This document shows positions 1 through 64,000 of a DNA stretch of 64,000 bases, piece by piece; within the stretch, counting starts at the first letter, position 1, and every line of letters begins with the position of its first letter. Where the stretch lies: assembly GCF_010994755.1 (NCBI RefSeq), contig NZ_WHSB02000021.1, positions 1-64,000 on the forward strand, given 5' to 3'. The position numbers and the translations under genes are program-made. The DNA is from Shinella lacus. GTDB taxonomy: Bacteria; Pseudomonadota; Alphaproteobacteria; Rhizobiales; Rhizobiaceae. The notes below the pieces were generated by a model that was not told the DNA's origin, did not search any database, and saw nothing but the letters and a program-made list of their open reading frames with translations.

Positions 1-170
1 CCCCGCCACGACCCCTTGACCCGAACGACCGCCGCCATGGGGCGGGCTGCGCCCTCCCCCCTCTGTCCGGGGGAATGTCAGAGGCCATTCCCCCGGAAAG
101 ACCGGGGAGGCTTCGCCCAAGGGGGCTTCCCCTGCGGGAAACGGGAAACCAAGGAGACCGACAATGACCG
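1..170 (+). repeat. Leader repeat, copy A (cut by the window start)
   Basis: This untranslated leader sits directly before the DUF736 gene. It is identical to the segment starting at 7272 except for one base (A at 37, G at 7308), and the identity runs through the start codon and the next few bases. It contains a perfect 12-bp stem (66-77 with 86-97, loop of 8) and a second GC-rich stem at about 103-133, just before the AAGGAG ribosome binding site. A third copy starts at 3503. The copies indicate a reused expression leader; its mechanism is unknown. Confidence 0.85.
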
Positions 171-484
171 AACTTTCCAACTTCATCCGTTTCAACGAAG
201 ACGGCACCCTCAGCGGCAATATCGCATCCATCGCCTATGACATCGACGTCGCCGGCGAACCCTATGCCAGCACCAACAAGGACGCCCCGGTCTACCGCAT
301 CTTTGCCAAGTCCCCTCGCGGCCGACGCGTAGAACTCGGCGGTATCTGGAAGAAGAAGAACCAGAACGGCGGCGACTATCTCAGCCTCTCCGTCAGCACG
401 GGCCACGGCAGGCTCAACGCCAATCTTGGCCGGTTCCCCGGTCAGGACGACGAAGACCTCATGGCTGTCATTCCGTGGGATTAA
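164..484 (+). CDS. DUF736 family protein
   Basis: The 106-residue product matches the DUF736 family, small proteins common on plasmids and integrative elements of Rhizobiales. Family-like features are an early F-N-E-D-G-T-L-S-G segment, a central APVYRIF strand and a C-terminal LNANLGRFPGQ region. Its biochemical role is unknown; the family usually sits among plasmid maintenance or transfer genes, as it does here. The start at 164 is supported by an AAGGAG site seven to eight bases upstream. The gene lies behind leader copy A and is followed by a hairpin at 511-534. Confidence 0.85.
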   Translation: MTELSNFIRFNEDGTLSGNIASIAYDIDVAGEPYASTNKDAPVYRIFAKSPRGRRVELGGIWKKKNQNGGDYLSLSVSTGHGRLNANLGRFPGQDDEDLMAVIPWD

Positions 485-510
485 TGGCGCGACCGAAACA
501 CTGGCCCTGC

Positions 511-534
511 CCGAAGGGGAGCGATCCCCTTCGG
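511..534 (+). terminator. GC-rich hairpin after the DUF736 gene
   Basis: CCGAAGGGG (511-519) pairs perfectly with CCCCTTCGG (526-534) around a 6-base loop. There is no T-run, so it may be an attenuating or mRNA-stabilising hairpin rather than a full intrinsic terminator. Confidence 0.5.
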
Positions 535-576
535 CGTAAGCCGAACCTTCAAGGATGAACTCAGGAGGAGCAAATC

Positions 577-1368
577 GTGGACACGCCGAACACCGACACG
601 CTGGGCGATGCGCTGGTGGAAAAGGGCTTTGCACCCAACGTTGGCCTTCTCGATATCAAAAATTCGCTGGCTGTCCCGCATGGCTTCGAGCTGCCCGAGC
701 CGTGGAACCTGCCGTCGCGCATGTTCCGGCATCCCATCGAGGTTTGCCCTCCCGATGGAACGCAGCCGCGCAAAATCGGGCTTCGCCATCCCCTGCTGGC
801 CGACCATCCCTATGTGCGGCATGTCGAAAACCTGTTGGGGTACGAGATAGACCGAAACGGCGCACCGAACCGCCACGGCTATTCGAGCGGCCCGACTGCG
901 CGCTGGTGGCACGCCGTCGACCTGATCACGGCGCGGAAATGGCGCGAATTGCTGGCGACGCGGGAATTCACGGAGCGAGAGTGCATCATGCACGCCGTGG
1001 CCTTCGGGTGCCGCTATTCCCATCACGAGGACAAAAAGGCGTCGGGCTATATCTCCATCGCCGACGCCCGCAAGGTCATGGGCGCGGTCGGGGCGAGCGA
1101 ACCCGGCGACCGAAGCGCCACCATCCGCGCTTTCTCTGCCCCGAGCGTCTGCCGTCAGGACAAGGGCAGCGAGCATTGGCCGATCAATACCGGCCGCCTG
1201 TCCGCCGAGGCCGAGGCGTGGGGAATGATCTTCGGCATCGAGGACGGCTGGCTTCGCTATGACCGCGCCGGTTTCCTCCAGTGGTCTGCGCTGGGCCGCG
1301 AGCGTTATGCGGCGGGCGATAGCGCCACCTACATGCAGGCCAGCGGCCAAGCCGCTTTCGCCTTTTGA
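577..1368 (+). CDS. Conserved plasmid hypothetical protein, 263 aa
   Basis: I do not recognise a named domain. The GTG start at 577 follows a strong AGGAGGAG site (563-570). The protein is soluble, with no signal peptide or membrane segment, and is rich in Trp, His and Arg (for example ARWWHAVDLITARKWRELL in the middle). It lies between the DUF736 gene and two small genes in the same direction with short gaps, so it is probably co-expressed with them as part of a plasmid backbone cassette. Confidence 0.6.
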   Translation: MDTPNTDTLGDALVEKGFAPNVGLLDIKNSLAVPHGFELPEPWNLPSRMFRHPIEVCPPDGTQPRKIGLRHPLLADHPYVRHVENLLGYEIDRNGAPNRHGYSSGPTARWWHAVDLITARKWRELLATREFTERECIMHAVAFGCRYSHHEDKKASGYISIADARKVMGAVGASEPGDRSATIRAFSAPSVCRQDKGSEHWPINTGRLSAEAEAWGMIFGIEDGWLRYDRAGFLQWSALGRERYAAGDSATYMQASGQAAFAF

Positions 1369-1397
1369 CGATGGCCCGAACGGAAAGGAAATCTCCA

Positions 1398-1583
1398 GTG
1401 AGCAAGCAGACAGTCACTATCATCCAAATATTCCGCGCCGAGCGCCTCATTAACGTCGAAGTCGATGCGGCAGATCACGAGAGCGCCATCGAGGGGTTCC
1501 AGAATGGCAGCGCCGAGGTTCCAGACTTTGACGATCCAAAGTGGACAACGGAGTGGAATTTGCAAAGCGAGGCCTACGAATGA
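1398..1583 (+). CDS. Small hypothetical protein, 61 aa
   Basis: The start is placed at GTG 1398, seven bases after GGAAAGGAA, rather than at upstream in-frame ATGs that lack a good ribosome site. The acidic product begins MSKQTVTIIQIFRAERLINV and resembles a small beta-alpha fold of the kind found in plasmid accessory genes. Its stop codon overlaps the next start codon (ATGA), so the two genes are probably translationally coupled. No function can be assigned. Confidence 0.6.
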   Translation: MSKQTVTIIQIFRAERLINVEVDAADHESAIEGFQNGSAEVPDFDDPKWTTEWNLQSEAYE

Positions 1584-1888
1584 GCCGCTACACCGTTACC
1601 CTTCTGAAAGGCGAGAGAACGGACGACGAGGCTGTCATCGGCTTCGACCCGCCGTTACGCACCTTCTTTCTTCAGGGCTTCGAGGCCGACGACGATTTCG
1701 GCACGCTGGAAATCTGGCTCGGCACGCTCTTGGAGGAATTCCCGACCTTGGAAGCGATCATTGAGGCGGCACGCCGGCAGCGCTACGAGGTCCGCGATCT
1801 CGATCATGCGGACATGATCGCAATGCTGGCAGAGGCGGGCCACGACTATGAGCCATCCATCGCCGAGAAGCTCGGTTTCATCCGGTAG
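1580..1888 (+). CDS. Small hypothetical protein, 102 aa
   Basis: The ATG at 1580 overlaps the stop of the preceding gene. The acidic product begins MSRYTVTLLKGERTDDEAVI and ends with a predicted helical segment (SIAEKLGFIR). No known domain is recognised. Two small coupled proteins of similar acidity suggest a paired complex, but this is inference. A perfect 10-bp hairpin follows the stop codon. Confidence 0.6.
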   Translation: MSRYTVTLLKGERTDDEAVIGFDPPLRTFFLQGFEADDDFGTLEIWLGTLLEEFPTLEAIIEAARRQRYEVRDLDHADMIAMLAEAGHDYEPSIAEKLGFIR

Positions 1889-1897
1889 CAAACCCGC

Positions 1898-1926
1898 CTG
1901 CCCCTCCTCCCGACGCGGAGGGGCAG
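1898..1926 (+). terminator. GC-rich hairpin closing the 577-1888 gene group
   Basis: CTGCCCCTCC (1898-1907) pairs perfectly with GGAGGGGCAG (1917-1926) around a 9-base loop. It lies 10 bases after the stop codon. No T-run follows. The remaining sequence up to 2150 shows no gene. Confidence 0.5.
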
Positions 1927-2152
1927 CAGCGCCAGTGACCGCTTCGCACCCGCATCGAGCGGACGCGATGCGGTACGAGAGGAGCCCCAAAGCCCCTCCC
2001 CTCGCCCTCCCCTTCCCGCCCCGAAAAGCCCTCGCGTCAGGGGACGATACGGATTTCTGTCGCTCCCTTGGTTTTGGGATTTTGTCTCAATTCGCATTGG
2101 ACATCGCGCGCGGCGCTGTCGCGTCTTGTAACTCCGGCGCATTCGCGCTAAA

Positions 2153-2170
2153 TGTGGTTACGTAACCACA
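2153..2170. promoter_or_regulatory. Palindromic operator of the toxin-antitoxin operon
   Basis: TGTGGTTACGTAACCACA is a perfect 18-bp palindrome ending 17 bp before the antitoxin start. Phd/YefM antitoxins typically autoregulate by binding such palindromes over their own promoter. Confidence 0.75.
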
Positions 2171-2187
2171 ATTGTTGGAGGCTTGTT

Positions 2188-2442
2188 ATGGGCATCACCA
2201 CACTTTCAGGCCGGGAACTCAATCAGGACCTTGGCCGCGCAAAGCGCGCCGCCAACGGAGGGCCTGTCATCATCACCGACAGAGGGCGGCCAGCGCATGT
2301 CCTCTTGTCGTTCGACGAGTACAAGCGACTTACCGGCAAAATGCGGACGCTCGGTGACATGCTGGCCGCGCCGGGGGCGGAAGACGTCGACTTGCCTCTT
2401 CCGCAGCGAACCGAGCATGCCCAGCCGGTCGATCTGTCCTGA
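2188..2442 (+). CDS. Phd/YefM-type antitoxin
   Basis: The 84-residue product has the Phd/YefM layout: an N-terminal DNA-binding part (SGRELNQDLGRAKRAAN), a PVIITDRGRPAHVLLSFDEYKRL core and an acidic C-terminal tail likely to cap the toxin. It should neutralise the PIN-domain toxin encoded next (overlap of one base) and repress the operon through the palindrome upstream. The ATG at 2188 is preferred over an upstream in-frame ATG because it follows TTGGAGG and keeps the operator outside the gene. Confidence 0.85.
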   Translation: MGITTLSGRELNQDLGRAKRAANGGPVIITDRGRPAHVLLSFDEYKRLTGKMRTLGDMLAAPGAEDVDLPLPQRTEHAQPVDLS

Positions 2443-2867
2443 TGCTGTTGCTCGATACCAATGTCGTGTCCGAGTTGCGCAAGGTTGCGAGCGGCAGGGC
2501 GCATCCCAACGTCGTGGTCTGGAACGAAACCGTCGATCCGGCCGAAACCTTCATTTCCTCTGTTGTGCTGCACGAACTGGAGATTGGTGTGCGGCTGGTG
2601 GAGCATAATGATCCCGCCGCCGGCAAAGTATTGCGCAACTGGCTCGAAAACATCGTCCTCACGACGTTTTCAGGCCGTATCCTGCCTCTGGACGAGGCGG
2701 CGGCCGTTCAGGCGGCCCGATGGCATGTGCCTGATCCAAAGCCTATCAACGACGCCTATATCGCGGCGACGGCGTTCACCCGTCGCATGACCCTGGTGAC
2801 GCGCAATGTGAGAGATTTTGACGGCATGGGTGTCGCGCTCGTCAATCCGTGGGACCTCTCGGAATAG
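2442..2867 (+). CDS. PIN-domain ribonuclease toxin (VapC family)
   Basis: This 141-residue product is a typical PIN ribonuclease. It opens with LLLDTNVVSELRK (first metal-binding Asp), has an acidic HELEIGV segment, and carries the later acidic residues in PINDAYIAATA and VTRNVRDFDGMGV. Such toxins cleave RNA, often tRNA or rRNA, when released from their antitoxin. The family length and the coupling to the Phd-like gene fit a plasmid addiction module. All key acidic residues are present, so it is likely active. Confidence 0.87.
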   Translation: MLLLDTNVVSELRKVASGRAHPNVVVWNETVDPAETFISSVVLHELEIGVRLVEHNDPAAGKVLRNWLENIVLTTFSGRILPLDEAAAVQAARWHVPDPKPINDAYIAATAFTRRMTLVTRNVRDFDGMGVALVNPWDLSE

Positions 2868-3245
2868 CATTCCGACGATTCGGTCCCGCCGTCATGTTCA
2901 GCGGTGGAAAGAGATTCTGAAATCGATTCATGCTTTCGCTTCCAACCAACACGGTTGGCTGTAGCCCTGCGCCTGGAACGTGTTCGATCCTTTGCGCCTA
3001 TGCGCGGGGCTGCAATCGGTTTCTGTCAGCCCACACTCTTGTTCCGACTGTTTTGCGGTGATGAAGCCCGTTTTCCAGCCGTAGCGCCGTGAGGACGGCG
3101 CGGCCGCGGCCGCAGCGAACCGGCCTTGCCGGTGAGCGGAGCAGGCGGAGGAAACCCGCGCTCCCCAATTGCGCCGTAGGGTTTTCCGGAGCCTCGTGGG
3201 AAACGGGCGTTTTTCCATGATGGTGATCTTCTTCGGTATTCTGTT
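2868..3245. other. Intergenic stretch without recognised genes
   Basis: No convincing coding region, RNA or operator is seen between the PIN toxin gene and the start of leader copy B. The few open frames here are short and lack ribosome sites. Confidence 0.5.
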
Positions 3246-3620
3246 GGGCCACCGCCCGTTCCGGTCGGCCGCGCTCTATGCGAGCACGGAGCCAGCCTTC
3301 GGCCGTCTCTGCCGATCCCGGTAACGATCGCTTGTCCGTCGGTGGCTGGCGCCCCCGGTACTGAGGCCCGGCGACGGGCCGCATCATCTCTTTCGCCCCT
3401 GACATCGCCGGCCGCCCGGATCAAGGGGCAGGCGCGGCAAGCCGCTTGTCGCGTCGGGAAAAAAACGGCTTTCACCGCTGCGCGCCGAACCTTCCGTTTT
3501 TTCCCCGCCACGACCCCTTGACCCGAACGACCGCCGCCATGGGGCGGGCTGCGCCCTCCCCCCTCTGTCCGGGGGAATGTCAGAGGCCATTCCCCCGGAA
3601 AGACCGGGGAGGCTTCGCCC
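3246..3620 (+). repeat. Leader repeat, copy B
   Basis: This matches 7016-7391 over about 375 bp, with a divergent patch in the middle, and from 3503 onward also matches 1-118. It includes an A-run/T-run inverted repeat (3456-3468 with 3494-3505) that could end transcription in either direction, and the 12-bp stem 3568-3579 with 3588-3599. It ends about 45 bp before the DUF3846-like gene, where the copies diverge. Confidence 0.85.
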
Positions 3621-3664
3621 AAGGGGGCTTCCCTTCGGGATTTCGGGAAACATGGAGACAGAAA

Positions 3665-4105
3665 ATGAGCACAGTCAAAGCCTTCCTGATCGAGCCGATG
3701 GCAGGCACCATTCGTCCGGTGACGATCAACCTTGAGGGCAGCTATGCCGAGATCAAGGATTTCGTGAAATGCGACATGATCGACATCGTCCGGGTGAACG
3801 GTCTCGACATTATCGTAGATGACAACGGACTGGGTGACACCGTGCCGTGCCTCACGGAAGTCGCGGGGGCGCCCACGCCGCTGGCCGGAAATCTTCTGGT
3901 CACCAAATCCGACAGGCTCGGCGAGCTGGCGGACGTAACCGAGGCTATCGAGGCGGTCGCCGCGCTTTTCGTCATTGCCCGTCCGGTTCTTCGCCCCGTC
4001 ATCGTGGTGTCAGAGCGCCCCGGTGTCATCGCGGCCGAGATTGCCCGCGTCGAAATCATCCTCGACCGGAGCGCGCCGAAGGTTCTGGAGGCCGCCGAGG
4101 CTTGA
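3665..4105 (+). CDS. DUF3846-like protein, 146 aa
   Basis: The central part (about residues 22-75: YAEIKDFVKCDMIDIVRVNG, then an IIVDDNGLGD stretch and LAGNLLVTK) resembles DUF3846, a small domain of unknown function found in phage and plasmid proteins. The start at ATG 3665 is chosen because an upstream in-frame extension would translate the leader repeat. A short hydrophobic stretch near residue 100 looks like a core strand or helix rather than a membrane anchor. It is expressed from leader copy B. The domain call is by eye only. Confidence 0.6.
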   Translation: MSTVKAFLIEPMAGTIRPVTINLEGSYAEIKDFVKCDMIDIVRVNGLDIIVDDNGLGDTVPCLTEVAGAPTPLAGNLLVTKSDRLGELADVTEAIEAVAALFVIARPVLRPVIVVSERPGVIAAEIARVEIILDRSAPKVLEAAEA

Positions 4106-4188
4106 GCGATGAAGGAAGCGGGGCGGCCCTGCCGTCCCGCTCCCCTCCCCGCCAGACGAAGCGATACCGCCGGAGGAACCCGCCATGG

Positions 4189-4758
4189 ATGACCGGGAAG
4201 AACTGGAGCGCCTTAGGCGAAACCGAATCCCCTACTCTAACCCCCGAAGGTCGATGGCGGGCTGACTACCGCAACGCACAGCGCCAGCGCCGGCTTGCAG
4301 GTATTCAGCCCGATATGTTCGGCGCGCCAGCGACCGAGCATTTCCACCGGAATCCGAAGCCGCCCAAGGCAGAGGATTGGCCGCTCGATTATGACATCAC
4401 GCGGTTTCACGATCTTTCGCCGGACGAGCAGAAACAGCAACTCGCCGCTGATCCCCATACGCCTTGGGCGCGGACGACCCGCAAGTCGCTGACCCCGGAG
4501 GAAAAGGCCGCGATGATCGCCAGCGCGGCGAACTGGCTCCGGCTCGGTCAGCGCGTGCGCATCACCGGCACGTCGCCGTCCATCGATGGCAGCAACGAAC
4601 GCCGCGTCGGGCGCGTCGGCGTGGTCTGGCGATTGTGCAGCCCGACCTTCGCCGATTACGTCTATATCAATCTCGACCTGATTGGTCAGGAGCGCAGCGA
4701 AAAGGTGATTTTCATCGAATTGCGCGACGTGACGCCGATAGACGACAAAGAGGACTAG
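4189..4758 (+). CDS. Hypothetical plasmid protein, 189 aa
   Basis: No known domain is recognised. The C-terminal half (RLGQRVRITG, then RRVGRVGVVWRLCSP and YVYINLDLIG) looks like an SH3-like beta barrel. The start is uncertain: ATG 4185 is closer to the GGAGGA site but reads a different frame that stops after 26 codons, while ATG 4189 opens the long frame. The 26-codon frame looks protein-like (MDDREELERLRRNRI), so an old frameshift near the 5' end is possible. Confidence 0.5.
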   Translation: MTGKNWSALGETESPTLTPEGRWRADYRNAQRQRRLAGIQPDMFGAPATEHFHRNPKPPKAEDWPLDYDITRFHDLSPDEQKQQLAADPHTPWARTTRKSLTPEEKAAMIASAANWLRLGQRVRITGTSPSIDGSNERRVGRVGVVWRLCSPTFADYVYINLDLIGQERSEKVIFIELRDVTPIDDKED

Positions 4759-4762
4759 TCTG

Positions 4763-4939
4763 ATGGAGAACACGACGAATAGCGCTGCCCGCGACAGAAC
4801 CACCGAAACGACCGAATTGGAGTTTGCGCAGGCGGTAGCGAAGGAAATCGCCCGGCTGAAGGCCGAAGGCTATAGCAAAGCCTATATCTGCGAGAGGAGC
4901 TTTGAAATCGAGGACCGGATTCGCCAGCGCCTTGTTTGA
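4763..4939 (+). CDS. Small hypothetical protein, 58 aa
   Basis: This short gene starts four bases after the previous stop and encodes MENTTNSAARDRTTETTELE followed by a helical segment (FAQAVAKEIARLKAEGYSKA) and a basic end. The spacing and direction suggest it belongs to the same transcript as the DUF3846-like gene. No function can be assigned. Confidence 0.5.
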   Translation: MENTTNSAARDRTTETTELEFAQAVAKEIARLKAEGYSKAYICERSFEIEDRIRQRLV

Positions 4940-5335
4940 TGGCCTTGACGCGGAGGGCATGGCCGGCTCGGGAGACGGGGCCAGCCCGTCCATGCCGCGT
5001 GCCTGTCCCTTGCCGCGTCGAGCGGCGCGGAACAGGACGAGGGGTGCCCCGAAGCCCCACCCCTCGAACTCCCTGCCCGCCCCCGAAAAAGCGGAGCGCT
5101 GCGAGCGGGGGCAGTCGGTCCCGGCTCGCCCTGCGGGCCGCTATGCTGAGCCTCCTGCGGCTGCCCTCTATCCGCCCTCGCGCGACGAGAATTCCCGAAA
5201 TCCCGCCCTGCGGACGGCGCGATGCTGATTTCTCCGATGCTCTCCATCATCCGAGGATCGCGCCTACTCGTTTCACGTCGCGGCGGCGCGTCCGGTGCGT
5301 TGCGCCCTCCCCTCCCCCGACGCAGTGTCGCTGCG
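4940..5335. other. GC-rich intergenic stretch with a hairpin
   Basis: No gene is supported here. A 9-bp stem (CGAGGGGTG 5038-5046 with CACCCCTCG 5058-5066) is the clearest structure, possibly ending the upstream transcript. It separates the rightward cassette from the leftward dinB operon. Confidence 0.5.
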
Positions 5336-5590
5336 CTATGCGAGACCGCCGACGAAGCCGCTCAATTCCTTCAACCGCACCATGGCAAGCCGCATCCGGC
5401 CGTTGCAGCCGCGCTTCTTGCAGCTCGCCTTCACTTCGATCTCATCGAGATAGAGCTGCGAGCGGTCCACCTCCGCGCAGATAATGGCGCGATCGATATA
5501 GGTGAGCCGTCCGCATTTGCGGCAAACCAGCTCAAGTTTCTGGTCATCAGCCAGATCGCGTACCTGGATCGTCGTCTTCCAGTTTCCCAT
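5336..5590 (-). CDS. Small zinc-ribbon protein, 84 aa
   Basis: The product begins MGNWKTTIQVRDLADDQKLE and has one CxxC (CRKCG) and one Cx4C (CKKRGC) separated by about 35 residues, the pattern of a single zinc ribbon. Its start lies inside the last 44 bases of the Y-family polymerase gene, so it is the second gene of that operon and probably shares its SOS control. The function is unknown; a role as a polymerase accessory or nucleic-acid-binding protein is inferred only from the coupling. Confidence 0.7.
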   Translation of the reverse strand: MGNWKTTIQVRDLADDQKLELVCRKCGRLTYIDRAIICAEVDRSQLYLDEIEVKASCKKRGCNGRMRLAMVRLKELSGFVGGLA

Positions 5591-6863
5591 CACCAGAAGT
5601 CCCCGCCGAGGGAATGCGCGTGTAGCTGATCTTGCCGCCGGCGTGGCCACCGGCGGGGGGCTTCCATTCGCCAAGGCTGACGATCGTGCCGGAATAGCGC
5701 GTGTTTAGTGCGTCGACGGCACTGTTCACCTTCTCCCATTTCCGCCGATCAGCATCGTCATTGTCGAGCATGTCGATCTGCCGTTCGTCCGCCGGCGAGA
5801 GATCATAGAGCGTGACCCCGACCCGGAAGATGGTCACGCCACGCGGATAGTCCCGGCGCACGCGCGCCCAAAGGGAGCGCAGCGCGGACAGGATGGCCTG
5901 GTCGTCGTTGACGACGGCCAGATGGTGCTTGCCCATCCACGATCCATCCGTCACCGACAACCAAAGCCAGACGCCGCCGGCGTAGAAATTCTCCCGGCGC
6001 AGGCGGCGGGCCGCCTTGGTCAGCAGCAGCCGGGAAATCTCGGATGCACCGGCGATCGTCCGGCCTTCGGGTGGCAGGACGCGCCCATGCCCGAACATGC
6101 CGCGCTTCTGCGGCGGTGCCTGGATGGCATAGCCATGCAGCGCGTACCAAAGGCGCTCTCCGTTCACATTGTTCCAGATCTTGCGCATGTGCTTGGCTTC
6201 GAGCGCATAAAGCTCCGCGGTGGTGAAGACCCTGTTGCGCGCCAGCCGCCCGATCATGCTTGCGCCGACGCCCGGAATGTCCTTCAGCGCGACGCGCAGC
6301 AGCGGCGCGGGCATGTCCGAAGGTCTCCAGATCGCTAGGCCATTGCCATAGCTGCCCAGTCGCCGGCTCTCCTCTTTGCCCTGCTTGCACGCGATCTTCG
6401 CCAACTGGCGGTTCGCCGCGAAACCGATCGAACTCGTGATATACGTCCCGATGTTCGTGGCGATCGCCGTCTTGATCCGGGCGGCTAGCAGCTCGGGGTC
6501 GCGCTGGCCGCTTTCGTCGAGGACGCAGGTCAGGTCGTCGATGCTCTTGGCGGTGTCGATGGCGATGACGGTTTCGATCTCGCAGAGCAGCGCATTGTGG
6601 GCGCGCCGGTATAGGTCCGGCTTCTGGGGAACGAGGATCAGGTCGGGACAGACCTGCTTGGCCTCCCGGATCGGCATCACGTTCTTGACGCCGGCGGCCT
6701 TGGCTTCCTTTGAGCAGGCGATGACGGCCGTGCGATCCGTCCCGGCGAACGGCACGACGCCGACCGGGCGGCCGCGGAGACGAGGGTCCGCCTGTTGCTC
6801 CACCGAGGCAAAGAACCCATCGAAATCAAGGTAAAGCCGCTCGATGTCGTCAGGTTTTCGCAT
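5547..6863 (-). CDS. Y-family (DinB/UmuC-type) DNA polymerase
   Basis: The 438-residue product is a translesion polymerase of the plasmid-borne DinB/ImpB-like group. YLDFDGFFASVEQ (residues 11-23) holds the first metal-binding Asp13; the palm continues to about 180, a helix-hairpin-helix thumb (KDIPGVGASMIGRLARNRVF) follows, and the little finger is C-terminal. In the second catalytic motif SIDD (107-110) replaces the usual SIDE, so the catalytic Glu appears substituted by Asp. A GTTC-N7-GTTC LexA-type box lies 87 bp upstream of the start, fitting SOS induction. A zinc-ribbon gene overlaps its 3' end. Confidence 0.88.
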   Translation of the reverse strand: MRKPDDIERLYLDFDGFFASVEQQADPRLRGRPVGVVPFAGTDRTAVIACSKEAKAAGVKNVMPIREAKQVCPDLILVPQKPDLYRRAHNALLCEIETVIAIDTAKSIDDLTCVLDESGQRDPELLAARIKTAIATNIGTYITSSIGFAANRQLAKIACKQGKEESRRLGSYGNGLAIWRPSDMPAPLLRVALKDIPGVGASMIGRLARNRVFTTAELYALEAKHMRKIWNNVNGERLWYALHGYAIQAPPQKRGMFGHGRVLPPEGRTIAGASEISRLLLTKAARRLRRENFYAGGVWLWLSVTDGSWMGKHHLAVVNDDQAILSALRSLWARVRRDYPRGVTIFRVGVTLYDLSPADERQIDMLDNDDADRRKWEKVNSAVDALNTRYSGTIVSLGEWKPPAGGHAGGKISYTRIPSAGTSGDGKLEDDDPGTRSG

Positions 6864-6949
6864 GGCCGGCTCCGCAAGAAATATCGGGCGAGCAGGGTCG
6901 GCCCATGTGCTTATACGCGCATAGGAATAATCGCTCGGGATGGGTATAT

Positions 6950-6964
6950 GTTCCTATTTTGTTC
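6950..6964 (-). promoter_or_regulatory. LexA (SOS) box of the polymerase operon
   Basis: GTTC (6950-6953), seven bases, GTTC (6961-6964) matches the alphaproteobacterial LexA consensus. It is 87 bp from the polymerase start codon in an AT-richer stretch, where the promoter is expected. Confidence 0.75.
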
Positions 6965-7015
6965 TGCTTTGGATTTAGAGTCAATCCGTCTCGTTTGTGA
7001 TCCTGTGGATGGGAG

Positions 7016-7434
7016 GGGCCACCGCCCGTCCCGGTCGGCCGCGCTCTATGCGCGCACGGAGCCAGCCGGAGGCCGTCTCCGCCGATCCCGGTAACGATCG
7101 CTTGTCCAACGGGCGCTGCGCGCCCGCGAGCGAGGCCCGTTCCGGGCCGCTTTGTTTGTCTCGCCCCTGACATCGCCGGCCGCCCGGATCAAGGGGCAGG
7201 CGCGGCAAAGCCGCTTGTCGCGTCGGAAAAAAAACGGCTTTCACCGCTGCGCGCCAAACCTTCCGTTTTTTCCCCGCCACGACCCCTTGACCCGAACGAC
7301 CGCCGCCGTGGGGCGGGCTGCGCCCTCCCCCCTCTGTCCGGGGGAATGTCAGAGGCCATTCCCCCGGAAAGACCGGGGAGGCTTCGCCCAAGGGGGCTTC
7401 CCCTGCGGGAAACGGGAAACCAAGGAGACCGACA
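7016..7434 (+). repeat. Leader repeat, copy C
   Basis: This is the fullest copy of the leader. It carries the A-run/T-run inverted repeat at about 7226-7275, the 12-bp stem 7337-7348 with 7357-7368, a second GC-rich stem at 7374-7404 and the AAGGAG site. Its 3' 170 bp match window positions 1-170 with one difference, and its 5' part matches copy B. It leads into the ParB-domain gene. Confidence 0.85.
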
Positions 7435-9471
7435 ATGACCGATACCAATGCAGCAACCGAAACCATCATGGTGGCGCTGAACAAGCTCGACCGCGACCCT
7501 CTGAACGTGCGCAAGACCTATAGCAAGGAAGGCATCGAGGAACTGGCCGCGACCATTCGCGGTGACGGCTACCGTATTCTGCAGAACCTCGTCGTCCGCA
7601 AAGGCGACAAACGGGGGCGCTTCTTCGTGACAGCCGGCGGTCGGCGCCATGCCGCGCTCGACCTTCTGGCAGAATTGGGCGAGATTGCGAAGGATTTCGC
7701 GGTCGAATGCAAGGAGCGCAGCGCCGCCGAGGCGACCGAAATCAGCCTCATCGAAAACACGCAGCGGGAAGCCATGCACCCGGTCGATGAATACGAGGCG
7801 TTCCGCGTCATGGCCGACGCCGGAAAGTCCGTCGAGGATATCGCCGCCCGTTTCGGCACCACCGAGGTCATGGTGCGCAAGCGCCTCGCCCTGGGCCGTG
7901 TCGCCCCTGCCCTGCTCGAACTTTACCGCAACGAAAATATCAGCTTCCAGCAGCTTACGGCCTTCACCGTGTCTGATGATCACGAAAGGCAGGTGGAAGT
8001 CTGGAATAGCTTGCCGTCGTGGAATTGCGATCACCGCGCCATTCGTGCGGCCCTGCAAGGCGAAGCCTTAAAGGCCACCGACAAGCGCGTGAAATTCATC
8101 GGCGGGCTCGACGCCTATGAAGCCGCTGGTGGAGCCGTCAAGCGCGATCTCTTCGATGAGCAGAACGGCGGCTACGCGCTAGACGTCGCTCTTGTCGAAA
8201 AGCTTGTCGGCGACCGGCTTGAAGCCGAGGCCGAAACAGTTCGCCGGGAAGGCTGGAAATGGGTGGAGGTCGTGCCGGTCATCCCGGACGAAGCCCATCG
8301 CATGCACCGCGTTTATCCCACCGACGTTCCGTTGACAGACGAGGAACAGGCAGAGGAGGAACGGCTGGAACACGAACATGACGAGCTGGCGGAGCAGATC
8401 GAGGAAGGGGTGGCCGACGGCGAGGCCGAGCCGCGCATCGAAGCCATTCGGGCGAGGCTGGCGGTTTTATCGACGGCGCAGGAAGCCTACACCTCGGAGG
8501 ACATCGCCAAGGCCGGTTGCTATGTCACGATGGACTATTACGGCAACGTCGAAATCGAGCGCGGTCTTGTCCGGCCCGATGATGAAGTCGAGGCCGGAGA
8601 CGAGGGGGAAGACGGCGACGAAAGCGCCGAAGGCGATAACGAGGAGACGGAGGCAGGTGAGATGACGGTTGCACAGCAGCCCGAACAGCGCCCCGAACCG
8701 ACGTTCAAAATTCCTGCCCTGCTTGTGCAGGAGCTTACGGCGCAGAAGACCGCCGCCATCCGGGCCGAGCTTGCGCATAATCCGGACGTCGCCCTCGCCG
8801 TCGTGGTGCATGCCATGCTGGTGAACCTCTTCGGCAACTACGGCGGCAATGAGTACACGTCCCTTGAGGTAACGGTGAAAAGCGAACGGCTGGAAAACAG
8901 CATTGCCAATCCAGCGGAGTGCAAGGGCATCGTGGCGCTGGACGAACTCAAGGAAAACTACGGGCATACCATTCCGGGCAGGCCGAGCGATCTTCTGGAA
9001 TGGTGCCTTGAGCAGCCGACGTCAACGCTTCTCGACCTCCTGGCCTATGCGGCGGCAAAGTCCGTCAATGCAGTGCAACACCCGCACTATGAGCGGAAGT
9101 CGCAGCGCGCCCATGCCGAACGGCTGGCACAGGCCCTCAAGATCGACATGACGCAGTGGTACGAACCGACCGGCGAAAACTACTTCGGCCGGATCAGCAA
9201 GATCGGGATCAAGCAGGCGGTCACCGAAGCCGCTGGCGAGGATTTCGCGCTCGGCGTTCCCGGCATGGAGAAGGCGAAAGCCGTGGAATATGCGGAACGG
9301 AAGATCACCGGGACCGGATGGCTGCCCGCGCCGGTGCGGATTGCTCTCACCGCCGAGCAGGAGCGCGAGCGGATGGCGGAGGCCGATGGCGATGATGACG
9401 GCGTTTGCCCGTTCGACATCGATGACAAGCCGAACGCCGAACACCAGCAGTTCCCCGAAGCAGCCGAGTAA
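7435..9471 (+). CDS. Large ParB/RepB/Spo0J-domain protein, 678 aa
   Basis: The N-terminal 190 residues are a ParB-type module: LDRDPLNVRKTYSKEGIEEL, then the arginine-patch-like TAGGRRHAAL, IENTQREAMHPVDEYEAF and a helix-turn-helix around SVEDIAARFGTTEVMVRKRL. The remaining 490 residues are an acidic linker (about 380-420) and a helical C-terminal region. It is more than twice the length of a chromosomal ParB and is of the type found on rhizobial plasmids beside DUF736 genes. It is distinct from the repB partition protein. A role in DNA binding is well supported; partition versus regulation is open. Confidence 0.8.
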   Translation: MTDTNAATETIMVALNKLDRDPLNVRKTYSKEGIEELAATIRGDGYRILQNLVVRKGDKRGRFFVTAGGRRHAALDLLAELGEIAKDFAVECKERSAAEATEISLIENTQREAMHPVDEYEAFRVMADAGKSVEDIAARFGTTEVMVRKRLALGRVAPALLELYRNENISFQQLTAFTVSDDHERQVEVWNSLPSWNCDHRAIRAALQGEALKATDKRVKFIGGLDAYEAAGGAVKRDLFDEQNGGYALDVALVEKLVGDRLEAEAETVRREGWKWVEVVPVIPDEAHRMHRVYPTDVPLTDEEQAEEERLEHEHDELAEQIEEGVADGEAEPRIEAIRARLAVLSTAQEAYTSEDIAKAGCYVTMDYYGNVEIERGLVRPDDEVEAGDEGEDGDESAEGDNEETEAGEMTVAQQPEQRPEPTFKIPALLVQELTAQKTAAIRAELAHNPDVALAVVVHAMLVNLFGNYGGNEYTSLEVTVKSERLENSIANPAECKGIVALDELKENYGHTIPGRPSDLLEWCLEQPTSTLLDLLAYAAAKSVNAVQHPHYERKSQRAHAERLAQALKIDMTQWYEPTGENYFGRISKIGIKQAVTEAAGEDFALGVPGMEKAKAVEYAERKITGTGWLPAPVRIALTAEQERERMAEADGDDDGVCPFDIDDKPNAEHQQFPEAAE

Positions 9472-9614
9472 TCGGTTGCGGCAGGTCGCGCCAGTCTCCG
9501 GCGCGGCCTGCACCTTTCGCTGAATTTCCGAAAACCAGCCGCAATGAGACGCCGGGCATCGCCCCGGCGAGTGGCGAAATGCGCCCTGCGGCCCTGCCCG
9601 TCCCAGGTGATCCC

Positions 9615-10439
9615 ATGACCTCTCCCCGTCTCAATGCCATCGTCAAGCTGCTTGAAACCTGCCGCTATAAGCACGACCTCTACACCGTCTTCGGCGACTG
9701 GTGCGAATGCTCCGCCATTTCCATGAGCAACGCCGTCGATCTGGTGAACTTCGAGAAGCGCGAGGTGCGCTATCTCGAAATCGCCCGAAAGTATGACAGC
9801 GAAACGATGGGCAATTTCTCACGGATATTGGGCGAAGTGGTCATGGCGCTGGAAGAGAAGCCGCAGGACATTTTGGGCATGACGTTTCACGCGCTCGAAT
9901 TGCACAACAAGGCGAGGGGGCAATTCTTCACGCCATATCCCATCTGCCAATTGATGGCCCGGATCACCGCCGGGAGCGCCGAGGACGTGCAGCAGGCGAT
10001 TGCCAAGCGCGGTTTCATGCTCGCGCAGGAACCAGCCGTGGGCAGCGGAGCGATGATCATTGCGCTGGCCGAAGCCATCCTTGAGGCGGGTTTCAACTAC
10101 CAGCAGCTTCTCCATGTGACCGCCGTGGACATCGACCCGCGCGCCGTCCACATGGCCTATATCCAGTTTTCGCTCCTGCATATTCCGGCGACCGTCATCG
10201 CGGGCGACAGTCTGGCAATGCGGTTTCGGGAGGAATGGCACACGATGGCCCATGTCATGGGCGGGTGGTCTGCCAAGTTGCGGTACGCAAGGGAAAACGT
10301 CGGGGCAGGGGCAGAGGAGGGGGCACTTCCCATTGCTGCGCCGCGCCGGGCTGCCGTGGTCGCGGGTGGCTCCGCCGCACCGAAGGAAGAGGCATCCTCG
10401 CCGGTCATCGAGAGGAATGGGCAACTGCGCCTGTTCTGA
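9615..10439 (+). CDS. N-6 DNA methylase-like protein without motif IV
   Basis: The 274-residue product has the SAM-dependent methylase fold of type I HsdM-like enzymes: GQFFTPYPICQLMARI, then motif I as EPAVGSGAMII and an acidic VDIDPRAVHMA strand. After the next strand (VIAGDSL), where NPPF or NPPY should appear, the sequence reads FREEWHTMAHVMGGWSAKL, so the catalytic motif is absent. It may bind SAM or DNA without methylating. The start at ATG 9615 begins MTSPRLNAIVKLLETCRYKH. It follows the ParB-domain gene in the same direction with a gap of about 140 bp. Confidence 0.72.
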   Translation: MTSPRLNAIVKLLETCRYKHDLYTVFGDWCECSAISMSNAVDLVNFEKREVRYLEIARKYDSETMGNFSRILGEVVMALEEKPQDILGMTFHALELHNKARGQFFTPYPICQLMARITAGSAEDVQQAIAKRGFMLAQEPAVGSGAMIIALAEAILEAGFNYQQLLHVTAVDIDPRAVHMAYIQFSLLHIPATVIAGDSLAMRFREEWHTMAHVMGGWSAKLRYARENVGAGAEEGALPIAAPRRAAVVAGGSAAPKEEASSPVIERNGQLRLF

Positions 10440-10728
10440 ATTGCAGGGTACAGGCTAGAAGCTCCGACCGGATTGACCGGCCGGAGCTACTTCGAGAGGG
10501 GGGCTGGCCGGCCCCTCTCAATCTCTCCCCCATGGAGGAAGGGGCAAGCCCCCTCCTCCAAACCGCCTCCCAAAGGGAAGGGCAAGCCCCTCCCTTGAAC
10601 CCACCCATGGGAAAGGGGACGGTTCCCTCCTCCCTTTCCCCAAACCCCTATCCCTCTCCCTAGGACGAGACCTCGCGTCTGTGGGTTTCTGGGCGGGTTA
10701 GATTCGTGGATCAGCACGAGGTTTTGCG
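10440..10728. other. Intergenic region with three tandem GC hairpins
   Basis: Three neighbouring inverted repeats occur at about 10534-10559, 10575-10595 and 10608-10650; the first two enclose a GCAAGC centre between G-runs and C-runs. They may terminate transcription from the methylase-like gene and insulate the replication operon. No gene is seen. Confidence 0.5.
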
Positions 10729-10746
10729 ACTTAACAGCTGTTAAGT
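10729..10746. promoter_or_regulatory. parS-like palindrome 1
   Basis: ACTTAACAGCTGTTAAGT is a perfect 18-bp palindrome with the CAGCTG centre typical of repABC-plasmid parS sites, the binding sites of RepB. An identical copy lies 71 bp further on, and the flanks of the two copies are inverted. Confidence 0.8.
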
Positions 10747-10799
10747 TCCGACCGATGCGGCCAATCATATCGCCGAAAAAGCTGTGCCGTCTCAGCTGA

Positions 10800-10817
10800 A
10801 CTTAACAGCTGTTAAGT
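10800..10817. promoter_or_regulatory. parS-like palindrome 2
   Basis: This is the same 18-bp palindrome as at 10729-10746. Including the flanks, the two form a 26-bp inverted repeat. It lies 165 bp before repA, so RepB bound here could serve both partition and autoregulation of the operon. Confidence 0.8.
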
Positions 10818-10982
10818 CGCAAATTTCTGATCACTCGAATTCCATAATAGAGATATGTGTGCCTCCGCACGCTGCCTGCGTTAACCGTTCATTAACGAAA
10901 AACACCTTGAAGAATCGGATTCTGTCTGGCATCCATGACGGAAATGATCGCGTATCGCGTCCAAAACCGTCAAGAGGAATAA

Positions 10983-12197
10983 ATGCTTCAACCGGCTTCT
11001 CGAAGCGTCACCGATACCGCATCGAAGATCGGCAATTATACGTCGAAGCTGTCGGCGGAACTGCATGAAATGCGCGAAGGATTCTATCCGCCGACCGCGA
11101 AGAAGACGTTCGCGCGCACATTCTCGACGACCGACCTCGTTCGACTGCTGAATGTTCCTGAAAGCACGCTGCGGCAGCTTACCATCGCAGGGAAGGGGCC
11201 AGTACCTGAGCGGGCCGACAATAATCGACGCACCTATACCGTTGAACAGGTGAAAGAGCTACGCGCGTTTCTCGCGGAGCTTCGTCCGGACGATGCCCAA
11301 ACCCTGTTGCCTCATCGTCGTGCGGGGGAGAAACTGCAGATAATCGCGACAGCGAACTTCAAGGGCGGCAGTTCCAAAACGACGACCTCCATCCACCTTG
11401 CCCATTTTCTTGGCCTTCAAGGCTATCGCGTTCTTTGCATTGACCTCGACCCCCAAGCGTCGATGACGGCATTGTTCGGCCTCCAGCCAGAATTCGATCT
11501 TGGCGAGAATGAAACGGCCTATGCTGCGATCCGGTACGATAACGACCGGCGGCCGCTGGCAGACGTTATCCGGACCACGTATTTTCCGGGTGTCGATCTC
11601 GTCCCTGGAAACCTGGAACTCATGGACTTTGAGTTCGACACCCCTTCCTACCTCACGCAGAAAAATCGTGATGATCTCGGTCTGTTCTTTGAACGGCTCA
11701 ACAATGCGATCTCAGGCGTAGAGGATCGATATGACATCGTAATTCTCGATACGCCGCCGTCGCTCGGCTATTCCACGCTTGCAGCACTCTATGCGGCTAC
11801 GTCCCTGATCATCACGGTCCATCCCGCCATGCTGGATGTTGCGTCGTGCAATCAGTTTCTCATCATGATTTCCGATCTCAGTGAAACCTTGGCGCAGTTC
11901 GGTGCCCGGTTCGAGCACGACTTTTTCCGCTTCCTGCTCACTCGCGTAAATCCGAACGATGGGCCGCAGAAATATATGGCGGGTGTTATGCGCCGTCTTT
12001 TTGGAAGCGACGTTCTGGTTGCCGATGCCTTGGAATCGACCGCCATCGCCGGTGCGGCGGTCGCTAAGAAGACTCTTTACGAGCTTGAAGCGGGCGAGGT
12101 TGGCCGAGAAGCGCTCAAGCGGGCCATCGAGAGCGCCGACCGCGTTAATTTCGAAATCCTTGAACTCGTTCACAAGGTTTGGGGGCGTAGCGCATGA
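10983..12197 (+). CDS. repA: RepA, partition ATPase of the repABC operon
   Basis: This 404-residue ParA-family ATPase has an N-terminal DNA-binding region (helix-turn-helix around TTDLVRLLNVPESTLRQLTI), the deviant Walker A box KGGSSKTT (127-134), the following CIDLDPQAS strand and LDTPPSLGYST as Walker B region. RepA drives plasmid segregation with RepB on parS and represses its own operon. The start at 10983 follows AGAGGAA, and the stop overlaps the repB start. Length and gene order are those of a complete repABC unit. Confidence 0.95.
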   Translation: MLQPASRSVTDTASKIGNYTSKLSAELHEMREGFYPPTAKKTFARTFSTTDLVRLLNVPESTLRQLTIAGKGPVPERADNNRRTYTVEQVKELRAFLAELRPDDAQTLLPHRRAGEKLQIIATANFKGGSSKTTTSIHLAHFLGLQGYRVLCIDLDPQASMTALFGLQPEFDLGENETAYAAIRYDNDRRPLADVIRTTYFPGVDLVPGNLELMDFEFDTPSYLTQKNRDDLGLFFERLNNAISGVEDRYDIVILDTPPSLGYSTLAALYAATSLIITVHPAMLDVASCNQFLIMISDLSETLAQFGARFEHDFFRFLLTRVNPNDGPQKYMAGVMRRLFGSDVLVADALESTAIAGAAVAKKTLYELEAGEVGREALKRAIESADRVNFEILELVHKVWGRSA

Positions 12198-13198
12198 AGA
12201 AGAGCATACTCCAACGGATGGCGGCGGATGCCGAAAATCGCGGTGATGCGGCTCCCGCAAGCGATGGGACCGACAGGATTGGACTTACTCGTCGCCACTC
12301 GTCGCCAGTCATTTCCAACGTGGGAAGGGCGCTTTCCCATCTCAGCGAAGACGTCATTGTTTCTCTCGATCCGTCGAAAGTGGACGCTTCGCCCTTCAAG
12401 GACAGGTTTGAGTACGATGCGGAAGCCGATGAAAAATTCGGTGCCTTAAAGTTCTCAATTGCCACGGAAGGCCAGAGAATCCCAGTCCTTGTCCGGCCTC
12501 ATCCAACCAAGAGCGATCACTATCAACTGGCTTATGGGCGCCGTAGGCGCGACGCCATTTTGGCGATCATGGCGGAAGCTGATCGTCCTGAAACCATCAA
12601 GATCAAGGCCTATGTGCGAGACCTGACCGATCGCCAGTTGATCGAGGAGCAGACGCTTGAGAATGGTCCAAGAGAGGATCTCAGCTGGATCGAAAAAGCT
12701 ATGTGGGCCGTGCAGCTGAAAAGCAGCGGCATCTCTCAGCGTGAAACAGCTTCCATCATGGGGCTATCCGAGGTCACGGTCTCACAAATGTTCCGCGTAA
12801 CGTCCGCGATTCCGGAAGACATCATCTTTGCAATAGGCCGCGCACAGGCAGCGGGTCGCCCGAAATGGACTGCGTTTGCAGAGCTGCTGAAAGACGCGAG
12901 CAAGGTTGACGCCGTCCGAAAAATTGTCCCCACGGCGGAGTTTCAACAGGCAGATGGTGCCGAGCGTATTTCCCAGGCAATGCGTGCGACTACGTCGCCG
13001 GTGTCTCAGGTGGAAGAACACGTTAAGGAAGAAATTCTTGATTTCGTTATGGGCGGCCGCGTTTTCGGCCGCATGAAGTCTACCTTATCGGGAACGACCG
13101 TGACGATCCCGAAAAAGGAGCAGGTCTTTGCGCGGTGGCTGGCAGAACGAATGCCGGAGCTGATGCGTGAGTTCAACGCGGCCGATCCTTCGCAGTAA
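12194..13198 (+). CDS. repB: RepB, ParB-type centromere-binding protein
   Basis: The 334-residue product has the RepB/ParB layout: a flexible N-terminus, the ParB nuclease-like domain with GQRIPVLVRPHP and YGRRRRDA, the ENGPREDLSWIEKA segment, a helix-turn-helix (SQRETASIMGLSEVTVSQMF) and a C-terminal dimerisation part. It should bind the two parS-like palindromes upstream of repA and load RepA. It overlaps repA by four bases, so the two are translationally coupled. Confidence 0.95.
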   Translation: MKKSILQRMAADAENRGDAAPASDGTDRIGLTRRHSSPVISNVGRALSHLSEDVIVSLDPSKVDASPFKDRFEYDAEADEKFGALKFSIATEGQRIPVLVRPHPTKSDHYQLAYGRRRRDAILAIMAEADRPETIKIKAYVRDLTDRQLIEEQTLENGPREDLSWIEKAMWAVQLKSSGISQRETASIMGLSEVTVSQMFRVTSAIPEDIIFAIGRAQAAGRPKWTAFAELLKDASKVDAVRKIVPTAEFQQADGAERISQAMRATTSPVSQVEEHVKEEILDFVMGGRVFGRMKSTLSGTTVTIPKKEQVFARWLAERMPELMREFNAADPSQ

Positions 13199-13247
13199 GC
13201 GGGTTTCGGCTGAGAAAATCAATTGGTCGGAAGGAGAGACCGCCGCA

Positions 13248-13302
13248 AAAGAAAAAGACCCCCAAAGCGTTACCGCCGTGGAAGTCTTCCTCTGATCTAA
13301 GC
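13248..13302 (-). ncRNA. Counter-transcribed RNA (incA-type) of the repABC operon
   Basis: In the repB-repC gap the minus strand carries TTGACT (13337-13332), a 17-base spacer and GATTCT (13314-13309), followed about 55 bases later by a hairpin (13286-13257) and a run of Us. This matches the position, size and architecture of the antisense RNA that controls repC translation and incompatibility in repABC plasmids. The -10 is weak and the ends are estimates. Confidence 0.7.
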
Positions 13303-13396
13303 ACCCAGAGAATCGCATTTCCACGAATCACAGTCAAGAGTCTTTGGCGCCGTTTTGGTGAGTGGATTTCTTTTGCCTTTTGAGAGGTGAAGGAAA

Positions 13397-14611
13397 ATGC
13401 AGATAGGACGTGTAGCAACGCCACACGGGCGGCCGATGACGCTTGCCTTGGTGAGAGGCCAGCTCGAAACGGCTGATCGCCGCCCGAGCAAGGCGGTCAA
13501 CAAATGGAAGGTCTTCAACGACATCGCCGAGACGAAGGACGTTTTCGGCCTTCAGGATCGTTCAATCACGGTGCTGCAGGCGCTGCTGAGTTTCTATCCA
13601 AGCGACGAGCTTTGCGATGAAAGCGGCGGCCTGGTCGTGTTCCCATCAAACAGCCAGTTGTCCATGCGCGCCCACGGCATTGCCGGCACGACCTTGCGCC
13701 GACACCTCGCGGCGCTGGTGGACGCCGGTTTGATCCAACGTCGCGATAGCCCGAACGGTAAGCGCTATGCTCACCGGGGCAGGGGAGGGGAGATCGAGGC
13801 CGCATTTGGCTTCAGCCTGGCGCCCCTGCTTGCCCGTGCGAGCGAGTTGGCCAGCCTTGCGCAGCAGGTCGCCGCAGAGCGCCTTCAGTTCAAGCGCGCC
13901 AAAGAAGCGTTGTCGCTTTGCCGGCGCGATGTCCGTAAGCTCATCTCCGCAGCCATGGAAGAGGGCGCTGATGGTGATTGGGCGACGATCGAAGCTATGT
14001 TCACCGGCCTCCTGGCGCGTCTCCCGCGCTCGCCTCACCGCGACGACGTCGACGCGGTGCTCGACGAAATGGTGCTTTTGCGCGAGGAAATCATCAACCG
14101 CTTGGAAATTCAAGTAAAAGCAGAAAAAACGGACGTCAATGACCACCATAACGGTCGTCACATACAGAATTCAAAACCCGAATCCTTCCGTGAACTTGAA
14201 CCTCGCTCAGGAAACGAGCGGGGCGAGAAGCCGAGCCAGAAACCGAAACGGATCGCCGAGCCGCTGAAGGCATTCCCGTTATCGATGGTGCTGAGAGCGT
14301 GCCGGCAGATTGCCGATTACGCGGCGGGCGGCCGAATAGACGGTTGGCGCGACCTGATGGGGGCCGCCGTCATGGTCCGGTCGATGCTGGGCGTCAGCCC
14401 GTCGGCCTATCAGGAGGCGTGCGAGGTGATGGGGCCTGAAAATGCCGCGGTTGCCGTCGCCTGCATCCTGGAGCGCGCCGAACAGATCACTTCCCCCGGC
14501 GGCTACCTGCGCGATCTCACCCGCAAGGCGGCGCGCGGCGAATTCGGCCTTGGGCCGATGCTGATGGCCGCGCTCAGGGCGAATGGCGGAGGCGAGAAGC
14601 GAAGCGCATGA
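13397..14611 (+). CDS. repC: RepC replication initiator
   Basis: The 404-residue product is a RepC initiator: an N-terminal winged-helix region (residues about 40-140, with SNSQLSMRAHGIAGTTLRRH), a linker around 240-300 and a C-terminal domain ending near LGPMLMAALRANGG. In this plasmid family the origin lies inside repC, so the vegetative origin is probably within this gene. Expression is likely limited by the antisense RNA in the gap before it. The start follows GAGGTGAAGG. Confidence 0.95.
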   Translation: MQIGRVATPHGRPMTLALVRGQLETADRRPSKAVNKWKVFNDIAETKDVFGLQDRSITVLQALLSFYPSDELCDESGGLVVFPSNSQLSMRAHGIAGTTLRRHLAALVDAGLIQRRDSPNGKRYAHRGRGGEIEAAFGFSLAPLLARASELASLAQQVAAERLQFKRAKEALSLCRRDVRKLISAAMEEGADGDWATIEAMFTGLLARLPRSPHRDDVDAVLDEMVLLREEIINRLEIQVKAEKTDVNDHHNGRHIQNSKPESFRELEPRSGNERGEKPSQKPKRIAEPLKAFPLSMVLRACRQIADYAAGGRIDGWRDLMGAAVMVRSMLGVSPSAYQEACEVMGPENAAVAVACILERAEQITSPGGYLRDLTRKAARGEFGLGPMLMAALRANGGGEKRSA

Positions 14612-14631
14612 TCGCCCGCTTCTCGGCCGTT

Positions 14632-15012
14632 TCAGGAAATGTCGGGGATCCGGGCGGCGATTTTCAGGAGATAGTCATCGATGGCTTCCTCGATGTAGCT
14701 GTTGAACTTGCGCCGCTCGATAGCGGCGAGGATCTTCAGCTTCTTGTGGACCTCGGCGCGGATATGGATGCCGGTTGTGACCTTTTCAGTATCGCGGAAG
14801 CGCTTGCCGGCGATTGGATCGCGGCTTTCGCCCTTGGCGACCAGGTCGCGGAACTGGGTCCGGCCGGCCGCCGCGATTGGCGCTGCGCCGCCATCACCGT
14901 CGGTTTTCGCCGGGGGAGGAGAGGCCATGGGCTTTTCGCGAACGGATGGCCGGTCGCGGCCGGTCGAGATCAGCCCGAGGACGAGATTTTTGCTGTCCGA
15001 TCCTTCGCTCAT
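14632..15012 (-). CDS. VirC2-like ribbon-helix-helix DNA-binding protein
   Basis: The 126-residue product has a disordered Pro/Ala-rich N-terminus and a C-terminal ribbon-helix-helix domain (TTGIHIRAEVHKKLKILAAI, then FNSYIEEAIDDYLLK). It is the second gene of an operon with a ParA-like ATPase (start overlaps that stop). Together with the nearby oriT and relaxase this resembles the Agrobacterium virC1-virC2 pair, which binds next to the T-DNA border and boosts processing. A partition pair of the ParA/ParG kind is the alternative. Confidence 0.72.
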   Translation of the reverse strand: MSEGSDSKNLVLGLISTGRDRPSVREKPMASPPPAKTDGDGGAAPIAAAGRTQFRDLVAKGESRDPIAGKRFRDTEKVTTGIHIRAEVHKKLKILAAIERRKFNSYIEEAIDDYLLKIAARIPDIS

Positions 15013-15692
15013 AGCAGAGCCTCTTTCGCCGTCGACCTGTAGAGGGTGAGCAGCTCGCCGAGGAGCATTTCCATCTCGGCGATGGCCTTCGGGTCGGATT
15101 TCGTGGCGGTCTGGAGCGTGCCGGCGGCGCCGATCGACTGATAGGCGGCGCGCCGGGCGATTGGCTGCGTCGAAAGGGCGACGCCGCTCTCCCGCAGGAT
15201 TTCGCGCAGAGGCTCGTGGGCCTTGGCGCGGCCGGTGACGAGATCGTGCTGGTTGATGACGATCATCGCCGGCAGCTTGCGCTTCTGGTCTTCCTCGACC
15301 ACCGGGATATGGTTCAGCGCGAGCTGCATTCCGGCCACCACATCGTCCTGGGTCGTCTGCAGCGGGATCAGAACGATGTCGGCGCAGTAGAGACCGGCGA
15401 ACAGGTTTTCGTTCGTGGTTCCCTCGATATCGATGAAGACGATCTTTCCTTCGAATTGGCGCTCCAGCGCCAGCTTGTAGATCCGGTTCGGGTCGAGGCA
15501 GCTTTCCGCTTCCAACCGGTCCGGCCAGACGTTCACCTGCTTCGACATGGTGACCCAGCGCATCGTGTTCGCCCGGCTGTCGGCATCGATGAGGAAGACG
15601 TCGTTGCCGGCATGGGCGGCGGTGCCTGACAGCGCCCGGACGAGCGTGGTCTTTCCGGTCCCGCCCTTCGGGTTGGCGATGGTGACAATCAT
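15009..15692 (-). CDS. VirC1-like ParA-family ATPase
   Basis: The 227-residue product is a short ParA/MinD-type ATPase with KGGTGKTT (Walker A, residues 9-16), FLIDADSRAN and VFIDIEGTTNEN as Walker B. Its length is that of VirC1 rather than of plasmid RepA. It points away from the oriT and relaxase genes and is followed by a ribbon-helix-helix gene, as virC1 is by virC2. VirC1-type proteins recruit the relaxosome to the cell pole. A partition role cannot be excluded. Confidence 0.75.
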   Translation of the reverse strand: MIVTIANPKGGTGKTTLVRALSGTAAHAGNDVFLIDADSRANTMRWVTMSKQVNVWPDRLEAESCLDPNRIYKLALERQFEGKIVFIDIEGTTNENLFAGLYCADIVLIPLQTTQDDVVAGMQLALNHIPVVEEDQKRKLPAMIVINQHDLVTGRAKAHEPLREILRESGVALSTQPIARRAAYQSIGAAGTLQTATKSDPKAIAEMEMLLGELLTLYRSTAKEALL

Positions 15693-15739
15693 GATGGCTC
15701 CTTCATTGTGATAAACTATATTTAACTCTCTAGTTCTCT

Positions 15740-15950
15740 TTCCGCAACGAAGTCATTGCCCGTTCACCGTTGACCATTGTTGATTAACGATTGATGACTG
15801 CCCACCGACAACGGGCAACGGTGAACGGGCAATCATCAATTGACCGTTGATAATGATCAATTTCCCGCTGGTAACTAACCGTTGTTAATGGATAATTGCC
15901 AATTAGCCGCGATGTCACTGTTAACCAGAGCGCGGGTAACGGGCAATTGT
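15740..15950. repeat. AT-rich segment with degenerate repeats beside oriT
   Basis: ATTGCCCGTTCACCGTTG (15755-15772) occurs again, exactly inverted, at 15816-15833. The core AACGGGCAA also appears near 15810 and 15939, and several CCGTTG/CCATTG-TTAAT-like units lie between. The segment is markedly AT-richer than its surroundings and has no credible gene. It could be the binding array for the VirC1/VirC2-like pair or an overdrive-like enhancer of transfer. Confidence 0.65.
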
Positions 15951-16019
15951 TCATGGGGAGACGCTTTGGCATAGGCGCCGGTCGTGTCGGGTGAGTCGAG
16001 AGCGCCTGCCTCTATGAGG

Positions 16020-16090
16020 CTGCATCTGTTGAATAAAATATAGTTTAGTTTTCTGTGGCAGGATAGTCAAGTTTGTGGTACAAACTCGAC
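16020..16090. other. oriT: Origin of transfer (oriT) with RP4/Ti-type nick region
   Basis: Read on the minus strand, 16066-16057 is CTATCCTGCC, matching the ATCCTG|C nick consensus of RP4 and Ti-border relaxases; the nick would fall between 16059 and 16058. Immediately beside it is a 7-bp inverted repeat, AGTTTGT (16070-16076) and ACAAACT (16080-16086), as expected for a relaxase recognition hairpin. MobC and a MOB-P type relaxase follow within 500 bp. An AT-rich arm (AAATATAGTTTA near 16036) is repeated inverted near 15713. Confidence 0.78.
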
Positions 16091-16175
16091 GTCGCCCCGC
16101 CTCCGGCAGGGCAGTGGTTCGCGCCTTCTGGCGCTCCGGGTCGCCTCCGGCAACCTGGCAAGCGGGAAGGAAAAG

Positions 16176-16544
16176 ATGCGGAGCGAGGTGTTGAGGGTCC
16201 GACTGCAGCCAGAGGAGCGCGATGCGCTCGCCGCGCTGTGCGAGGAAGGGCGCACCGCCAGCGACGTCATCCGGCTGCTGTTTCGCGAACAGGCGGGCCT
16301 TCCGCTCCCGGTGGGGCCAGCTGAGGCCGACGCCCTGCGGGGGACGAACGAGGAGCTGCGGCGCATCGGCATCAACCTCAACCAGGCGGTCCGGGCGATG
16401 AACGAGGGTCGCGTAGGTTACGAACCGCATCTCGACGCGGCCCTGCGCACCCTCCTCGATGGCGTGTTCCGGCTGCGCGCCGACGTCGATCTGATGCTGC
16501 GGATCAGCCGCAAGGAGCGGAGGGAAGCTGGCCGTGGCGCATGA
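16176..16544 (+). CDS. mobC: MobC-like relaxosome accessory protein
   Basis: The 122-residue product has an N-terminal ribbon-helix-helix (LRVRLQPEERDALAALCEEG) and the conserved MobC block LRRIGINLNQAVRAMNEG. MobC proteins bind oriT and help the relaxase open the strands. It lies between oriT and the relaxase gene and overlaps the latter by eleven bases, as is usual. The start at 16176 follows GGGAAGGAAAAG. Confidence 0.85.
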   Translation: MRSEVLRVRLQPEERDALAALCEEGRTASDVIRLLFREQAGLPLPVGPAEADALRGTNEELRRIGINLNQAVRAMNEGRVGYEPHLDAALRTLLDGVFRLRADVDLMLRISRKERREAGRGA

Positions 16545-19110
16545 CTGGTCCGGACTGCTTAGTGAGATCGAGGCTTTTTCCGCCCGCCGCGCCACGTCGT
16601 TGATCGACGAGGAAGAGGAGTTGCGTCGCCGGCGCGCGATCGGGGTCGCCCTGTCGGGCGGGGAGCCGCCGCGCCGATTTGTAGCCAAGGGCATCGCGAG
16701 CAAGGGGCACCCTGGCGCGGTGTCGAGAAGCGAGCCGACAATCGTGTCGATCCTGCAAGCTCCGCTGTCATCGCAACAGGGCGTCATTGCGCTGGTCGGA
16801 GCTTTGGGTGCAGGCGACCAGAGGGGGGATGATGACGAGCTGGAGAAGTTGGCCGGCGGGGGAGGGGGCGGGGCGTCCTTTGCAGCAGCGCCGCGTGTCG
16901 CCCGTCCTCTGAGCGCGCGGGGCGCAGCGAAGGACAGGTCCAAAGCAGAGACGGCGAGCCGCGCGGCGATCGCCGCCGGTGCGCAGCCGGTGGTGATCAA
17001 GGTGACGTCGACCGTATCGAGCCGGGCGTCGGCTGCTGGCCTGATGACCTATCTTGGCACACGGGAAGTCGAGAACGAAATCGGCGAGAAGGGCAAGGTG
17101 GATATCCCGGTTTACGATCAGGATGGCCTTGCCATCACCAGCCGCGAAGAGCGCGCCGCCGCGCTCGCGGAGTGGGGCGCGGATTTTCGCGATGCCTATG
17201 CGGTCAACGCGCTGGCGACCTTTTCCGTCACCCTTTCCGATGAGGTCGACGACGACACGCTCCACGATGCCCTGAACGCCGCCTTCGGGTCGAAGCCCTT
17301 CCTCTATTCGCGGCATCCGGATGGCAAGGTCTCGATCTATGCGGTGACCGATCTGCCGGCGAAGAAAATCGCCGGCGCGTTAAAGGCACGCGAGAAAGGC
17401 GAGGGGCCGGCGCGCGCCTTGGAAAATGCAGAGTCCAATTTCGCGCGCCGGCTGGCTCATGCCGGCGTCTCGGCCGAGGTTCGCATTCTCGGTGCAGCCG
17501 TCTCGGAGAAATCCGGCCGCTACTTTCTGGAAAAGTTCCTGCGCACCGAGAAGGCCGTCACCACCAGCGAAGGCGATCCGATAAAGCGCGGTTCCAGCGT
17601 CAAGGAAAAGGCCGATGGCATCTGGCGGGTCTGGTCCTCGCACATTCGCACCGTCGAGCCGCGCAATGCTTTCCATATCATCTTCTCGGCGCGGGCGGGA
17701 ACCGAGCCGGAGGCGATGAGCCGCGCCGTCCGGGATTTCCTCAGCGAGCAGGTTGCCGGTCACCGCTGGATCACGGCGTATCACCGGGAAACCGGCCATG
17801 TTCATGTCCATGCGATGATCTCGGCGCGCGACGATGTCGGCAAGGCGCTGCGGCTCACCAAACCGGAGCTGTACGAATGGCGCGAGCGCTTCGCGGCAAA
17901 GGCGCGGGAGCAGGGCATCGCCATGGTCGCCACCCGGCGCGCGGATGTGGCCGCCACGCGGCCTTATAGCCAGGCGCAGGCCGGCGCCTATGAGCGCGGC
18001 AGACAAGATCCCCGCTATCTCAAGACGGCGGCTGTCACCAATCGCGTCGAGCGAAAACGCGCCGGCGTCGTCGACCGTGTGTCGCTCACCAATGGCAACC
18101 TCGCGCTTGCCCCGAAATGGCAGGCGACCGCGAGCGCCCTGCAGCGGGCCGGCGCGGCGCCTTCCGTGATCGCGGCGGCCGACCGGTTCGCAGCCGCGGC
18201 CACCGCTCAAGCGCCGCAAGCTGCTGCGCGTGCCAGCGGCTTCGTCCTGCTCCGGTTGGAAGTCGAACAGACCTTGGAACGCGAGACGGTGGCTGTCGTT
18301 ATCGAGGGCGCCGTCGGCATCGAGGCCAAGTTGATCTCCGCCGAGGGGAAGTCCGTCCAGATCCTGGCGCCCACGACCGCGAGCGTCAGCAAGATCGAGC
18401 GCGAGCTGGCCAAGCACAACGAGGAGTTCGGCCCCGGTCCCGAGATGCGTTCCGTCGCCGGAGATATCCAGGCGCGGTTGCTGGCGCATGGATTGCGCGC
18501 CGCCGTCGTTGTCGAGGCAGCCGGCTCCGCGAAGCATGGTGCGCCGTCGCCTTGGCTGCAGAAGAAATTCGATGCCTTGGCCGAGCGGTCCGGTGCGCCG
18601 CCGAACGAGCCATTGGCGGAATTCAAAACCCTGATCGCAACCATCCAACAGCAGAAGGAGAAGACTATGCCCCTATCGTTGGAACAGTTCGACGAGCGCG
18701 TCTCGCGGGCGAATAGATCCATGGACCGCCTGGAGACGATGGTCGACAGCAGTGCAGAGCGTCAGGCCGTCGAGGAGATGCGCAAGGAAATCTCCGCGCT
18801 GTTCGAAGAGCAGCGTCGTGACATCCAGATGCAACAGATGCGCTCGGTCACCGACACAGCGGGGGCAGGGGGCACGCCGGCGCCGGCGCGCGTCGACGAG
18901 ACCCGCGCCCATGACCGGCCGGCGCCGGCAACCGTCGATCCCGCGATTGCCGCCCAGCAGCAGGCAATCGCCGCCGGTCGCGCTTCTCGCGCGGCACGAG
19001 AACAGGCCGGTGCGTCGAAAGTTGCCCAGGACGAGCAGCGACAGCAGATCCTCCGGCAAGCGGAACAGGAGCGCCAGCGCGGCAACGATAGGGACGGAGC
19101 CGAACGGTAG
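16534..19110 (+). CDS. Relaxase, VirD2/MOB-P type, 858 aa
   Basis: The relaxase core shows the catalytic tyrosine in AAGLMTYLGTRE (Tyr173, equivalent to Tyr22 of RP4 TraI) and the metal-binding HVHVH triad (His422, 424, 426) in ITAYHRETGHVHVHAMISA. About 150 residues before the core and a long Ala/Arg/Gln-rich helical C-terminus are extra; the first is low-complexity with a poly-Gly run near residue 110. The C-terminal tail probably carries the secretion signal. The GTG start at 16534 follows GGAGCGGAGGG. It should nick at the ATCCTG site near 16059. No coupling protein or mating-pair genes are present in the window. Confidence 0.88.
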   Translation: MAHDWSGLLSEIEAFSARRATSLIDEEEELRRRRAIGVALSGGEPPRRFVAKGIASKGHPGAVSRSEPTIVSILQAPLSSQQGVIALVGALGAGDQRGDDDELEKLAGGGGGGASFAAAPRVARPLSARGAAKDRSKAETASRAAIAAGAQPVVIKVTSTVSSRASAAGLMTYLGTREVENEIGEKGKVDIPVYDQDGLAITSREERAAALAEWGADFRDAYAVNALATFSVTLSDEVDDDTLHDALNAAFGSKPFLYSRHPDGKVSIYAVTDLPAKKIAGALKAREKGEGPARALENAESNFARRLAHAGVSAEVRILGAAVSEKSGRYFLEKFLRTEKAVTTSEGDPIKRGSSVKEKADGIWRVWSSHIRTVEPRNAFHIIFSARAGTEPEAMSRAVRDFLSEQVAGHRWITAYHRETGHVHVHAMISARDDVGKALRLTKPELYEWRERFAAKAREQGIAMVATRRADVAATRPYSQAQAGAYERGRQDPRYLKTAAVTNRVERKRAGVVDRVSLTNGNLALAPKWQATASALQRAGAAPSVIAAADRFAAAATAQAPQAAARASGFVLLRLEVEQTLERETVAVVIEGAVGIEAKLISAEGKSVQILAPTTASVSKIERELAKHNEEFGPGPEMRSVAGDIQARLLAHGLRAAVVVEAAGSAKHGAPSPWLQKKFDALAERSGAPPNEPLAEFKTLIATIQQQKEKTMPLSLEQFDERVSRANRSMDRLETMVDSSAERQAVEEMRKEISALFEEQRRDIQMQQMRSVTDTAGAGGTPAPARVDETRAHDRPAPATVDPAIAAQQQAIAAGRASRAAREQAGASKVAQDEQRQQILRQAEQERQRGNDRDGAER

Positions 19111-19120
19111 CCGTTCGAAT

Positions 19121-19339
19121 CTACTCTTCCATCAGGCCGTCGAACACTTCCAGGAGGGCGTTGACGATGGCCTGGCCAAGCGCATTGGCCGAGGCGGCAA
19201 TCTCATCATCGCCCTGGTCTCGGGTAGCGATCGCAAGGTTGCCGCCCTCCTCGGCGACAATCGCCTTCGCCCGCTCGATGGCCCAAAGGGCGAAATCGCT
19301 CCGGTTGGAGATCGTCATCGTCTCAGTGGTCTCATCCAT
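19121..19339 (-). CDS. Small acidic hypothetical protein, 72 aa
   Basis: The product begins MDETTETMTISNRSDFALWA and is a short helical, acidic protein. The start at 19339 is chosen because GGAGAG precedes it. It is encoded head-to-tail against the relaxase gene (convergent stops 10 bp apart). No domain is recognised. Confidence 0.5.
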   Translation of the reverse strand: MDETTETMTISNRSDFALWAIERAKAIVAEEGGNLAIATRDQGDDEIAASANALGQAIVNALLEVFDGLMEE

Positions 19340-19524
19340 GGCGTTTACTCTCCGTCGGCGCAGCACAACCCGCTGTCAGTTTCCCTCTTGATGAATTCCA
19401 GCCATATCGCTTGGCGGGTATCGGGGGAACCGTCTTCAGAATTTGACCTTGCGACTGAATTCATTCGGCATTTTTGCGTCTGAATGTTTGCGCCGCGCCG
19501 CGTGATCGCCTAGACTCACGGGTG

Positions 19525-19742
19525 AAGCAGTGACGCGCTGCTTTAGGGCGTGGAAACCCTTGTACACGGGTACGAGTGCCGACCTGCAACGGCACTATCT
19601 CCTTGACCTTATGGTCGGGGAGCCTGCGGCGTATGCAACAGGTTCTCCGAACTAAAGGCCGTGGGGATCGTGTGTACACGGTTTTCCAACTCCCCGATCA
19701 CCAGGGGTCAAAGAGCAGTAGCGGGGGCGTACCGCAAGCTCT
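19525..19742 (+). other. Structured leader with at least five tandem hairpins
   Basis: In the gap of about 415 bp before the 100-residue gene there are stems at 19525-19543 (AAGCAG/CTGCTT), 19576-19595 (GTGCC/GGCAC), 19599-19622 (10 bp with two G-U pairs, TTAT loop), 19623-19642 (CCTG/CAGG) and 19712-19742 (AGAGC/GCTCT with an inner GCGG/CCGC). TGTACACGG occurs twice, near 19561 and 19673. The last stem ends just before the ribosome site of the next gene. This may be a cis-regulatory RNA; I do not recognise a known family. Confidence 0.45.
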
Positions 19743-19755
19743 TGGAGGAAACCGA

Positions 19756-20058
19756 GTGTCAGCATCACCCTCCTTCACATTGTATACCTATTCGCCCGAG
19801 CTTCAGCGGGTGGAAGCGCGCTGGCGCGACGATGGTATTGGCGATGCGTTTTTCGGAAACGCCGAGGCCGCCCGCGCCGCAATCGTCGAGCTGCGCGATG
19901 CGGTTGCTCACGAGCCGGGCTACGACTGCCCGCCAATGCGGCTTGAGCAAATCGATACCGTGCCGGTGACGAAGGAAGCCATCCTCGCGCTGCTCAATGA
20001 TGGAGTCGGCGCCATCGTCAAAAGCTACCACATCATCGAGACGATCGGAGGAGAATGA
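19756..20058 (+). CDS. Hypothetical protein, 100 aa, paired with a repressor gene
   Basis: The GTG start at 19756 follows TTGGAGGAAACC; longer in-frame starts would run through the hairpin leader. The product has a beta strand (FTLYTYSPEL), a helix rich in Ala/Arg and ends SYHIIETIGGE. It is probably soluble. Its stop is one base before the start of the PraR-like repressor gene, so the two are coupled. No known fold is recognised; a toxin-antitoxin-like or repressor-modulator pair is possible but unsupported. Confidence 0.55.
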   Translation: MSASPSFTLYTYSPELQRVEARWRDDGIGDAFFGNAEAARAAIVELRDAVAHEPGYDCPPMRLEQIDTVPVTKEAILALLNDGVGAIVKSYHIIETIGGE

Positions 20059-20059
20059 A

Positions 20060-20473
20060 ATGGCGAAGATCCCCGACCCGATCGACGTGGAAGTCGGTGG
20101 AAAGATCAAGGCGCAGCGCCGGCTGGTGGGCATGAGCCAGGATACCCTGGCCGCGAGGCTCGGCGTTACCTTCCAGCAGATTCAGAAATACGAGAAAGGC
20201 ACCAACCGGGTCAGTTCGAGCCGCCTAGCAGTGATCGCGCAGACCTTTGGCGTCCCGCCCGCCTTCTTCTTTCTGGGATCGACATTTGATGCTGGTCAAG
20301 CCGCCGCGGCCGCTGCTCCCGAGCTGGTCAGCTTCATCGACACCAACGAGGGGCGCGACCTCAATGTGGCGTTCGCGCGGATCAGCTCAAAAACCATGCG
20401 CAGAAAAGTCGTTGGCTTGGTCACGGCGCTCGCCGCCGCTCTGCCCAGCGCGGAGAAAGACCCCGGCCTTTAG
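20060..20473 (+). CDS. XRE-family (PraR-like) transcriptional repressor
   Basis: The 137-residue product carries a Cro/CI-type helix-turn-helix at about residues 13-67 (VGMSQDTLAARLGVTFQQIQ, then KYEKGTNRVSSSRL), followed by a short linker and a helical tail (TMRRKVVGLVTALAAAL). The layout and the PDPIDVEVGGKIKAQRR lead are those of the rhizobial PraR/phage-repressor group. The ATG at 20060 overlaps the neighbourhood of the previous stop by two bases of spacing. It may control its own operon or the next locus. Confidence 0.85.
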   Translation: MAKIPDPIDVEVGGKIKAQRRLVGMSQDTLAARLGVTFQQIQKYEKGTNRVSSSRLAVIAQTFGVPPAFFFLGSTFDAGQAAAAAAPELVSFIDTNEGRDLNVAFARISSKTMRRKVVGLVTALAAALPSAEKDPGL

Positions 20474-20506
20474 CACCGCCCGTATGGAAATTCGTGAGAC
20501 GGCTTC

Positions 20507-20535
20507 TTGAAATTTGCTGCATTGCAGCATACACT
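20507..20535 (+). promoter_or_regulatory. Sigma-70-type promoter of the anti-SD small RNA
   Basis: TTGAAA (20507-20512) and TACACT (20530-20535) are separated by exactly 17 bases. The expected start, about 20542, is three bases before the first hairpin of the small RNA. Confidence 0.65.
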
Positions 20536-20541
20536 GAGATT

Positions 20542-20652
20542 GTCGGAGCTGCACTCCTCCTCCCAGCGGCTCCGGGCGACTGACAACCCTCCTCCTCCCA
20601 GTTGTCAGTCAGAATCGAAGCCCGGTGCATCTCCTCCCGCACCGGGCTTTTT
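20542..20652 (+). ncRNA. Cuckoo/ar14-type small RNA with three anti-SD loops
   Basis: Three hairpins follow one another: 20545-20552 with 20566-20573 (8 bp, one G-U), 20578-20587 with 20601-20610 (10 bp perfect) and 20620-20628 with 20639-20647 (9 bp perfect) followed by TTTTT. Each loop, 10-13 bases long, contains CTCCTCCC, complementary to Shine-Dalgarno sequences. This is the hallmark of the rhizobial cuckoo/ar14 small RNAs, which use such C-rich loops to block ribosome binding sites. The third hairpin is also the intrinsic terminator. No protein can be encoded in it. Confidence 0.85.
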
Positions 20653-20830
20653 CATGCCTTCATTTGCGCGATGGGCAAGAGTTGGCCGAGTCCAGCGTTT
20701 CCGGAGGCGGGCAGTATAAATGCAACTGTTGATAAAGCGGCTTCTTGCGTTCGCAAGCTAAAGGATGGACTCCCAAACATACCATCTTGCGCTTAAGACT
20801 GATCGTACTTTGCAGTGGAAATGGGAAGAT

Positions 20831-20845
20831 GTTCCCGTTATGTTC
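20831..20845 (+). promoter_or_regulatory. LexA-type (SOS) box before the five-gene operon
   Basis: GTTC (20831-20834), seven bases, GTTC (20842-20845) matches the alphaproteobacterial LexA consensus and shares the ATGTTCC lead with the box of the polymerase operon at 6950. It ends 25 bp before the ATG of the SIS-HAD gene, so bound LexA would block the promoter or early elongation. Confidence 0.6.
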
Positions 20846-20870
20846 CTTTTTGAACTGATGGGAGATTTCA

Positions 20871-22814
20871 ATGGCAAAGCCATACGCTTCTGAACTGGCT
20901 CGATTGCAGGAAACCCTTCGATGGTCAGCTTCGACTGACATCGAATCCCTGAAAAATGCGGTCAAGACCGCCGGCCTCTCGCCGTTGTCTGCCATCGGAT
21001 CTGGAGGGTCGCTGACGGCCGCAAATGTGCTCGCAGCGTTGCACCAGTCATTCACCGGCAAGCCTGGCCTGGTTCAAACTCCGCTCGAAGCAGCAAACGC
21101 GAACTTGGATGTGTCCGTCAGTCAGTGGCTTTTAAGCGCTGGAGGAAGCAACGTCGATATCAATGCCGCTGCGGTTTCCCTCATTGAGAGAGAACATCGG
21201 CAGGTCGCCGTGATGTGTGGCCGGCCCGGCAGCCCGATCACCGAAATTTGCGAACGTCACCCCTTCGTTGATCTTTTATTGTTTCCGCCACCTGCAGGAA
21301 AAGACGGTTTCCTTGCGACGAACTCCCTCGTCGGCTTTTCGGCCCTGCTTGCCCGCGCGTACACTTCAGTCTTTGATCCAATCGCGTCCTGGGAAGATGT
21401 CGCTTCCACCGTCGAGCCATTTGCGGACAGCAGTTCAGGTCGGGTGGAAAGTTGGCGGGATGCCGCCGAGGTGCTTTGGGGCCGGTCCACTACGGTTGTG
21501 CTATACGGGCCTTCGACAAAGATTGGTGCGGTCGATCTGGAATCGAAGTTCACGGAGGCGGCCCTTGGCGTAGTGCAACTGGCGGACTATCGAAACTTTG
21601 CCCATGGTCGCCATCATTGGTTAGCTAAGCGTGGGCAGGAAACCGCAGTCCTCGCGTTCATCACAGATGAGGACAGGGCGATCGCCGAACGAACGTTGGC
21701 CCTGATTCCTACAGAGATCCCGATTGCGAAGCTCGAGATTAGTGGTCAAGGGCCGGCCGTGCTTCTGGGGTCTCTGCTGGCAGCGCTACACGTTACAGGT
21801 TGGGCGGGTCTTGCGCGGGCCATAGATCCTGGCCAGCCAGGCGTCCCTGATTTCGGTCGAAAGCTGTATCATCTCAATTTTCCGAGCAAAGGCCGGAAAA
21901 AAGCCTCAGAGGTTCGGGCCAAAAGTGCCAATGCCGCGATCGAACGTAAGACCGGAGAGTCGATCCGACGGCTCGAAGAACGAAAGACGCTATCTCACTG
22001 GCAAGATGCGCTGGCCACATTTGTTGGCCAGCTGCAGTCAACTACCTTTGGGGGCGTAATTCTCGACTATGATGGTACGGTTGTCGATACACGACATCGC
22101 TTTCATCCGGCACGTCCTGAAATCGTCGCCGAATTGGAGAAGATCGCAAGAAGTGACGCGACGTTGGCGATCGCCACCGGACGAGGAGTGTCAGTCAGGA
22201 AGGACTTGAGGGCAGTGCTTCCTGAGGAGTTCTGGTCACGGGTTTTCATTGGATATTACAACGGCGCAATGATCGGAACGCTCAGTGACGACAGCGTGCC
22301 CGATGGGACGGATGAAGTATGCCCGGAACTCAAAGACCTGGCTGAAGCCTTCGCCACGAGCGATGAGCTGGCGGGCTCTGCAAAGCAGACGAACCGACGC
22401 TACCAGATTACCCTCGAACCCCGTCAGTTCATGGCCGAGAACCGACTTTGGGACATTGTCCACCAATTGATCCTGCGCACCGGCTGCCGGGAGGCCATCG
22501 TTACCAGATCAAGCCATTCTGTAGATATCATTGCAAGTGGTGTCAGCAAAACCAACGTCATAAATCAGATTCAGGAGCGTTTGCCGGGCCGTCAAATTCT
22601 CACGATTGGCGACCGCGGCCGCTGGCCTGGCAACGACTACGACCTGTTGAATGCCCCGATGGGTCTCAGCGTCGATGAGGTCAGCGTCGATCCAATGACC
22701 TGCTGGAACCTCGCGGAACCCGGGCAACGCGGAGTAGCGGTTACTCGAAACTATCTCGAGGCACTCGAAGCCGTTGATGGTGGTCTGCGATTTCGTAAGG
22801 GGACTTTCCGGTGA
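20871..22814 (+). CDS. SIS-HAD fusion protein, first gene of the five-gene operon
   Basis: The 647-residue product has two parts. Residues about 15-330 look like tandem SIS (sugar isomerase) domains: IGSGGSLTAANV (42-53) resembles the phosphosugar-binding loop, and a second Rossmann-like unit follows TTVVLYGPS. After a charged linker (345-385) residues 395-625 form a HAD phosphatase: ILDYDGTVVD with Asp399 and Asp401, ATGRG as motif II and GDRGRWPGNDYD (580-591) as motif IV. A cytosolic phosphosugar-handling enzyme with phosphatase activity is likely; the substrate is unknown. The next gene overlaps its stop by four bases. Confidence 0.78.
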   Translation: MAKPYASELARLQETLRWSASTDIESLKNAVKTAGLSPLSAIGSGGSLTAANVLAALHQSFTGKPGLVQTPLEAANANLDVSVSQWLLSAGGSNVDINAAAVSLIEREHRQVAVMCGRPGSPITEICERHPFVDLLLFPPPAGKDGFLATNSLVGFSALLARAYTSVFDPIASWEDVASTVEPFADSSSGRVESWRDAAEVLWGRSTTVVLYGPSTKIGAVDLESKFTEAALGVVQLADYRNFAHGRHHWLAKRGQETAVLAFITDEDRAIAERTLALIPTEIPIAKLEISGQGPAVLLGSLLAALHVTGWAGLARAIDPGQPGVPDFGRKLYHLNFPSKGRKKASEVRAKSANAAIERKTGESIRRLEERKTLSHWQDALATFVGQLQSTTFGGVILDYDGTVVDTRHRFHPARPEIVAELEKIARSDATLAIATGRGVSVRKDLRAVLPEEFWSRVFIGYYNGAMIGTLSDDSVPDGTDEVCPELKDLAEAFATSDELAGSAKQTNRRYQITLEPRQFMAENRLWDIVHQLILRTGCREAIVTRSSHSVDIIASGVSKTNVINQIQERLPGRQILTIGDRGRWPGNDYDLLNAPMGLSVDEVSVDPMTCWNLAEPGQRGVAVTRNYLEALEAVDGGLRFRKGTFR

Positions 22815-23959
22815 ATGAAGATCTCGGCCTGAGGGTCCTCAGCGAAATCATGCAATGGAACGATGACGAAGCGCGGAGAGAGTTCGACTGGCTCCGGTTG
22901 ATGGCGCGTCTCAAATACGATGGCTATCGCGACTTCCAGGCCGGTATGCGTTTCATCGAAAGCCTCGCAACTTGGCTTCAGCAGTTCAATATCGCGGAAG
23001 AGAGAAAGACAGCCTACGATTTTGTCCGCAATGCGCTTGTCTATGTCGGACCGAGTGAAATGCAGAGACTGGTTGAACAGCTTTATCCGAAGATAGTGCG
23101 CGACAGGCTGGTGCGGATGGTTGCACAGGAGCGCGGCATTCCCCCTTATCGCATCTACGCAGACGAAGAGGCGAGCAAGGCAGTCGAGCGTCTGCGCCGG
23201 CAGACGCTATTCATGGGTCTGAGTGATGGAGCACGCATCGACGGTTTGCGCCACAGCAATGTCGGACTGTTAACCAACGAACAGCTGGTGGTCTCAACCC
23301 AGCTGGACACGGAAAAATGGCAAGACCTTCTCAGCAATCTTGAGGATGGTCTTCAGGACAAGGAAGCCAAGTTCAAGCTCGTCTATTTGATCGACGATTT
23401 CATGGGCACAGGCACGTCCTTTCTTCGGTACAACGACGAAAAAAAGAAGTGGTCGGGTAAGCTGACGAAATTCAAGGAATCGATCGAGCTTGCTCGAAAG
23501 AGCCTCGATGGAAAGCAAATATTTGCGGACAATTGGCATCTCTGCATTCACCACTACATCGGCACGCACGCGGCCTCGACGGTTATGAAAGAACGAGCAG
23601 CGCAGGCAAAAGCGGCGTTGCAGTCGGACGGCTGGGCGTCGGAAGTTCATTTCTCTTTCGGAACGATCCTCCCTGAGGCGCTTCCGATCGACGCTCATGG
23701 GAATGACTTTCAAAGATTCATTGAACTGACGAAAACCTATTATGACCCGGCAATTCGTACAAAGCACACTGACGTTGGCGGCAAAACACATCTTGGGCTC
23801 GGTTACGGCGGCTGCGCCCTTCCCTTAATCCTCGACCACAATACTCCAAACAATTCCGTAGCTCTGCTATGGGCGGAGACCGACGGCGGAAAATGCGAGG
23901 GGGGTGCGGATGCACCGCCAATGAGCCCCTTGTTTCGGCGCCGGCAAAGACATGTATAG
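22811..23959 (+). CDS. Phosphoribosyltransferase-like protein
   Basis: The 382-residue product starts at GTG 22811, overlapping the previous stop. The clearest motif is YLIDDFMGTGTSFL (192-205), the PRPP-binding loop of type I phosphoribosyltransferases (two acidic residues, then T-G-T-S). The N-terminal 150 residues are helical and unlike housekeeping PRTases, and an insert rich in Lys (about 206-230) follows the loop. Such divergent PRTases have been described in bacterial conflict systems beside ATPases. It may transfer a phosphoribosyl group to or from a nucleotide-like compound; the actual reaction is unknown. Confidence 0.75.
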   Translation: MNEDLGLRVLSEIMQWNDDEARREFDWLRLMARLKYDGYRDFQAGMRFIESLATWLQQFNIAEERKTAYDFVRNALVYVGPSEMQRLVEQLYPKIVRDRLVRMVAQERGIPPYRIYADEEASKAVERLRRQTLFMGLSDGARIDGLRHSNVGLLTNEQLVVSTQLDTEKWQDLLSNLEDGLQDKEAKFKLVYLIDDFMGTGTSFLRYNDEKKKWSGKLTKFKESIELARKSLDGKQIFADNWHLCIHHYIGTHAASTVMKERAAQAKAALQSDGWASEVHFSFGTILPEALPIDAHGNDFQRFIELTKTYYDPAIRTKHTDVGGKTHLGLGYGGCALPLILDHNTPNNSVALLWAETDGGKCEGGADAPPMSPLFRRRQRHV

Positions 23960-23966
23960 GTGAGAT

Positions 23967-25886
23967 TTGGTAAACCCGTTTGAGAAACGCGCAACGGAGT
24001 ATCTCCAGCAGGACGAGGCGTTTCTGGCAGTTGTGACGCCGGAACCCCTTTCGACGTTCTTCGAGAAGCCAGCCCAGGAGGGGAGGCTCTACGACCGCCT
24101 CGCGATGGTCATTGGAACGCCTGGGAGTGGCAAGACCACCTTGGCGCGTCTCTTTAAGTATTCGACGCTACGGATCCTTTTGAGAAACCGTGGGTTTGAA
24201 ACTTACAAGAACCTCATCGATGGTCTTTCCGCCTGTAGCGCGATCAAGGACGGGCAACCTGCCGTAATCGGGTGCCGGATCTCACTCGAGAGCGAGTATC
24301 GCGAGTTCTGGGAGTTTCCCTATCCGGACACGCTTAAGGCCTCGCTTACCGTGGCACTCCTTCAGGCGCGCGCTGTTCTGGCCTGGCTCAGAGATGCGCA
24401 GGCAGCCGGTATTCCGTTGGAAGACATTGACATTGTTGCACGACCTGACGCGGAGGCGGCGCTTGAAGCGATCGGCGGAGCCAACGGTGTCGGCCTGCAG
24501 CGACGGGCGCGCGAGATGGAAACTGCGATCTATGAGATTTCTGCGGCGCTGGTGCCACCCGATATAGATGAGGTCGAACAGAACGCCGCCGCCACCGCCT
24601 ATCGTCCTCTCGACGTCATTGACGCGTTTAGGGTGAAGGACGGTAATGAATTCCTTCAGCTCACGCCACTCGTCGTGTTCGACGACGCGCACTACCTGCA
24701 CCCGAGCCAGCTTTTGGCGCTCCAGCGGTGGCTCGCCCGCCGGGAGCTTCGGGTTGCACGATGGATCCTCACCCGCCTGGATGCACTCGCACCGGCGGAT
24801 GTTTTGATCGAAGGGCAGAATGTTTTTGAAGAGGATGAGCCTGGATTGAAGCGCGCCAGAGAGGTGACGACCATCTGGATGCAAAGCAGCGAGGGGCGCG
24901 CGAGCCAGCGTCGCGCGTTCCGCAAAATGGCAAAGGACATGGCCGGGCGATATCTCAGCCAAATGGAAGTCTTCAATCGGAGGGGCCTCAACACGCTTGG
25001 CGATCTACTTTCAACTCACATCGAAACGCTAGCGCCCTCCAAGGTCGAGAAACTGGCGAAGAAGGTTGCTGCAATCCAGCGCCGATACTCAATCACCGCC
25101 GAACGGCGGGCAATCCTTGAGCGAGAGGTCGTCGACTATCTCGATAAAGGCGGGGAAAATTCCGAGGATATGAAGCTATCGCTGCTCTCTATTCTTCTGG
25201 AGCGCTACGCGAACAGAACGCCGCAGCGCGGCCTTTTCGAAGACGAGCCGGAAGTGGACGTGGAACCGTCAAAGCCGCTGACCGCGGGCGCAGCAGTAGC
25301 CGATGGCGCGAGGATTCATCTCCTCCATCAGTTCGATCGTCCCTATTATTACGGCATCGATGCGCTGTGTGACGCAAGTTCCGAGAACGCCGAGCAGTTT
25401 CTCCACTTGGCGGCTCGGCTCGTTGCGCAATCGGAGACACAACTCATTCGGTCGAAATCGCCGACCCTCTCCAGTCAAGTCCAGCATAACCTTTTGAGAG
25501 AGCGCGCCGACGAGATGATACGCGGTTGGGATTTCCCACTCCATCACCTTGTCCGTCGACTATCGCAGGGCATCGCGGATCAATGTATCGTCAAGAGCCT
25601 CGAAGGCAATGCTCCGTTGAACGGTGGCGCGAACGCCTTCGGCATTCCCCAAGAAGACTTCGACCAGATCCCGAAACTGTATCCGGACCTAGCGAAGGTT
25701 CTGCAGTTCGGGGTCGCATACAATGCCTTTGTGCTGATCCCCAATCACAGCACGAAAAACCGCAACTGGTGCCTCGTGGAGCTGTCCGGCGTCTTGCTGA
25801 TCCGAAGCGGGTTGACCCTGAAGAGGGGTGGCTTCCTGGAGCGGCGTGTCGAGGACCTCGTGCGTTTGACTGAAGAGGCGTCATGA
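23967..25886 (+). CDS. AAA/STAND-like P-loop ATPase, 639 aa
   Basis: The TTG start at 23967 is seven bases after the previous stop, behind AGGTGAGA. Walker A is GTPGSGKTT (50-58) and Walker B is LVVFDDAHYLHP (about 235-246), with the acidic pair Asp239-Asp240. The lead sequence (NPFEKRATEYLQQDEAF) and long helical C-terminus recall ORC/CDC6-like or STAND ATPases used as sensors in defence loci. It probably couples ATP binding to control of the neighbouring enzymes. No nuclease or membrane segment is visible. The downstream gene overlaps by four bases. Confidence 0.75.
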   Translation: MVNPFEKRATEYLQQDEAFLAVVTPEPLSTFFEKPAQEGRLYDRLAMVIGTPGSGKTTLARLFKYSTLRILLRNRGFETYKNLIDGLSACSAIKDGQPAVIGCRISLESEYREFWEFPYPDTLKASLTVALLQARAVLAWLRDAQAAGIPLEDIDIVARPDAEAALEAIGGANGVGLQRRAREMETAIYEISAALVPPDIDEVEQNAAATAYRPLDVIDAFRVKDGNEFLQLTPLVVFDDAHYLHPSQLLALQRWLARRELRVARWILTRLDALAPADVLIEGQNVFEEDEPGLKRAREVTTIWMQSSEGRASQRRAFRKMAKDMAGRYLSQMEVFNRRGLNTLGDLLSTHIETLAPSKVEKLAKKVAAIQRRYSITAERRAILEREVVDYLDKGGENSEDMKLSLLSILLERYANRTPQRGLFEDEPEVDVEPSKPLTAGAAVADGARIHLLHQFDRPYYYGIDALCDASSENAEQFLHLAARLVAQSETQLIRSKSPTLSSQVQHNLLRERADEMIRGWDFPLHHLVRRLSQGIADQCIVKSLEGNAPLNGGANAFGIPQEDFDQIPKLYPDLAKVLQFGVAYNAFVLIPNHSTKNRNWCLVELSGVLLIRSGLTLKRGGFLERRVEDLVRLTEEAS

Positions 25887-26995
25887 TGGCTCGAGACTGG
25901 CGATGGGACCCGTGTGTGTCGCATGATGGTATCGAAGCCGAGCGCTTCGTCGCCGAGTACTTTCCAGAGAAGCAACGCAAGACGCTGCTCATCGCCGGGG
26001 CGGGGTTTGATCCGAGAGCGACCCAGGTCGTTGACCGGTTGGCAACTGGCGGCGCCGATCTCAAGGCTTTGTTCGTACGCGAGAGTAGACCGAATCCAGA
26101 TGCGGAGCTGACGCGCCGTGCCGAGGCAAATATCGAGCGGCTGAAGACGGCTATCCCCAATCACGAAATCGTCCGGATCGAGATTTTTGGCGCCGATGGC
26201 GCGGTTGTCGGGGGGAGGAATGTGGCCACGGCAGCGTCTCGCCAAGACATGGCGGATGTGACGGATGTCGTCGTCGATATCAGTGCGCTTTCGGTCGGTA
26301 CCGCATTTCCTCTCATTCGGTACTTCGTTGAACTCATCGATCGGGGAAGGGGGCCGAAGAACCTCCATTTGTTCGTGGCGCACGATCCGAGCCTCGATTC
26401 CCAGATCTCTTCGATTGCGAGCGATGCGCCGGGCTATGTCCACGGTTTCAAGGGCGGACTTACGCTTGACGCCGCAGCCAATGCAGCCAAACTCTGGCTA
26501 CCTCAGCTCGCGAAAGGGCGGCGGCAGGCGCTATCGCGTGTCCATGACTTCGTTGTTCCCCATGACACATGCCCGATTTTGCCATTTCCGGCCCGCGACC
26601 CGCGGTTGGGCGACATGCTGGCCGAGGAGTACATGGTTGAGTTCGAAAGCGCCTGGAAGGTCGATGCGCGCGATGTTGTTTACGCGGATGAGCAGGATCC
26701 TTTGCACCTTTACCGGACAATCCTTCGCCTGGACGATCTGCGCAAACCTGTGTTTCGCGACGCCGGCGGTTCGATCCTTATCCTATCGCCGCTCGGCACG
26801 AAGGTCATGTCGCTGGGAGCGCTTATGGCCGCCCTAGAAAGGGATTTACCAGTCGCTTACCTTGAGTCGATAGGGTATGATTTCAAAGCGTCGGCGGAAC
26901 CTCAAATGCCGGCACCGCATCTCATTCATGTCTGGTTGGAGGGAGACGTCTACCCGCAGCCTCGCCCCAGGCTGAAGAAAGGACTGATTCAATGA
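25883..26995 (+). CDS. Unknown Rossmann-like protein of the five-gene operon, 370 aa
   Basis: I do not recognise a family. The N-terminus forms a Rossmann-like unit (KTLLIAGAGFDPRATQVVDR, then LKALFVRESRPNPDAEL), followed by VTDVVVDISALSVGTAFPL and a HLFVAHDPSLD strand. Near residue 300 a second strand-loop, ILILSPLGTKVMSLGALMA, might form another nucleotide or sugar-phosphate site. The start codon overlaps the stop of the ATPase gene and its own stop overlaps the kinase start, so it is an integral part of the operon. It could be an effector or an enzyme acting on the same metabolite. Confidence 0.65.
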   Translation: MMARDWRWDPCVSHDGIEAERFVAEYFPEKQRKTLLIAGAGFDPRATQVVDRLATGGADLKALFVRESRPNPDAELTRRAEANIERLKTAIPNHEIVRIEIFGADGAVVGGRNVATAASRQDMADVTDVVVDISALSVGTAFPLIRYFVELIDRGRGPKNLHLFVAHDPSLDSQISSIASDAPGYVHGFKGGLTLDAAANAAKLWLPQLAKGRRQALSRVHDFVVPHDTCPILPFPARDPRLGDMLAEEYMVEFESAWKVDARDVVYADEQDPLHLYRTILRLDDLRKPVFRDAGGSILILSPLGTKVMSLGALMAALERDLPVAYLESIGYDFKASAEPQMPAPHLIHVWLEGDVYPQPRPRLKKGLIQ

Positions 26996-28044
26996 CTACC
27001 TCGTCCGAAAAGCCCAGCATTTTTGGTACAGGCCTGATCGCTCTCGATCTTGTCATTGGTCTCGACAGCCAGGCGCCCGTTCATTCCTGGACTGGTGGAA
27101 CCTGCGGCAACATCCTTGCAATCATGAGCTACCTTGGCTGGGACTCCTATCCCATCGCCCGTATGAATGGTGACCCCGCTTCCGAGCGGGTTCGCGTTGA
27201 TCTCGCGAGATGGGGCGTGCATCTGGATTTTACCGATTGTGCGCCAACCGGGCACACGCCAATCATCATTCAGCAGATTAAGCGCGCGCGCGACGGTTCG
27301 CCGACGCATCGCTTTCTGTGGACATGCCCTCATTGTGGCCAACGCCTTCCGAGCTACCGTCCGGTCACGCAAAACGCGATAGAAAGCATTTTGCCAGCAC
27401 TCTCCCAATCGTCTGTTTTCTTCCTTGACCGCGTGTCGCGCGCGGCGCTCTCTCTCGCCGCAGAGGCGGCCCGTTCAGGTGCCATTGTCGTATTTGAGCC
27501 TTCCGGGAAATCTGACGAGAAGCTATTCTCAGAAGCACTTCATATTGCTCATATCGTCAAATATTCGGATCAGCGGCTGCCGGATGCTGGCGGTACGATG
27601 ACTGGCGATCACGCGACATTGGTCGAAATCCAAACCCTCGGCTCGCAAGGTCTTCGCTACAGGCATCGCTTAGCTGGTGTTCCTTCCGAGTGGCTGAACC
27701 TTCCTGCCGTGCCTGCCCCTCGCCTGGTTGACACCTGCGGCTCGGGTGATTGGTGTACAGCCGGGTTCTTGGCGGCCGCGGCTTCCAAGGGCGTCGAAGG
27801 GCTGAGAAAAGACGGAGGACAGGGTATCGCGAGCGCGCTTCGATTTGGACAAGCACTTGCGGCATGGAATTGCGGCTTTGAGGGGGCACGCGGCGGGATG
27901 TACGTTCTGGGGCGGGAAGAATTTGAACGTCAGATCGATGCGATCGTGTCGGGGAAACCGCTCCTGCGCGTCGTCGAACGCCCGCAAAGTACGGAGCCGT
28001 CAGTGGCTTGCCCAGCATGCCCGCGCGATATCTCCGCAGCATAG
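26992..28044 (+). CDS. PfkB-family sugar/nucleoside kinase with two CPxC motifs
   Basis: This 350-residue PfkB (ribokinase-type) kinase has the N-terminal glycine pair in WTGGTCGNILAIMSYLG and the catalytic signature DTCGSGDW (247-254), where Asp253 is the predicted base. Unusually it contains CPHC (Cys112, Cys115) inserted in the body and CPAC (Cys340, Cys343) at the very C-terminus; together they could form one zinc site. Substrates of the family are sugars or nucleosides, fitting the PRTase and SIS-HAD partners. It is the last gene of the overlapping operon. Confidence 0.8.
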   Translation: MTTSSEKPSIFGTGLIALDLVIGLDSQAPVHSWTGGTCGNILAIMSYLGWDSYPIARMNGDPASERVRVDLARWGVHLDFTDCAPTGHTPIIIQQIKRARDGSPTHRFLWTCPHCGQRLPSYRPVTQNAIESILPALSQSSVFFLDRVSRAALSLAAEAARSGAIVVFEPSGKSDEKLFSEALHIAHIVKYSDQRLPDAGGTMTGDHATLVEIQTLGSQGLRYRHRLAGVPSEWLNLPAVPAPRLVDTCGSGDWCTAGFLAAAASKGVEGLRKDGGQGIASALRFGQALAAWNCGFEGARGGMYVLGREEFERQIDAIVSGKPLLRVVERPQSTEPSVACPACPRDISAA

Positions 28045-28518
28045 CATTTTTCCAGTTCAGCCTGGGCGCCCCAGTTGTTCCCGTCAGTAGTGTGTTTTCG
28101 GCGAGCGCAAAGTCTTGCCTGGCGGATGGATTTCGGCGTCGATGGAGAACAGGTCTGTCAGACCGATGCAGTAGTGGTAAGGGCGAGACGGTGCAGCGGA
28201 TAACCGTTACGAAGAGATGCGATCTGGTTCAGCAGCGCGTGATCGCTGGTGTCGCCTAGGTACGGTCTTGCGCTCACCGGCAAGTTTTGCCCCGTCATCA
28301 TCATCGAGCTTCTCGGCCGTTTACGTTTTCTTTTAACTTCACCCGCAGAGTCCGTGAGCGCGGTTTGTATTGCGTCCGCGCCTGTTCGACCCCTCGGCAA
28401 TCTTTTCGAGGGGAGTCGGCAGGGGAGGGCCGTGGCTTTTTGGTGGAGCAGAATATTCCGGAAGGCGACCTCCGCTGCTCAACCTGCCGTTTTCGACTAG
28501 GTCTCCAGGATAATAATT
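28045..28518. other. Intergenic stretch between the operon and its terminator
   Basis: Nearly 475 bp follow the kinase gene before the next strong terminator. Open frames here are short, lack ribosome sites and resemble nothing known. It may be a long 3' untranslated region, a decayed gene or an unrecognised RNA. Confidence 0.4.
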
Positions 28519-28552
28519 ACGAACGATAAGCCAACTTTATCGTTCGTTTTTA
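28519..28552 (+). terminator. Intrinsic terminator
   Basis: ACGAACGATAA (28519-28529) pairs perfectly with TTATCGTTCGT (28537-28547) and is followed by a T-run. It is the first strong terminator downstream of the five-gene operon. Confidence 0.8.
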
Positions 28553-28622
28553 TCTGTCGACGGGCGCGGCGGTTTATGCGCCAGATACTGGCTCAAAGCG
28601 CCGTCTTGTGGTACTGCTCAGC

Positions 28623-29576
28623 ATGGTCTCACGCGCACGAATCATCCCCGATCCCCCGCCCATCTTCCCACTCCCGCCAGATTGGGCGCGGGCCGCCGGC
28701 GAGCGGCAAGGCGCTGGCGATGCGGAGCTTTTCGCCGGCGCGGCGCTCGCGGCTATCCACCCGATCGCCCGCAGCGAGCATCCGCTGGGACAGCTCTGGC
28801 GGCAGCGCCTGGCGCTGTCGGCCGCAGAGGCCGTCGTCCGCTGGCAGGGGCGCACGGAAGACGCCGCGACGCTGCGCGATCATCTCTATCTGACCCGCCC
28901 CGGGGACGATCCGGGGCCGGCTGGCCGGCTGCTGCAGGCCTGGAGGGCGCTGGGCAGAAAATCCTCGCTAGGGCCGGCATCGCTGAATGGCGAATGGCCG
29001 GTGATCTTCGCCGAGTTTTTGTCGGTCATGATCGACGAGCCGGCGCAGGAGGCGATCAACGCCGCACTGACGGCGAGCGTCGGAACCAGGAACCCGATCG
29101 AGGCGGCGAGCACGACGGCCGCGGCCAGCCTACACCTGCGGCCTGATAGCCGGCCGTTGGCACTCTGGCTCGCGGACGCGGTGCTTGCCCGGCGTCTGAA
29201 CTGGCCGGTCCCGGTGCCACTCTTCGCGGCGCATCTGAAGGGGGACGACCTGCGCCTCGCCGCCGGTCCGCGTGCCGATCCGCAGCGGTGGCGGACCGCA
29301 TGTGCCTTCGCGTATGGGCGAGGAGCAACAGCGGCGTTCGATCTTTACGCCGATCTGGCGCGGCGAACGGCACAGCTGCTGGCCGTGGCGCCCCAATTGC
29401 GCGGCAAGGACGCTGACGTCGTGGTGGCCACGCTGATCAGCGAAGATGCTCAGGCCGCGCGGCCGGTCTGGACGGCCAGCGACCGCTCCAGCCGTCGGCT
29501 GTTCGAGCGGTTGGTGGCGCTCGGCGGTGCGCGCGAGCTGACCGGACGGCCGACGTTCCGGCTTTACGGATTGTAG
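28623..29576 (+). CDS. DUF1403 family protein
   Basis: The 317-residue product is an Ala/Arg-rich soluble protein matching DUF1403, known from plasmids and genomic islands of Rhizobiales; function unknown. Features are the N-terminal IPDPPPIFPLPPDWAR and internal repeats of helical Ala/Leu segments. It is immediately followed by the ScpB-like gene, with which it usually travels. The ATG at 28623 is chosen over a GTG 15 bases upstream. Confidence 0.75.
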   Translation: MVSRARIIPDPPPIFPLPPDWARAAGERQGAGDAELFAGAALAAIHPIARSEHPLGQLWRQRLALSAAEAVVRWQGRTEDAATLRDHLYLTRPGDDPGPAGRLLQAWRALGRKSSLGPASLNGEWPVIFAEFLSVMIDEPAQEAINAALTASVGTRNPIEAASTTAAASLHLRPDSRPLALWLADAVLARRLNWPVPVPLFAAHLKGDDLRLAAGPRADPQRWRTACAFAYGRGATAAFDLYADLARRTAQLLAVAPQLRGKDADVVVATLISEDAQAARPVWTASDRSSRRLFERLVALGGARELTGRPTFRLYGL

Positions 29577-29579
29577 CCG

Positions 29580-30278
29580 ATGGGACGGCGGCCACAATCG
29601 ACCGAGGGGCTGGACACTGAACTGGCGGATCTGCCGCCGGAGTTGCGCTGGCGCGAATGGATGGGCCGGGTCGAGGCGGTGATTTTCGCGTCGTCCGAGC
29701 CGGTGAACCGCGAGACGCTGACGCAGTTGGTCGGGCGCGACTGCAGCATCGACCTGCTGATCGACGACATCCGCGACGAGCTGCGTGACCGGCCTTATGA
29801 GCTCGTCTCCGTGGCCGGCGGCTGGCAGCATCGGACCCGCATCCGGTTTGCTGATGCGATCCGCCGTGTCACCGGTGTCGAGCAGGAAGGACGCTCATTG
29901 TCGCAAACCGATCTGCTGGTGTTAGCAATAGTCGCCTATCACCAGCCGATCACCCGACACGAGATTTCCAAGATCATCGGAAAGGAAGTCAGCCGTGATA
30001 GAGTTGCTCACATTCGCTCTTTGGGTTTTCTTTCCTCGGGTCCGCGCAGTCCGCAGCCGGGCGCTCCTTACACGCTGGTCACGACACGGACCTTCCTGTC
30101 ACGCTTCGGGTTAGGGACTTTGCGCGACCTGCCGAACCTCGAATTGCTCGAAGATGCCGGCCTGCTGAGCAGGGACAGGAGGTTCGATGGCGACATGCCG
30201 ATCGCATCGGACGAACAGGACGAACAAGCCGACTTCGAGGACGACAGCAGCGAGGACTACCAGGCTTCGGATCGCTGA
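29580..30278 (+). CDS. ScpB-like segregation/condensation protein
   Basis: The 232-residue product has the winged-helix pair of ScpB: WMGRVEAVIFASSEPVNRET at the start (chromosomal ScpB: EALLFASSEPV) and LSQTDLLVLAIVAYHQPITR with RDRVAHIRSLGFL further on. ScpB bridges SMC complexes in chromosome condensation. A plasmid copy beside DUF1403 and without a ScpA gene suggests a plasmid-specific role in segregation. The C-terminus is acidic. It starts three bases after the DUF1403 stop. Confidence 0.8.
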   Translation: MGRRPQSTEGLDTELADLPPELRWREWMGRVEAVIFASSEPVNRETLTQLVGRDCSIDLLIDDIRDELRDRPYELVSVAGGWQHRTRIRFADAIRRVTGVEQEGRSLSQTDLLVLAIVAYHQPITRHEISKIIGKEVSRDRVAHIRSLGFLSSGPRSPQPGAPYTLVTTRTFLSRFGLGTLRDLPNLELLEDAGLLSRDRRFDGDMPIASDEQDEQADFEDDSSEDYQASDR

Positions 30279-30343
30279 CCATTCACAGGCTTTGCCCGGA
30301 TCCGGGAAAGGGGATTCAGGTTGAGAATCTAGATCTACGGGTA

Positions 30344-30374
30344 TTGACCCTGCAGTGGCTACAGGCCGTAGCAC
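30344..30374 (+). promoter_or_regulatory. MerR-type metal-responsive promoter 1 (L,D-transpeptidase)
   Basis: TTGACC (30344-30349), 19-base spacer, TAGCAC (30369-30374). The spacer holds the dyad CCTGCAG-TGG-CTACAGG. The overlong spacer with a centred dyad is diagnostic for MerR-family control, and the dyad matches three other sites in the window. Confidence 0.8.
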
Positions 30375-30407
30375 CCTTTCTTCATGCGAATCAGGGCTCG
30401 GACTAAA

Positions 30408-31469
30408 ATGATCGAGGCAATACTCCACCGGCTCGGGCCGCTCGTCTTGTTTGTGCTGCTTGTCGCCGGACTTAACGGCTGTACCACCATGAGCCTCGAC
30501 GATATCGGCGATCCGTCGCCGAAAATTCCGGTCAAACTCGTCGGAGAGATGGCAAAGAAAGGGATGACGCCGGAGAGCCCAGTGCTGATACGGATCTTCA
30601 AACAAGAAAGCGAGCTCGAGATTTGGAAGCAGGATCGGACCGGTCGCTACGCACTTTTGAAGGTGTATCCGATGTGCCGATGGTCAGGAAAACTCGGCCC
30701 GAAAACCCGGACCGGCGATCGGCAGGCGCCCGAAGGATTTTATCATGTCTCCACAGGCATGCTGAATCCCAAGTCGCAATTTTATCTATCGTTCAACCTT
30801 GGCTATCCGAACCGCCTCGAGGCGGCACTGAATTACACCGGCGAAGCTCTGATGGTCCACGGCGCTTGTTCTTCGTCGGGATGCTACGCGATGACCGACC
30901 AAGGTGTCGGCGAAATCTACGCCCTCGTGCACAGCGCACTCGCCGGTGGCCAAGACAAGTTTCAGGTGCAGGCATATCCGTTTCGCATGACCGTGGAGAA
31001 TATGGTGGCCAATCGCAGCGATCCGAACTTCGCGTTCTGGAAAAACCTGAAAGAAGGTTACGACGCCTTCGAATTTTCCAAGCGGCAGCCAAAAGTCGCG
31101 GCGTGCAATCGTCGATATGTTTTCAACGCCGATTTCGACAGGGACCCTACCAACCCCCTTGCTGCCTGTCCCCCTCTTAAACAGGCTATAGATCCGACCC
31201 TTTCCGCCAAAGTTCAACAAGAGGATCAGAAACTGACCGCGCTGCTCGACAAGGATTCTCCTGCGACCGTGACCGCCTATGCTGACGGTGGGATGCACTC
31301 CAGCTTCCGCGAACTGCTGAAGCAAAACGGCGCCGACAAGCTTGCCCAGAAAATCTCGACCATTAAGTACCCGATCAGCCGTCCAGACGCGGCCTTGGCG
31401 GACCCTTACCAGGGCGAGCCTTGGAAACCGGCGCTTAGCCGTTCCGAAAAGGACAGAGACGCCGATTGA
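30408..31469 (+). CDS. L,D-transpeptidase (YkuD family) lipoprotein
   Basis: The 353-residue product has a lipoprotein signal (hydrophobic segment ending LLVAGLNGC) and a YkuD catalytic centre HGACSSSGCYAM, where the His and the final Cys are the expected active residues. It would cross-link or edit peptidoglycan at the periplasmic face. Its metal-type promoter places it in the CadR/PbrR regulon of this region, unusual for this enzyme class. The start at 30408 is preferred over ATG 30384, which would lie only about ten bases after the -10 box. Confidence 0.8.
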   Translation: MIEAILHRLGPLVLFVLLVAGLNGCTTMSLDDIGDPSPKIPVKLVGEMAKKGMTPESPVLIRIFKQESELEIWKQDRTGRYALLKVYPMCRWSGKLGPKTRTGDRQAPEGFYHVSTGMLNPKSQFYLSFNLGYPNRLEAALNYTGEALMVHGACSSSGCYAMTDQGVGEIYALVHSALAGGQDKFQVQAYPFRMTVENMVANRSDPNFAFWKNLKEGYDAFEFSKRQPKVAACNRRYVFNADFDRDPTNPLAACPPLKQAIDPTLSAKVQQEDQKLTALLDKDSPATVTAYADGGMHSSFRELLKQNGADKLAQKISTIKYPISRPDAALADPYQGEPWKPALSRSEKDRDAD

Positions 31470-31959
31470 TGGGGCAGTTCTTCACCTGAAGTTCAATTTG
31501 CGCGAGCATGGAACGCGCTCAACGAGGGAACGATTGTCTTTTATCTCGGCTACGCTGGCTCTTCACGTTTGTGGCGCGGTTTCGTCTAGGCGTATTTTCT
31601 TGCCCAGGTGATATCCATCAGGTCCTCGACCGGGACGGGGAAGTTCTTCAAGGCTGAATGTAAACGCTCCACATCGCCAGCATGTTCTTTAGTCACGCTT
31701 CGGCAAATTGGCGATTGACCCTGTAGCCGCTACAGGCTGTAGACCTAAGCTCGAACGAATCTGACGAAGGAAGCCTATCCAAGAGATGCGGCGGGGTCCC
31801 ATTTCGCGGCATTCAGTCCGTCGAGCAATCTTTGTTTGGCGCCAGCCGAGAAGCGGGACTAACTGCAGCGACGGCGCGGGGCGACATCGGCGCGCGGTGT
31901 GGGCGCCTCGCGCTCGACTTCCACTAACGATCAGGCCCAGCCAATGAGGGGAAATCATA
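31470..31959. other. Intergenic region holding the lspA promoter and long leader
   Basis: Apart from the MerR-type promoter at 31715-31745 no gene or RNA is recognised. The transcript from that promoter would have an untranslated leader of roughly 210 bases before lspA. Confidence 0.5.
31715..31745 (+). promoter_or_regulatory. MerR-type metal-responsive promoter 2 (lspA-CDF)
   Basis: TTGACC (31715-31720), 19-base spacer with the perfect dyad CCTGTAG-CCG-CTACAGG (31720-31736), then TAGACC (31740-31745). Confidence 0.8.
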
Positions 31960-32481
31960 TTGCCGACTAGTTCCGTTAGACATCGAACCGTCTGGATTGC
32001 GATCGCTTTTGTCCTCGCGCTTCTTTTCGACATCGCGACAAAGTGGCTGATCGTTAACGTCGTCATGGTCCCGCCGCGGACGATTGAGCTTGTGAGCTAC
32101 TTCAACCTGACACTGGGTTTCAATACCGGCGTCAGTTTCGGAATGTTCAGCGATATCTTCTTTGAGCGTCCGTTATTGCTGGCCACCATAAAGACCGTCA
32201 TAACCATCGGGCTGATCGTCTGGGCAATGCGAGCGGATCGGACGTTGGAAGCGACTGCGCTCGGTTTGATTGCCGGTGGGGCGGCCGGAAATATTCTTGA
32301 TCGCGTGTGGCATGGCGCCGTCACCGACTTTCTCGATTTTCATATCGGGACTTGGCATTGGCCCGCTTTCAACATGGCAGATGTCGCGATCACCATCGGG
32401 GCAGCGCTGCTTATCGCAGGCTCGATCTTTTCTTTTGAGCCCGCACGCACACCCGGACCGTCCAGTACCGAGAAGCGCTGA
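31960..32481 (+). CDS. lspA: Lipoprotein signal peptidase (LspA/PbrC-like)
   Basis: The 173-residue product has four membrane segments and the LspA signature blocks: FNTGVSFGMF, GGAAGNILDRVWHGAVTDFL and FNMADVAI, with the two catalytic Asp in the last two. A plasmid lspA next to a metal ATPase and regulator is typical of lead-resistance (pbr) loci, where the peptidase PbrC accompanies the PbrA pump. TTG 31960 is the likely start, behind GAGGGGAAA. It is driven by promoter 2. Confidence 0.88.
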   Translation: MPTSSVRHRTVWIAIAFVLALLFDIATKWLIVNVVMVPPRTIELVSYFNLTLGFNTGVSFGMFSDIFFERPLLLATIKTVITIGLIVWAMRADRTLEATALGLIAGGAAGNILDRVWHGAVTDFLDFHIGTWHWPAFNMADVAITIGAALLIAGSIFSFEPARTPGPSSTEKR

Positions 32482-32566
32482 ATGAAGACGTTGTCGGGTT
32501 TCAGCCGCACGCGACGCTGGACCAGTGCATCGGCTTTCTATGTGCAGAAATAATGGGAAAACTTGA

Positions 32567-33172
32567 ATGAGCGAGAAACACCGCGAGGACGAAATACGGC
32601 TCGACGCGAGAAATGCCTCCGAGCGAACGACGCTTGTCTGGGTCCTTGCCATCAATCTGTTGCAAGTGATCGTCGCCGGCGTCGTTGGCGTCTTCGCTGA
32701 CTCGACCGGTCTTCTGGGAGCAGCCCTCGATAATATGGGCGACGCTGGCGTTTATGCCATCAGCCTTTACGCCGTCGGTCGGACGGTAGTGGCAAAGGTG
32801 CGTGTTGCGCGCCTGTCCGGAATCCTGCTGATCGCCCTGGGTCTGGCACTTTTCGTCGAGGTAGGGCGTCGGTTTTTCGTAGGCGCCGAGCCGATTGGCT
32901 TGGCCATGATCATTACCGCCTTCATCAATGCCGCGCTGAATGTCATTTGCCTGAAGCTTCTTCGATCGCATCGCGATCAGGGCGTTCATCTGAAGGCGTC
33001 GTGGATTTTCACGACGAACGATATGATCGCCAATGCCGGCATTGTCGTTTCGGGCGCAGCGGTTATGTTCTTCGCTTCTCCTTATCCGGATCTGCTTATC
33101 GGGGTGTTGGTTGCAGGCATCGTCCTGCGGGGTGGCTGGGAAATCCTGGAAGAGGCGAAGGACGCATCTTAG
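32567..33172 (+). CDS. Cation diffusion facilitator family transporter
   Basis: The 201-residue product is a short CDF exporter of about six membrane helices without the cytoplasmic C-terminal domain. STGLLGAALDNMGDAG marks helix 2 (metal-binding Asp pair) and FTTNDMIANAGIV helix 5, where Asn-Asp replaces the common His-Asp, suggesting altered metal choice. It follows lspA by 85 bp and probably shares its promoter. Expected substrate: divalent cations such as Zn, Cd or Pb. Confidence 0.82.
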   Translation: MSEKHREDEIRLDARNASERTTLVWVLAINLLQVIVAGVVGVFADSTGLLGAALDNMGDAGVYAISLYAVGRTVVAKVRVARLSGILLIALGLALFVEVGRRFFVGAEPIGLAMIITAFINAALNVICLKLLRSHRDQGVHLKASWIFTTNDMIANAGIVVSGAAVMFFASPYPDLLIGVLVAGIVLRGGWEILEEAKDAS

Positions 33173-33355
33173 CGGCCTGCAATGTAGGAGATCGGCGTTC
33201 ATTGCAGTTCACGACGCTGGTCGGCAATTCGCCTGCCGCCACAGACGCATTGGAACGAGGGCCTCAAACAGTCGAATGCGCTCTCTGCCTGCGCCGGCCA
33301 CCCACTTCCCAGCCGCCGCTTTACATCAAAGCGGCTTTTGAATCTGTGTTGGCCC

Positions 33356-33763
33356 CTAATGCTTCGGCGAAAGAGAATCGATGATGCGGCAGTCGGCGAC
33401 CGTTCCACAACTACACTGGTCGATAATACTGTCTAGTTCCGCCTTCAACGCCTGCAGGTCGCGGATCTTGCGCTCGACCTCGGCGCGATGCTCGTTGGCA
33501 ATTTCGTCGACCGCCATGCATGACTGGTCACGGTCGTCACTCAGCCTCAGAAGACCGCGTACCTGATCGAGGGAAAATCCAAGGTCGCGCGCGCGACGGA
33601 TGAAGCTCAGTCGATTCAGGTGCGCATGGTCATAGGCGCGGTAGTTGCCCTCGGTGCGGCCCGGTTCGGGCAGCAAACCGTTCTTTTCATAAAAGCGGAT
33701 CGTTTCAACCTTGGTGCCGGTTTTCTTGGCAAGATACCCGATTGTCAGAATGTTTGGCGACAT
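33356..33763 (-). CDS. MerR-family regulator, CadR/PbrR type
   Basis: The 135-residue product has the MerR winged helix (LTIGYLAKKTGTKVETIRFY), a dimer helix and a metal loop near the end, CSCGTVADC, matching Pb/Cd-sensing members. The further conserved Cys (SCMAVDEI) is also present. It is transcribed divergently from the P-type ATPase with operator 3 in the gap. Four near-identical dyads in the window are its probable targets. Metal identity (Pb versus Cd/Zn) is inferred from the sequence and the lspA neighbour. Confidence 0.88.
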   Translation of the reverse strand: MSPNILTIGYLAKKTGTKVETIRFYEKNGLLPEPGRTEGNYRAYDHAHLNRLSFIRRARDLGFSLDQVRGLLRLSDDRDQSCMAVDEIANEHRAEVERKIRDLQALKAELDSIIDQCSCGTVADCRIIDSLSPKH

Positions 33764-33766
33764 GGC

Positions 33767-33798
33767 TTGACCCTGTAGTTGCTACAGGCCTCATGTAA
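33767..33798 (+). promoter_or_regulatory. MerR-type promoter 3 (P-type ATPase)
   Basis: TTGACC (33767-33772) with the perfect dyad CCTGTAG-TTG-CTACAGG (33772-33788); the -10 is near 33792-33798. It lies in the divergent gap between the regulator and the ATPase. Confidence 0.8.
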
Positions 33799-33829
33799 GG
33801 CGCCAGTTCGTAATTGTCGAGGTGACGTC

Positions 33830-35965
33830 ATGGCTTCCAGCGCGTTGAAATTGAAGATCAAGGGCATGGATTGCGCTGCCTGCGCAATGAAGATTGAAAA
33901 CGCGATGAAGCGCTTGCCAGGCGTCAGCGACATCAATGTCAATTACAGTCAGGAAAGCATGGTCATCATGCTGGATAAGGACAGGACCTCGCCGCAGACT
34001 GTCGAGGACAAGATCAAAGGGCTCGGCTTCACCCCAATTTCAGCGGGCGCGGACAATCAAGCTGGTGCCAGCCAGCTCCCGGACTACCACGACCAGGCAT
34101 GGTGGAAGGGTAAGAAGGGGCGTCTCGTCATCTTCACTGGCGCGATGTTTGCAGTTGCCTGGAGCATCGCCCACGTATCTCCGGACTGGGGTCAGATCGC
34201 TTACTCGGTAGCGGCGCTGATCGCCATCGTTCCGTTCGCAAGACGTGCCTTCGTCGGTGCTGTCTCCGGAACGCCGTTTAGCATCGAAACGCTGATGACG
34301 GTTGCCGCGCTCGGGGCGTTGCTGATTGGGGCCGCCGAGGAGTCGGCGGTCGTAATCCTGCTGTTTGCCGTTGGCGAGCTTCTCGAAACCATCGCGGCCG
34401 GCCGCGCCCGGGCTGGTATCAAGGCATTGATCGATCTTGTCCCAAGGACTGCCTTTCGCGAGCGCGATGGCGTGGTCGAGAAGGTTGCAGTAGAGGAACT
34501 GGCGATCGACGACATAGTCGTCGTGCGGCCCGGCGATCGTGTTCCCTCCGATGGCAAAGTCACGCAGGGCTTTTCCGAACTCAACGAGGCTCCGGTGACA
34601 GGTGAGTCCGTTCCGGTCGCCAAGAACGTCGGCGACAAGGTCTATGCCGGCAGCATCAACACCAATGGCGAGCTTCGGGTGGCGATCAGTCATGTCGCGG
34701 CCGACAATACAATCTCGCGCATCATTCATATGGTCGAGGAAGCGCAGTCGTCGAAGGCACCAATGGCACGGCTGATCGATCGCTTCAGCGCCTGGTATAC
34801 GCCGGCGGCTATGGTGGTGGCGGCGCTGGTCATCGTCGTGCCGCCGATCTTCTTCGGCGGCGAGTGGGCGACGTGGATCTACCGTGGCCTCTCCACGCTC
34901 CTGATCGCCTGCCCCTGTGCGCTGGTCATCTCCACGCCGGCGGCCATAGCGTCCGGACTTGCGGCCGGCGCTCGCAAGGGTCTGCTTATCAAGGGCGGCG
35001 CGGCACTTGAGACGCTCGGAAAGGTCAAGACCGTCGCCTTCGACAAGACAGGAACGCTGACCCGCGGCCGACCGCAGGTCACGGATGTGTTGGCAATTGT
35101 CGGGACAGAGGCCGATGTGCTGGCCCGCGCGGCCGCCGTCGAACGGAACAGCAGCCATCCGCTAGGCGTCGCGATTGGTGAAGCGGCGGTCGCAAAAGGC
35201 TTATCTGTGCCGGCAAGCTTCGGCGGTGCCAAGGCAACGCCCGGAAAAGCGGTTACTGCGCGGTTGAAGAACGGCTTCGTCTCCGTCGGGTCTCCCCGAT
35301 TTGCCGCCGAGCAGGCCGTACTCGATGACGAATTTGCCCGGCGGATCACCTACCTTGAGGAAGAAGGAAAGACGGTCGTCGTTCTGATGATGAACGGCAA
35401 GATTGAGGGCCTGATCGCGCTCAGGGACGAGCCGCGGGACGACGCCGCAACTGCCATCCGGCATCTGCAGGATATCGGCGTCAAAACTATCATGCTCACC
35501 GGCGACAATCAGCGCACGGCAATAGCGATAGGATCGGCGCTCGGACTGGACGTGAAGGCGGAACTACTTCCGGACGCCAAGCTTGCCGAGATCTCGCGCC
35601 TCAAGACGCAAGCGCCCATCGCCATGATCGGCGACGGTATCAATGACGCTCCGGCGCTCGCCACCGCTTCGGTCGGGGTGGCAATGGGCGGAGGAACCGA
35701 TGTCGCGCTGGAAACCGCCGACGCCGCGCTGCTTCGCGACAAGGTTATGGGAGTGGCCGATCTCATTGCCCTCTCAAAGGCGACGCTTGGCAACATCTGG
35801 CAAAATATCGGGCTCGCTCTTGGTCTCAAGGTCATTTTCCTCGGCACGACGCTTTTCGGTGTTACCACGCTTTGGATGGCGATTCTGGCTGATACGGGGG
35901 CGACGGTCCTGGTAACAGCCAATGCACTTCGCCTTCTTCGCCATCGCCGCCGTGATATCGAGTAG
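33830..35965 (+). CDS. P1B-type heavy-metal ATPase (ZntA/CadA/PbrA-like)
   Basis: The 711-residue pump starts with one HMA domain (GMDCAACAMK) and has the transduction motif EAPVTGESVPV, the membrane CPCALV metal site, DKTGTLTRG phosphorylation loop, SSHPLG and GDGINDAPAL. CPC with these flanks points to Zn/Cd/Pb export rather than copper. The start at 33830 is chosen because an upstream in-frame start would cover the promoter. Together with the regulator and LspA it forms the core of a lead/cadmium resistance locus. Confidence 0.9.
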   Translation: MASSALKLKIKGMDCAACAMKIENAMKRLPGVSDINVNYSQESMVIMLDKDRTSPQTVEDKIKGLGFTPISAGADNQAGASQLPDYHDQAWWKGKKGRLVIFTGAMFAVAWSIAHVSPDWGQIAYSVAALIAIVPFARRAFVGAVSGTPFSIETLMTVAALGALLIGAAEESAVVILLFAVGELLETIAAGRARAGIKALIDLVPRTAFRERDGVVEKVAVEELAIDDIVVVRPGDRVPSDGKVTQGFSELNEAPVTGESVPVAKNVGDKVYAGSINTNGELRVAISHVAADNTISRIIHMVEEAQSSKAPMARLIDRFSAWYTPAAMVVAALVIVVPPIFFGGEWATWIYRGLSTLLIACPCALVISTPAAIASGLAAGARKGLLIKGGAALETLGKVKTVAFDKTGTLTRGRPQVTDVLAIVGTEADVLARAAAVERNSSHPLGVAIGEAAVAKGLSVPASFGGAKATPGKAVTARLKNGFVSVGSPRFAAEQAVLDDEFARRITYLEEEGKTVVVLMMNGKIEGLIALRDEPRDDAATAIRHLQDIGVKTIMLTGDNQRTAIAIGSALGLDVKAELLPDAKLAEISRLKTQAPIAMIGDGINDAPALATASVGVAMGGGTDVALETADAALLRDKVMGVADLIALSKATLGNIWQNIGLALGLKVIFLGTTLFGVTTLWMAILADTGATVLVTANALRLLRHRRRDIE

Positions 35966-35970
35966 GAGCA

Positions 35971-36372
35971 ACTGGAAAGGAGGCCGATGCCCTGCTTTCC
36001 GGATCTACAGCGCTTTCCGAGAAATTCGAAATTCATCAATCGACCCTCGTTAAGGGGGTCGCCAAAATGCGTCAGTTCGAAGATGCGATCGAAATAATGC
36101 CGGGAGAAACCCTAGCTTTGAGGGCGGGCGCATCGCACATCATGTTTGCGAAGCTTAGGAAGCAACTGGCGGCAGGGGAGCGCTTCGCCGTCAGTCTCAA
36201 CTTCAAGAACGCTGGCTCGACAACCGTGGACTTGGCTGTCCAGGGGCTCGGGGTTTCCAAGCCCGCCAAAGCCCATGACGACGCAGGCCGAAGGCTGACT
36301 GACCGTGCTGAAGATTGTCCGCACCGCTGCTTAGTTGCCGGCGCGATTCCTGTCGCGATCTTAATCGGCGCC
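35971..36372 (+). pseudogene. Remnant of a PCu(A)C copper chaperone and SCO gene
   Basis: Right after the ATPase stop, a frame reading EADALLSGSTALSEKFEIHQ and continuing to VDLAVQGLG is the C-terminal two thirds of a PCu(A)C periplasmic copper chaperone; its N-terminus and signal peptide are missing. About 50 bp later a broken frame (LKIVRTAA then a stop) resembles the start of a SCO1/SenC protein. The pair is the usual PCuAC-SCO order, so this is a deletion scar of a copper-insertion operon. Confidence 0.6.
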
Positions 36373-36584
36373 TGGCCCTGATGCCGCCGCCCGCGGGGCG
36401 GGAGCGTGCAACCTGCGATCGCCACAGGTCTCCAGGTGCTCTTATCCTCTCGACGGCCTGTCTGTCAGGTCAGGAACTCGCAATAGAACCAATTCGTGCT
36501 GAGCGAGGTCGAAACCGAGAGACAGCCGCGGTGTCAGGCCGGATGTAGAAGAGGTCGACCGGCCTGACGGAGACGTCGGGGCGC

Positions 36585-36794
36585 TCAGTTCGAGACCGTG
36601 TATCCGAGGTCCACAACCGTCTCCTGCAGTATGTCGGCGCCGATGATCTCGGGATCGATCTGAACGATCGCCCTAGTGCTATCGAGTGAAACGTTGACGT
36701 CCAGCACGCCGGGAAGCGCGCGTAGGCCCTTCTCGACCTTTGCGACACAGCTCGCGCAGTCCATTCCGACCACATTCATTTCTACAGTTTCCAT
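36585..36794 (-). CDS. HMA-domain metallochaperone (CopZ/MerP-like)
   Basis: The 69-residue product is a single heavy-metal-associated domain with the metal motif GMDCASCV and the usual beta-alpha-beta fold (LRALPGVLDVNVSLD, DLGYTV). No signal peptide is seen with the start at 36794, which follows AAAGGA, so it acts in the cytosol, probably delivering metal to the nearby P1B ATPase. It is transcribed from operator 4, opposite to the ATPase. Confidence 0.85.
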   Translation of the reverse strand: METVEMNVVGMDCASCVAKVEKGLRALPGVLDVNVSLDSTRAIVQIDPEIIGADILQETVVDLGYTVSN

Positions 36795-36848
36795 CTGAAA
36801 TCCTTTCAGGACTAAGCTGACGTGAGTTAAGTTTCCCAACGCGTCAAA

Positions 36849-36879
36849 ACTTTGCACCCTGTAGCGGCTGCAGGGTCAA
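36849..36879 (-). promoter_or_regulatory. MerR-type promoter 4 (HMA protein)
   Basis: On the minus strand TTGACC (36879-36874) is followed by the dyad CCTGCAG-CCG-CTACAGG (36874-36858) and a weak -10 near 36854-36849. One arm differs by one base from the perfect dyads. Confidence 0.75.
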
Positions 36880-37164
36880 CCCAAAGGGCTCACGGTTCCT
36901 AGAAATTTTTGGGCCCTTCGATCATTTGCCGCCAAGCCAATGTCCGGGAGGCATCCGCAGCCAATGAAGCGCCGTTGATCCAGTACCACTCTGCATCGTG
37001 CTACGTACCGAGTTAAAAACCTAGGAACGCAGATCAGAGCTATAAAGCCCCAGATTGAGGTGTTTAGCAGGGCCTCTGCCCTGCACGCTTAATCAGATGG
37101 TGGTGGAACCGGGTCACGCTTCATACCTGATGCTATGCGATATGTTTGCCGGCGGGCATTGTGA

Positions 37165-38010
37165 TTACTCTGGTGTGACCGGCAGTGCTCGCTTGTGTGC
37201 GGTCGCTGTGTACATGGTGAGGATTCGCTCGCGAGCTGGTTCCGTGATCACCTTACCCTCGAGAAAATCGTCAATCTCGTCGTAGGTGACGCCGTAAGCC
37301 TCCTCGTCAGGACGCAGCGGCGCATCGCTTTCTAGGTCGGCGGTCGGCACCTTGTCGATCAGTTCCTGTGGCGCTCCGACGTGCTTTGCAATTGCACGGA
37401 CGCGGCGCTTGGTAAGACCCGAAAGTGGAAGGATATCCGCAGCGCCGTCTCCGAATTTCGTGAAGAACCCCATCAGCGCCTCGGCGGCGTGATCCGTACC
37501 GATCACCAAGCCGCCGACGGCGCCCGCCAACGCGTATTGCGCAATCATGCGCTGACGTGCCTTGATATTGCCGAGGTGGAAATCGACCCTCTCTACCTCA
37601 AACAATTCTCCTGCCTGACGACGGATCTCTGCAAGCATGGCATCGGCAGCCGGTTTGATGTCGATGGTGACGGTTCGATCGGGACGGATCGCCGCTAAGG
37701 CTTTCTGCGCATCGGCTTCATCAGCCTGAACGCCATACGGGAGCCGCACTGCGACGAATTCCGCTTTGTGGCCGTGCTCGCGCAGGCGGTTTGAAGCGGT
37801 CTGGGCCAGGATGGCGGCGGTCAGGGAATCCACGCCGCCGCTGATGCCAAGGACAAAGGCCCGTAATGCCCTAGTGCGAAGGTAATCGGCCAGAAACGCG
37901 ATCCGACGTTCTGTCTCTGCTGCTGCATCGAAGCTCGGTGCGACGCCGAGTGCGTGGATGATATCGGCCTGTTGATGCAGCAAGGTCGTTCCTTCGTTTG
38001 ACGAACGCAT
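37165..38010 (-). CDS. nadE: NAD synthetase, ammonia-dependent
   Basis: The 281-residue product has the ATP-pyrophosphatase P-loop SGGVDS in VLGISGGVDSLTAAIL, the KARQRMIAQYALAG block and GTDHAAEALMGFFTKFGDGA, all typical of NadE. It makes NAD from deamido-NAD and ammonia. There is no glutaminase domain, so it is the short type. ATG 38010 is used; a TTG lies one codon upstream. A plasmid copy is probably redundant with a chromosomal enzyme. It has no obvious operon partner. Confidence 0.9.
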   Translation of the reverse strand: MRSSNEGTTLLHQQADIIHALGVAPSFDAAAETERRIAFLADYLRTRALRAFVLGISGGVDSLTAAILAQTASNRLREHGHKAEFVAVRLPYGVQADEADAQKALAAIRPDRTVTIDIKPAADAMLAEIRRQAGELFEVERVDFHLGNIKARQRMIAQYALAGAVGGLVIGTDHAAEALMGFFTKFGDGAADILPLSGLTKRRVRAIAKHVGAPQELIDKVPTADLESDAPLRPDEEAYGVTYDEIDDFLEGKVITEPARERILTMYTATAHKRALPVTPE

Positions 38011-38228
38011 CAATAGCTAAGCCCAGGCGCGGTGACGTCAAGGCCTTTCATAGGGGCTGATCAATTCCCTCGATGTCGGTCATCTGTTTCGCGTTCGTCA
38101 GTTGGGCTGGAAGGCGTCTACCCGGGAAGCGGCAAGCTTACAGCGGAAAGTTGCCTGTTGCAGCGCGTGGTCGTGGCTTAATTTGTGTGACCAATGGCCG
38201 AGGCCGTCGTGAGGATCCGGCCATTAGG

Positions 38229-40259
38229 TCATTCAGCAGCCTGCAGACTGCGCCTCTGGTTCTCGGTTACAGCATGATCCGCTTCGGATGCGGCTGGCAG
38301 TCGCCATCCCTTGATCAGCCCATAGACGGCCGGAATGACGACCAGCGTCAGCAGCGTCGACGACACCATGCCGCCGATCATCGGTACGGCGATCCGTTGC
38401 ATGATCTCCGATCCCGTGCCGGTCCTCCACAGGATCGGCACGAGGCCGGCCATGATGGCGGCGACGGTCATCATCTTCGGTCGGACGCGCTCGACCGCGC
38501 CGACCATGATCGCCCGATTGAGGTCCGGCTTCGAGAAGGAACGACCCTCCTGTTCGCAGGCTTCGCGTTGCTCCTTCAGGGCGTGGTCGAGATAGATCAA
38601 CATGATCACCCCGGTTTCCGCCGCCACGCCTGCAAGGGCAATGAAGCCGACGGCGACCGCCACCGAGGCGTTGAAGCCCATCCACCACATCAGCCAGATG
38701 CCGCCGACCAGCGCGAACGGCAGCGACAGCATTACGATGACAGTCTCCGTCAGCGCCTTGAAGTTCAGGTAGAGCAGCAGGAAGATCAGGGCCAGGGTCA
38801 GGGGAACGACGACGGCCAGTCGTGCTTCGGCCCGTTGGAGATATTCGAACTGACCGCTCCAGGCGACGGAATAGCCTGGAGGCATCGTCACGCTCCTTGC
38901 CACTGCCTGCTGGGCTTCGGGGACATAGCCGCCGAGATCGCGGTTGGCGATGTCGACGTAGATGTAGACGGCGAGCTGGCCGTTTTCGGTGCGGATGGTT
39001 GTCGCTCCGCGCGTCAGCTTGACGTCCGCGACCTCGCCGAGAGGAACCGTCCCGCCGCCCGGCAGGGATATCTGCACGTCCCTGGCGATCGACTGCGGAT
39101 CGCTTCGCGAGGCCCGTGGATACCGTATTGCCACGCCATATCGTTCCCGGCCTTCGACCGTCTGGGTAACGACCTCGGAGCCCAGCGCCATGCCGACAAC
39201 GTCCTGGACATCGTTGATGGTCAGCCCGTAACGGCCGAGCGCCGTTCGATCGGGAACGATGTCGAGGTAGTAGCCGCCGATCACCCGCTCGGCATAGGCG
39301 CTCGACGTACCGGGGATTGTCTTCAGCACGCTTTCGATTTGGCGAGCGACTTTTTCCATCTCGCCGAGATCTGTACCGTAGACTTTAACCCCGACGGGCG
39401 TTCTGATCCCGGTCGACAGCATATCGATGCGGGCGCGGATCGGCATGGTCCAGGCATTGGAGACGCCGGGGAACTGCAGGGCGGCGTCCATCTCCTGTTT
39501 CAGGCTGTCGGTGGTGACCCCCGGCCGCCATTCCGACTTCGGCTTCAGGGTGATGATCGTCTCGAACATCTCCGTCGGCGCCGGGTCGGTGGCGGTCAGC
39601 GCCCGCCCGGCCTTGCCAAAGACGGTTTGGACTTCCGGGAAGGACTTGATGATGCGGTCCTGCGTCTGCATCAGCTCGGCCGCCTTGGTGACCGATATGC
39701 CGGGCAAGGTGGTCGGCATGTACATCAGCGTGCCCTCGTCGAGATTGGGCATGAACTCGCTACCGATATGCTGGACGGGCCAGGCAGTGACCCCGAGGAT
39801 GACGAGCGCCGCCAGAATCGTCAATGTCTTGACCCGCAACACCCCAGCAATGACGGGGCGGTAGATCCAGATCAGGAACCGATTGAGAGGGTTCTTGTGC
39901 TCGGGAACGATATAGCCCCGAACGAAGAGGATCATCAGTGCAGGCACAAGCGTCACCGATAGCAGGGCGGCAGCAGCCATCGAGAAAGTCTTGGTGAAGG
40001 CGAGCGGCCCGAACAGCCGGCCTTCCTGCGATTCCAGTGTAAAGATCGGCAGGAACGACACGGTGATGATCAGCAGGCTGAAGAACAGCGCCGGCCCGAC
40101 CTCGCTCGCCGCCTCTATGAGGATTTCCACCCGTGGCTTGTCAGGCGGCGCACGCTCGAGATGCTTATGGGCATTCTCGATCATGACGATCGCCGCGTCG
40201 ATCATCGCGCCGATGGCGATAGCGATGCCGCCGAGGCTCATGATGTTTGCACCGATCCC
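38229..40259 (-). pseudogene. 5'-truncated CusA/CzcA-type RND metal efflux pump
   Basis: From the C-terminus inward the frame is a good CusA homologue, including GGIAIAIGAMIDAAIVMIENA, HIGSEFMPNLDEGTLMYMP and Met-rich periplasmic segments, but homology begins only at NIMSLGG, about one third into a normal CusA of around 1,050 residues. The upstream 36 codons of the open frame are the antisense of a different gene (MBL-fold exonuclease tail). The first membrane helix, half the periplasmic domain and any promoter are gone, and no CusB or CusC is adjacent. It is very likely non-functional. Confidence 0.85.
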
Positions 40260-40260
40260 G

Positions 40261-40473
40261 GTTCGGGCAGAGGTCGCGGACCTGTCCATGCTGTCGGCGC
40301 ACGCCGACGCAAACGAGCTGATGCGCTGGCTGTCCGGCTTCCGTCGGCCGCCGTCCCGCGTGTTCATCGTGCATGGTGAAGACGATGCCTCCGAAGCGCT
40401 GCGCGTGCGGATCGACCGCGAGCTTGGATGGAACGCAGTCGTCTCACGCCAGAATCAGGCTTTCGACCTATGA
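40261..40473 (+). pseudogene. C-terminal fragment of an MBL-fold RNA-processing exonuclease
   Basis: The frame VRAEVADLSMLSAHADANEL to its stop is the last 70 residues of a metallo-beta-lactamase/beta-CASP exonuclease (RMMBL end, with SAHAD and VFIVHGEDDASEAL). The rest of the protein is absent because the sequence switches to truncated cusA at about 40255-40262. Its stop overlaps the start of the phosphorylase gene (ATGA), showing that the two were one operon before the rearrangement. Confidence 0.8.
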
Positions 40474-42002
40474 CGATCAACAACGTCGAACCCGAGGTTC
40501 CTTCTCAGCCGACGCTACGCGTGCGGCGCCTGCGGCTGCACACTCAGCACCAGGCCGTGGTGGTGATGCGCACCGATTGCCATGTCTGCCGCTCGGAGGG
40601 TCTGTCCGCGCGCACCCAGGTCCTCGTCTCGATCGGCGCGAGACAGGTACAGGCAACGCTCTTTCAGGTCGAAGGAGATGCATTGCTCGCTCAGGATGAA
40701 GTCGGTCTTTCTGAAACAGCCTGGCAGATCCTCGGCGTTAGCGAGAATGACAATGTGACGGTGACCCATCCTCCGGCCGTGGAGTCTCTGACGAGCGTGC
40801 GCCGTCGCATATATGGCAATCGCCTCGACGCGCACGCCTTTGCCGAAATCGTGAGCGACGTGGTCGCAGGCCGCTATACCGAGGTCCATCTCGCCGCCTT
40901 TCTGACCGCCAGTGCCGCGCTTCCTCTCGACGAGAGCGAGACTGTTGACCTCACGCGCGCCATGGTCGATGTCGGCGACCGGATGAGCTGGAATGCTCCG
41001 ATCGTTGTGGACAAGCACTGTGTCGGCGGGTTGCCGGGCAATCGAACCACGCCGATCGTCGTCGCGATCGTGGCCGCCAATGGCCTTGTCATGCCGAAGA
41101 CGTCTTCGCGCGCGATTACCTCGCCAGCCGGCACCGCCGACACAATGGAAACGCTTGCCCCTGTCGACCTCAGCATCGAAACCCTTCGACGCGTCGTGGA
41201 AGCAGAAGGCGGATGCATCGCCTGGGGCGGGGCGGTGCATCTCAGCCCCGCCGACGACATTTTCGTCCGGATCGAACGCGAACTCGACGTGGATACCGAG
41301 GGACAGCTTGTCGCTTCCGTCCTTTCAAAAAAAATCGCCGCTGGCTCGACGCATGTGGTTATCGACATCCCGGTTGGGGCAACCGCCAAGGTGCGCAGCG
41401 AAGCGGCCGCCGATCAGCTCGCCAGTCGCCTCAGCGCCGTCGCTGCCCGTTTCGATCTGGCCCTGACCTGCGTCCAGACCGACGGTTCGCAACCCGTCGG
41501 GCGCGGCATCGGCCCAGGTCTAGAAGCCTTCGACGTCCTGGCGGTTCTTCAAAACGCGCCGGATGCGCCGGACGATCTGCGACGCCGCGCGATCCTGTTG
41601 GCGGGCGCCGCGCTTGAGATCGGTGGAAAGGCCGCAAAGGGGAAAGGTGAAGCGCTTGCGTTGGCGACCTTGGTCGACGGTCGTGCCTGGTCGAAGTTCA
41701 TGGCGATCTGCGAGGCGCAAGGCGGACTTCGTGAGCCACCGAAGGCCGCACAGGTTCATCCGTTGATCGCGTCGCGCGCCGGCCGCGTCGTCCATATCAA
41801 CAATCGCAAAATCGCCCGACTCGCCAAGCTCGCCGGAGCGCCGGAGTCGAAGGCGGCAGGCGTCCAAATGGCCGTCCGCCTCGGCGACGAGATCGCCAGC
41901 GGCCAGCCGCTTTTGCACGTTCACGCCGAGACGGCTGGTGAACTTGGCTACGCACTGGACTATGCCGCGCATGCAGGCGACCTTTTCGAGGTCGAAAGTT
42001 GA
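40470..42002 (+). CDS. Thymidine/AMP phosphorylase family protein
   Basis: The 510-residue product has an N-terminal extension of about 85 residues followed by the family III nucleoside phosphorylase core (TEVHLAAFLTASAALPLDE, KHCVGGLPGNRTTPIVV, SRAITSPAGTADTMETLAP). The extra N-terminal domain is that of AMP phosphorylase-like members, which convert nucleoside monophosphates plus phosphate to base and ribose-1,5-bisphosphate. The original neighbour, an MBL-fold nuclease, fits RNA or nucleotide scavenging. The gene is intact but now lies behind a truncated partner. Confidence 0.82.
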   Translation: MTINNVEPEVPSQPTLRVRRLRLHTQHQAVVVMRTDCHVCRSEGLSARTQVLVSIGARQVQATLFQVEGDALLAQDEVGLSETAWQILGVSENDNVTVTHPPAVESLTSVRRRIYGNRLDAHAFAEIVSDVVAGRYTEVHLAAFLTASAALPLDESETVDLTRAMVDVGDRMSWNAPIVVDKHCVGGLPGNRTTPIVVAIVAANGLVMPKTSSRAITSPAGTADTMETLAPVDLSIETLRRVVEAEGGCIAWGGAVHLSPADDIFVRIERELDVDTEGQLVASVLSKKIAAGSTHVVIDIPVGATAKVRSEAAADQLASRLSAVAARFDLALTCVQTDGSQPVGRGIGPGLEAFDVLAVLQNAPDAPDDLRRRAILLAGAALEIGGKAAKGKGEALALATLVDGRAWSKFMAICEAQGGLREPPKAAQVHPLIASRAGRVVHINNRKIARLAKLAGAPESKAAGVQMAVRLGDEIASGQPLLHVHAETAGELGYALDYAAHAGDLFEVES

Positions 42003-42523
42003 CGTGGCGGCTGTCCATTTGGATACGCCGGCACCGTTCGGCCGGCGCATTCTCGATCTACCAGCGCTTGATGCACTGGATGGTCCTTATCCTGTGTATC
42101 ATCCAGGTCCCCACGGCCTGGGCGATCCAACGCACGCACATGGCGCACCTTTTCTTGAAACCTAAACCCTTCGACCTTTTCCTGCATCAGGTTCACGCCT
42201 GGAGCGGATGGCTGATTATGGCGCTGGCGCTCAGTCAACTTATTCTGCGCTTCACATATGGCCGACCACCTCCGATCCAGGGCATGTCGGTGCTTGAGCG
42301 CATGATCGCAGGGGTCACTCATGCGGTGCTCTACGGCCTATTGCTCGCACTGCCGATCACAGGCACGATCGCTATGTACGTGACGTTCCGCATCGCTTCC
42401 CTGCACAGCCTGCTGAGCTGGATGCTTCTGGTCGTTGCGACCACTCACGCCCTCGCTGCTCTGTGGCATCACTTCTGGCGTCGCGACGACGTGCTGCGGC
42501 GAATGATCAGGAACACGAAATAG
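41999..42523 (+). CDS. Cytochrome b561 family protein
   Basis: The 174-residue product has four membrane helices and the b561 pattern: YQRLMHWMVLILCIIQVPTA, FLHQVHAWSGWLIMALAL, MIAGVTHAVLYGLLLALP and LHSLLSWMLLVVATTHALAA, with paired His for two hemes. It would move electrons across the inner membrane. The TTG start overlaps the stop of the phosphorylase gene. Confidence 0.82.
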   Translation: MTWRLSIWIRRHRSAGAFSIYQRLMHWMVLILCIIQVPTAWAIQRTHMAHLFLKPKPFDLFLHQVHAWSGWLIMALALSQLILRFTYGRPPPIQGMSVLERMIAGVTHAVLYGLLLALPITGTIAMYVTFRIASLHSLLSWMLLVVATTHALAALWHHFWRRDDVLRRMIRNTK

Positions 42524-42742
42524 CGCGCCGGACAGTCAGCCCACGGGTAAATTCTATCTAGTCGAGCGCGCTTCTCCGCGCGAGCAGCACACTCATTTGC
42601 GGAGATTGGCGCGCAGGTCGTTTCGGTGAGCGGCCTCGCAAGCATTGATCCCTACGTGTTTGATGCAGCGCAAAGTGATCATTCTGGATCTGCGCTAGAT
42701 TTGCCCCCAGTTTCTACATTCAAGCAAACCGAAGGATGAGCC

Positions 42743-43174
42743 GTGGTGGCCGCCGGCGTGACAATGGTCAAGGCGTTCAGAAGGTCGCATAATTGGGCGA
42801 CCGCCTTGCGGCGCGGGTTTATCCTTTTCTTCGCCATCGCGTTCGGGCTTACGGCGTTTCTCACAGATGGCGGGCATCAAGCGCGTGCTGCTTCAAGGGA
42901 GGGCATCCCGGCGCTCATGACTCAAGCTGGGGATTGTGCCGACCTCCTCGTGCGCATGCCCTGCGACAACGATACCCAACGCGGCGCCGAGCACCCGTGC
43001 GACAGCGGTCACTGCCTGTCGAGCCTCGGGTGCTTCCTCTGCGCTCCGCTGAACACGGCCTGGAGCTGGCGCACGTTGAACGCCGAGACAGTCTCGCCGG
43101 CTGCATCGCCCGTGCCCTCATCCGCGGAGTTGCGTCGTCAGAAGCGACCTCCGCGATCCATCTTGGTCATCTGA
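42743..43174 (+). CDS. Cys-rich secreted hypothetical protein, 143 aa
   Basis: After a basic start there is one hydrophobic segment (GFILFFAIAFGLTAFLTDGG), probably a signal peptide or anchor, then a Cys/His-containing stretch (GDCADLLVRMPCDND, HPCDSGHCLSSLGCFLCAP) and a Pro-rich end. Similar small Cys-rich exported proteins precede other copper genes of this region. A metal-handling role is possible but not shown. GTG 42743 follows GAAGGATGAG. Confidence 0.55.
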   Translation: MVAAGVTMVKAFRRSHNWATALRRGFILFFAIAFGLTAFLTDGGHQARAASREGIPALMTQAGDCADLLVRMPCDNDTQRGAEHPCDSGHCLSSLGCFLCAPLNTAWSWRTLNAETVSPAASPVPSSAELRRQKRPPRSILVI

Positions 43175-43493
43175 GCACCTTCGGCCTGTTCTGTCCGTGT
43201 GCTCCAGCCGACCCGAGGACTGGCACAATGCCTTAGTCTTCCGACCGTGCGCGTCCCAGGCCGCCCAACGATACGGCCGAGGAGACGAGCCGTTCTGCGT
43301 GACGCCGACGTGACATAGCCTCCAATCGTCGGCTGCCGGCGAGCCAGAAAGGGCCATGCACGGACCTTGCCGAAATCGGTAGGCAGCGGCACGCGAGGAA
43401 GTCTTCGGTATCCGCACGCCGGGCCACTTTTCAAACTCACCTCAAGATGTGCTCGAGCAGCCCGCAAGGCTGCGAGCCGAGGAGCTGAATACC

Positions 43494-44633
43494 ATGTTAA
43501 AGACCCACTCGACCCGTTCGATTTCCATCACCGCGGCAGTCCTGACAGCAACCGCGATTCGCAGACGTGCGGCCATGCTGGCCTTCGCGACGGCATCGGC
43601 CCTGGTGCTTGCTATTCCGTTCGCCGCCACCGTCCGAGCGGAGCCTGCTGCAACCGGCTTCGTCTATACGGCCGATGAATTTGGCAACACCGTTAGCCGC
43701 ATCGACCTTGCCACGGAAAAGGTCGACATCGTTCCGGTCCCGATCACGCCCCACAACGTGCAGTTCGTATCGGGAAAAGATTTGGTGCTGGCGGTGGGCC
43801 TGCCGGTCGCCGGCAAAGCTGAAGACGCTCATGCGTCCAATGGGGCTGGCCATGGCGGCGACGGACATGGTGATGCCGCTGTCGCAGGCCAATTGATCGT
43901 CCTCGACGCGGCCGATATTTCCTCCGGCGTGAAGGCGTCGATCCCCGTGGGTGGGCATCCTGCGCATGTGATCGCAGACGCGCAAGGCAATCGCGCCTAC
44001 GTCTCGAATTCCGAAGACGACAGCTTGTCGGTCGTTGATCTTGCCAAGGGCGAGGTCGTCGCCACGGTCGGCACCGGCGACTACCCCCACGGCCTGCGGA
44101 TGAGCCCGGATGGAAGCGCCATCTATGTCGCGAATGTCCAGGACGGTACTGTTTCGGTTATCGACACAACGGCGCTTTCGGAAGTTGCCAGGATCAAGGT
44201 AGGCGTTGCGCCCGTCCAGGTCGGCTTCACACCTGACGGAAAGCGGGTCTATGTCTCGCTGCGCGATGAAAACAAGGTCGCCGTTATCGACACGCAGTCG
44301 CGCGAGGTGATCGCACGCATCAATGTCGGCCGTTCGCCCATCCAGGTTTACGCCACGCCTGATGGCCGGCTGGTTTACGTCGCGAACCAGGGAACCGAAA
44401 CGGAGCCGGATGAGACGGTCTCGGTTATCGATGTCGTAGGCGGGAATGTCGTGAAGACCATCCAGACGGACAAGGGCGCTCACGGCGTGACGGTCGTTGC
44501 CGACGGAGCCTTTGTCTTCGTCACCAACATCGTGGCCGGGACCGTTTCCCAGATCGACGTCGGCAGCCAGTCCGTGGTCAAGACATATGCTGTCGGCAAG
44601 GGACCGAACGGCGTCACCTATCAGGCGCAGTGA
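43494..44633 (+). CDS. YVTN-type beta-propeller exported protein
   Basis: The 379-residue product has a signal peptide (LAFATASALVLAIPFAATVRA) and six to seven repeats of the type V-Y-V-x-N-x-x-D-x-T-V-S-V-I-D (for example IYVANVQDGTVSVID). A His/Gly-rich loop (HASNGAGHGGDGHGD, about residue 120) may bind metal. Such propellers occur with multicopper oxidases and c-type cytochromes. ATG 43494 follows GAGGAGCTG. Confidence 0.8.
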   Translation: MLKTHSTRSISITAAVLTATAIRRRAAMLAFATASALVLAIPFAATVRAEPAATGFVYTADEFGNTVSRIDLATEKVDIVPVPITPHNVQFVSGKDLVLAVGLPVAGKAEDAHASNGAGHGGDGHGDAAVAGQLIVLDAADISSGVKASIPVGGHPAHVIADAQGNRAYVSNSEDDSLSVVDLAKGEVVATVGTGDYPHGLRMSPDGSAIYVANVQDGTVSVIDTTALSEVARIKVGVAPVQVGFTPDGKRVYVSLRDENKVAVIDTQSREVIARINVGRSPIQVYATPDGRLVYVANQGTETEPDETVSVIDVVGGNVVKTIQTDKGAHGVTVVADGAFVFVTNIVAGTVSQIDVGSQSVVKTYAVGKGPNGVTYQAQ

Positions 44634-44642
44634 TGCAACGTC

Positions 44643-44663
44643 GGGGCGGCGCTTCGCCGCCCC
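44643..44663 (+). terminator. GC-rich hairpin after the propeller gene
   Basis: GGGGCGGCG (44643-44651) pairs perfectly with CGCCGCCCC (44655-44663) with a 3-base loop, nine bases after the stop. No T-run follows. Confidence 0.6.
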
Positions 44664-44685
44664 GCACGACCTAAGCCTCAAACCT

Positions 44686-45105
44686 ATGAGCAGGACGGCC
44701 GGCATGCAGGCTTCATCAATGGACAAAGGGTCGGCGAGGCTCTATTCTTTGCCCATGCTTCGCGCGTTGCTTATCATTGTTACAACCATCTCGCTTGCCG
44801 CTGCTTCTTTTGCCGTTCAAGCACACGAGACCCGCATGTCCGGGATGTTGGAACGCGCCGCGCTGACGCAGCACATGGAGCAAGCCTCTTCTTCGATGGC
44901 CGCTTGCAGCGAAGGGAAATCCTGCAAAGCAGATGCCGGATTGTGCACCTTCGCCTGCGCCGGAATATCGGCCTGGCTTCCGGTTGTGCGTACTTCGGCA
45001 AAGCAAATCAGCTCGCGGCAAAAATATCCCTTCCCGCCGGATGCCGTCTTCGTTGCGGCAGCTCCCGGCCGGAATGATCGCCCTCCTATATCGCGCCTCC
45101 TCTGA
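44686..45105 (+). CDS. Exported Cys/Met-containing hypothetical protein
   Basis: The 139-residue product has a hydrophobic signal segment (MLRALLIIVTTISLAAASFA, ending VQAHE) and a mature part with Met, His and four Cys (CSEGKSCKADAGLCTFAC). It is the gene immediately before the multicopper oxidase, with which it may be co-expressed. The true start could be ATG 44686, 44704 or 44755. Function unknown. Confidence 0.5.
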   Translation: MSRTAGMQASSMDKGSARLYSLPMLRALLIIVTTISLAAASFAVQAHETRMSGMLERAALTQHMEQASSSMAACSEGKSCKADAGLCTFACAGISAWLPVVRTSAKQISSRQKYPFPPDAVFVAAAPGRNDRPPISRLL

Positions 45106-45180
45106 GCCTGCGGCGGGGCTGATCCCGCTGCGATCCATTTGGACCTTTCAGGCGGGACAGATCGTCCCGAGGTGACGAAT

Positions 45181-46665
45181 ATGACGACCTTTTCACGACG
45201 CGGCTTCCTCGCCGCCAGCGCAGCCATGCTTGCTGCATCCCATTTCCCCATCAGGGCCTACGGCCAGGACGCGGCTGCGATCCGCCTGGCCGCCACCAGC
45301 CGCACGCTCGATATAGACAATCGACCGGCCACCGTTTTCGGACTTGCTGGTCCCAACGGGCAGGGGCTGCTCCTCGATCCGGGCGAGCGATTTCGGGTGG
45401 ATCTGACCAACGATCTCGCCGAGTCCACGATCATTCATTGGCACGGCCAGATTCCCCCGAACGCTCAGGACGGCGTCCCGGATATGCCGCAGCCGCTTCT
45501 TCAGCCCAGTGAAACGCGCAGCTTCGATTTCGCGCCCCAGCCCGGAACGCACTGGATGCACAGCCATGTGCCGATCCAGGAAATGCGATTGCTCGCCGCG
45601 CCGCTGATCGTCCGGAGGGCAGAAGACCTATCCGCCGATCGGCAGGAAGTCGTCCTGTTCCTGCACGACTTCGCGTTCAAGACACCGGAAGAAGTGCTGG
45701 AAGAGATCACCAGCGCAAGCGCTGATGGACATGGCGCTGCCGGCATGTCACGCGCGATGCAAGGCATGAACCATGGCGGCATGCCTGGAATGAACCAGGG
45801 CGAGGCCGGGGGAATGGGCTCGATGGCCATGGATATGGGTAACATGGCGATGGATCTCAACGACTACGACTGGGATGCCTATCTCGCCAATGACCGAACC
45901 CTGTCCGATCCCGATGTCGTTCAGGTCGAACGCGGCGGCCGGGTTCGCCTCCGTGTCATCAACGCAGCCGCAGCCACCGTTTTCTGGATCGACACGGGCG
46001 AAGCACAAGCCCGGCTCGTCGCCGTCGACGGGCATGAGGTCCAGCCGGTCGCGGGTTCGCGGTTCGGGCTGGCCATGGGGCAGCGTCTCGACCTGGAGAT
46101 CGACCTTCCAAATGAGACCCGCGCATGGCCGATTCTGGCGCTCAGGGAGGGCGAACGTGAAAGGACCGGCATTATTCTCGCCCCCGCGGGCGCCACGATC
46201 GACAGGATCGATTCCCTTTCAGCGAATGACGCCCCGGCCTTCGACACGGACTTGTCTCAGGAGTCACGGCTGGTCGCTGTCGACACGCTTGCCGCCCGTC
46301 CGGTGGATCGAAGCCACATGATCATGCTCGGCGGCTCGATGCAGCCCTATGTCTGGACCATCGACGGAGCAACATGGGGCAAGCATCGGCCGGTTGCCGC
46401 AACGAGCGGCGATCGGGTGGAACTGATGTTCCACAATATGTCGATGATGGGGCACCCGATGCATCTGCATGGGCATGCATTCCAGGTTGTTGGCATCAAC
46501 AGGCGACGCTTCGAAGGTGCGCGCCGCGATACCGTGTACATACCGCCGATGTCGATGGTCACTGTTGCCCTTGATGCCGGCGAGGCCGCGAGCTGGATGT
46601 TGCATTGCCATCATATGCCGCATCTGGCCACCGGGATGATGACCGAGTTCAGGATCGCTGCATGA
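45181..46665 (+). CDS. Multicopper oxidase (CueO/CopA-like), Tat-exported
   Basis: The 494-residue enzyme starts with a Tat signal (SRRGFLAAS). Copper ligands are in HWHGQIPP, THWMHSHV, HPMHLHGH and HCHHMPHLATGMM, so both the type 1 and trinuclear sites appear complete. A Met/Gly/His-rich loop (residues about 195-225) is typical for copper-tolerance oxidases and could bind Cu(I). It probably oxidises Cu(I) in the periplasm. ATG 45181 follows GAGGTGA. A cytochrome c gene overlaps its stop. Confidence 0.88.
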   Translation: MTTFSRRGFLAASAAMLAASHFPIRAYGQDAAAIRLAATSRTLDIDNRPATVFGLAGPNGQGLLLDPGERFRVDLTNDLAESTIIHWHGQIPPNAQDGVPDMPQPLLQPSETRSFDFAPQPGTHWMHSHVPIQEMRLLAAPLIVRRAEDLSADRQEVVLFLHDFAFKTPEEVLEEITSASADGHGAAGMSRAMQGMNHGGMPGMNQGEAGGMGSMAMDMGNMAMDLNDYDWDAYLANDRTLSDPDVVQVERGGRVRLRVINAAAATVFWIDTGEAQARLVAVDGHEVQPVAGSRFGLAMGQRLDLEIDLPNETRAWPILALREGERERTGIILAPAGATIDRIDSLSANDAPAFDTDLSQESRLVAVDTLAARPVDRSHMIMLGGSMQPYVWTIDGATWGKHRPVAATSGDRVELMFHNMSMMGHPMHLHGHAFQVVGINRRRFEGARRDTVYIPPMSMVTVALDAGEAASWMLHCHHMPHLATGMMTEFRIAA

Positions 46666-47096
46666 AACCGCTCTGGATCGCGGTCGCCGCAACTCTCCTG
46701 GCGGCGGCCGGTGCGATCTTGGTCGGAAAGGGACGGTCCGGTCAGGAGGCGAGCGATCGCATCGCCCTTGGCCGGGCAGTCTATCTAGCGAACTGTGCGA
46801 GCTGTCACGGCACGAAACTCGAAGGCCAGCCCGACTGGCGCAGCCCGGGCACGAGCGGCCGCCTTCCGGCGCCGCCGCATGACGAGACCGGTCACACCTG
46901 GCATCATTCGGACAGGCAGCTCCTCGCAATCATCACCGATGGGACCGCCGCGGTGGTTGGCGGTGGCTACGAGAGTGACATGCCCAGCTTTCGGGAGGCT
47001 CTGACCTCCGCCGAGATCGAGGCTGTCCTCGACTACATCAAGAGTACCTGGCCGCAGCGAGAGGCAGACTACCAACGCCGCATCTCGAACGGCTGA
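46662..47096 (+). CDS. Monoheme cytochrome c, 144 aa
   Basis: An N-terminal hydrophobic segment (LWIAVAATLLAAAGAILVG) exports or anchors the protein, and CASCHG is the heme site, with MPSFREAL giving the axial Met. It starts inside the stop of the multicopper oxidase gene, so the two are coupled and the cytochrome may be its electron partner. Confidence 0.82.
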   Translation: MKPLWIAVAATLLAAAGAILVGKGRSGQEASDRIALGRAVYLANCASCHGTKLEGQPDWRSPGTSGRLPAPPHDETGHTWHHSDRQLLAIITDGTAAVVGGGYESDMPSFREALTSAEIEAVLDYIKSTWPQREADYQRRISNG

Positions 47097-47237
47097 CACG
47101 CCGGAGGCCACGAAAACAATTTCGTGGCCCCACATCGCCATCGCGCGCCGCCCCACCACCACATTCATGCCGACGGGTTCGGCAGTTGATGGCGGCAGAG
47201 AGGGTGTTCGGCGGCCTAAAGACATAAGGATTCACAA

Positions 47238-47669
47238 ATGAACAAGAGAAACGTCTTCGCTCTGCTCGTCGCCGCGGCAGCGGTTGCGGGCTTTGCGCTT
47301 TGGAATCGAACCGGATCGGAAGACGAAGCCAGAAGAGGAGTATCGGGCCAGGGGACGGCATTGTCGGTTGTCGTGCCTTCGTCATTGTCCGACACCGCAA
47401 AGATGGGAGAACGAGCTTTCAACGCCGTCTGTGCAGCGTGCCACGGCAAGAACGCGGCCGGAACCGATGCCGGCCCGCCGCTCATCCATCGGATATACGA
47501 ACCTTCTCACCACGGAGACTACGCCTTTGAAATGGCCGTCGCCAACGGCGTGCGCGCGCATCACTGGAAATTCGGAAACATGCCTCCTCAGCCGGGTCTG
47601 ACGAGGGCCGACGTCGCTACGATCGTGGCCTATGTGCGCGAGCTTCAGCGGGCGAACGGCATCAATTGA
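47238..47669 (+). CDS. Monoheme cytochrome c, 143 aa
   Basis: A signal or anchor helix (VFALLVAAAAVAGFALW) precedes CAACHG (heme site) and GNMPPQPGL with the axial Met. It is a second small cytochrome c, 140 bp after the first and in the same direction, and probably part of the same electron-transfer group. Confidence 0.82.
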   Translation: MNKRNVFALLVAAAAVAGFALWNRTGSEDEARRGVSGQGTALSVVVPSSLSDTAKMGERAFNAVCAACHGKNAAGTDAGPPLIHRIYEPSHHGDYAFEMAVANGVRAHHWKFGNMPPQPGLTRADVATIVAYVRELQRANGIN

Positions 47670-47794
47670 GGAGCATTGGCGGCGAGATACCCTGCCAGAC
47701 CTGTCGAGGCGGGTTTGAGGAAATCGGGCGGCTGCGAGTGGAGTTGTGGTGTGATAGGATGAGGCGGCCAAGTCGCCTATGGGAGGGGTGTGCA

Positions 47795-48163
47795 ATGCGA
47801 ACTGGCATAACATGCGCATTTGTCGTTCTGGCTTTGCTGGTGTCGGCGTCAAATGCCCAAGAGGATCAGCCGTTTCATACGTCTTATTTCGCGGATGAAA
47901 CGACCATCAGCCTGTCCGTGACCGTCGCGGCAACCTCTCTTGACCCGGAATATAATTTCGATGTGCAAGTCGCGCTCACGGAGCGCGGACCCGAGGGTCA
48001 GATCAGATTCATCGACCACAGCGCCCACCTTGCAAAGGTACGATGCGCCGCGCCGAAGGCCGTCATGATCGGCCAATCAGAGTTTATGCTGTCGGATTCG
48101 CCCGAGCCGGGGGATTGGAAGCAGGATCTCTGGCGCACCTTCTGCCTCCTGCCGGTCTCATGA
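47795..48163 (+). CDS. Exported hypothetical protein, 122 aa
   Basis: The product has a signal peptide (CAFVVLALLVSASNAQ) and a beta-rich mature part with two Cys (KVRCAAPKA and RTFCLLPVS) that may form a disulfide. The start at 47795 follows GGGAGGGG. No family is recognised. A strong hairpin follows. Confidence 0.55.
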   Translation: MRTGITCAFVVLALLVSASNAQEDQPFHTSYFADETTISLSVTVAATSLDPEYNFDVQVALTERGPEGQIRFIDHSAHLAKVRCAAPKAVMIGQSEFMLSDSPEPGDWKQDLWRTFCLLPVS

Positions 48164-48169
48164 GGAACG

Positions 48170-48195
48170 GGGCCGCGCTGCATCCAGCGCGGCCC
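48170..48195. terminator. Bidirectional hairpin between convergent genes
   Basis: GGGCCGCGCTG (48170-48180) pairs perfectly with CAGCGCGGCCC (48185-48195) with a 4-base loop, lying between convergent genes. Confidence 0.7.
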
Positions 48196-48201
48196 TGTGC
48201 T

Positions 48202-48492
48202 TCACTTGACCTGGGTGACAGTCAGCTTTCCGTTGACGCGCTCGGCAACGAACTGGACCTTTGCGCCGACCTTGAGCTTTTCCAGCATCGCGTCATCAGC
48301 GACCTGGAATACCATCGTCATGGCCGGCATCTCGAGGTTCTTCAGCTCTTCATGGATGAGCGTGACCTTCTTCGCCTTCTCGTCCAGCTTCTTGACCGTG
48401 CCGCTGGTGAATTCCTGCGCGAAGGCGGCGGTGCCGAAGGCGAAGGCGACGGCGCCGGCGAGTGTGATTCTTGTGATAGCTTTCATCGTCAT
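48202..48492 (-). CDS. CusF-like periplasmic copper-binding protein
   Basis: The 96-residue product has a signal peptide (TLAGAVAFAFGTAAFA) and the CusF fold: SGTVKKLDEKAKKVTLIHEE, then LEMPAMTMVFQV, where the Met pair and nearby His are the usual Cu(I) ligands. It would carry Cu(I) in the periplasm. It is the last gene of a leftward group with a cupredoxin and a multicopper oxidase. The start at 48492 is eight bases after AGGAG. Confidence 0.85.
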   Translation of the reverse strand: MTMKAITRITLAGAVAFAFGTAAFAQEFTSGTVKKLDEKAKKVTLIHEELKNLEMPAMTMVFQVADDAMLEKLKVGAKVQFVAERVNGKLTVTQVK

Positions 48493-48504
48493 TTCTGTTG
48501 CTCC

Positions 48505-48981
48505 TTATTTCTTCGCGACCGTGACGTCGCCGTGCATGCCGGAATCGTAGTGACCGGGAACGAGGCAGGCGATCTTGAACACGCCGTCGTTGGTGAACTT
48601 CCAGACGATCTCGCCGGATTTTTCGGGCGCGAAGCGAATGGCGTTCGGATCCTCGTGTTCCATTTCCGGGAATTTCTCCATCACGGCTTTGTGCTCCATG
48701 ATCTTGTCTTCCTGGTCGAGCACGAATTCATGATCGACCTCGCCCGCATTCTTGATCGCGAAGCGAACGGTCTGGCCCTGGCGGACCTTGAAGGTGCTTG
48801 GTGTGAAGATCATCTTGCCGTCATCCGTTTCCTTCATCGTGACACGGATGGTCTGGGACGCCTTGGCCTTTTCACCGGGTTCGCCAACGGCCATTTCGCC
48901 ATGACCGCCCTCATGCGAACCGGATGCAAAAGCAGCGGTGGCAAACGTTGAGAGTAGCAGACCAACTAGAATGCGTTTCAT
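48505..48981 (-). CDS. Cupredoxin-domain copper protein
   Basis: The 158-residue product has a signal peptide (LVGLLLSTFATAAFA), a His/Gly-rich start and a plastocyanin-like domain: AGEVDHEFVLD and IACLVPGHYDSGMHG supply the type 1 copper ligands His, Cys, His and Met. It would serve as a periplasmic copper carrier or electron carrier. The start at 48981 follows AAAGGAAACG. It lies between the CusF-like and multicopper oxidase genes in one direction. Confidence 0.85.
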   Translation of the reverse strand: MKRILVGLLLSTFATAAFASGSHEGGHGEMAVGEPGEKAKASQTIRVTMKETDDGKMIFTPSTFKVRQGQTVRFAIKNAGEVDHEFVLDQEDKIMEHKAVMEKFPEMEHEDPNAIRFAPEKSGEIVWKFTNDGVFKIACLVPGHYDSGMHGDVTVAKK

Positions 48982-49012
48982 AATCGTTTCCTTTGTCGTT
49001 TCTGGGAGGAAG

Positions 49013-50335
49013 TTAACCGTGATTGGAATGGCCAGACGGAAGTTGTGTCTTGGCATCTTTCGCTTTGACAGGCTCGGGCAAGCTCCCGGTCCATTCCCAC
49101 GCCTGCGTGCCGGGAGGGTTCTCGTACCAACCCGGATCGCTGTAGTCGTCCGCTGAGATACCCTCGCGGACCTTCACCACGGAGAACATGCCGCCCATTT
49201 CGATCGGGCCGTGGGGACCCCACCCGGTCATCATGGGGACGGTGTTCTCCGGTATTTCCATCGACATTTCGCCCATATCCGCCATGCCGGCCGTCCCCAT
49301 GGGCATGTATTCGGGACGGATCTGCCTGATCTTTTTTGCAACCTCCTTCTTGTCGACCCCGATGAATGTCGGGATCTCGTGACCCATGGCATTCATGGTG
49401 TGATGCGACTTGTGGCAATGGATCGCCCAGTCGCCGACGTACTTCGCGTCGAACTCGTAGGCGCGCATCGCACCGACAGGGATGTCGATGCTGACCTCGG
49501 GCCAGCGCGCCTCCGGCCTGACCCAGCCGCCATCGGTGCAGGTCACCTCGAAATCGTAGCCGTGCATGTGGATTGGATGGTTCGTCATCGTCAGGTTACC
49601 GACGCGAACACGAACCCTGTCGTTCTTGGAAACGACGAGCGGATCGATCCCTGGAAAGACGCGCGTGTTGAACGTCCAGAGGTTGAAGTCGGTCATTTCC
49701 ATGATCCGGGGCACGTATGTTCCCGGATCGATGTCATAGGCGCTGAGCAGGAAGACGAAATCCCGATCCACCGGCATGAACTTCGGGTCCCGGGGATGGA
49801 TGACGAAGAAGCCCATCATCCCCATCGCCATCTGTACCATCTCGTCCGAGTGCGGGTGGTACATGAAGGTGCCGGATTTCACGAGATCGAACTCGTAAAC
49901 GAAGGTCTTGCCAGAGGGGATGTGAGGCTGCGACAGCCCGCCAACACCATCCATCCCCGACGGCAGGATCATACCGTGCCAATGAATGGTCGTGTGCTCC
50001 GGCAGCTTGTTGGTCACGAAAATGCGAACCCGGTCGCCTTCGACTGCTTCGATGGTCGGACCCGGTGACTGGCCGTTGTACCCCCAAAGATATGCGGTCA
50101 TGCCTTCGGCCATCTCCCGCTCCACCGGCTCGGCAACGAGGTGGAATTCCTTCACCCCGTTGTTCATTCGGAACGGCAAGGTCCAACCGTTGAGGGTGAC
50201 GACCGGATTGTAATCTGGGCCGACCGTCGGCTTTACCGGGGTTTGCGTGGCCGCCGAGTCCATGAGACCGGCTTCCGGCAAGCCCATGTTGGACGTTTGC
50301 GCCCAGGTCTTACGATAACGCTGCAATGGTGGCAA
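49013..50335 (-). CDS. Multicopper oxidase lacking its signal peptide
   Basis: The 440-residue frame has intact copper sites (TTIHWHGMIL, FMYHPHSDEM, NHPIHMHGYDF, HCHKSHHTMNAMGH) and a Met-rich tail. The N-terminus is abnormal: it begins at a TTG directly after a stop codon, and only WAQT before SNMGLPEAGLMDS looks like the end of a signal peptide. The expected 30 residues of Tat signal are missing, replaced by sequence leading into the ParD-like operator. The gene is probably 5'-truncated and the product not exported. Confidence 0.78.
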   Translation of the reverse strand: MPPLQRYRKTWAQTSNMGLPEAGLMDSAATQTPVKPTVGPDYNPVVTLNGWTLPFRMNNGVKEFHLVAEPVEREMAEGMTAYLWGYNGQSPGPTIEAVEGDRVRIFVTNKLPEHTTIHWHGMILPSGMDGVGGLSQPHIPSGKTFVYEFDLVKSGTFMYHPHSDEMVQMAMGMMGFFVIHPRDPKFMPVDRDFVFLLSAYDIDPGTYVPRIMEMTDFNLWTFNTRVFPGIDPLVVSKNDRVRVRVGNLTMTNHPIHMHGYDFEVTCTDGGWVRPEARWPEVSIDIPVGAMRAYEFDAKYVGDWAIHCHKSHHTMNAMGHEIPTFIGVDKKEVAKKIRQIRPEYMPMGTAGMADMGEMSMEIPENTVPMMTGWGPHGPIEMGGMFSVVKVREGISADDYSDPGWYENPPGTQAWEWTGSLPEPVKAKDAKTQLPSGHSNHG

Positions 50336-50340
50336 CTAAA

Positions 50341-50360
50341 CCACATATGTGCTAATGTGG
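50341..50360. promoter_or_regulatory. Operator of the ParDE-like operon
   Basis: CCACAT (50341-50346) and ATGTGG (50355-50360) are inverted, and CACATATGTG (50342-50351) is itself a palindrome. It lies 26 bp before the antitoxin start, as expected for autorepression. Confidence 0.6.
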
Positions 50361-50385
50361 GTCCGTCACTTCGGGAGTATGTGAA

Positions 50386-50637
50386 ATGAGCCGCTTGACG
50401 ATCGACATAACGGACAAACAACATCAAAGCCTCAAAGCGCTAGCCGCTCTGCAGGGCAAGACAATCAAGCAGTACGCACTTGAGCGCCTGTTTCCTGGCG
50501 ACGTCGAGGGAGAGCTGGCCTGGGAAGAGTTAAAGACGTTGATGAATACGCGCATCAGTGAGGGGCTCGCCGGAAAACTGTCGACCAAAACCGTAGGTGA
50601 GATCCTCGACGAGGAGATCGCCGAAGGTCGCGCTTGA
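50386..50637 (+). CDS. ParD-like antitoxin
   Basis: The 83-residue product begins with a ribbon-helix-helix segment (LTIDITDKQHQSLKALAALQ, then GKTIKQYALERLF) and has an acidic tail (VGEILDEEIAEGRA) that would bind the toxin. It represses its own operon and neutralises the ParE-like toxin, whose start overlaps its stop by four bases. Confidence 0.82.
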   Translation: MSRLTIDITDKQHQSLKALAALQGKTIKQYALERLFPGDVEGELAWEELKTLMNTRISEGLAGKLSTKTVGEILDEEIAEGRA

Positions 50638-50936
50638 CGGCTTACATCCTGACCGCAGAGGCAGAATCCGATCTTCGCTCGGTAATCCGTTACACACGGA
50701 CACAATGGAGTGCCGCCCAGGTACGTCACTACGTCTCGGCTTTGGAGCGAGGAATGGAGGACATTGCCGCGGGCAAAGTTCCCTTCAAGGATCTGAGCGC
50801 ACTCTATCCGGCGCTGCGGATGGCGCGATGCCAGCACCACTACTTCTTCTGTCTGCCTCGAGAACATGCGCCCGCTCTCATCGTAGCGATTCTTCACGAA
50901 CGAATGGATCTCATGAGGCGTTGGCTGACCGTCTAA
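50634..50936 (+). CDS. RelE/ParE-family toxin
   Basis: The 100-residue product has the ParE fold pattern: YILTAEAESDLRSVIRYTRT at the start, LYPALRMARCQHHYFF in the middle and LIVAILHERMDLMRRW at the end. ParE toxins poison DNA gyrase. The TTG start overlaps the antitoxin stop, so translation is coupled. It marks the boundary between the copper island and the nos cluster. Confidence 0.85.
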   Translation: MTAYILTAEAESDLRSVIRYTRTQWSAAQVRHYVSALERGMEDIAAGKVPFKDLSALYPALRMARCQHHYFFCLPREHAPALIVAILHERMDLMRRWLTV

Positions 50937-51109
50937 ACGAGTGATGTTTTCACGACGGGAGGAACTCCTGCGCGCGTGCTAGATAAGCCCTTGTCTTCGA
51001 GCGATCAAAAAGGTGTCGTCGGTTCGGATCCCTTCAAGAGCTTAAGACAGAGTATCTGCGTTCGAGAGCTGCGCTATACGCTGACGTGGCCGGACTAGTT
51101 GCCATTTGT

Positions 51110-51123
51110 TTGACGCAAGTCAA
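51110..51123 (+). promoter_or_regulatory. FNR/NnrR-type box before nosR
   Basis: TTGAC-GCAA-GTCAA is a perfect dyad of the FNR/CRP superfamily (Nnr/Dnr/FixK-type), centred 65 bp before the nosR start. It predicts induction by low oxygen and nitrogen oxides. Confidence 0.8.
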
Positions 51124-51181
51124 CGACCGCTTGCCATGAACACTCCAATGCTCCCGCAACCATCTGCGGGAATGCCTTGGA

Positions 51182-53341
51182 ATGAAATTCGTTCGTCTCT
51201 TCTTTTTCCTCTGTGCCAGCCTGTTCTTCGCCTTCTCCGCGAAGGCCGGCACGGTGCTGCAAGACTATCTGCCGGGCACGACGGCCTCCGATCTCGTGCC
51301 GAGCGCGGATGGCTTCGGCGCGGTGCGCGACGATATCGCGGTGGCACCGGTGTTGCAGGGTGGCAAGACGGTCGCCTGGGTCTTCGTCACCTCGGATTTT
51401 GTCGGCACGACCGGCTATTCCGGCAAGCCGATCCATACGCTCGTGGCTGTAGGGACGGATGCGAAGATCATCGGCGTGCGCCTCGTCAAGCATTCCGAGC
51501 CCATCGTGCTCATCGGCATTCCCGATGCCAAGGTGAAGGCTTTGGTGGCCGGCTATGCCGGGCTCGACCTCGTCGCAGAGGCGAAATCCGGCGGCACGGC
51601 GCATGAGGTGGATATCATCTCCGGCGCGACCGTGACGGTGATGGTGATCGACGATTCGATCGTCCGTTCGGGCCTGAAGGTCGCACGGGCGCTGGGTCTC
51701 GGCGGTCTTGCGCCCGAAGCGGACAAGGCCGGTCCGCGTTTCGAGATCGATCCTGCGGCTACCGCGCCAACCGATTGGACCGAGGCCGAGGGCGACGGGA
51801 CGCTGCGCCGGCTTTCGCTCGACGTGGCACAGGTCAATGGCGCCTTCGCGGCGCATCCCGATGAACGGGCGCGTGAGCGGGCGATTGCCGAAGCGCCGCA
51901 AACGACCTTCATCGACATGCAGGCGGCGCTGGTCTCCGTTCCGGCAATCGGCGGCGCTTTGCTCGGCTCCGCCGAGGAGGTCAATCTCAAAGGCTGGCTG
52001 AAAGATGGCGAAAACGCCATCGCCGTAATGGCGCGCGGCCTCTATTCCTTCAAGGGCTCGGGCTACGTGCGCGGAGGCATCTTCGACCGCATCGTACTGA
52101 TCCAGGACGACGTGTCCGTGCGCTTCCGCGACCGTGATCATCGCCGTCTTGGCGGCATCGCGCTTGCCGGTGCGCCAGAATTCACCGAGATGGACCTGTT
52201 CCGCATTCCTGCGGGTCTCGGTTTCGATCCGGCCAAACCCTTCCGCATCCAGCTTCTGGCGCACCGCGAGGTCGGGCCGATCGAAAAGGTCTTCCATACC
52301 TTCGATCTCGGCTATCAGTTGCCGCAGAAATATCTCCGCGCCGTGGCGCCGCCGGTGAAGGAGGCTGTCGCCGTCGCCGACCGTGGCGAGGGAGCGGCGC
52401 AGGCCGATCTCTGGAAACGCATCTGGCAGGATTCCAAGCTGAAGATCGTCGTGCTCGGCGCCATGCTGGTGGTGCTGACCGGGGTTTTCTTCTTCCAGAG
52501 CTATGCGGTGAAGAACGCCAAGGGGTTCTACATCTTCCGCATCGCCTTCCTGACGGTGACGCTGGTCTTCCTGGGCTGGTATGCCAATGCGCAGCTTTCG
52601 GTCGTCAACCTGATGGCGCTGTTCGGCAGCCTGGTGACCGGCTTCAGCTGGCAGGCGTTCCTGCTCGATCCCTTGACCTTCATCCTGTGGTTTGCCGTTG
52701 CCGCCGCGCTGCTCTTCTGGGGACGCGGGGCCTATTGCGGCTGGCTCTGCCCCTTCGGCGCGCTGCAGGAACTGACCAACCAGATCGCCCGCAAGCTGGG
52801 CATCCCGCAATGGACATTGCCCTGGGGGCTGCATGAACGGCTCTGGCCGATCAAATATATGATCTTCCTTGGCCTTTTCGGCGTATCGCTGATGAGCGTC
52901 GAGCAGGCCGAGCACCTGGCCGAGATCGAGCCGTTCAAGACGGCGATCATCCTGAAGTTCATCCGCGCCTGGCCGTTCGTGGCCTATGCGGTGGCGCTTC
53001 TGGTGGCCGGGCTCTTCGTCGAGCGCTTCTACTGCCGCTATCTCTGCCCGCTCGGCGCCGCACTCGCCATCCCCGCTCGCATGCGCATGTTCGACTGGCT
53101 CAAGCGCTATCACGAATGCGGAAGCCCCTGTCAGACCTGCGCGATCCAATGTCCGGTGCAGGCGATCCACAAGACCGGCGAGATCAATCCGAACGAGTGC
53201 ATCAACTGTCTGCACTGCCAGGTTCTCTACCAGTCCGAAACGATGTGCCCCGTCGTGATCAAGAAGATGAAGTCGCGGGCCAAGCTTGCGGCGAGCCCGG
53301 GCGGTGCGCCGATCCATCAACCCGTAGCAAAAGTTAACTGA
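51182..53341 (+). CDS. nosR: NosR, electron donor/regulator of N2O reductase
   Basis: The 719-residue membrane flavoprotein has a signal peptide, a periplasmic FMN-binding domain (SGATVT at 147-152 with the predicted flavin-linked Thr), about six membrane helices from residue 430 with [10 protein letters not shown] and [10 protein letters not shown], and two ferredoxin-like clusters at the end ([24 protein letters not shown]). It supplies electrons to NosZ and is needed for nosZ expression. It is the first gene of the nos operon. Confidence 0.95.
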
Positions 53342-53355
53342 AGAAGGAGTCGATC

Positions 53356-55284
53356 ATGGAATCGAAGGAAAACAAGGGGCTGAGCCGCCGCGCGCTCTTC
53401 AGCGCCACGGCAGGGACGGCCGTTCTTGCCGGCACGATGGGGCCGGCCGCCCTTGGCCTGGGGGCTGCGGGTCTCGCCACCCCGGCCCGTGCCGCCGCCG
53501 GAGCGGACGGTTCCGTCGCACCCGGCAAGCTCGACGACTATTACGGCTTCTGGTCATCGGGACAATCGGGCGAAATGCGCATTCTCGGCATCCCCTCGAT
53601 GCGCGAGCTGATGCGGGTGCCGGTGTTCAATCGTTGCTCGGCCACCGGCTGGGGCCAGACGAATGAATCGATCCGCATCCACCAGCGCACGATGACGGAG
53701 AAGACCAAGAAGCAACTCGCTGCGAACGGCAAGCACATCCACGACAATGGCGACCTGCACCACGTCCACATGTCCTTCACCGAGGGCAAGTATGACGGCC
53801 GCTATCTCTTCATGAACGACAAGGCCAATACCCGCGTGGCGCGCGTGCGCTGCGACGTGATGAAGACCGATGCCATCCTGGAAATTCCGAACGCCAAGGG
53901 CATCCACGGCCTGCGGCCACAAAAATGGCCGCGCTCGAACTACGTCTTCTGCAATGGCGAGGACGAAGCGCCCTTGGTCAACGACGGCTCGACCATGACC
54001 GACGTCTCGACCTATGTGAACATCTTCACCGCCGTCGATGCCGACAAGTGGGAGGTCGCCTGGCAGGTGAAGGTCTCCGGCAACCTCGACAATTGCGATG
54101 CCGACTATGAAGGCAAGTGGGCCTTCTCGACCTGCTACAACTCGGAAATGGGCATGTCCCTGGAAGAGATGACCAAGTCCGAGATGGACCATGTCGTCGT
54201 TTTCAATCTCGCCGAGATCGAAAAGGCGATCACCGCCGGTCAATATGAAGAGATCAACGGCGTGAAGGTCGTGGACGGCCGCAAAGACGCCAAGTCGCTC
54301 TTCACCCGCTACATCCCGATCGCCAACAACCCGCACGGCTGCAACATGGCGCCGGACAAGAAGCACCTGTGCGTGGCCGGCAAGCTCTCGCCGACCGTAA
54401 CCGTGCTCGACGTCACCAAGTTCGACGCGATCTTCTACGACAATGCCGAACCGCGCAGCGCCGTGGTGGCGGAACCGGAACTCGGCCTCGGGCCGCTGCA
54501 CACCGCCTTCGACGGCCGCGGCAACGCCTACACCTCGCTCTTCCTCGACAGCCAGGTGGTGAAGTGGAACATCGACGAGGCCATCCGTGCCTATGCCGGT
54601 GAAAAGATCAATCCGATCAAGGACAAGCTTGATGTCCAGTATCAGCCCGGCCACCTGAAGACGGTGATGGGCGAGACGCTGGATGCCACCAACGACTGGC
54701 TGGTGTGCCTGTGCAAGTTCTCCAAGGACCGCTTCCTGAATGTCGGGCCGCTAAAGCCGGAAAACGACCAGCTGATCGACATTTCCGGCGACAAGATGGT
54801 GCTGGTGCATGACGGCCCGAACTTTGCTGAGCCGCATGACGCCATCGCCGTCGCTCCCTCGATCCTGCCGAACATAAAGTCGGTGTGGGATCGCAAGGAT
54901 CCGCTCTGGGCCGAAACCCGCAAGCAGGCCGAGGCCGACGGCGTCAATATCGACGAGTGGACCGATGCCGTCATCCGCGACGGCAACAAGGTGCGCGTCT
55001 ATATGACGTCGGTTGCACCGAGCTTCAGCCAGGAAAGCTTCACGGTGAAGGAGGGCGACGAGGTTACGGTCATCGTCACCAATCTCGACGAGATCGACGA
55101 CCTGACGCACGGCTTCACCATGGGCAACCACGGCGTTGCCATGGAGGTCGGACCGCAGATGACGAGTTCGGTCACCTTCGTCGCGGCCAATGCAGGCGTC
55201 TACTGGTACTATTGCCAGTGGTTCTGCCACGCGCTGCACATGGAGATGCGCGGGCGCATGTTCGTGGAACCGAAGGGCGCCTGA
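53356..55284 (+). CDS. nosZ: NosZ, nitrous oxide reductase
   Basis: The 642-residue enzyme has a long Tat signal ([12 protein letters not shown]), so it belongs to clade I. The seven-bladed propeller carries the CuZ histidines ([44 protein letters not shown]) and the C-terminal cupredoxin holds CuA ([18 protein letters not shown]). All ligands are present. It reduces N2O to N2 in the periplasm. It lies 14 bp after nosR behind AAGGAG. Confidence 0.97.
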
Positions 55285-55287
55285 ACG

Positions 55288-56616
55288 ATGCGGCTGTCCG
55301 TTTTTCTCATCGGCCTTCTTCTCGCTTCGCCGCTTGCGGCGGCGGAGCGTGCCGTTGCGCCGGGTACGGGCAGCCTCGCAGCCGCCATCGCCGGGGCTGC
55401 ACCCGGCGATGTGCTTGTTCTTGACGACGGGGTCTATGCCGGCCCCGTCGTCATCGACCGATCGCTCACCATCTCGGGTCCCCGCAGTGCGTTGTTGGAC
55501 GGGCAGGGGCGGGGCAGCGTGATGACGATTTCCGCTGCCGACGTGACCCTGACGGGCTTCACCGTCACCGGTTCGGGCCGCGTGAACCAGGATCTCGATG
55601 CCGGGGTGAAAATCCTGGAGGGTGCCGACCGGGCACGCATCGAGAATCTGCTCGTCACCGGAAACATGCACGGCATCGACGTGCATGGCGGCCACGATGC
55701 CGCCATCAGCGGAAACGAGATTATCGGGACCGACAGCCCGCGCATGAACGAGCGCGGCAACGGCATCTATGTCTGGAACAGCCCAGGTACGCTGCTCGAG
55801 AACAATGTCATCCGCTATGGCCGTGACGGCATCTTCTCCAATGCCAGCGCCGATAGCATCTACCGCGGCAATGTCATGCGCGACCTGCGTTTTGCCGTGC
55901 ATTTCATGTACACCCGCAACACCGAGGTTTCCAGCAATATCTCGATCGGCAACCATCTCGGCTTCGCAATCATGTTCTCCAACAAGGCGAAGATCCTCAA
56001 CAATCTGAGCCTCGGCGACCGCGAACACGGGCTGATGTTGAACTATGCCAACAATGCCGACGTCACCGGCAATCTGGTGCGCGGCGACACGAAGAAATGC
56101 CTCTTCATCTACAACGCCCACAAGAACCTGATCTGGAACAACCGCTTCGAGGGCTGCGGCATCGGCATCCACTTCACCGCCGGGTCCGAGAAGAATGTGC
56201 TGACCGGCAATGCCTTCATCGCCAACCGCGAGCAGGTGAAATATGTCGGCACCCGCAACATGGAATGGAGCCATGAGGGCAGGGGCAATTTCTGGTCCGA
56301 CCACCCCGCCTTCGACCTCAATGGCGACGGCATCGCCGACAGTTTCTATCGCCCAAACGATCTGATGGACCAGATCCTCTGGTCGCAGCCGGCGGCCAGC
56401 CTGCTCATCGGTTCGCCCGCCGTGCAGCTCGTGCGCTGGAGCCAGCGGGACTTTCCTGCGACGCTGCCCGGCGGCGTACGCGACAGCGCGCCGCTGATGC
56501 GGCCTCTCACCATATCCGTCCCGCCCGAAATCCTCGGCTACGAAGCCGAAGCCGCCGGTCGCTGGGCCGAAGGAAATTATGATGACACCGACCCTGACAA
56601 TCTCTCGGCTCACTAA
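55288..56616 (+). CDS. nosD: NosD, periplasmic NosZ maturation protein
   Basis: The 442-residue product has a signal peptide (FLIGLLLASPLAAA) and a parallel beta-helix with CASH-type repeats (NLLVTGNMHGIDVHGGHD, then similar units through residue 320). With NosF and NosY it forms the complex that assembles the CuZ sulfide cluster of NosZ. It starts three bases after nosZ and overlaps nosF by 38 bases. Confidence 0.94.
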   Translation: MRLSVFLIGLLLASPLAAAERAVAPGTGSLAAAIAGAAPGDVLVLDDGVYAGPVVIDRSLTISGPRSALLDGQGRGSVMTISAADVTLTGFTVTGSGRVNQDLDAGVKILEGADRARIENLLVTGNMHGIDVHGGHDAAISGNEIIGTDSPRMNERGNGIYVWNSPGTLLENNVIRYGRDGIFSNASADSIYRGNVMRDLRFAVHFMYTRNTEVSSNISIGNHLGFAIMFSNKAKILNNLSLGDREHGLMLNYANNADVTGNLVRGDTKKCLFIYNAHKNLIWNNRFEGCGIGIHFTAGSEKNVLTGNAFIANREQVKYVGTRNMEWSHEGRGNFWSDHPAFDLNGDGIADSFYRPNDLMDQILWSQPAASLLIGSPAVQLVRWSQRDFPATLPGGVRDSAPLMRPLTISVPPEILGYEAEAAGRWAEGNYDDTDPDNLSAH

Positions 56617-57481
56617 GCGCTTCGGCGAGGTGGAGGCGCTCAAGGCCGTTTCACTGACGTTGGAAGCGGGGCGGCGTGCGGCGCTGCTCGGCCACAACGG
56701 CGCGGGCAAATCGACCTTGATGAAGATCGTCCTCGGCCTCATCCCCTATGACGGCGGCGACGTCACGGTTTGCGGCATGGCGCCCGGTTCGCCGGCCGCG
56801 CGCGCGCAGGTGGCCTATCTGCCTGAAAACGCCGCCTTCCACCCCGCTTTGACCGGAGAGGAGCAGCTTCGCCACTATCTTGCACTGCGCGGGGAAAACC
56901 CGAAGCAGGCCATGGTGCTTCTTGCCCGTGTCGGGCTGGAGAAGGCGGCGCACCGACGCATCGGCACCTATTCCAAGGGCATGCGCCAGCGTATCGGCCT
57001 CGCGCAGACGCTGATCGGCCGCCCGCGTCTCCTCGTGCTGGATGAGCCCACGTCGGGCCTCGATCCGGTGTCGCGGCGCGATTTCTACGATCTTCTCGAC
57101 GGCCTTGCCGCCGAGGGAACCGCGATCCTGCTTTCTTCCCACGTGCTGACCGAGGTGGAGGCGCGCACCGACCGCATCCTTATCCTCTCGGGGGGCGAAC
57201 TGGTGGCTGAGGGCACGCTCGCCGATCTGCGGGCCCGCGCGGCACTGCCTGTCTCCCTTCTCGTTCGCCCTGCATCCGACCGTGCGCCATCTCTGGTGGC
57301 CGCCTTTCCAGAGGCCGTTGCGAGCGGGGATGGGCTTCTGCGCCTTTCCTGCGCGCAGGCGCAAAAGCTGCCGCTCTTGGCCCGCATATCCGCGCTCGGG
57401 GGCGACGTCGCCGACCTCGATGTGATCCCGCCGAGCCTCGAAGATATCTACAGCCATTTCAGCCGGAGGGACGGGCAATGA
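56579..57481 (+). CDS. nosF: NosF, ABC-transporter ATPase
   Basis: The 300-residue ATPase has Walker A GHNGAGKST, the signature YSKGMRQRIGLAQ and Walker B LLVLDEPTSGLDP. It powers the NosDFY complex for CuZ assembly. The start has two consecutive ATGs inside the nosD end, behind AAGGAAAT, and its stop overlaps the nosY start. Confidence 0.94.
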   Translation: MMTPTLTISRLTKRFGEVEALKAVSLTLEAGRRAALLGHNGAGKSTLMKIVLGLIPYDGGDVTVCGMAPGSPAARAQVAYLPENAAFHPALTGEEQLRHYLALRGENPKQAMVLLARVGLEKAAHRRIGTYSKGMRQRIGLAQTLIGRPRLLVLDEPTSGLDPVSRRDFYDLLDGLAAEGTAILLSSHVLTEVEARTDRILILSGGELVAEGTLADLRARAALPVSLLVRPASDRAPSLVAAFPEAVASGDGLLRLSCAQAQKLPLLARISALGGDVADLDVIPPSLEDIYSHFSRRDGQ

Positions 57482-58299
57482 ACCGCATCCTCGCCACCGC
57501 GATCTCGGAATTCCGCATCGCCTTCCGCAATCGCTGGGTCTCCATCGCGACGGGCATGATGGTGCTGTTTGCGCTGGTGCTCGCCGCCGCCGGTGCCGCG
57601 CCGACGGGGGATGTCGGCGTGAACCGGCTCTCGGTGACGGTCGCCTCGCTCACCTCGCTTGCTGTCTATCTCGTGCCGCTGCTCGCGCTCCTGATGAGCT
57701 TTGACGCGGTGGCGGGGGAGGTGGAACGCGGAACACTGCCGCTGCTGCTCACCTATCCCGTCTCGCGCCTCCAGATTTTGCTCGGCAAGCTGCTCGCCCA
57801 TCTCGTGATCCTCGCACTCGCGGTTACGCTCGGTTACGGCGCGGCGGCGCTGGTCGCCGTCTGGTCCGATGCCGAGGCGATCAGGGGGCTTGGCTCGCTG
57901 TGGCGACTGATCTGGTCTTCGGTCCTACTCGGGGCCACCTTCCTCGGCGCGGGCTATGCGCTCTCGGCTTTGGCGCGTCGGCCCTCCGGAGCCGCCGGTT
58001 TTGCCATCGCGCTCTGGCTCGTGGCGGTCGTGCTCTACGACCTCGCGCTGCTTGCGTTGATCGTCTCGGATGGCGGCGGTGCCTTCACCACGCAGGCGCT
58101 GCCGGTTGCCCTGCTTGCCAATCCCGCCGATGCCTTCCGCGTCTTCAATCTCTCGGCGGCGGAGGCCGTTGCGGCGGCCGGCGGCATTGGCGGTGCGGCG
58201 GGCGCCATTCCGCTCTGGCAATCGGCCGCTTCGCTCTTCGTATGGCCGCTCGCCGCCATCGCGCTTGCCGTGACGGCTTTCCGTAAGGTGACACCATGA
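57478..58299 (+). CDS. nosY: NosY, ABC-transporter permease
   Basis: The 273-residue protein has six hydrophobic segments, starting with a type-2 ABC permease lead (LATAISEFRIAFRNRWVSIA) and the SFDAVAGEVERGTLPLLLTY block. It is the membrane part of NosDFY. It overlaps the neighbours on both sides by four bases. Confidence 0.93.
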   Translation: MNRILATAISEFRIAFRNRWVSIATGMMVLFALVLAAAGAAPTGDVGVNRLSVTVASLTSLAVYLVPLLALLMSFDAVAGEVERGTLPLLLTYPVSRLQILLGKLLAHLVILALAVTLGYGAAALVAVWSDAEAIRGLGSLWRLIWSSVLLGATFLGAGYALSALARRPSGAAGFAIALWLVAVVLYDLALLALIVSDGGGAFTTQALPVALLANPADAFRVFNLSAAEAVAAAGGIGGAAGAIPLWQSAASLFVWPLAAIALAVTAFRKVTP

Positions 58300-58880
58300 G
58301 GATTTCGCTTCGTTCAGCCCTGTTCGTCACCGCCCTCGCGCTGCTTTCCGCCTGCAAGGAGGAGGTGGCCCAGAGCACGACGCCGCAGGACATGACGCCG
58401 GAGACCCTCGGTCACTATTGCCAAATGAACCTCCTGGAGCATCCCGGCCCGAAGGCGCAGGTTTTCCTCGAAGGCAACGCCGCGCCGCTGTTCTTCAGCC
58501 AGGTGCGCGATGCCATCGCCTATATGCGCGGCCCCGAGCAGGTCTCGCCGATCCTCGCCGTCTATGTCAACGACATGGGCAAAGCAGGTGCGACCTGGGG
58601 CCGCCCCGGCGATGGCAACTGGATCGCCGCCGACAAGGCTTTCTACGTTCTCGGCTCGGCGCGTGCGGGCGGCATGGGGGCGCCGGAAGCGGTTCCGTTT
58701 TCCAGCCGGGAGCGCGCCGAGGATTTCGTTCGCGCCGAGGGCGGCCGCGTGCTGACGCTCGCCGACATCACCAATGACATGGTTCTCGCGCCGGTCGATG
58801 CCGGGGCGGACCAGGGGAACGACGACGATGCGGATTTCGATGGCCGCCTGCGTGCCCTGCCCAACAAAGCCGGAGGCTGA
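58296..58880 (+). CDS. nosL: NosL, copper-binding lipoprotein
   Basis: The 194-residue product has a lipobox (LALLSAC) and the NosL Cu(I) motif YCQMNLLEHPGPKAQVFL, with further Met residues. It is an outer- or inner-membrane-anchored copper chaperone delivering Cu(I) to NosZ. It overlaps nosY by four bases. Confidence 0.93.
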   Translation: MRISLRSALFVTALALLSACKEEVAQSTTPQDMTPETLGHYCQMNLLEHPGPKAQVFLEGNAAPLFFSQVRDAIAYMRGPEQVSPILAVYVNDMGKAGATWGRPGDGNWIAADKAFYVLGSARAGGMGAPEAVPFSSRERAEDFVRAEGGRVLTLADITNDMVLAPVDAGADQGNDDDADFDGRLRALPNKAGG

Positions 58881-58883
58881 CCC

Positions 58884-59798
58884 ATGCCCATCACCCGACG
58901 CCGCCTGATCACGATTTCCGCCGCTCTGGCCTTCTTGCCTGCTACTGCCCGCGCGACCTCAAAGGGTACGACCCGTCAATGGACGGGACAGGCGTTGGGC
59001 GCACGCGCCTCGATCCGGCTCGACCATCCCGATGGGGAGGTCATCGCCGCCCGCGTCATGGCCGAGATCGACCGGCTGGAAGATATGCTCAGCCTCTACC
59101 GGCCGCAGAGCGCGTTGTCTCGTCTGAACCGCGACGGGCATCTCCCCGCACCGCCTTTCGAATTGCTCGACTGCCTGTCGCTGGCCGGTGCCGTCCACCG
59201 CGCAAGCGGCGGACGGTTCGACCCCACCGTGCAACCGCTCTGGGCGCTCTGGGCCGAAGCGGCTGCAGGCGGGCGGAAGCCCGATGCGCAAGCGGTCGAG
59301 ACGGTCCGCCGCGGGACCGGCTGGGCGAAGGTGGAACTCGACGCGGCCGCCATCACCCTGCAACCCGGCATGGCCCTGACATTGAATGGTATCGGCCAAG
59401 GCTATGTCGCCGATCGGGTCGCCGCCCTGCTGGAGGCGGAGGGGCTGAGCAATATCCTGATCGATACGGGTGAGCTGCGGGCGCTTGGCGGTAAGCCGGA
59501 GGGCGGGAACTGGCCGGTACGCCTGGAAACGGGAGAACGCCTGTCGCTGCGCCAGCGCGCGCTCGCCACTTCTGCCCCACTCGGTACGACCTTCGATCAG
59601 GCAGGCCACGATGGCCATATCCTCGATCCTACGACCGGCAGGCCGGCGGCATCGGCGTGGCGTTCGGTCTCGGTCTCGGCGCCATCCGCCGCCATTGCCG
59701 ACGCACTCGGCACCGCTGCCTGTCTGATCTCCGATCAGGAGGAAATCCGGGTCATGCTCGGACATTTCGAAGGCGCACGTCTGGAGGCCAGCGTCTAG
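58884..59798 (+). CDS. nosX: NosX, ApbE-type FMN transferase
   Basis: The 304-residue product has an export signal (TRRRLITISAALAFLPATARA) and the ApbE blocks LEDMLSLYRPQSALSRLNRD, LNGIGQGYVADRVAALLEA and HILDPTTGRPA. It attaches FMN to the NosR threonine. It starts three bases after nosL and ends the conserved part of the cluster. Confidence 0.93.
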   Translation: MPITRRRLITISAALAFLPATARATSKGTTRQWTGQALGARASIRLDHPDGEVIAARVMAEIDRLEDMLSLYRPQSALSRLNRDGHLPAPPFELLDCLSLAGAVHRASGGRFDPTVQPLWALWAEAAAGGRKPDAQAVETVRRGTGWAKVELDAAAITLQPGMALTLNGIGQGYVADRVAALLEAEGLSNILIDTGELRALGGKPEGGNWPVRLETGERLSLRQRALATSAPLGTTFDQAGHDGHILDPTTGRPAASAWRSVSVSAPSAAIADALGTAACLISDQEEIRVMLGHFEGARLEASV

Positions 59799-59834
59799 CC
59801 AAGCATTCGATCACCGCAACGACGAGAGGCTGTC

Positions 59835-59984
59835 ATGGACAAGAAAGAACCGCGCAAACCCCTGGTGTTTTCCGGTGAGCAGGTCAGCGGCAGGGAAATC
59901 AACGGCAGCAGTCTGATACCGATGCTGATCGCCGGGCTTGTCCTGATCGCCGTCGGCTATGTGGCCGTGATGGTCTTCGTCTGA
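59835..59984 (+). CDS. Small single-span membrane protein after nosX, 49 aa
   Basis: This short gene, 36 bp downstream of nosX, encodes MDKKEPRKPLVFSGEQVSGR followed by a linker and one membrane helix (LIPMLIAGLVLIAVGYVAV). The start follows GAGAGGCTGTC. It lies before the terminator shared with the convergent dnrN, so it is the last gene of the nos transcript. Function unknown. Confidence 0.65.
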   Translation: MDKKEPRKPLVFSGEQVSGREINGSSLIPMLIAGLVLIAVGYVAVMVFV

Positions 59985-59999
59985 CGAATGTGTGATGGA

Positions 60000-60030
60000 G
60001 CGGCACCCGGAAAATCCGGATGCCGCTTTC
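60000..60030. terminator. Terminator between the nos operon and dnrN
   Basis: GCGGCA (60000-60005) pairs with TGCCGC (60021-60026) with an inner CCGG/CCGG stem, followed by TTTC. It lies between convergent genes. Confidence 0.7.
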
Positions 60031-60040
60031 CGTCTCGGGC

Positions 60041-60718
60041 TTAGGGGCCGATGGCGGCTTCCGGCGTTTCGAAGCGCGGGAAAAGCACGGTATTCTCCAG
60101 ATGCATGTGCAAGACGAGATCATCGGTGAGCTTGCGCAGCCCCGTATAGAGCGCCGTCCACGACCCGCAGGCGCCCTCCGGCAGCGCCATGCCATGGGCT
60201 GCATGCTCGATATCCTGAAGAAGCCTGACCGTATCGGCATGTTCATGGCGCATCTGCATGATCGGGCGGGAAATCCGCGTGTTTTGCCCTTGCCGCATCA
60301 GGGGGAAGAGGATTTGCTCCTCGCTCGTCATGTGGTCTTCCAGTTCCGCCTTCAGCGCGACCAGTGCGCGAGCCAGTCCTGATGGGGCGACGGGATAGTC
60401 GCCGTGAACGCGTTCGACCTTCTCGGCAAGCGGGATCAAAAAGGCCAGTTCGCGGCGATGGGTCTCATGGTAGCGCGACAGAAGATGATCAATGAGCGGC
60501 CCGGTCTCCTGTGGCGCTTCAAGACCGGCCATCCGCTGGAGCGCTTCCAGCTCGGCAAGCAGTTCTGCCGGCGATAAGCCGGCCCGTTCGGCCGCTTGGC
60601 GCAGAGGGATATCACCCGCACAGCAGAAATTGATGGCAGAGCGGCGAAACAGTTCGGCCGCACCCGGCAGTTCGGCGGCAATGGTGGTCACGGTGGTCTT
60701 GAGAGAAAGCGTTTGCAT
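60041..60718 (-). CDS. dnrN: RIC/ScdA-type iron-sulfur cluster repair di-iron protein
   Basis: The 225-residue product has the N-terminal ScdA_N domain (RSAINFCCAGDIPLRQAAER) and a hemerythrin-like domain with di-iron His/Glu ligands (HLLSRYHETHRRELAF, EDHMTSEEQILFPLM, MRHEHADTVRLL, HMHLENTVLFPRF). It repairs iron-sulfur clusters damaged by NO. Its place beside the nos genes fits denitrification stress. The start at 60718 follows AAAGGATC. Confidence 0.9.
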   Translation of the reverse strand: MQTLSLKTTVTTIAAELPGAAELFRRSAINFCCAGDIPLRQAAERAGLSPAELLAELEALQRMAGLEAPQETGPLIDHLLSRYHETHRRELAFLIPLAEKVERVHGDYPVAPSGLARALVALKAELEDHMTSEEQILFPLMRQGQNTRISRPIMQMRHEHADTVRLLQDIEHAAHGMALPEGACGSWTALYTGLRKLTDDLVLHMHLENTVLFPRFETPEAAIGP

Positions 60719-60919
60719 GCTTGATCCTTTGAAGGAGGGAAGAGCTCCATTTTGCAGGATCGTCATGCGTCATCTTTGCGCCCGGCCGAACAAAAGAGCG
60801 GATGCATGAGAAGTTATCGTGGCGCTGCTTGCTGCACCGCAAAGAGTGCGACAATTCGGCGAGCCGGGAGCCTTTTCATCACGCGGCGCGCTTGGTAAGC
60901 CTCGGTGCGAGAGGTTTTG

Positions 60920-61312
60920 ATGACGATATACATGCAGCAGCGCCGGAACGGATGGGTGGCTTTCGCCGCCGCCGTGCTGATGGCGTTGCAGGTTCTTCTG
61001 AGCCCCTTGGCCCAAGCTGCCACGGCCGGCAGTTCGGCGGTGGATGCCTATGGTAATCCGCTCTGCATCACCCATCTCGACGAGCAGAAACCGGCATCGA
61101 CGCCGGGCAAGGAGCGCTCGCTCGCTCCCGATTGCTGCACGCTGGCCTGCGGTATGGCGGCAGGCCTCGTTCCGCCGTATCGCCCTGTCCTCATCCTGTT
61201 CAATCCGCTTGCACAACCCTCGCAGCGGATTTTCGACGGGTATGACGACCGCGCGCCTTCGGCGCATGAGGCTTTGCCCGGACATCCTCGCGGTCCCCCG
61301 GCACTCGCCTGA
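60920..61312 (+). CDS. Exported Cys-rich protein (DUF2946-like)
   Basis: The 130-residue product has a signal segment (AFAAAVLMALQVLLSPLAQA) and a Cys motif PDCCTLACGM, like DUF2946 copper-associated small proteins. It precedes YcnI and CopCD in the same direction. A copper-related role is inferred from the neighbours. Confidence 0.6.
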   Translation: MTIYMQQRRNGWVAFAAAVLMALQVLLSPLAQAATAGSSAVDAYGNPLCITHLDEQKPASTPGKERSLAPDCCTLACGMAAGLVPPYRPVLILFNPLAQPSQRIFDGYDDRAPSAHEALPGHPRGPPALA

Positions 61313-61478
61313 TCGCCGGGCCAGTGCCGGCAAGGCCATCGTGCGAGTTGTGCGGGTTTTCCCTGCCCTGATCGCTGCATGAGCGGACCGCCTGCTGTGT
61401 GCCCTCGCGCTCCTATCTCCTTTCCTTCTTCCATCATACCTTGCCGGCAGGGATGACCGGCTCTGTTGGAGACTGACA

Positions 61479-62009
61479 ATGCTGAAAAGAACACTTGCAA
61501 CCGTTGCCGCCCTTGCGCTCGGTTCCAGCGCCGCCCTTGCCCATGTTTCGTTGCAGTTGAAGGAGGCGCCGGTCGGCTCGACCTATCGCGCGATCTTCCA
61601 GGTGCCGCACGGCTGCGAGGGCAAGCCGACCAATGTGGTGCGCGTGCAGATCCCCGAAGGCGTGATTGCGGTGAAGCCGCAGCCGAAGGCCGGCTGGACG
61701 CTTGAAAAGATCAAGGGCGCCTATGCTAAATCCTACGACTACTACGGCACGCCGACCAGCGAAGGCGTGAAGGAAATCGTCTGGAGCGGCGGAAATCTCG
61801 GCGACGACGAATATGACGAATTCGTGCTGCGGGTCTATCTGACGAAGGATCTGAAGGCGGGTGAAACGCTGCACTTCCCCGTAGTGCAGGAGTGCCCGGA
61901 TGGTGTGGCTGAGCGCTGGATCGAAATCCCGGCCGCAGGCCAGTCCGAGGACGATCTCGAGCTTCCCGCCCCCGGCGTGAAGCTGCTTGAGGCCACAAAC
62001 GGCCACTGA
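61479..62009 (+). CDS. YcnI-like copper-binding protein (DUF1775)
   Basis: The 176-residue product has a signal peptide ending ALAHVSL, so His is the first mature residue, the copper-brace hallmark of DUF1775. Conserved blocks are VPHGCEGKPTNVVRVQIPEG and VVQECPDG. It is a periplasmic copper-binding protein that works with CopCD in copper uptake or supply, here probably for NosZ. Confidence 0.9.
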   Translation: MLKRTLATVAALALGSSAALAHVSLQLKEAPVGSTYRAIFQVPHGCEGKPTNVVRVQIPEGVIAVKPQPKAGWTLEKIKGAYAKSYDYYGTPTSEGVKEIVWSGGNLGDDEYDEFVLRVYLTKDLKAGETLHFPVVQECPDGVAERWIEIPAAGQSEDDLELPAPGVKLLEATNGH

Positions 62010-62018
62010 ACCCGAAAA

Positions 62019-62042
62019 GGCCGGCGCTTTCGGGCGCCGGCC
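62019..62042 (+). terminator. GC-rich hairpin between ycnI and copCD
   Basis: GGCCGGCGC (62019-62027) pairs perfectly with GCGCCGGCC (62034-62042). No T-run follows, so partial read-through into copCD is likely. Confidence 0.6.
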
Positions 62043-62065
62043 CCGTCTGTCCTTCGGAGATTGTC

Positions 62066-63664
62066 GTGCGGGATCATCTTGGCCGAGCCTGTATCCAGGT
62101 CTTTCTGACCGGTATCTTCTGGTGCTGCCTCGCTGTGGCAGCGATGGCGCATGCCTCGTTGACGGGCGCTGTGCCCGCTGATGGCGCCGTCGTCAATGCT
62201 CCGCCGAAAACCCTGTCGCTGTCCTTCAGCGAGCCGGTGTCGCCGCTCGTGCTGCGGCTCATCCTGCCCGATGGGCAGTCGAAGACGCTGGAGACATTCG
62301 TTCTGCGCGACCGCACACTCGAGATCGCGGCACCCGGCGACCTTGCGGCGGGAACCCACGTGCTTGCCTGGCGCGTCGTCTCCGAGGACGGACATCCCGT
62401 CGCGGGTTCCACGATCTTTTCGATTGGCGCGCCGAGCAGCGCGCCGCAGGCTGCCGGGGAAGCGATCGACTGGCCGGTGAGGACGGCGCTATGGCTTGCC
62501 CGCATCGCGATGTATGCCGGCCTGTTCTTCGGGATAGGCGGCCTTTTCGCCGTCCGGTGGCTGATCCCCGATGGCGCCGCTGGATTGCCGGTCATAAAAA
62601 TGGCCCTGTTGCTCGGCTTCTCGGCGACGGTGGTTTCCCTGGGATTGCAGGGGCTCGATGCCTTGGGTGCTCCGCTCTCCAATCTTACTGATCGTGCGGT
62701 ATGGAGCGCGGGGCTCGCGACGAGTTTCGGCCTGACCGTCGTCGTGCTCTCCTTTGCGTTCCTTCTGGCGCTGGTAACCTCTTCAAGGGCAACTTTTTCG
62801 GGCCGCGCGGCATCGCTTGTAGCCGTTGTCGCCGGAAGCGCGGCGATGGCATTGAGTGGCCATGCAAGTTCGGCGACGCCGCAATGGCTGATGCGGCCGG
62901 CGGTCTTCGTGCATGTAGTCACGATTGCCATCTGGATCGGCTCTCTCCCACCACTGGCCTACGCTTTGCAGCATGGAGGCGATGCCGCGCGGCAGGCGCT
63001 TGGCCGGTTCTCCCGCCTTATCCCCGTTTGCGTCGCTGCACTGACCGCGGCCGGCCTGCTGCTGGCCATCGTACAGGTCCAGACATTCGATGCGCTCGTT
63101 TCGACGGCCTATGGGAATGTGCTTCTCGCGAAGACGGCGCTGCTCGTCGTCCTGTTTCTTCTCGTGGTGGCCAACCGCTGGGTCTTCACCAAGCCAGCCG
63201 AACGCGGCGAGCTGGGCTCCGCACGGCGGCTTGCCCGCGCTATTATCATCGAGACCATGATCGCCCTCGCCATTTTTGCTGTCGCCGCCACATGGCGGTT
63301 CACGCCGCCGCCTCGCGCGTTGGCGATTGCGGCTGCGCAGCCGGTGTCGATCCATATCCACGCGGACAAGGCGATGGCTGAAATTGCCGTCACGCCCGGA
63401 CGTGCCGGTCCGGTCGAGGTGTCCGGCATCATTCTGGCACCGGATTTCACGACCATGATCCCGAAGGAGGTGACCTTCGTGCTTTTCAATCCGCAGGCGG
63501 GTATCGAGCCGATGCGCAGGAAAGCGACCTTGCAGGCTGACGGTGTGTGGCGGGCCTCCGGCGTCGTAGTGCCGATCGCGGGACAATGGCACCTGAGGGT
63601 CGACATTCTCGTTAGCGACTTTGAACTTGTCCGGCTTCAGGACACGATTGAAATACCACGATAA
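62066..63664 (+). CDS. CopC-CopD fusion protein (copper uptake)
   Basis: The 532-residue product has a CopC domain after a signal peptide (AMAHASLTGAVPADGAVV, with His as the likely first mature residue) and SEDGHPVAGST near residue 110, followed by an eight-helix CopD domain (about 145-430) and a C-terminal periplasmic beta domain of the FixH/YtkA-like kind (residues about 430-530). It should import periplasmic copper. GTG 62066 is the start. Confidence 0.88.
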   Translation: MRDHLGRACIQVFLTGIFWCCLAVAAMAHASLTGAVPADGAVVNAPPKTLSLSFSEPVSPLVLRLILPDGQSKTLETFVLRDRTLEIAAPGDLAAGTHVLAWRVVSEDGHPVAGSTIFSIGAPSSAPQAAGEAIDWPVRTALWLARIAMYAGLFFGIGGLFAVRWLIPDGAAGLPVIKMALLLGFSATVVSLGLQGLDALGAPLSNLTDRAVWSAGLATSFGLTVVVLSFAFLLALVTSSRATFSGRAASLVAVVAGSAAMALSGHASSATPQWLMRPAVFVHVVTIAIWIGSLPPLAYALQHGGDAARQALGRFSRLIPVCVAALTAAGLLLAIVQVQTFDALVSTAYGNVLLAKTALLVVLFLLVVANRWVFTKPAERGELGSARRLARAIIIETMIALAIFAVAATWRFTPPPRALAIAAAQPVSIHIHADKAMAEIAVTPGRAGPVEVSGIILAPDFTTMIPKEVTFVLFNPQAGIEPMRRKATLQADGVWRASGVVVPIAGQWHLRVDILVSDFELVRLQDTIEIPR

Positions 63665-63878
63665 AACCGTCCCGTTTTTGGTGGGACAGTCTGCTTCAAC
63701 TCAGCAAACGGCATCTCGCCGAGCTATTGGGCGTGCCCAGCTTGCCGCAGTTGGTAATGGGTTCGGCACTCGCCATATGCCTCTGAAACGCGAAATTTGA
63801 AATATGCGACTGCTTTCGGATTGACGATGCGGTTTTCGCCGATCGCACACGACGGCCGTGGACCTTCAAGGCGTCAGT
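63665..63878. other. Intergenic stretch after copCD
   Basis: Only a short GTCCC/GGGAC inverted repeat just after the stop is noticeable. No gene is recognised. Confidence 0.4.
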
Positions 63879-64000
63879 TCAATTCTCCCAACTCTGCGCG
63901 GTGGCGAGGTATCCAAGGGCGAAGACGGATCCCAGGCCATAGACAATCAAAACTCCCGCTAGGCATGTCGTTGGATTGCCAACGCTGGTTGGCGCCCCCA
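63879..64000 (-). CDS. 3' end of a possible membrane protein gene (cut by window end)
   Basis: On the minus strand a frame enters from beyond the window and ends at 63879. Its last 40 codons include a hydrophobic stretch (CLAGVLIVYGLGSVFALGYL) followed by ATAQSWEN, compatible with the last membrane helix of a protein. The evidence is the amino-acid pattern only. Confidence 0.35.
   Translation of the reverse strand, partial: GAPTSVGNPTTCLAGVLIVYGLGSVFALGYLATAQSWEN

Follow-up and report, generated by a model that had tools for sequence, protein, structure and literature searches.

A five-gene operon of Shinella lacus can be read, with slightly better than even confidence on our side, as a mobile-element conflict system (defence or stress) of the effector/ORC-CDC6-like/CARF6 kind, in which a phosphoribosyltransferase (PRTase) takes the effector position and for which SOS control is predicted. 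The operon lies in what we call the window, i.e., the whole stretch of 64,000 nucleotides that was analysed (positions 1-64,000 of contig NZ_WHSB02000021.1, assembly GCF_010994755.1). Its protein families, catalytic residues, gene order, CARF fold, exchange of effectors, NADAR link and SOS-type box were all computed here, and the component families themselves are already catalogued. When coordinates and junctions were recomputed, the five open reading frames were found to overlap or abut exactly as first proposed, with junctions of −4, +7, −4 and −4 bases (Table 1). The adjoining repressor gene and small RNA of the original prediction were equally recovered, the former through a match to the HTH_3 domain and the latter as ar14, and repABC genes are also present in the window. 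A possible terminator downstream of the operon, a 12-pair inverted repeat followed by a T-rich stretch, is regarded as weak because the window scan gave no more terminator-like sites than shuffled sequences did (9 against a mean of 9.0), promoter and terminator scanning of the window being at chance level.

Table 1. Features of the operon and its surroundings (window positions)
Feature	Position	Strand	Match or remark
Small RNA ar14	20538-20654		RF02344, 106 bits
LexA/SOS box of alphaproteobacterial type, GTTC-N7-GTTC, GTTCCCGTTATGTTC	20831..20845	+	ends 26 bases before first ATG
Gene 1, SIS-HAD: N-terminal double SIS isomerase/deaminase-like module, C-terminal HAD-IIB phosphatase	20871..22814	+	
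Gene 2, PRTase-CE phosphoribosyltransferase, predicted effector	22811..23959	+	PF24390, 64.9 bits (cut-off 27)
Gene 3, ORC-CDC6-like AAA+ ATPase, predicted switch	23967..25886	+	PF24389, 40.3 bits (cut-off 27)
Gene 4, CARF6 protein, predicted ligand sensor	25883..26995	+	PADLOC PDLC01916 (CARF6--CARF_CARF_CARF), 432.6 bits
Gene 5, PfkB-family sugar or nucleoside kinase	26992..28044	+	PF00294, 51.6 bits
Possible terminator	28519..28547	+	weak

By profile score, genes 2 to 4 are members of the PRTase-CE, ORC-CDC6-like and CARF6 families, which together with the HD-CE family (PF24391) are the known families nearest to this operon. The C-terminal part of SIS-HAD matches Pfam Hydrolase_3 (35.2 bits) and stays slightly below the cut-off of TIGR01484 (38.5 against 41.8 bits). 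Its N-terminal SIS module had no match in the Pfam scan, and here it is the predicted fold that supports the initial assignment: the AlphaFold2 model (pLDDT 90.3) found in Foldseek the GlmS isomerase domain and NagB-II with E about 1e-12. The catalytic motifs named in the original prediction proved real, as they are invariant in aligned relatives: D399 and D401 of the HAD part (37 sequences), D195, D196 and G201 of the PRPP loop (35 sequences), G53, G55 and K56 of the ATPase P-loop (53 rows) and G250, G252 and D253 of the PfkB kinase (55 rows). The same holds for H343, N344, P346, N347 and N348 in the PRTase alignment and for the Walker B residue D239 in that of the ATPase, whose start codon is TTG with a GTG one codon downstream as the alternative. 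Four cysteines of the kinase (C112, C115, C340 and C343), kept in at least 91% of the 55 rows, probably form a zinc site.

The fourth protein, presented at first as unrecognised, turned out to belong to the catalogued CARF6 family, a name that reportedly goes back to Makarova and colleagues' census of CARF proteins in 2020. Besides the profile score, its predicted fold is that of a CARF protein, with Csm6, Can2, Cam1, Csa3 and Cad1 as nearest proteins. Foldseek alone fails to single out CARF proteins for this gene: cation-chloride cotransporter tails, KaiC and others lead its list with low TM-scores, and CARF proteins start only at rank 47, with Sso2081. A CARF-fold protein is shared with the CARF/SAVED signalling of type III CRISPR and CBASS, whereas no nucleotide cyclase was found at the window locus and profile scans detected no nuclease domain in the window CARF6. 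In this line, the profile scans found no cyclic-nucleotide synthase among the ten proteins encoded at 19576-31466, and SMODS was found in none of seven genomes, which counts against the conflict-system reading. A search for Cas10 with PF22335 was set aside as uninformative, since its weak matches in five of the seven genomes were accompanied by a match in E. coli as well; these matches are presumably GGDEF domains. The lack of a synthase in these scans, together with nearest solved structures that include nucleotide-binding CARF proteins, speaks for a model, unlikely in our opinion, where SIS-HAD, PfkB and PRTase would build an unusual nucleotide to be sensed by CARF6 and relayed to the ATPase, the effector being then either the ATPase or a protein from outside the operon.

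The distribution of the operon was followed in 63 CARF6 loci (L006-L063, L106, L110-L112 and L115), 49 of which contain all five families. Among the 45 loci flanked by over 1.5 kb on either side this number was 42, from unrelated lineages, which is the co-occurrence expected from the original prediction and which also speaks for messenger synthesis, as three small-molecule enzymes accompany the sensor. The order SIS-HAD, PRTase, ATPase, CARF6, PfkB (S-P-O-C-K) is kept in 35 of these 45, the others showing P-O-C-S-K (3), S-K-P-O-C (3), S-P-O-C (2) or an irregular arrangement (two). Five-family loci span Proteobacteria, Planctomycetota, Tectimicrobiota and one actinobacterial plasmid. Outside the 63 stand L001-L005, which comprise the window itself, short pieces and 4 kb of a real relative (L004, from genome G091); L003 and L005 apparently come from the contig of L047. 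The CARF6 tree was built from the 58 rows that reach 330 residues or more. In the genome search, a single-protein query confirmed no relative and an alignment query gave 48 loci; at least 1741 relatives occur among 7999 candidates scored, and 120 of the 1741 are listed. The spread is patchy, as only 3 of 289 genomes of the class, the window's own included, carry the operon.

Relatives frequently reside on plasmids or have integrase, transposase or conjugation genes as neighbours. Seventeen plasmid records (10 of them examined in detail) and one IMG/VR contig contain a relative, and none was found among 50,697 phage records. An exclusively chromosomal housekeeping role, an outcome that would have spoken against the original prediction, fits poorly with this picture, but several relatives do sit on chromosome-sized contigs (L031, L036, L038, L039 and L041). 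Ordinary plasmid-borne catabolism of sugars or nucleotides, an explanation already disfavoured, is highly improbable. Its appeal comes from SIS, HAD and PfkB being common catabolic folds and from the public annotation of relatives as 'sucrose-6-phosphate hydrolase' or 'carbohydrate kinase', and it has to face the constant presence of CARF6 and the ORC-CDC6-like ATPase, the SOS-type box, and a commonest transporter-like neighbour cluster (in our reading) limited to 5 loci and in most cases placed at a distance of hundreds to thousands of bases. A PADLOC scan of 119 neighbouring ORFs, with 25 of 205 families listed and without a control set, says little about defence islands.

Wider relatives reveal a three-gene core with the order effector, ORC-CDC6-like ATPase and CARF6, the same as in the window, where a gene of a catalytic effector family (PRTase-CE) precedes the ATPase and CARF6 follows directly downstream with a 4-base overlap. 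The first slot of this core may hold an HD-CE protein (L148, L151) or a calcineurin-like phosphoesterase (L149, L150; the second looks like a near-copy, and the profile scan covers L149 only) instead of the PRTase, a locus with a single kinase-ATPase protein (L152) also exists, and L110, L111 and L112 resemble the window's locus, with five or four of the families. These data come from surveys of PF24390, with 18 genomes above the cut-off, 17 of them examined besides the window's own, and of PF24389 in 398 Pseudomonadota genomes, with 13 above the cut-off and the locus read in 9; the other four (G593, G490, G334 and G620) are all short matches. Three candidates per genome were scored for PF24389, the window's own ATPase being missed in this way, and consequently those counts are lower bounds and the partner genes recovered may be a biased sample. 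Compared with the three-gene modules, the window operon adds SIS-HAD and PfkB, which are accessories to the core, and its relatives add a NADAR gene in some cases and an SOS-type box at many alphaproteobacterial loci. The exchange in the PRTase slot argues against messenger synthesis, as does the existence of the trio without SIS-HAD and PfkB (L101).

Given this core, the PRTase is likelier an effector than a biosynthetic step, and probably a swappable one with the ATPase and CARF6 as its switch. The original prediction had an operon that makes, modifies or destroys a ribosylated nucleotide-like compound under control of the ATPase; the conserved accessory unit, the SOS-type box, the ATPase and the ribosyl/phosphosugar chemistry stand, and it is the PRTase as a biosynthetic step that has lost ground. 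As expected for a portable effector, PRTase-CE genes adjoin reverse transcriptases at two loci (L103, L109), with the other four families unrecognised nearby, a further point against messenger synthesis, and one is fused to an OLD-like TOPRIM domain (L100). The window PRTase itself matches the PRTase_III-A profile of PADLOC (42 bits), which belongs to type III-A retrons, but it lacks a reverse transcriptase neighbour and is flanked by SIS-HAD and the ATPase, with ATPase and CARF6 in place of the reverse transcriptase. An apparent PRTase-ATPase fusion in L036 was discarded as proof of contact, since the segment before the ATPase start is unlike the usual PRTase end, and it is probably a frameshift. 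A PRTase is also the proposed abortive effector of the DprA-PRTase anti-phage system of P2-like phages, where the proposed sensor, DprA, differs from the one predicted here, and the mode of action of retron PRTases is described as unknown in that source (PMC9122126). Similarly, PMC7824862 describes Ter systems in which a modified nucleoside or nucleotide is the predicted product of PRTases and HAD phosphoesterases, two enzymes shared with our operon. Families of TerC, TerD or TerB type were not found among the 20 window proteins scanned, which include the five of the operon.

The operon is preceded by the motif GTTC-N7-GTTC, which we take to be the alphaproteobacterial LexA site, and the start at 20831 given initially is its first base. 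Judged by motif count, the box is not special in the window, with 3 occurrences where 2.11 are expected; 31 of 100 shuffled sequences also reach 3. What makes it credible is the conservation of its position in relatives: 19 of 30 alphaproteobacterial loci, the window included, carry it ahead of the operon, compared with 1 of the 244 neighbouring ORFs whose upstream regions were inspected and 90 of 17,501 other sequence windows. Counted by branches grouped by eye on the CARF6 tree, 6 of 11 carry the box (Fisher p 9e-9). The set tested comprised the window and 29 of 37 loci from alphaproteobacteria; six were without usable upstream sequence, and two were tested later, one with the box (L111) and one without it (L112). 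The 11 loci lacking the exact box include two with a one-mismatch form and one with a reversed form. Outside the alphaproteobacteria no exact LexA box of the E. coli type was found, with one-mismatch forms only (L010, L052, L056). In the window's own genome, lexA has GAAC-N7-GAAC upstream and recA only one-mismatch forms. Altogether, a box conserved across lineages leads us to predict SOS control of the operon.

A gene for a NADAR N-glycosidase occurs near the operon, within 419 bases of a core gene, in 11 of the 63 CARF6 loci, which fall into six or more branches of the CARF6 tree; Pfam confirmed the assignment in the six sequences submitted. The window's genome and its CARF6 branch contain no NADAR, and in seven genomes checked it was at the locus in three, elsewhere in one and absent from three. 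An E. coli parallel is offered by the LexA-controlled operon of dinG, ybiA, ybiB and rhlE, in which, according to PMC11125620, ybiA encodes a NADAR protein and ybiB a predicted phosphoribosyltransferase, assigned there by reference to the TrpD2 family. SOS control, NADAR and a predicted phosphoribosyltransferase, YbiB being likened by its description, are shared, whereas helicases occupy the place of our ATPase and CARF6. This parallel, the SOS-type box, the NADAR neighbours and a SIS module resembling amino-sugar-phosphate isomerases and deaminases would all suit a repair and salvage pathway, where SOS induction leads to removal of ribosylated or glycated bases and recycling of sugar phosphate, with ATPase and CARF as regulators and no immunity involved. 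We consider it decidedly unlikely, in view of the patchy spread, of a window branch and genome devoid of NADAR and of ORC-CDC6-like/CARF6 pairs combined with HD or calcineurin-like proteins, for which a role in repair is not obvious.

Under the conflict-system reading, LexA would hold back expression of the operon and be removed upon DNA damage or the arrival of foreign DNA. The ATPase and CARF6, the latter with the fold of cyclic-oligonucleotide sensors, would form a switch. Once this has fired, the PRTase might attach the phosphoribose of PRPP to a base-containing target, or waste PRPP, and thereby stop the invader or the growth of the cell. The phosphosugar used or released in this reaction may be processed by SIS-HAD and PfkB, and in some relatives NADAR might take the ribosyl group off again. 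A more specific version, tentative and of low probability, is a predicted immunity triggered by DNA damage and based on reversible N-ribosylation, in which the ATPase/CARF6 switch allows the PRTase to phosphoribosylate directly a nucleobase or a nucleic acid containing guanine, NADAR, where present, reverses the mark, and a dedicated sugar phosphate is provided or recovered by SIS-HAD and PfkB. If true, it would amount to a chemistry of immunity different from both ADP-ribosylation and cyclic-nucleotide signalling. In the open literature searched we did not find the five-gene form, its SOS control or the NADAR link; the likeliest papers on CARF6 and PRTase-CE lie outside that search, and priority cannot be claimed. 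PRTase effectors recur in retrons, beside DprA and in this operon, where the CARF6/ATPase pair hints at the switch and the SOS-type box at the trigger, and the NADAR partner points to N-ribosyl chemistry for such effectors.

A protein search in which 7999 candidates were scored gave 1741 CARF6 relatives at E values up to 0.001, and 63 CARF6 loci were drawn from 10 of 17 plasmid matches, all 48 returned genome contigs, four further genomes and one IMG/VR contig. All five families, SIS-HAD (S), PRTase-CE (P), the ORC-CDC6-like ATPase (O), CARF6 (C) and PfkB (K), are present in 49 of these loci, and in 42 of the 45 flanked by over 1.5 kb on each side, the three flanked exceptions being L014 and L112, without PfkB, and L048, where PRTase and ATPase were not recognised. 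The order S-P-O-C-K prevails among flanked loci (35), followed by P-O-C-S-K and S-K-P-O-C (3 each), S-P-O-C (2) and irregular arrangements (2). Alphaproteobacteria account for 37 of the 63 loci (taxon by annotation or kinship); the others belong to beta- and gammaproteobacteria, Planctomycetota, Poribacteria, Tectimicrobiota, one actinobacterial plasmid and the viral contig. In the CARF6 tree an Entotheonella row is nested in a clade of gammaproteobacterial MAGs, a placement that fits horizontal transfer. Since only 3 of 289 sampled genomes of the same class carry a CARF6 of the operon's type, the window's own included, the distribution is patchy. These families are already catalogued in PADLOC and Pfam, and therefore the kind of system is known; the consecutive numbers PF24389 (ORC-CDC6-like), PF24390 (PRTase-CE) and PF24391 (HD-CE) suggest that the authors of these Pfam families saw them together. 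In the open literature searched, which did not include the most relevant papers, neither the five-gene form with the PRTase nor its SOS-type box or NADAR link was found described.

PRTase-CE exceeds the cut-off in 18 genomes of a 398-genome Pseudomonadota sample, five of which hold CARF6 loci of the operon's type (the window, L106, L110, L111 and L112). Locus L101 is a minimal PRTase-CE/ORC/CARF6 trio with a dGTPase-like gene, a dUTPase and a DNA methylase nearby. The remaining 12 differ from the operon's type; among those scanned, a Pfam scan confirmed a reverse transcriptase adjoining PRTase-CE in L103 and L109, and in L100 PRTase-CE is joined to another domain. The ORC-CDC6-like family exceeds the cut-off in 13 of the 398 genomes, a lower bound, as three candidates were scored per genome (3 of 129 for genome G000) and the window's own ATPase was missed. 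Nine of these 13 loci were read. The PRTase is replaced by HD-CE in L148 and L151 and by a calcineurin-like metallophosphatase in L149, L150 being seemingly a near-copy of that locus. In L152 a protein kinase and an ORC-CDC6-like domain share a single 1239-residue protein; a kinase-AAA-CARF fusion has been on record since 2014 (PMC4012209). Because this effector/ATPase/CARF6 pattern exchanges its first position, the PRTase would be the effector and ATPase plus CARF6 its switch, and such exchange is the strongest argument for these predicted roles. Among the loci that were read, only those with the PRTase form have SIS-HAD and PfkB of the operon's kind. That SIS-HAD, PfkB and PRTase together produce the CARF ligand seems unlikely, a proposal weakened by the trio-only loci.

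Catalytic positions (numbered as in the window's proteins) do not vary: D399 and D401 of the HAD domain (37 sequences), D195, D196 and G201 of the PRTase together with its C-terminal motif H343-N344-x-P346-N347-N348 (35 sequences), G53, G55, K56 and D239 of the ATPase (53 aligned rows), and G250, G252 and D253 of PfkB (55 aligned rows). PfkB cysteines C112, C115, C340 and C343, present in at least 91% of the 55 rows, probably make a zinc site formed by the insert and the C-terminus; such a CPxC pair is, to our knowledge, unusual for the PfkB family. Neither PRTase nor ATPase had a clear sequence relative among solved structures.

Of 30 alphaproteobacterial loci, the window among them, 19 have the motif GTTC-N7-GTTC, which we take to be the alphaproteobacterial LexA site, in the stretch from -250 to +60 relative to the first gene. 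The corresponding counts are 90 of 17,501 for other windows of the same loci and 1 of 244 for regions upstream of neighbouring ORFs. With one vote per branch, branches being grouped by eye from the CARF6 tree, the box occurs in 6 of 11 (Fisher p 9e-9 vs 1/244). The 11 loci lacking the exact box include two with one mismatch and one reversed; of two later-found loci, L111 has a box at -67 and L112 has none. Two internal controls are a further copy of the motif ahead of the window's Y-family polymerase gene, on the opposite strand, and a GAAC-N7-GAAC upstream of the organism's own lexA; its recA has one-mismatch forms only. The exact E. coli-type box was not found at loci outside alphaproteobacteria. 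With its own repeat, the polymerase gene is a probable second SOS unit on the same plasmid.

In 11 of the 63 CARF6 loci, 9 of them among the 45 flanked loci, a NADAR gene lies within 419 bases of a core gene. Pfam confirmed six of these genes (89-100 bits), and the others were detected with an HMM built from these six. As NADAR-bearing loci spread over at least six separate CARF6-tree branches, with differing position and orientation, the association has been retained or re-established on several occasions. Four of seven CARF6 genomes have NADAR over the cut-off: in G458 and G641 the sole copy is that at the CARF6 locus, G308 has another copy besides, and G091 has one on a different contig; none exceeded the cut-off in the window's genome, G455 or G025. 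According to PMC11125620, NADARs undo the ADP-ribosylation of guanine, and the E. coli gene ybiA belongs to a LexA-controlled operon that also encodes a predicted phosphoribosyltransferase. Both SOS control and NADAR would be in keeping with an operon for repair or salvage, a reading that seems unlikely.

The window encodes a relaxase and a Y-family polymerase in addition to repABC genes, which make the operon plasmid cargo. Among 119 ORFs neighbouring relatives (best 25 of 106 Pfam families), phage integrase and NADAR are commonest, with 4 each; T4SS coupling proteins, patatin and integrase core are among those with 3. PADLOC matches listed for the same ORFs (best 25 of 205 families, no control set) include restriction methylases, phospholipase effectors and mad genes, with 2-5 members each. 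Five loci (L008, L023, L024, L029 and L044) have a patatin-like (phospholipase) gene adjoining the operon. A search of 50,697 phage records gave no relative.

Coordinates of features in the window and in related loci
Feature	Location	Strand	Remark
Y-family DNA polymerase (IMS)	window 5547-6863	-	
GTTC/GAAC-N7 repeat	window 6950-6964		begins 87 bases before polymerase start
repABC-type plasmid replication genes	window 10983-14611		S-element and ctRNA (antisense RNA) at 13245-13399
Promoter-like match	window 20507-20535		precedes ar14
ar14 small RNA	window 20538-20654	+	RF02344, 106 bits; between HTH gene and operon
PfkB	window 26992-28044	+	conserved CPxC in insert paired with C-terminal CPxC
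Patatin-like gene	L008:4889-6514		flanked by two PRTase/ATPase/CARF6 trios
Patatin-like gene	L024:12433-13974		
Nucleoside 2-deoxyribosyltransferase-like gene	L013:1287-2162		upstream of Sphingomonas operon
PRTase-CE	L098:7102-9035; L099:8333-10267		then more distant NADAR, a second PRTase-NADAR pairing, and two proteins of ~1100 residues; other neighbourhood
PRTase-CE joined to OLD-like TOPRIM (PF24395)	L100:9402-10949		GTPase-like gene close by
PRTase-ATPase-CARF6-PfkB-NADAR	L115:18-6090		IMG/VR contig; adjoins phage-like replication genes (identities by reading)
HD-CE/ORC/CARF6	L148:7245-11227; L151:530-4421		HD-CE ahead of ORC-CDC6-like
Metallophosphatase/ORC/CARF6	L149:7912-12370		

Computation establishes the families, folds, conserved active-site residues, gene order, first-gene exchange, NADAR link and SOS-type box. 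With the PRTase as effector, release of LexA would raise expression of the operon, and CARF6, once bound to a nucleotide-like ligand, would act together with the ATPase to gate the PRTase. The PRTase may then phosphoribosylate a base-containing target or else drain PRPP, and SIS-HAD, PfkB and, where present, NADAR would handle the sugar side.
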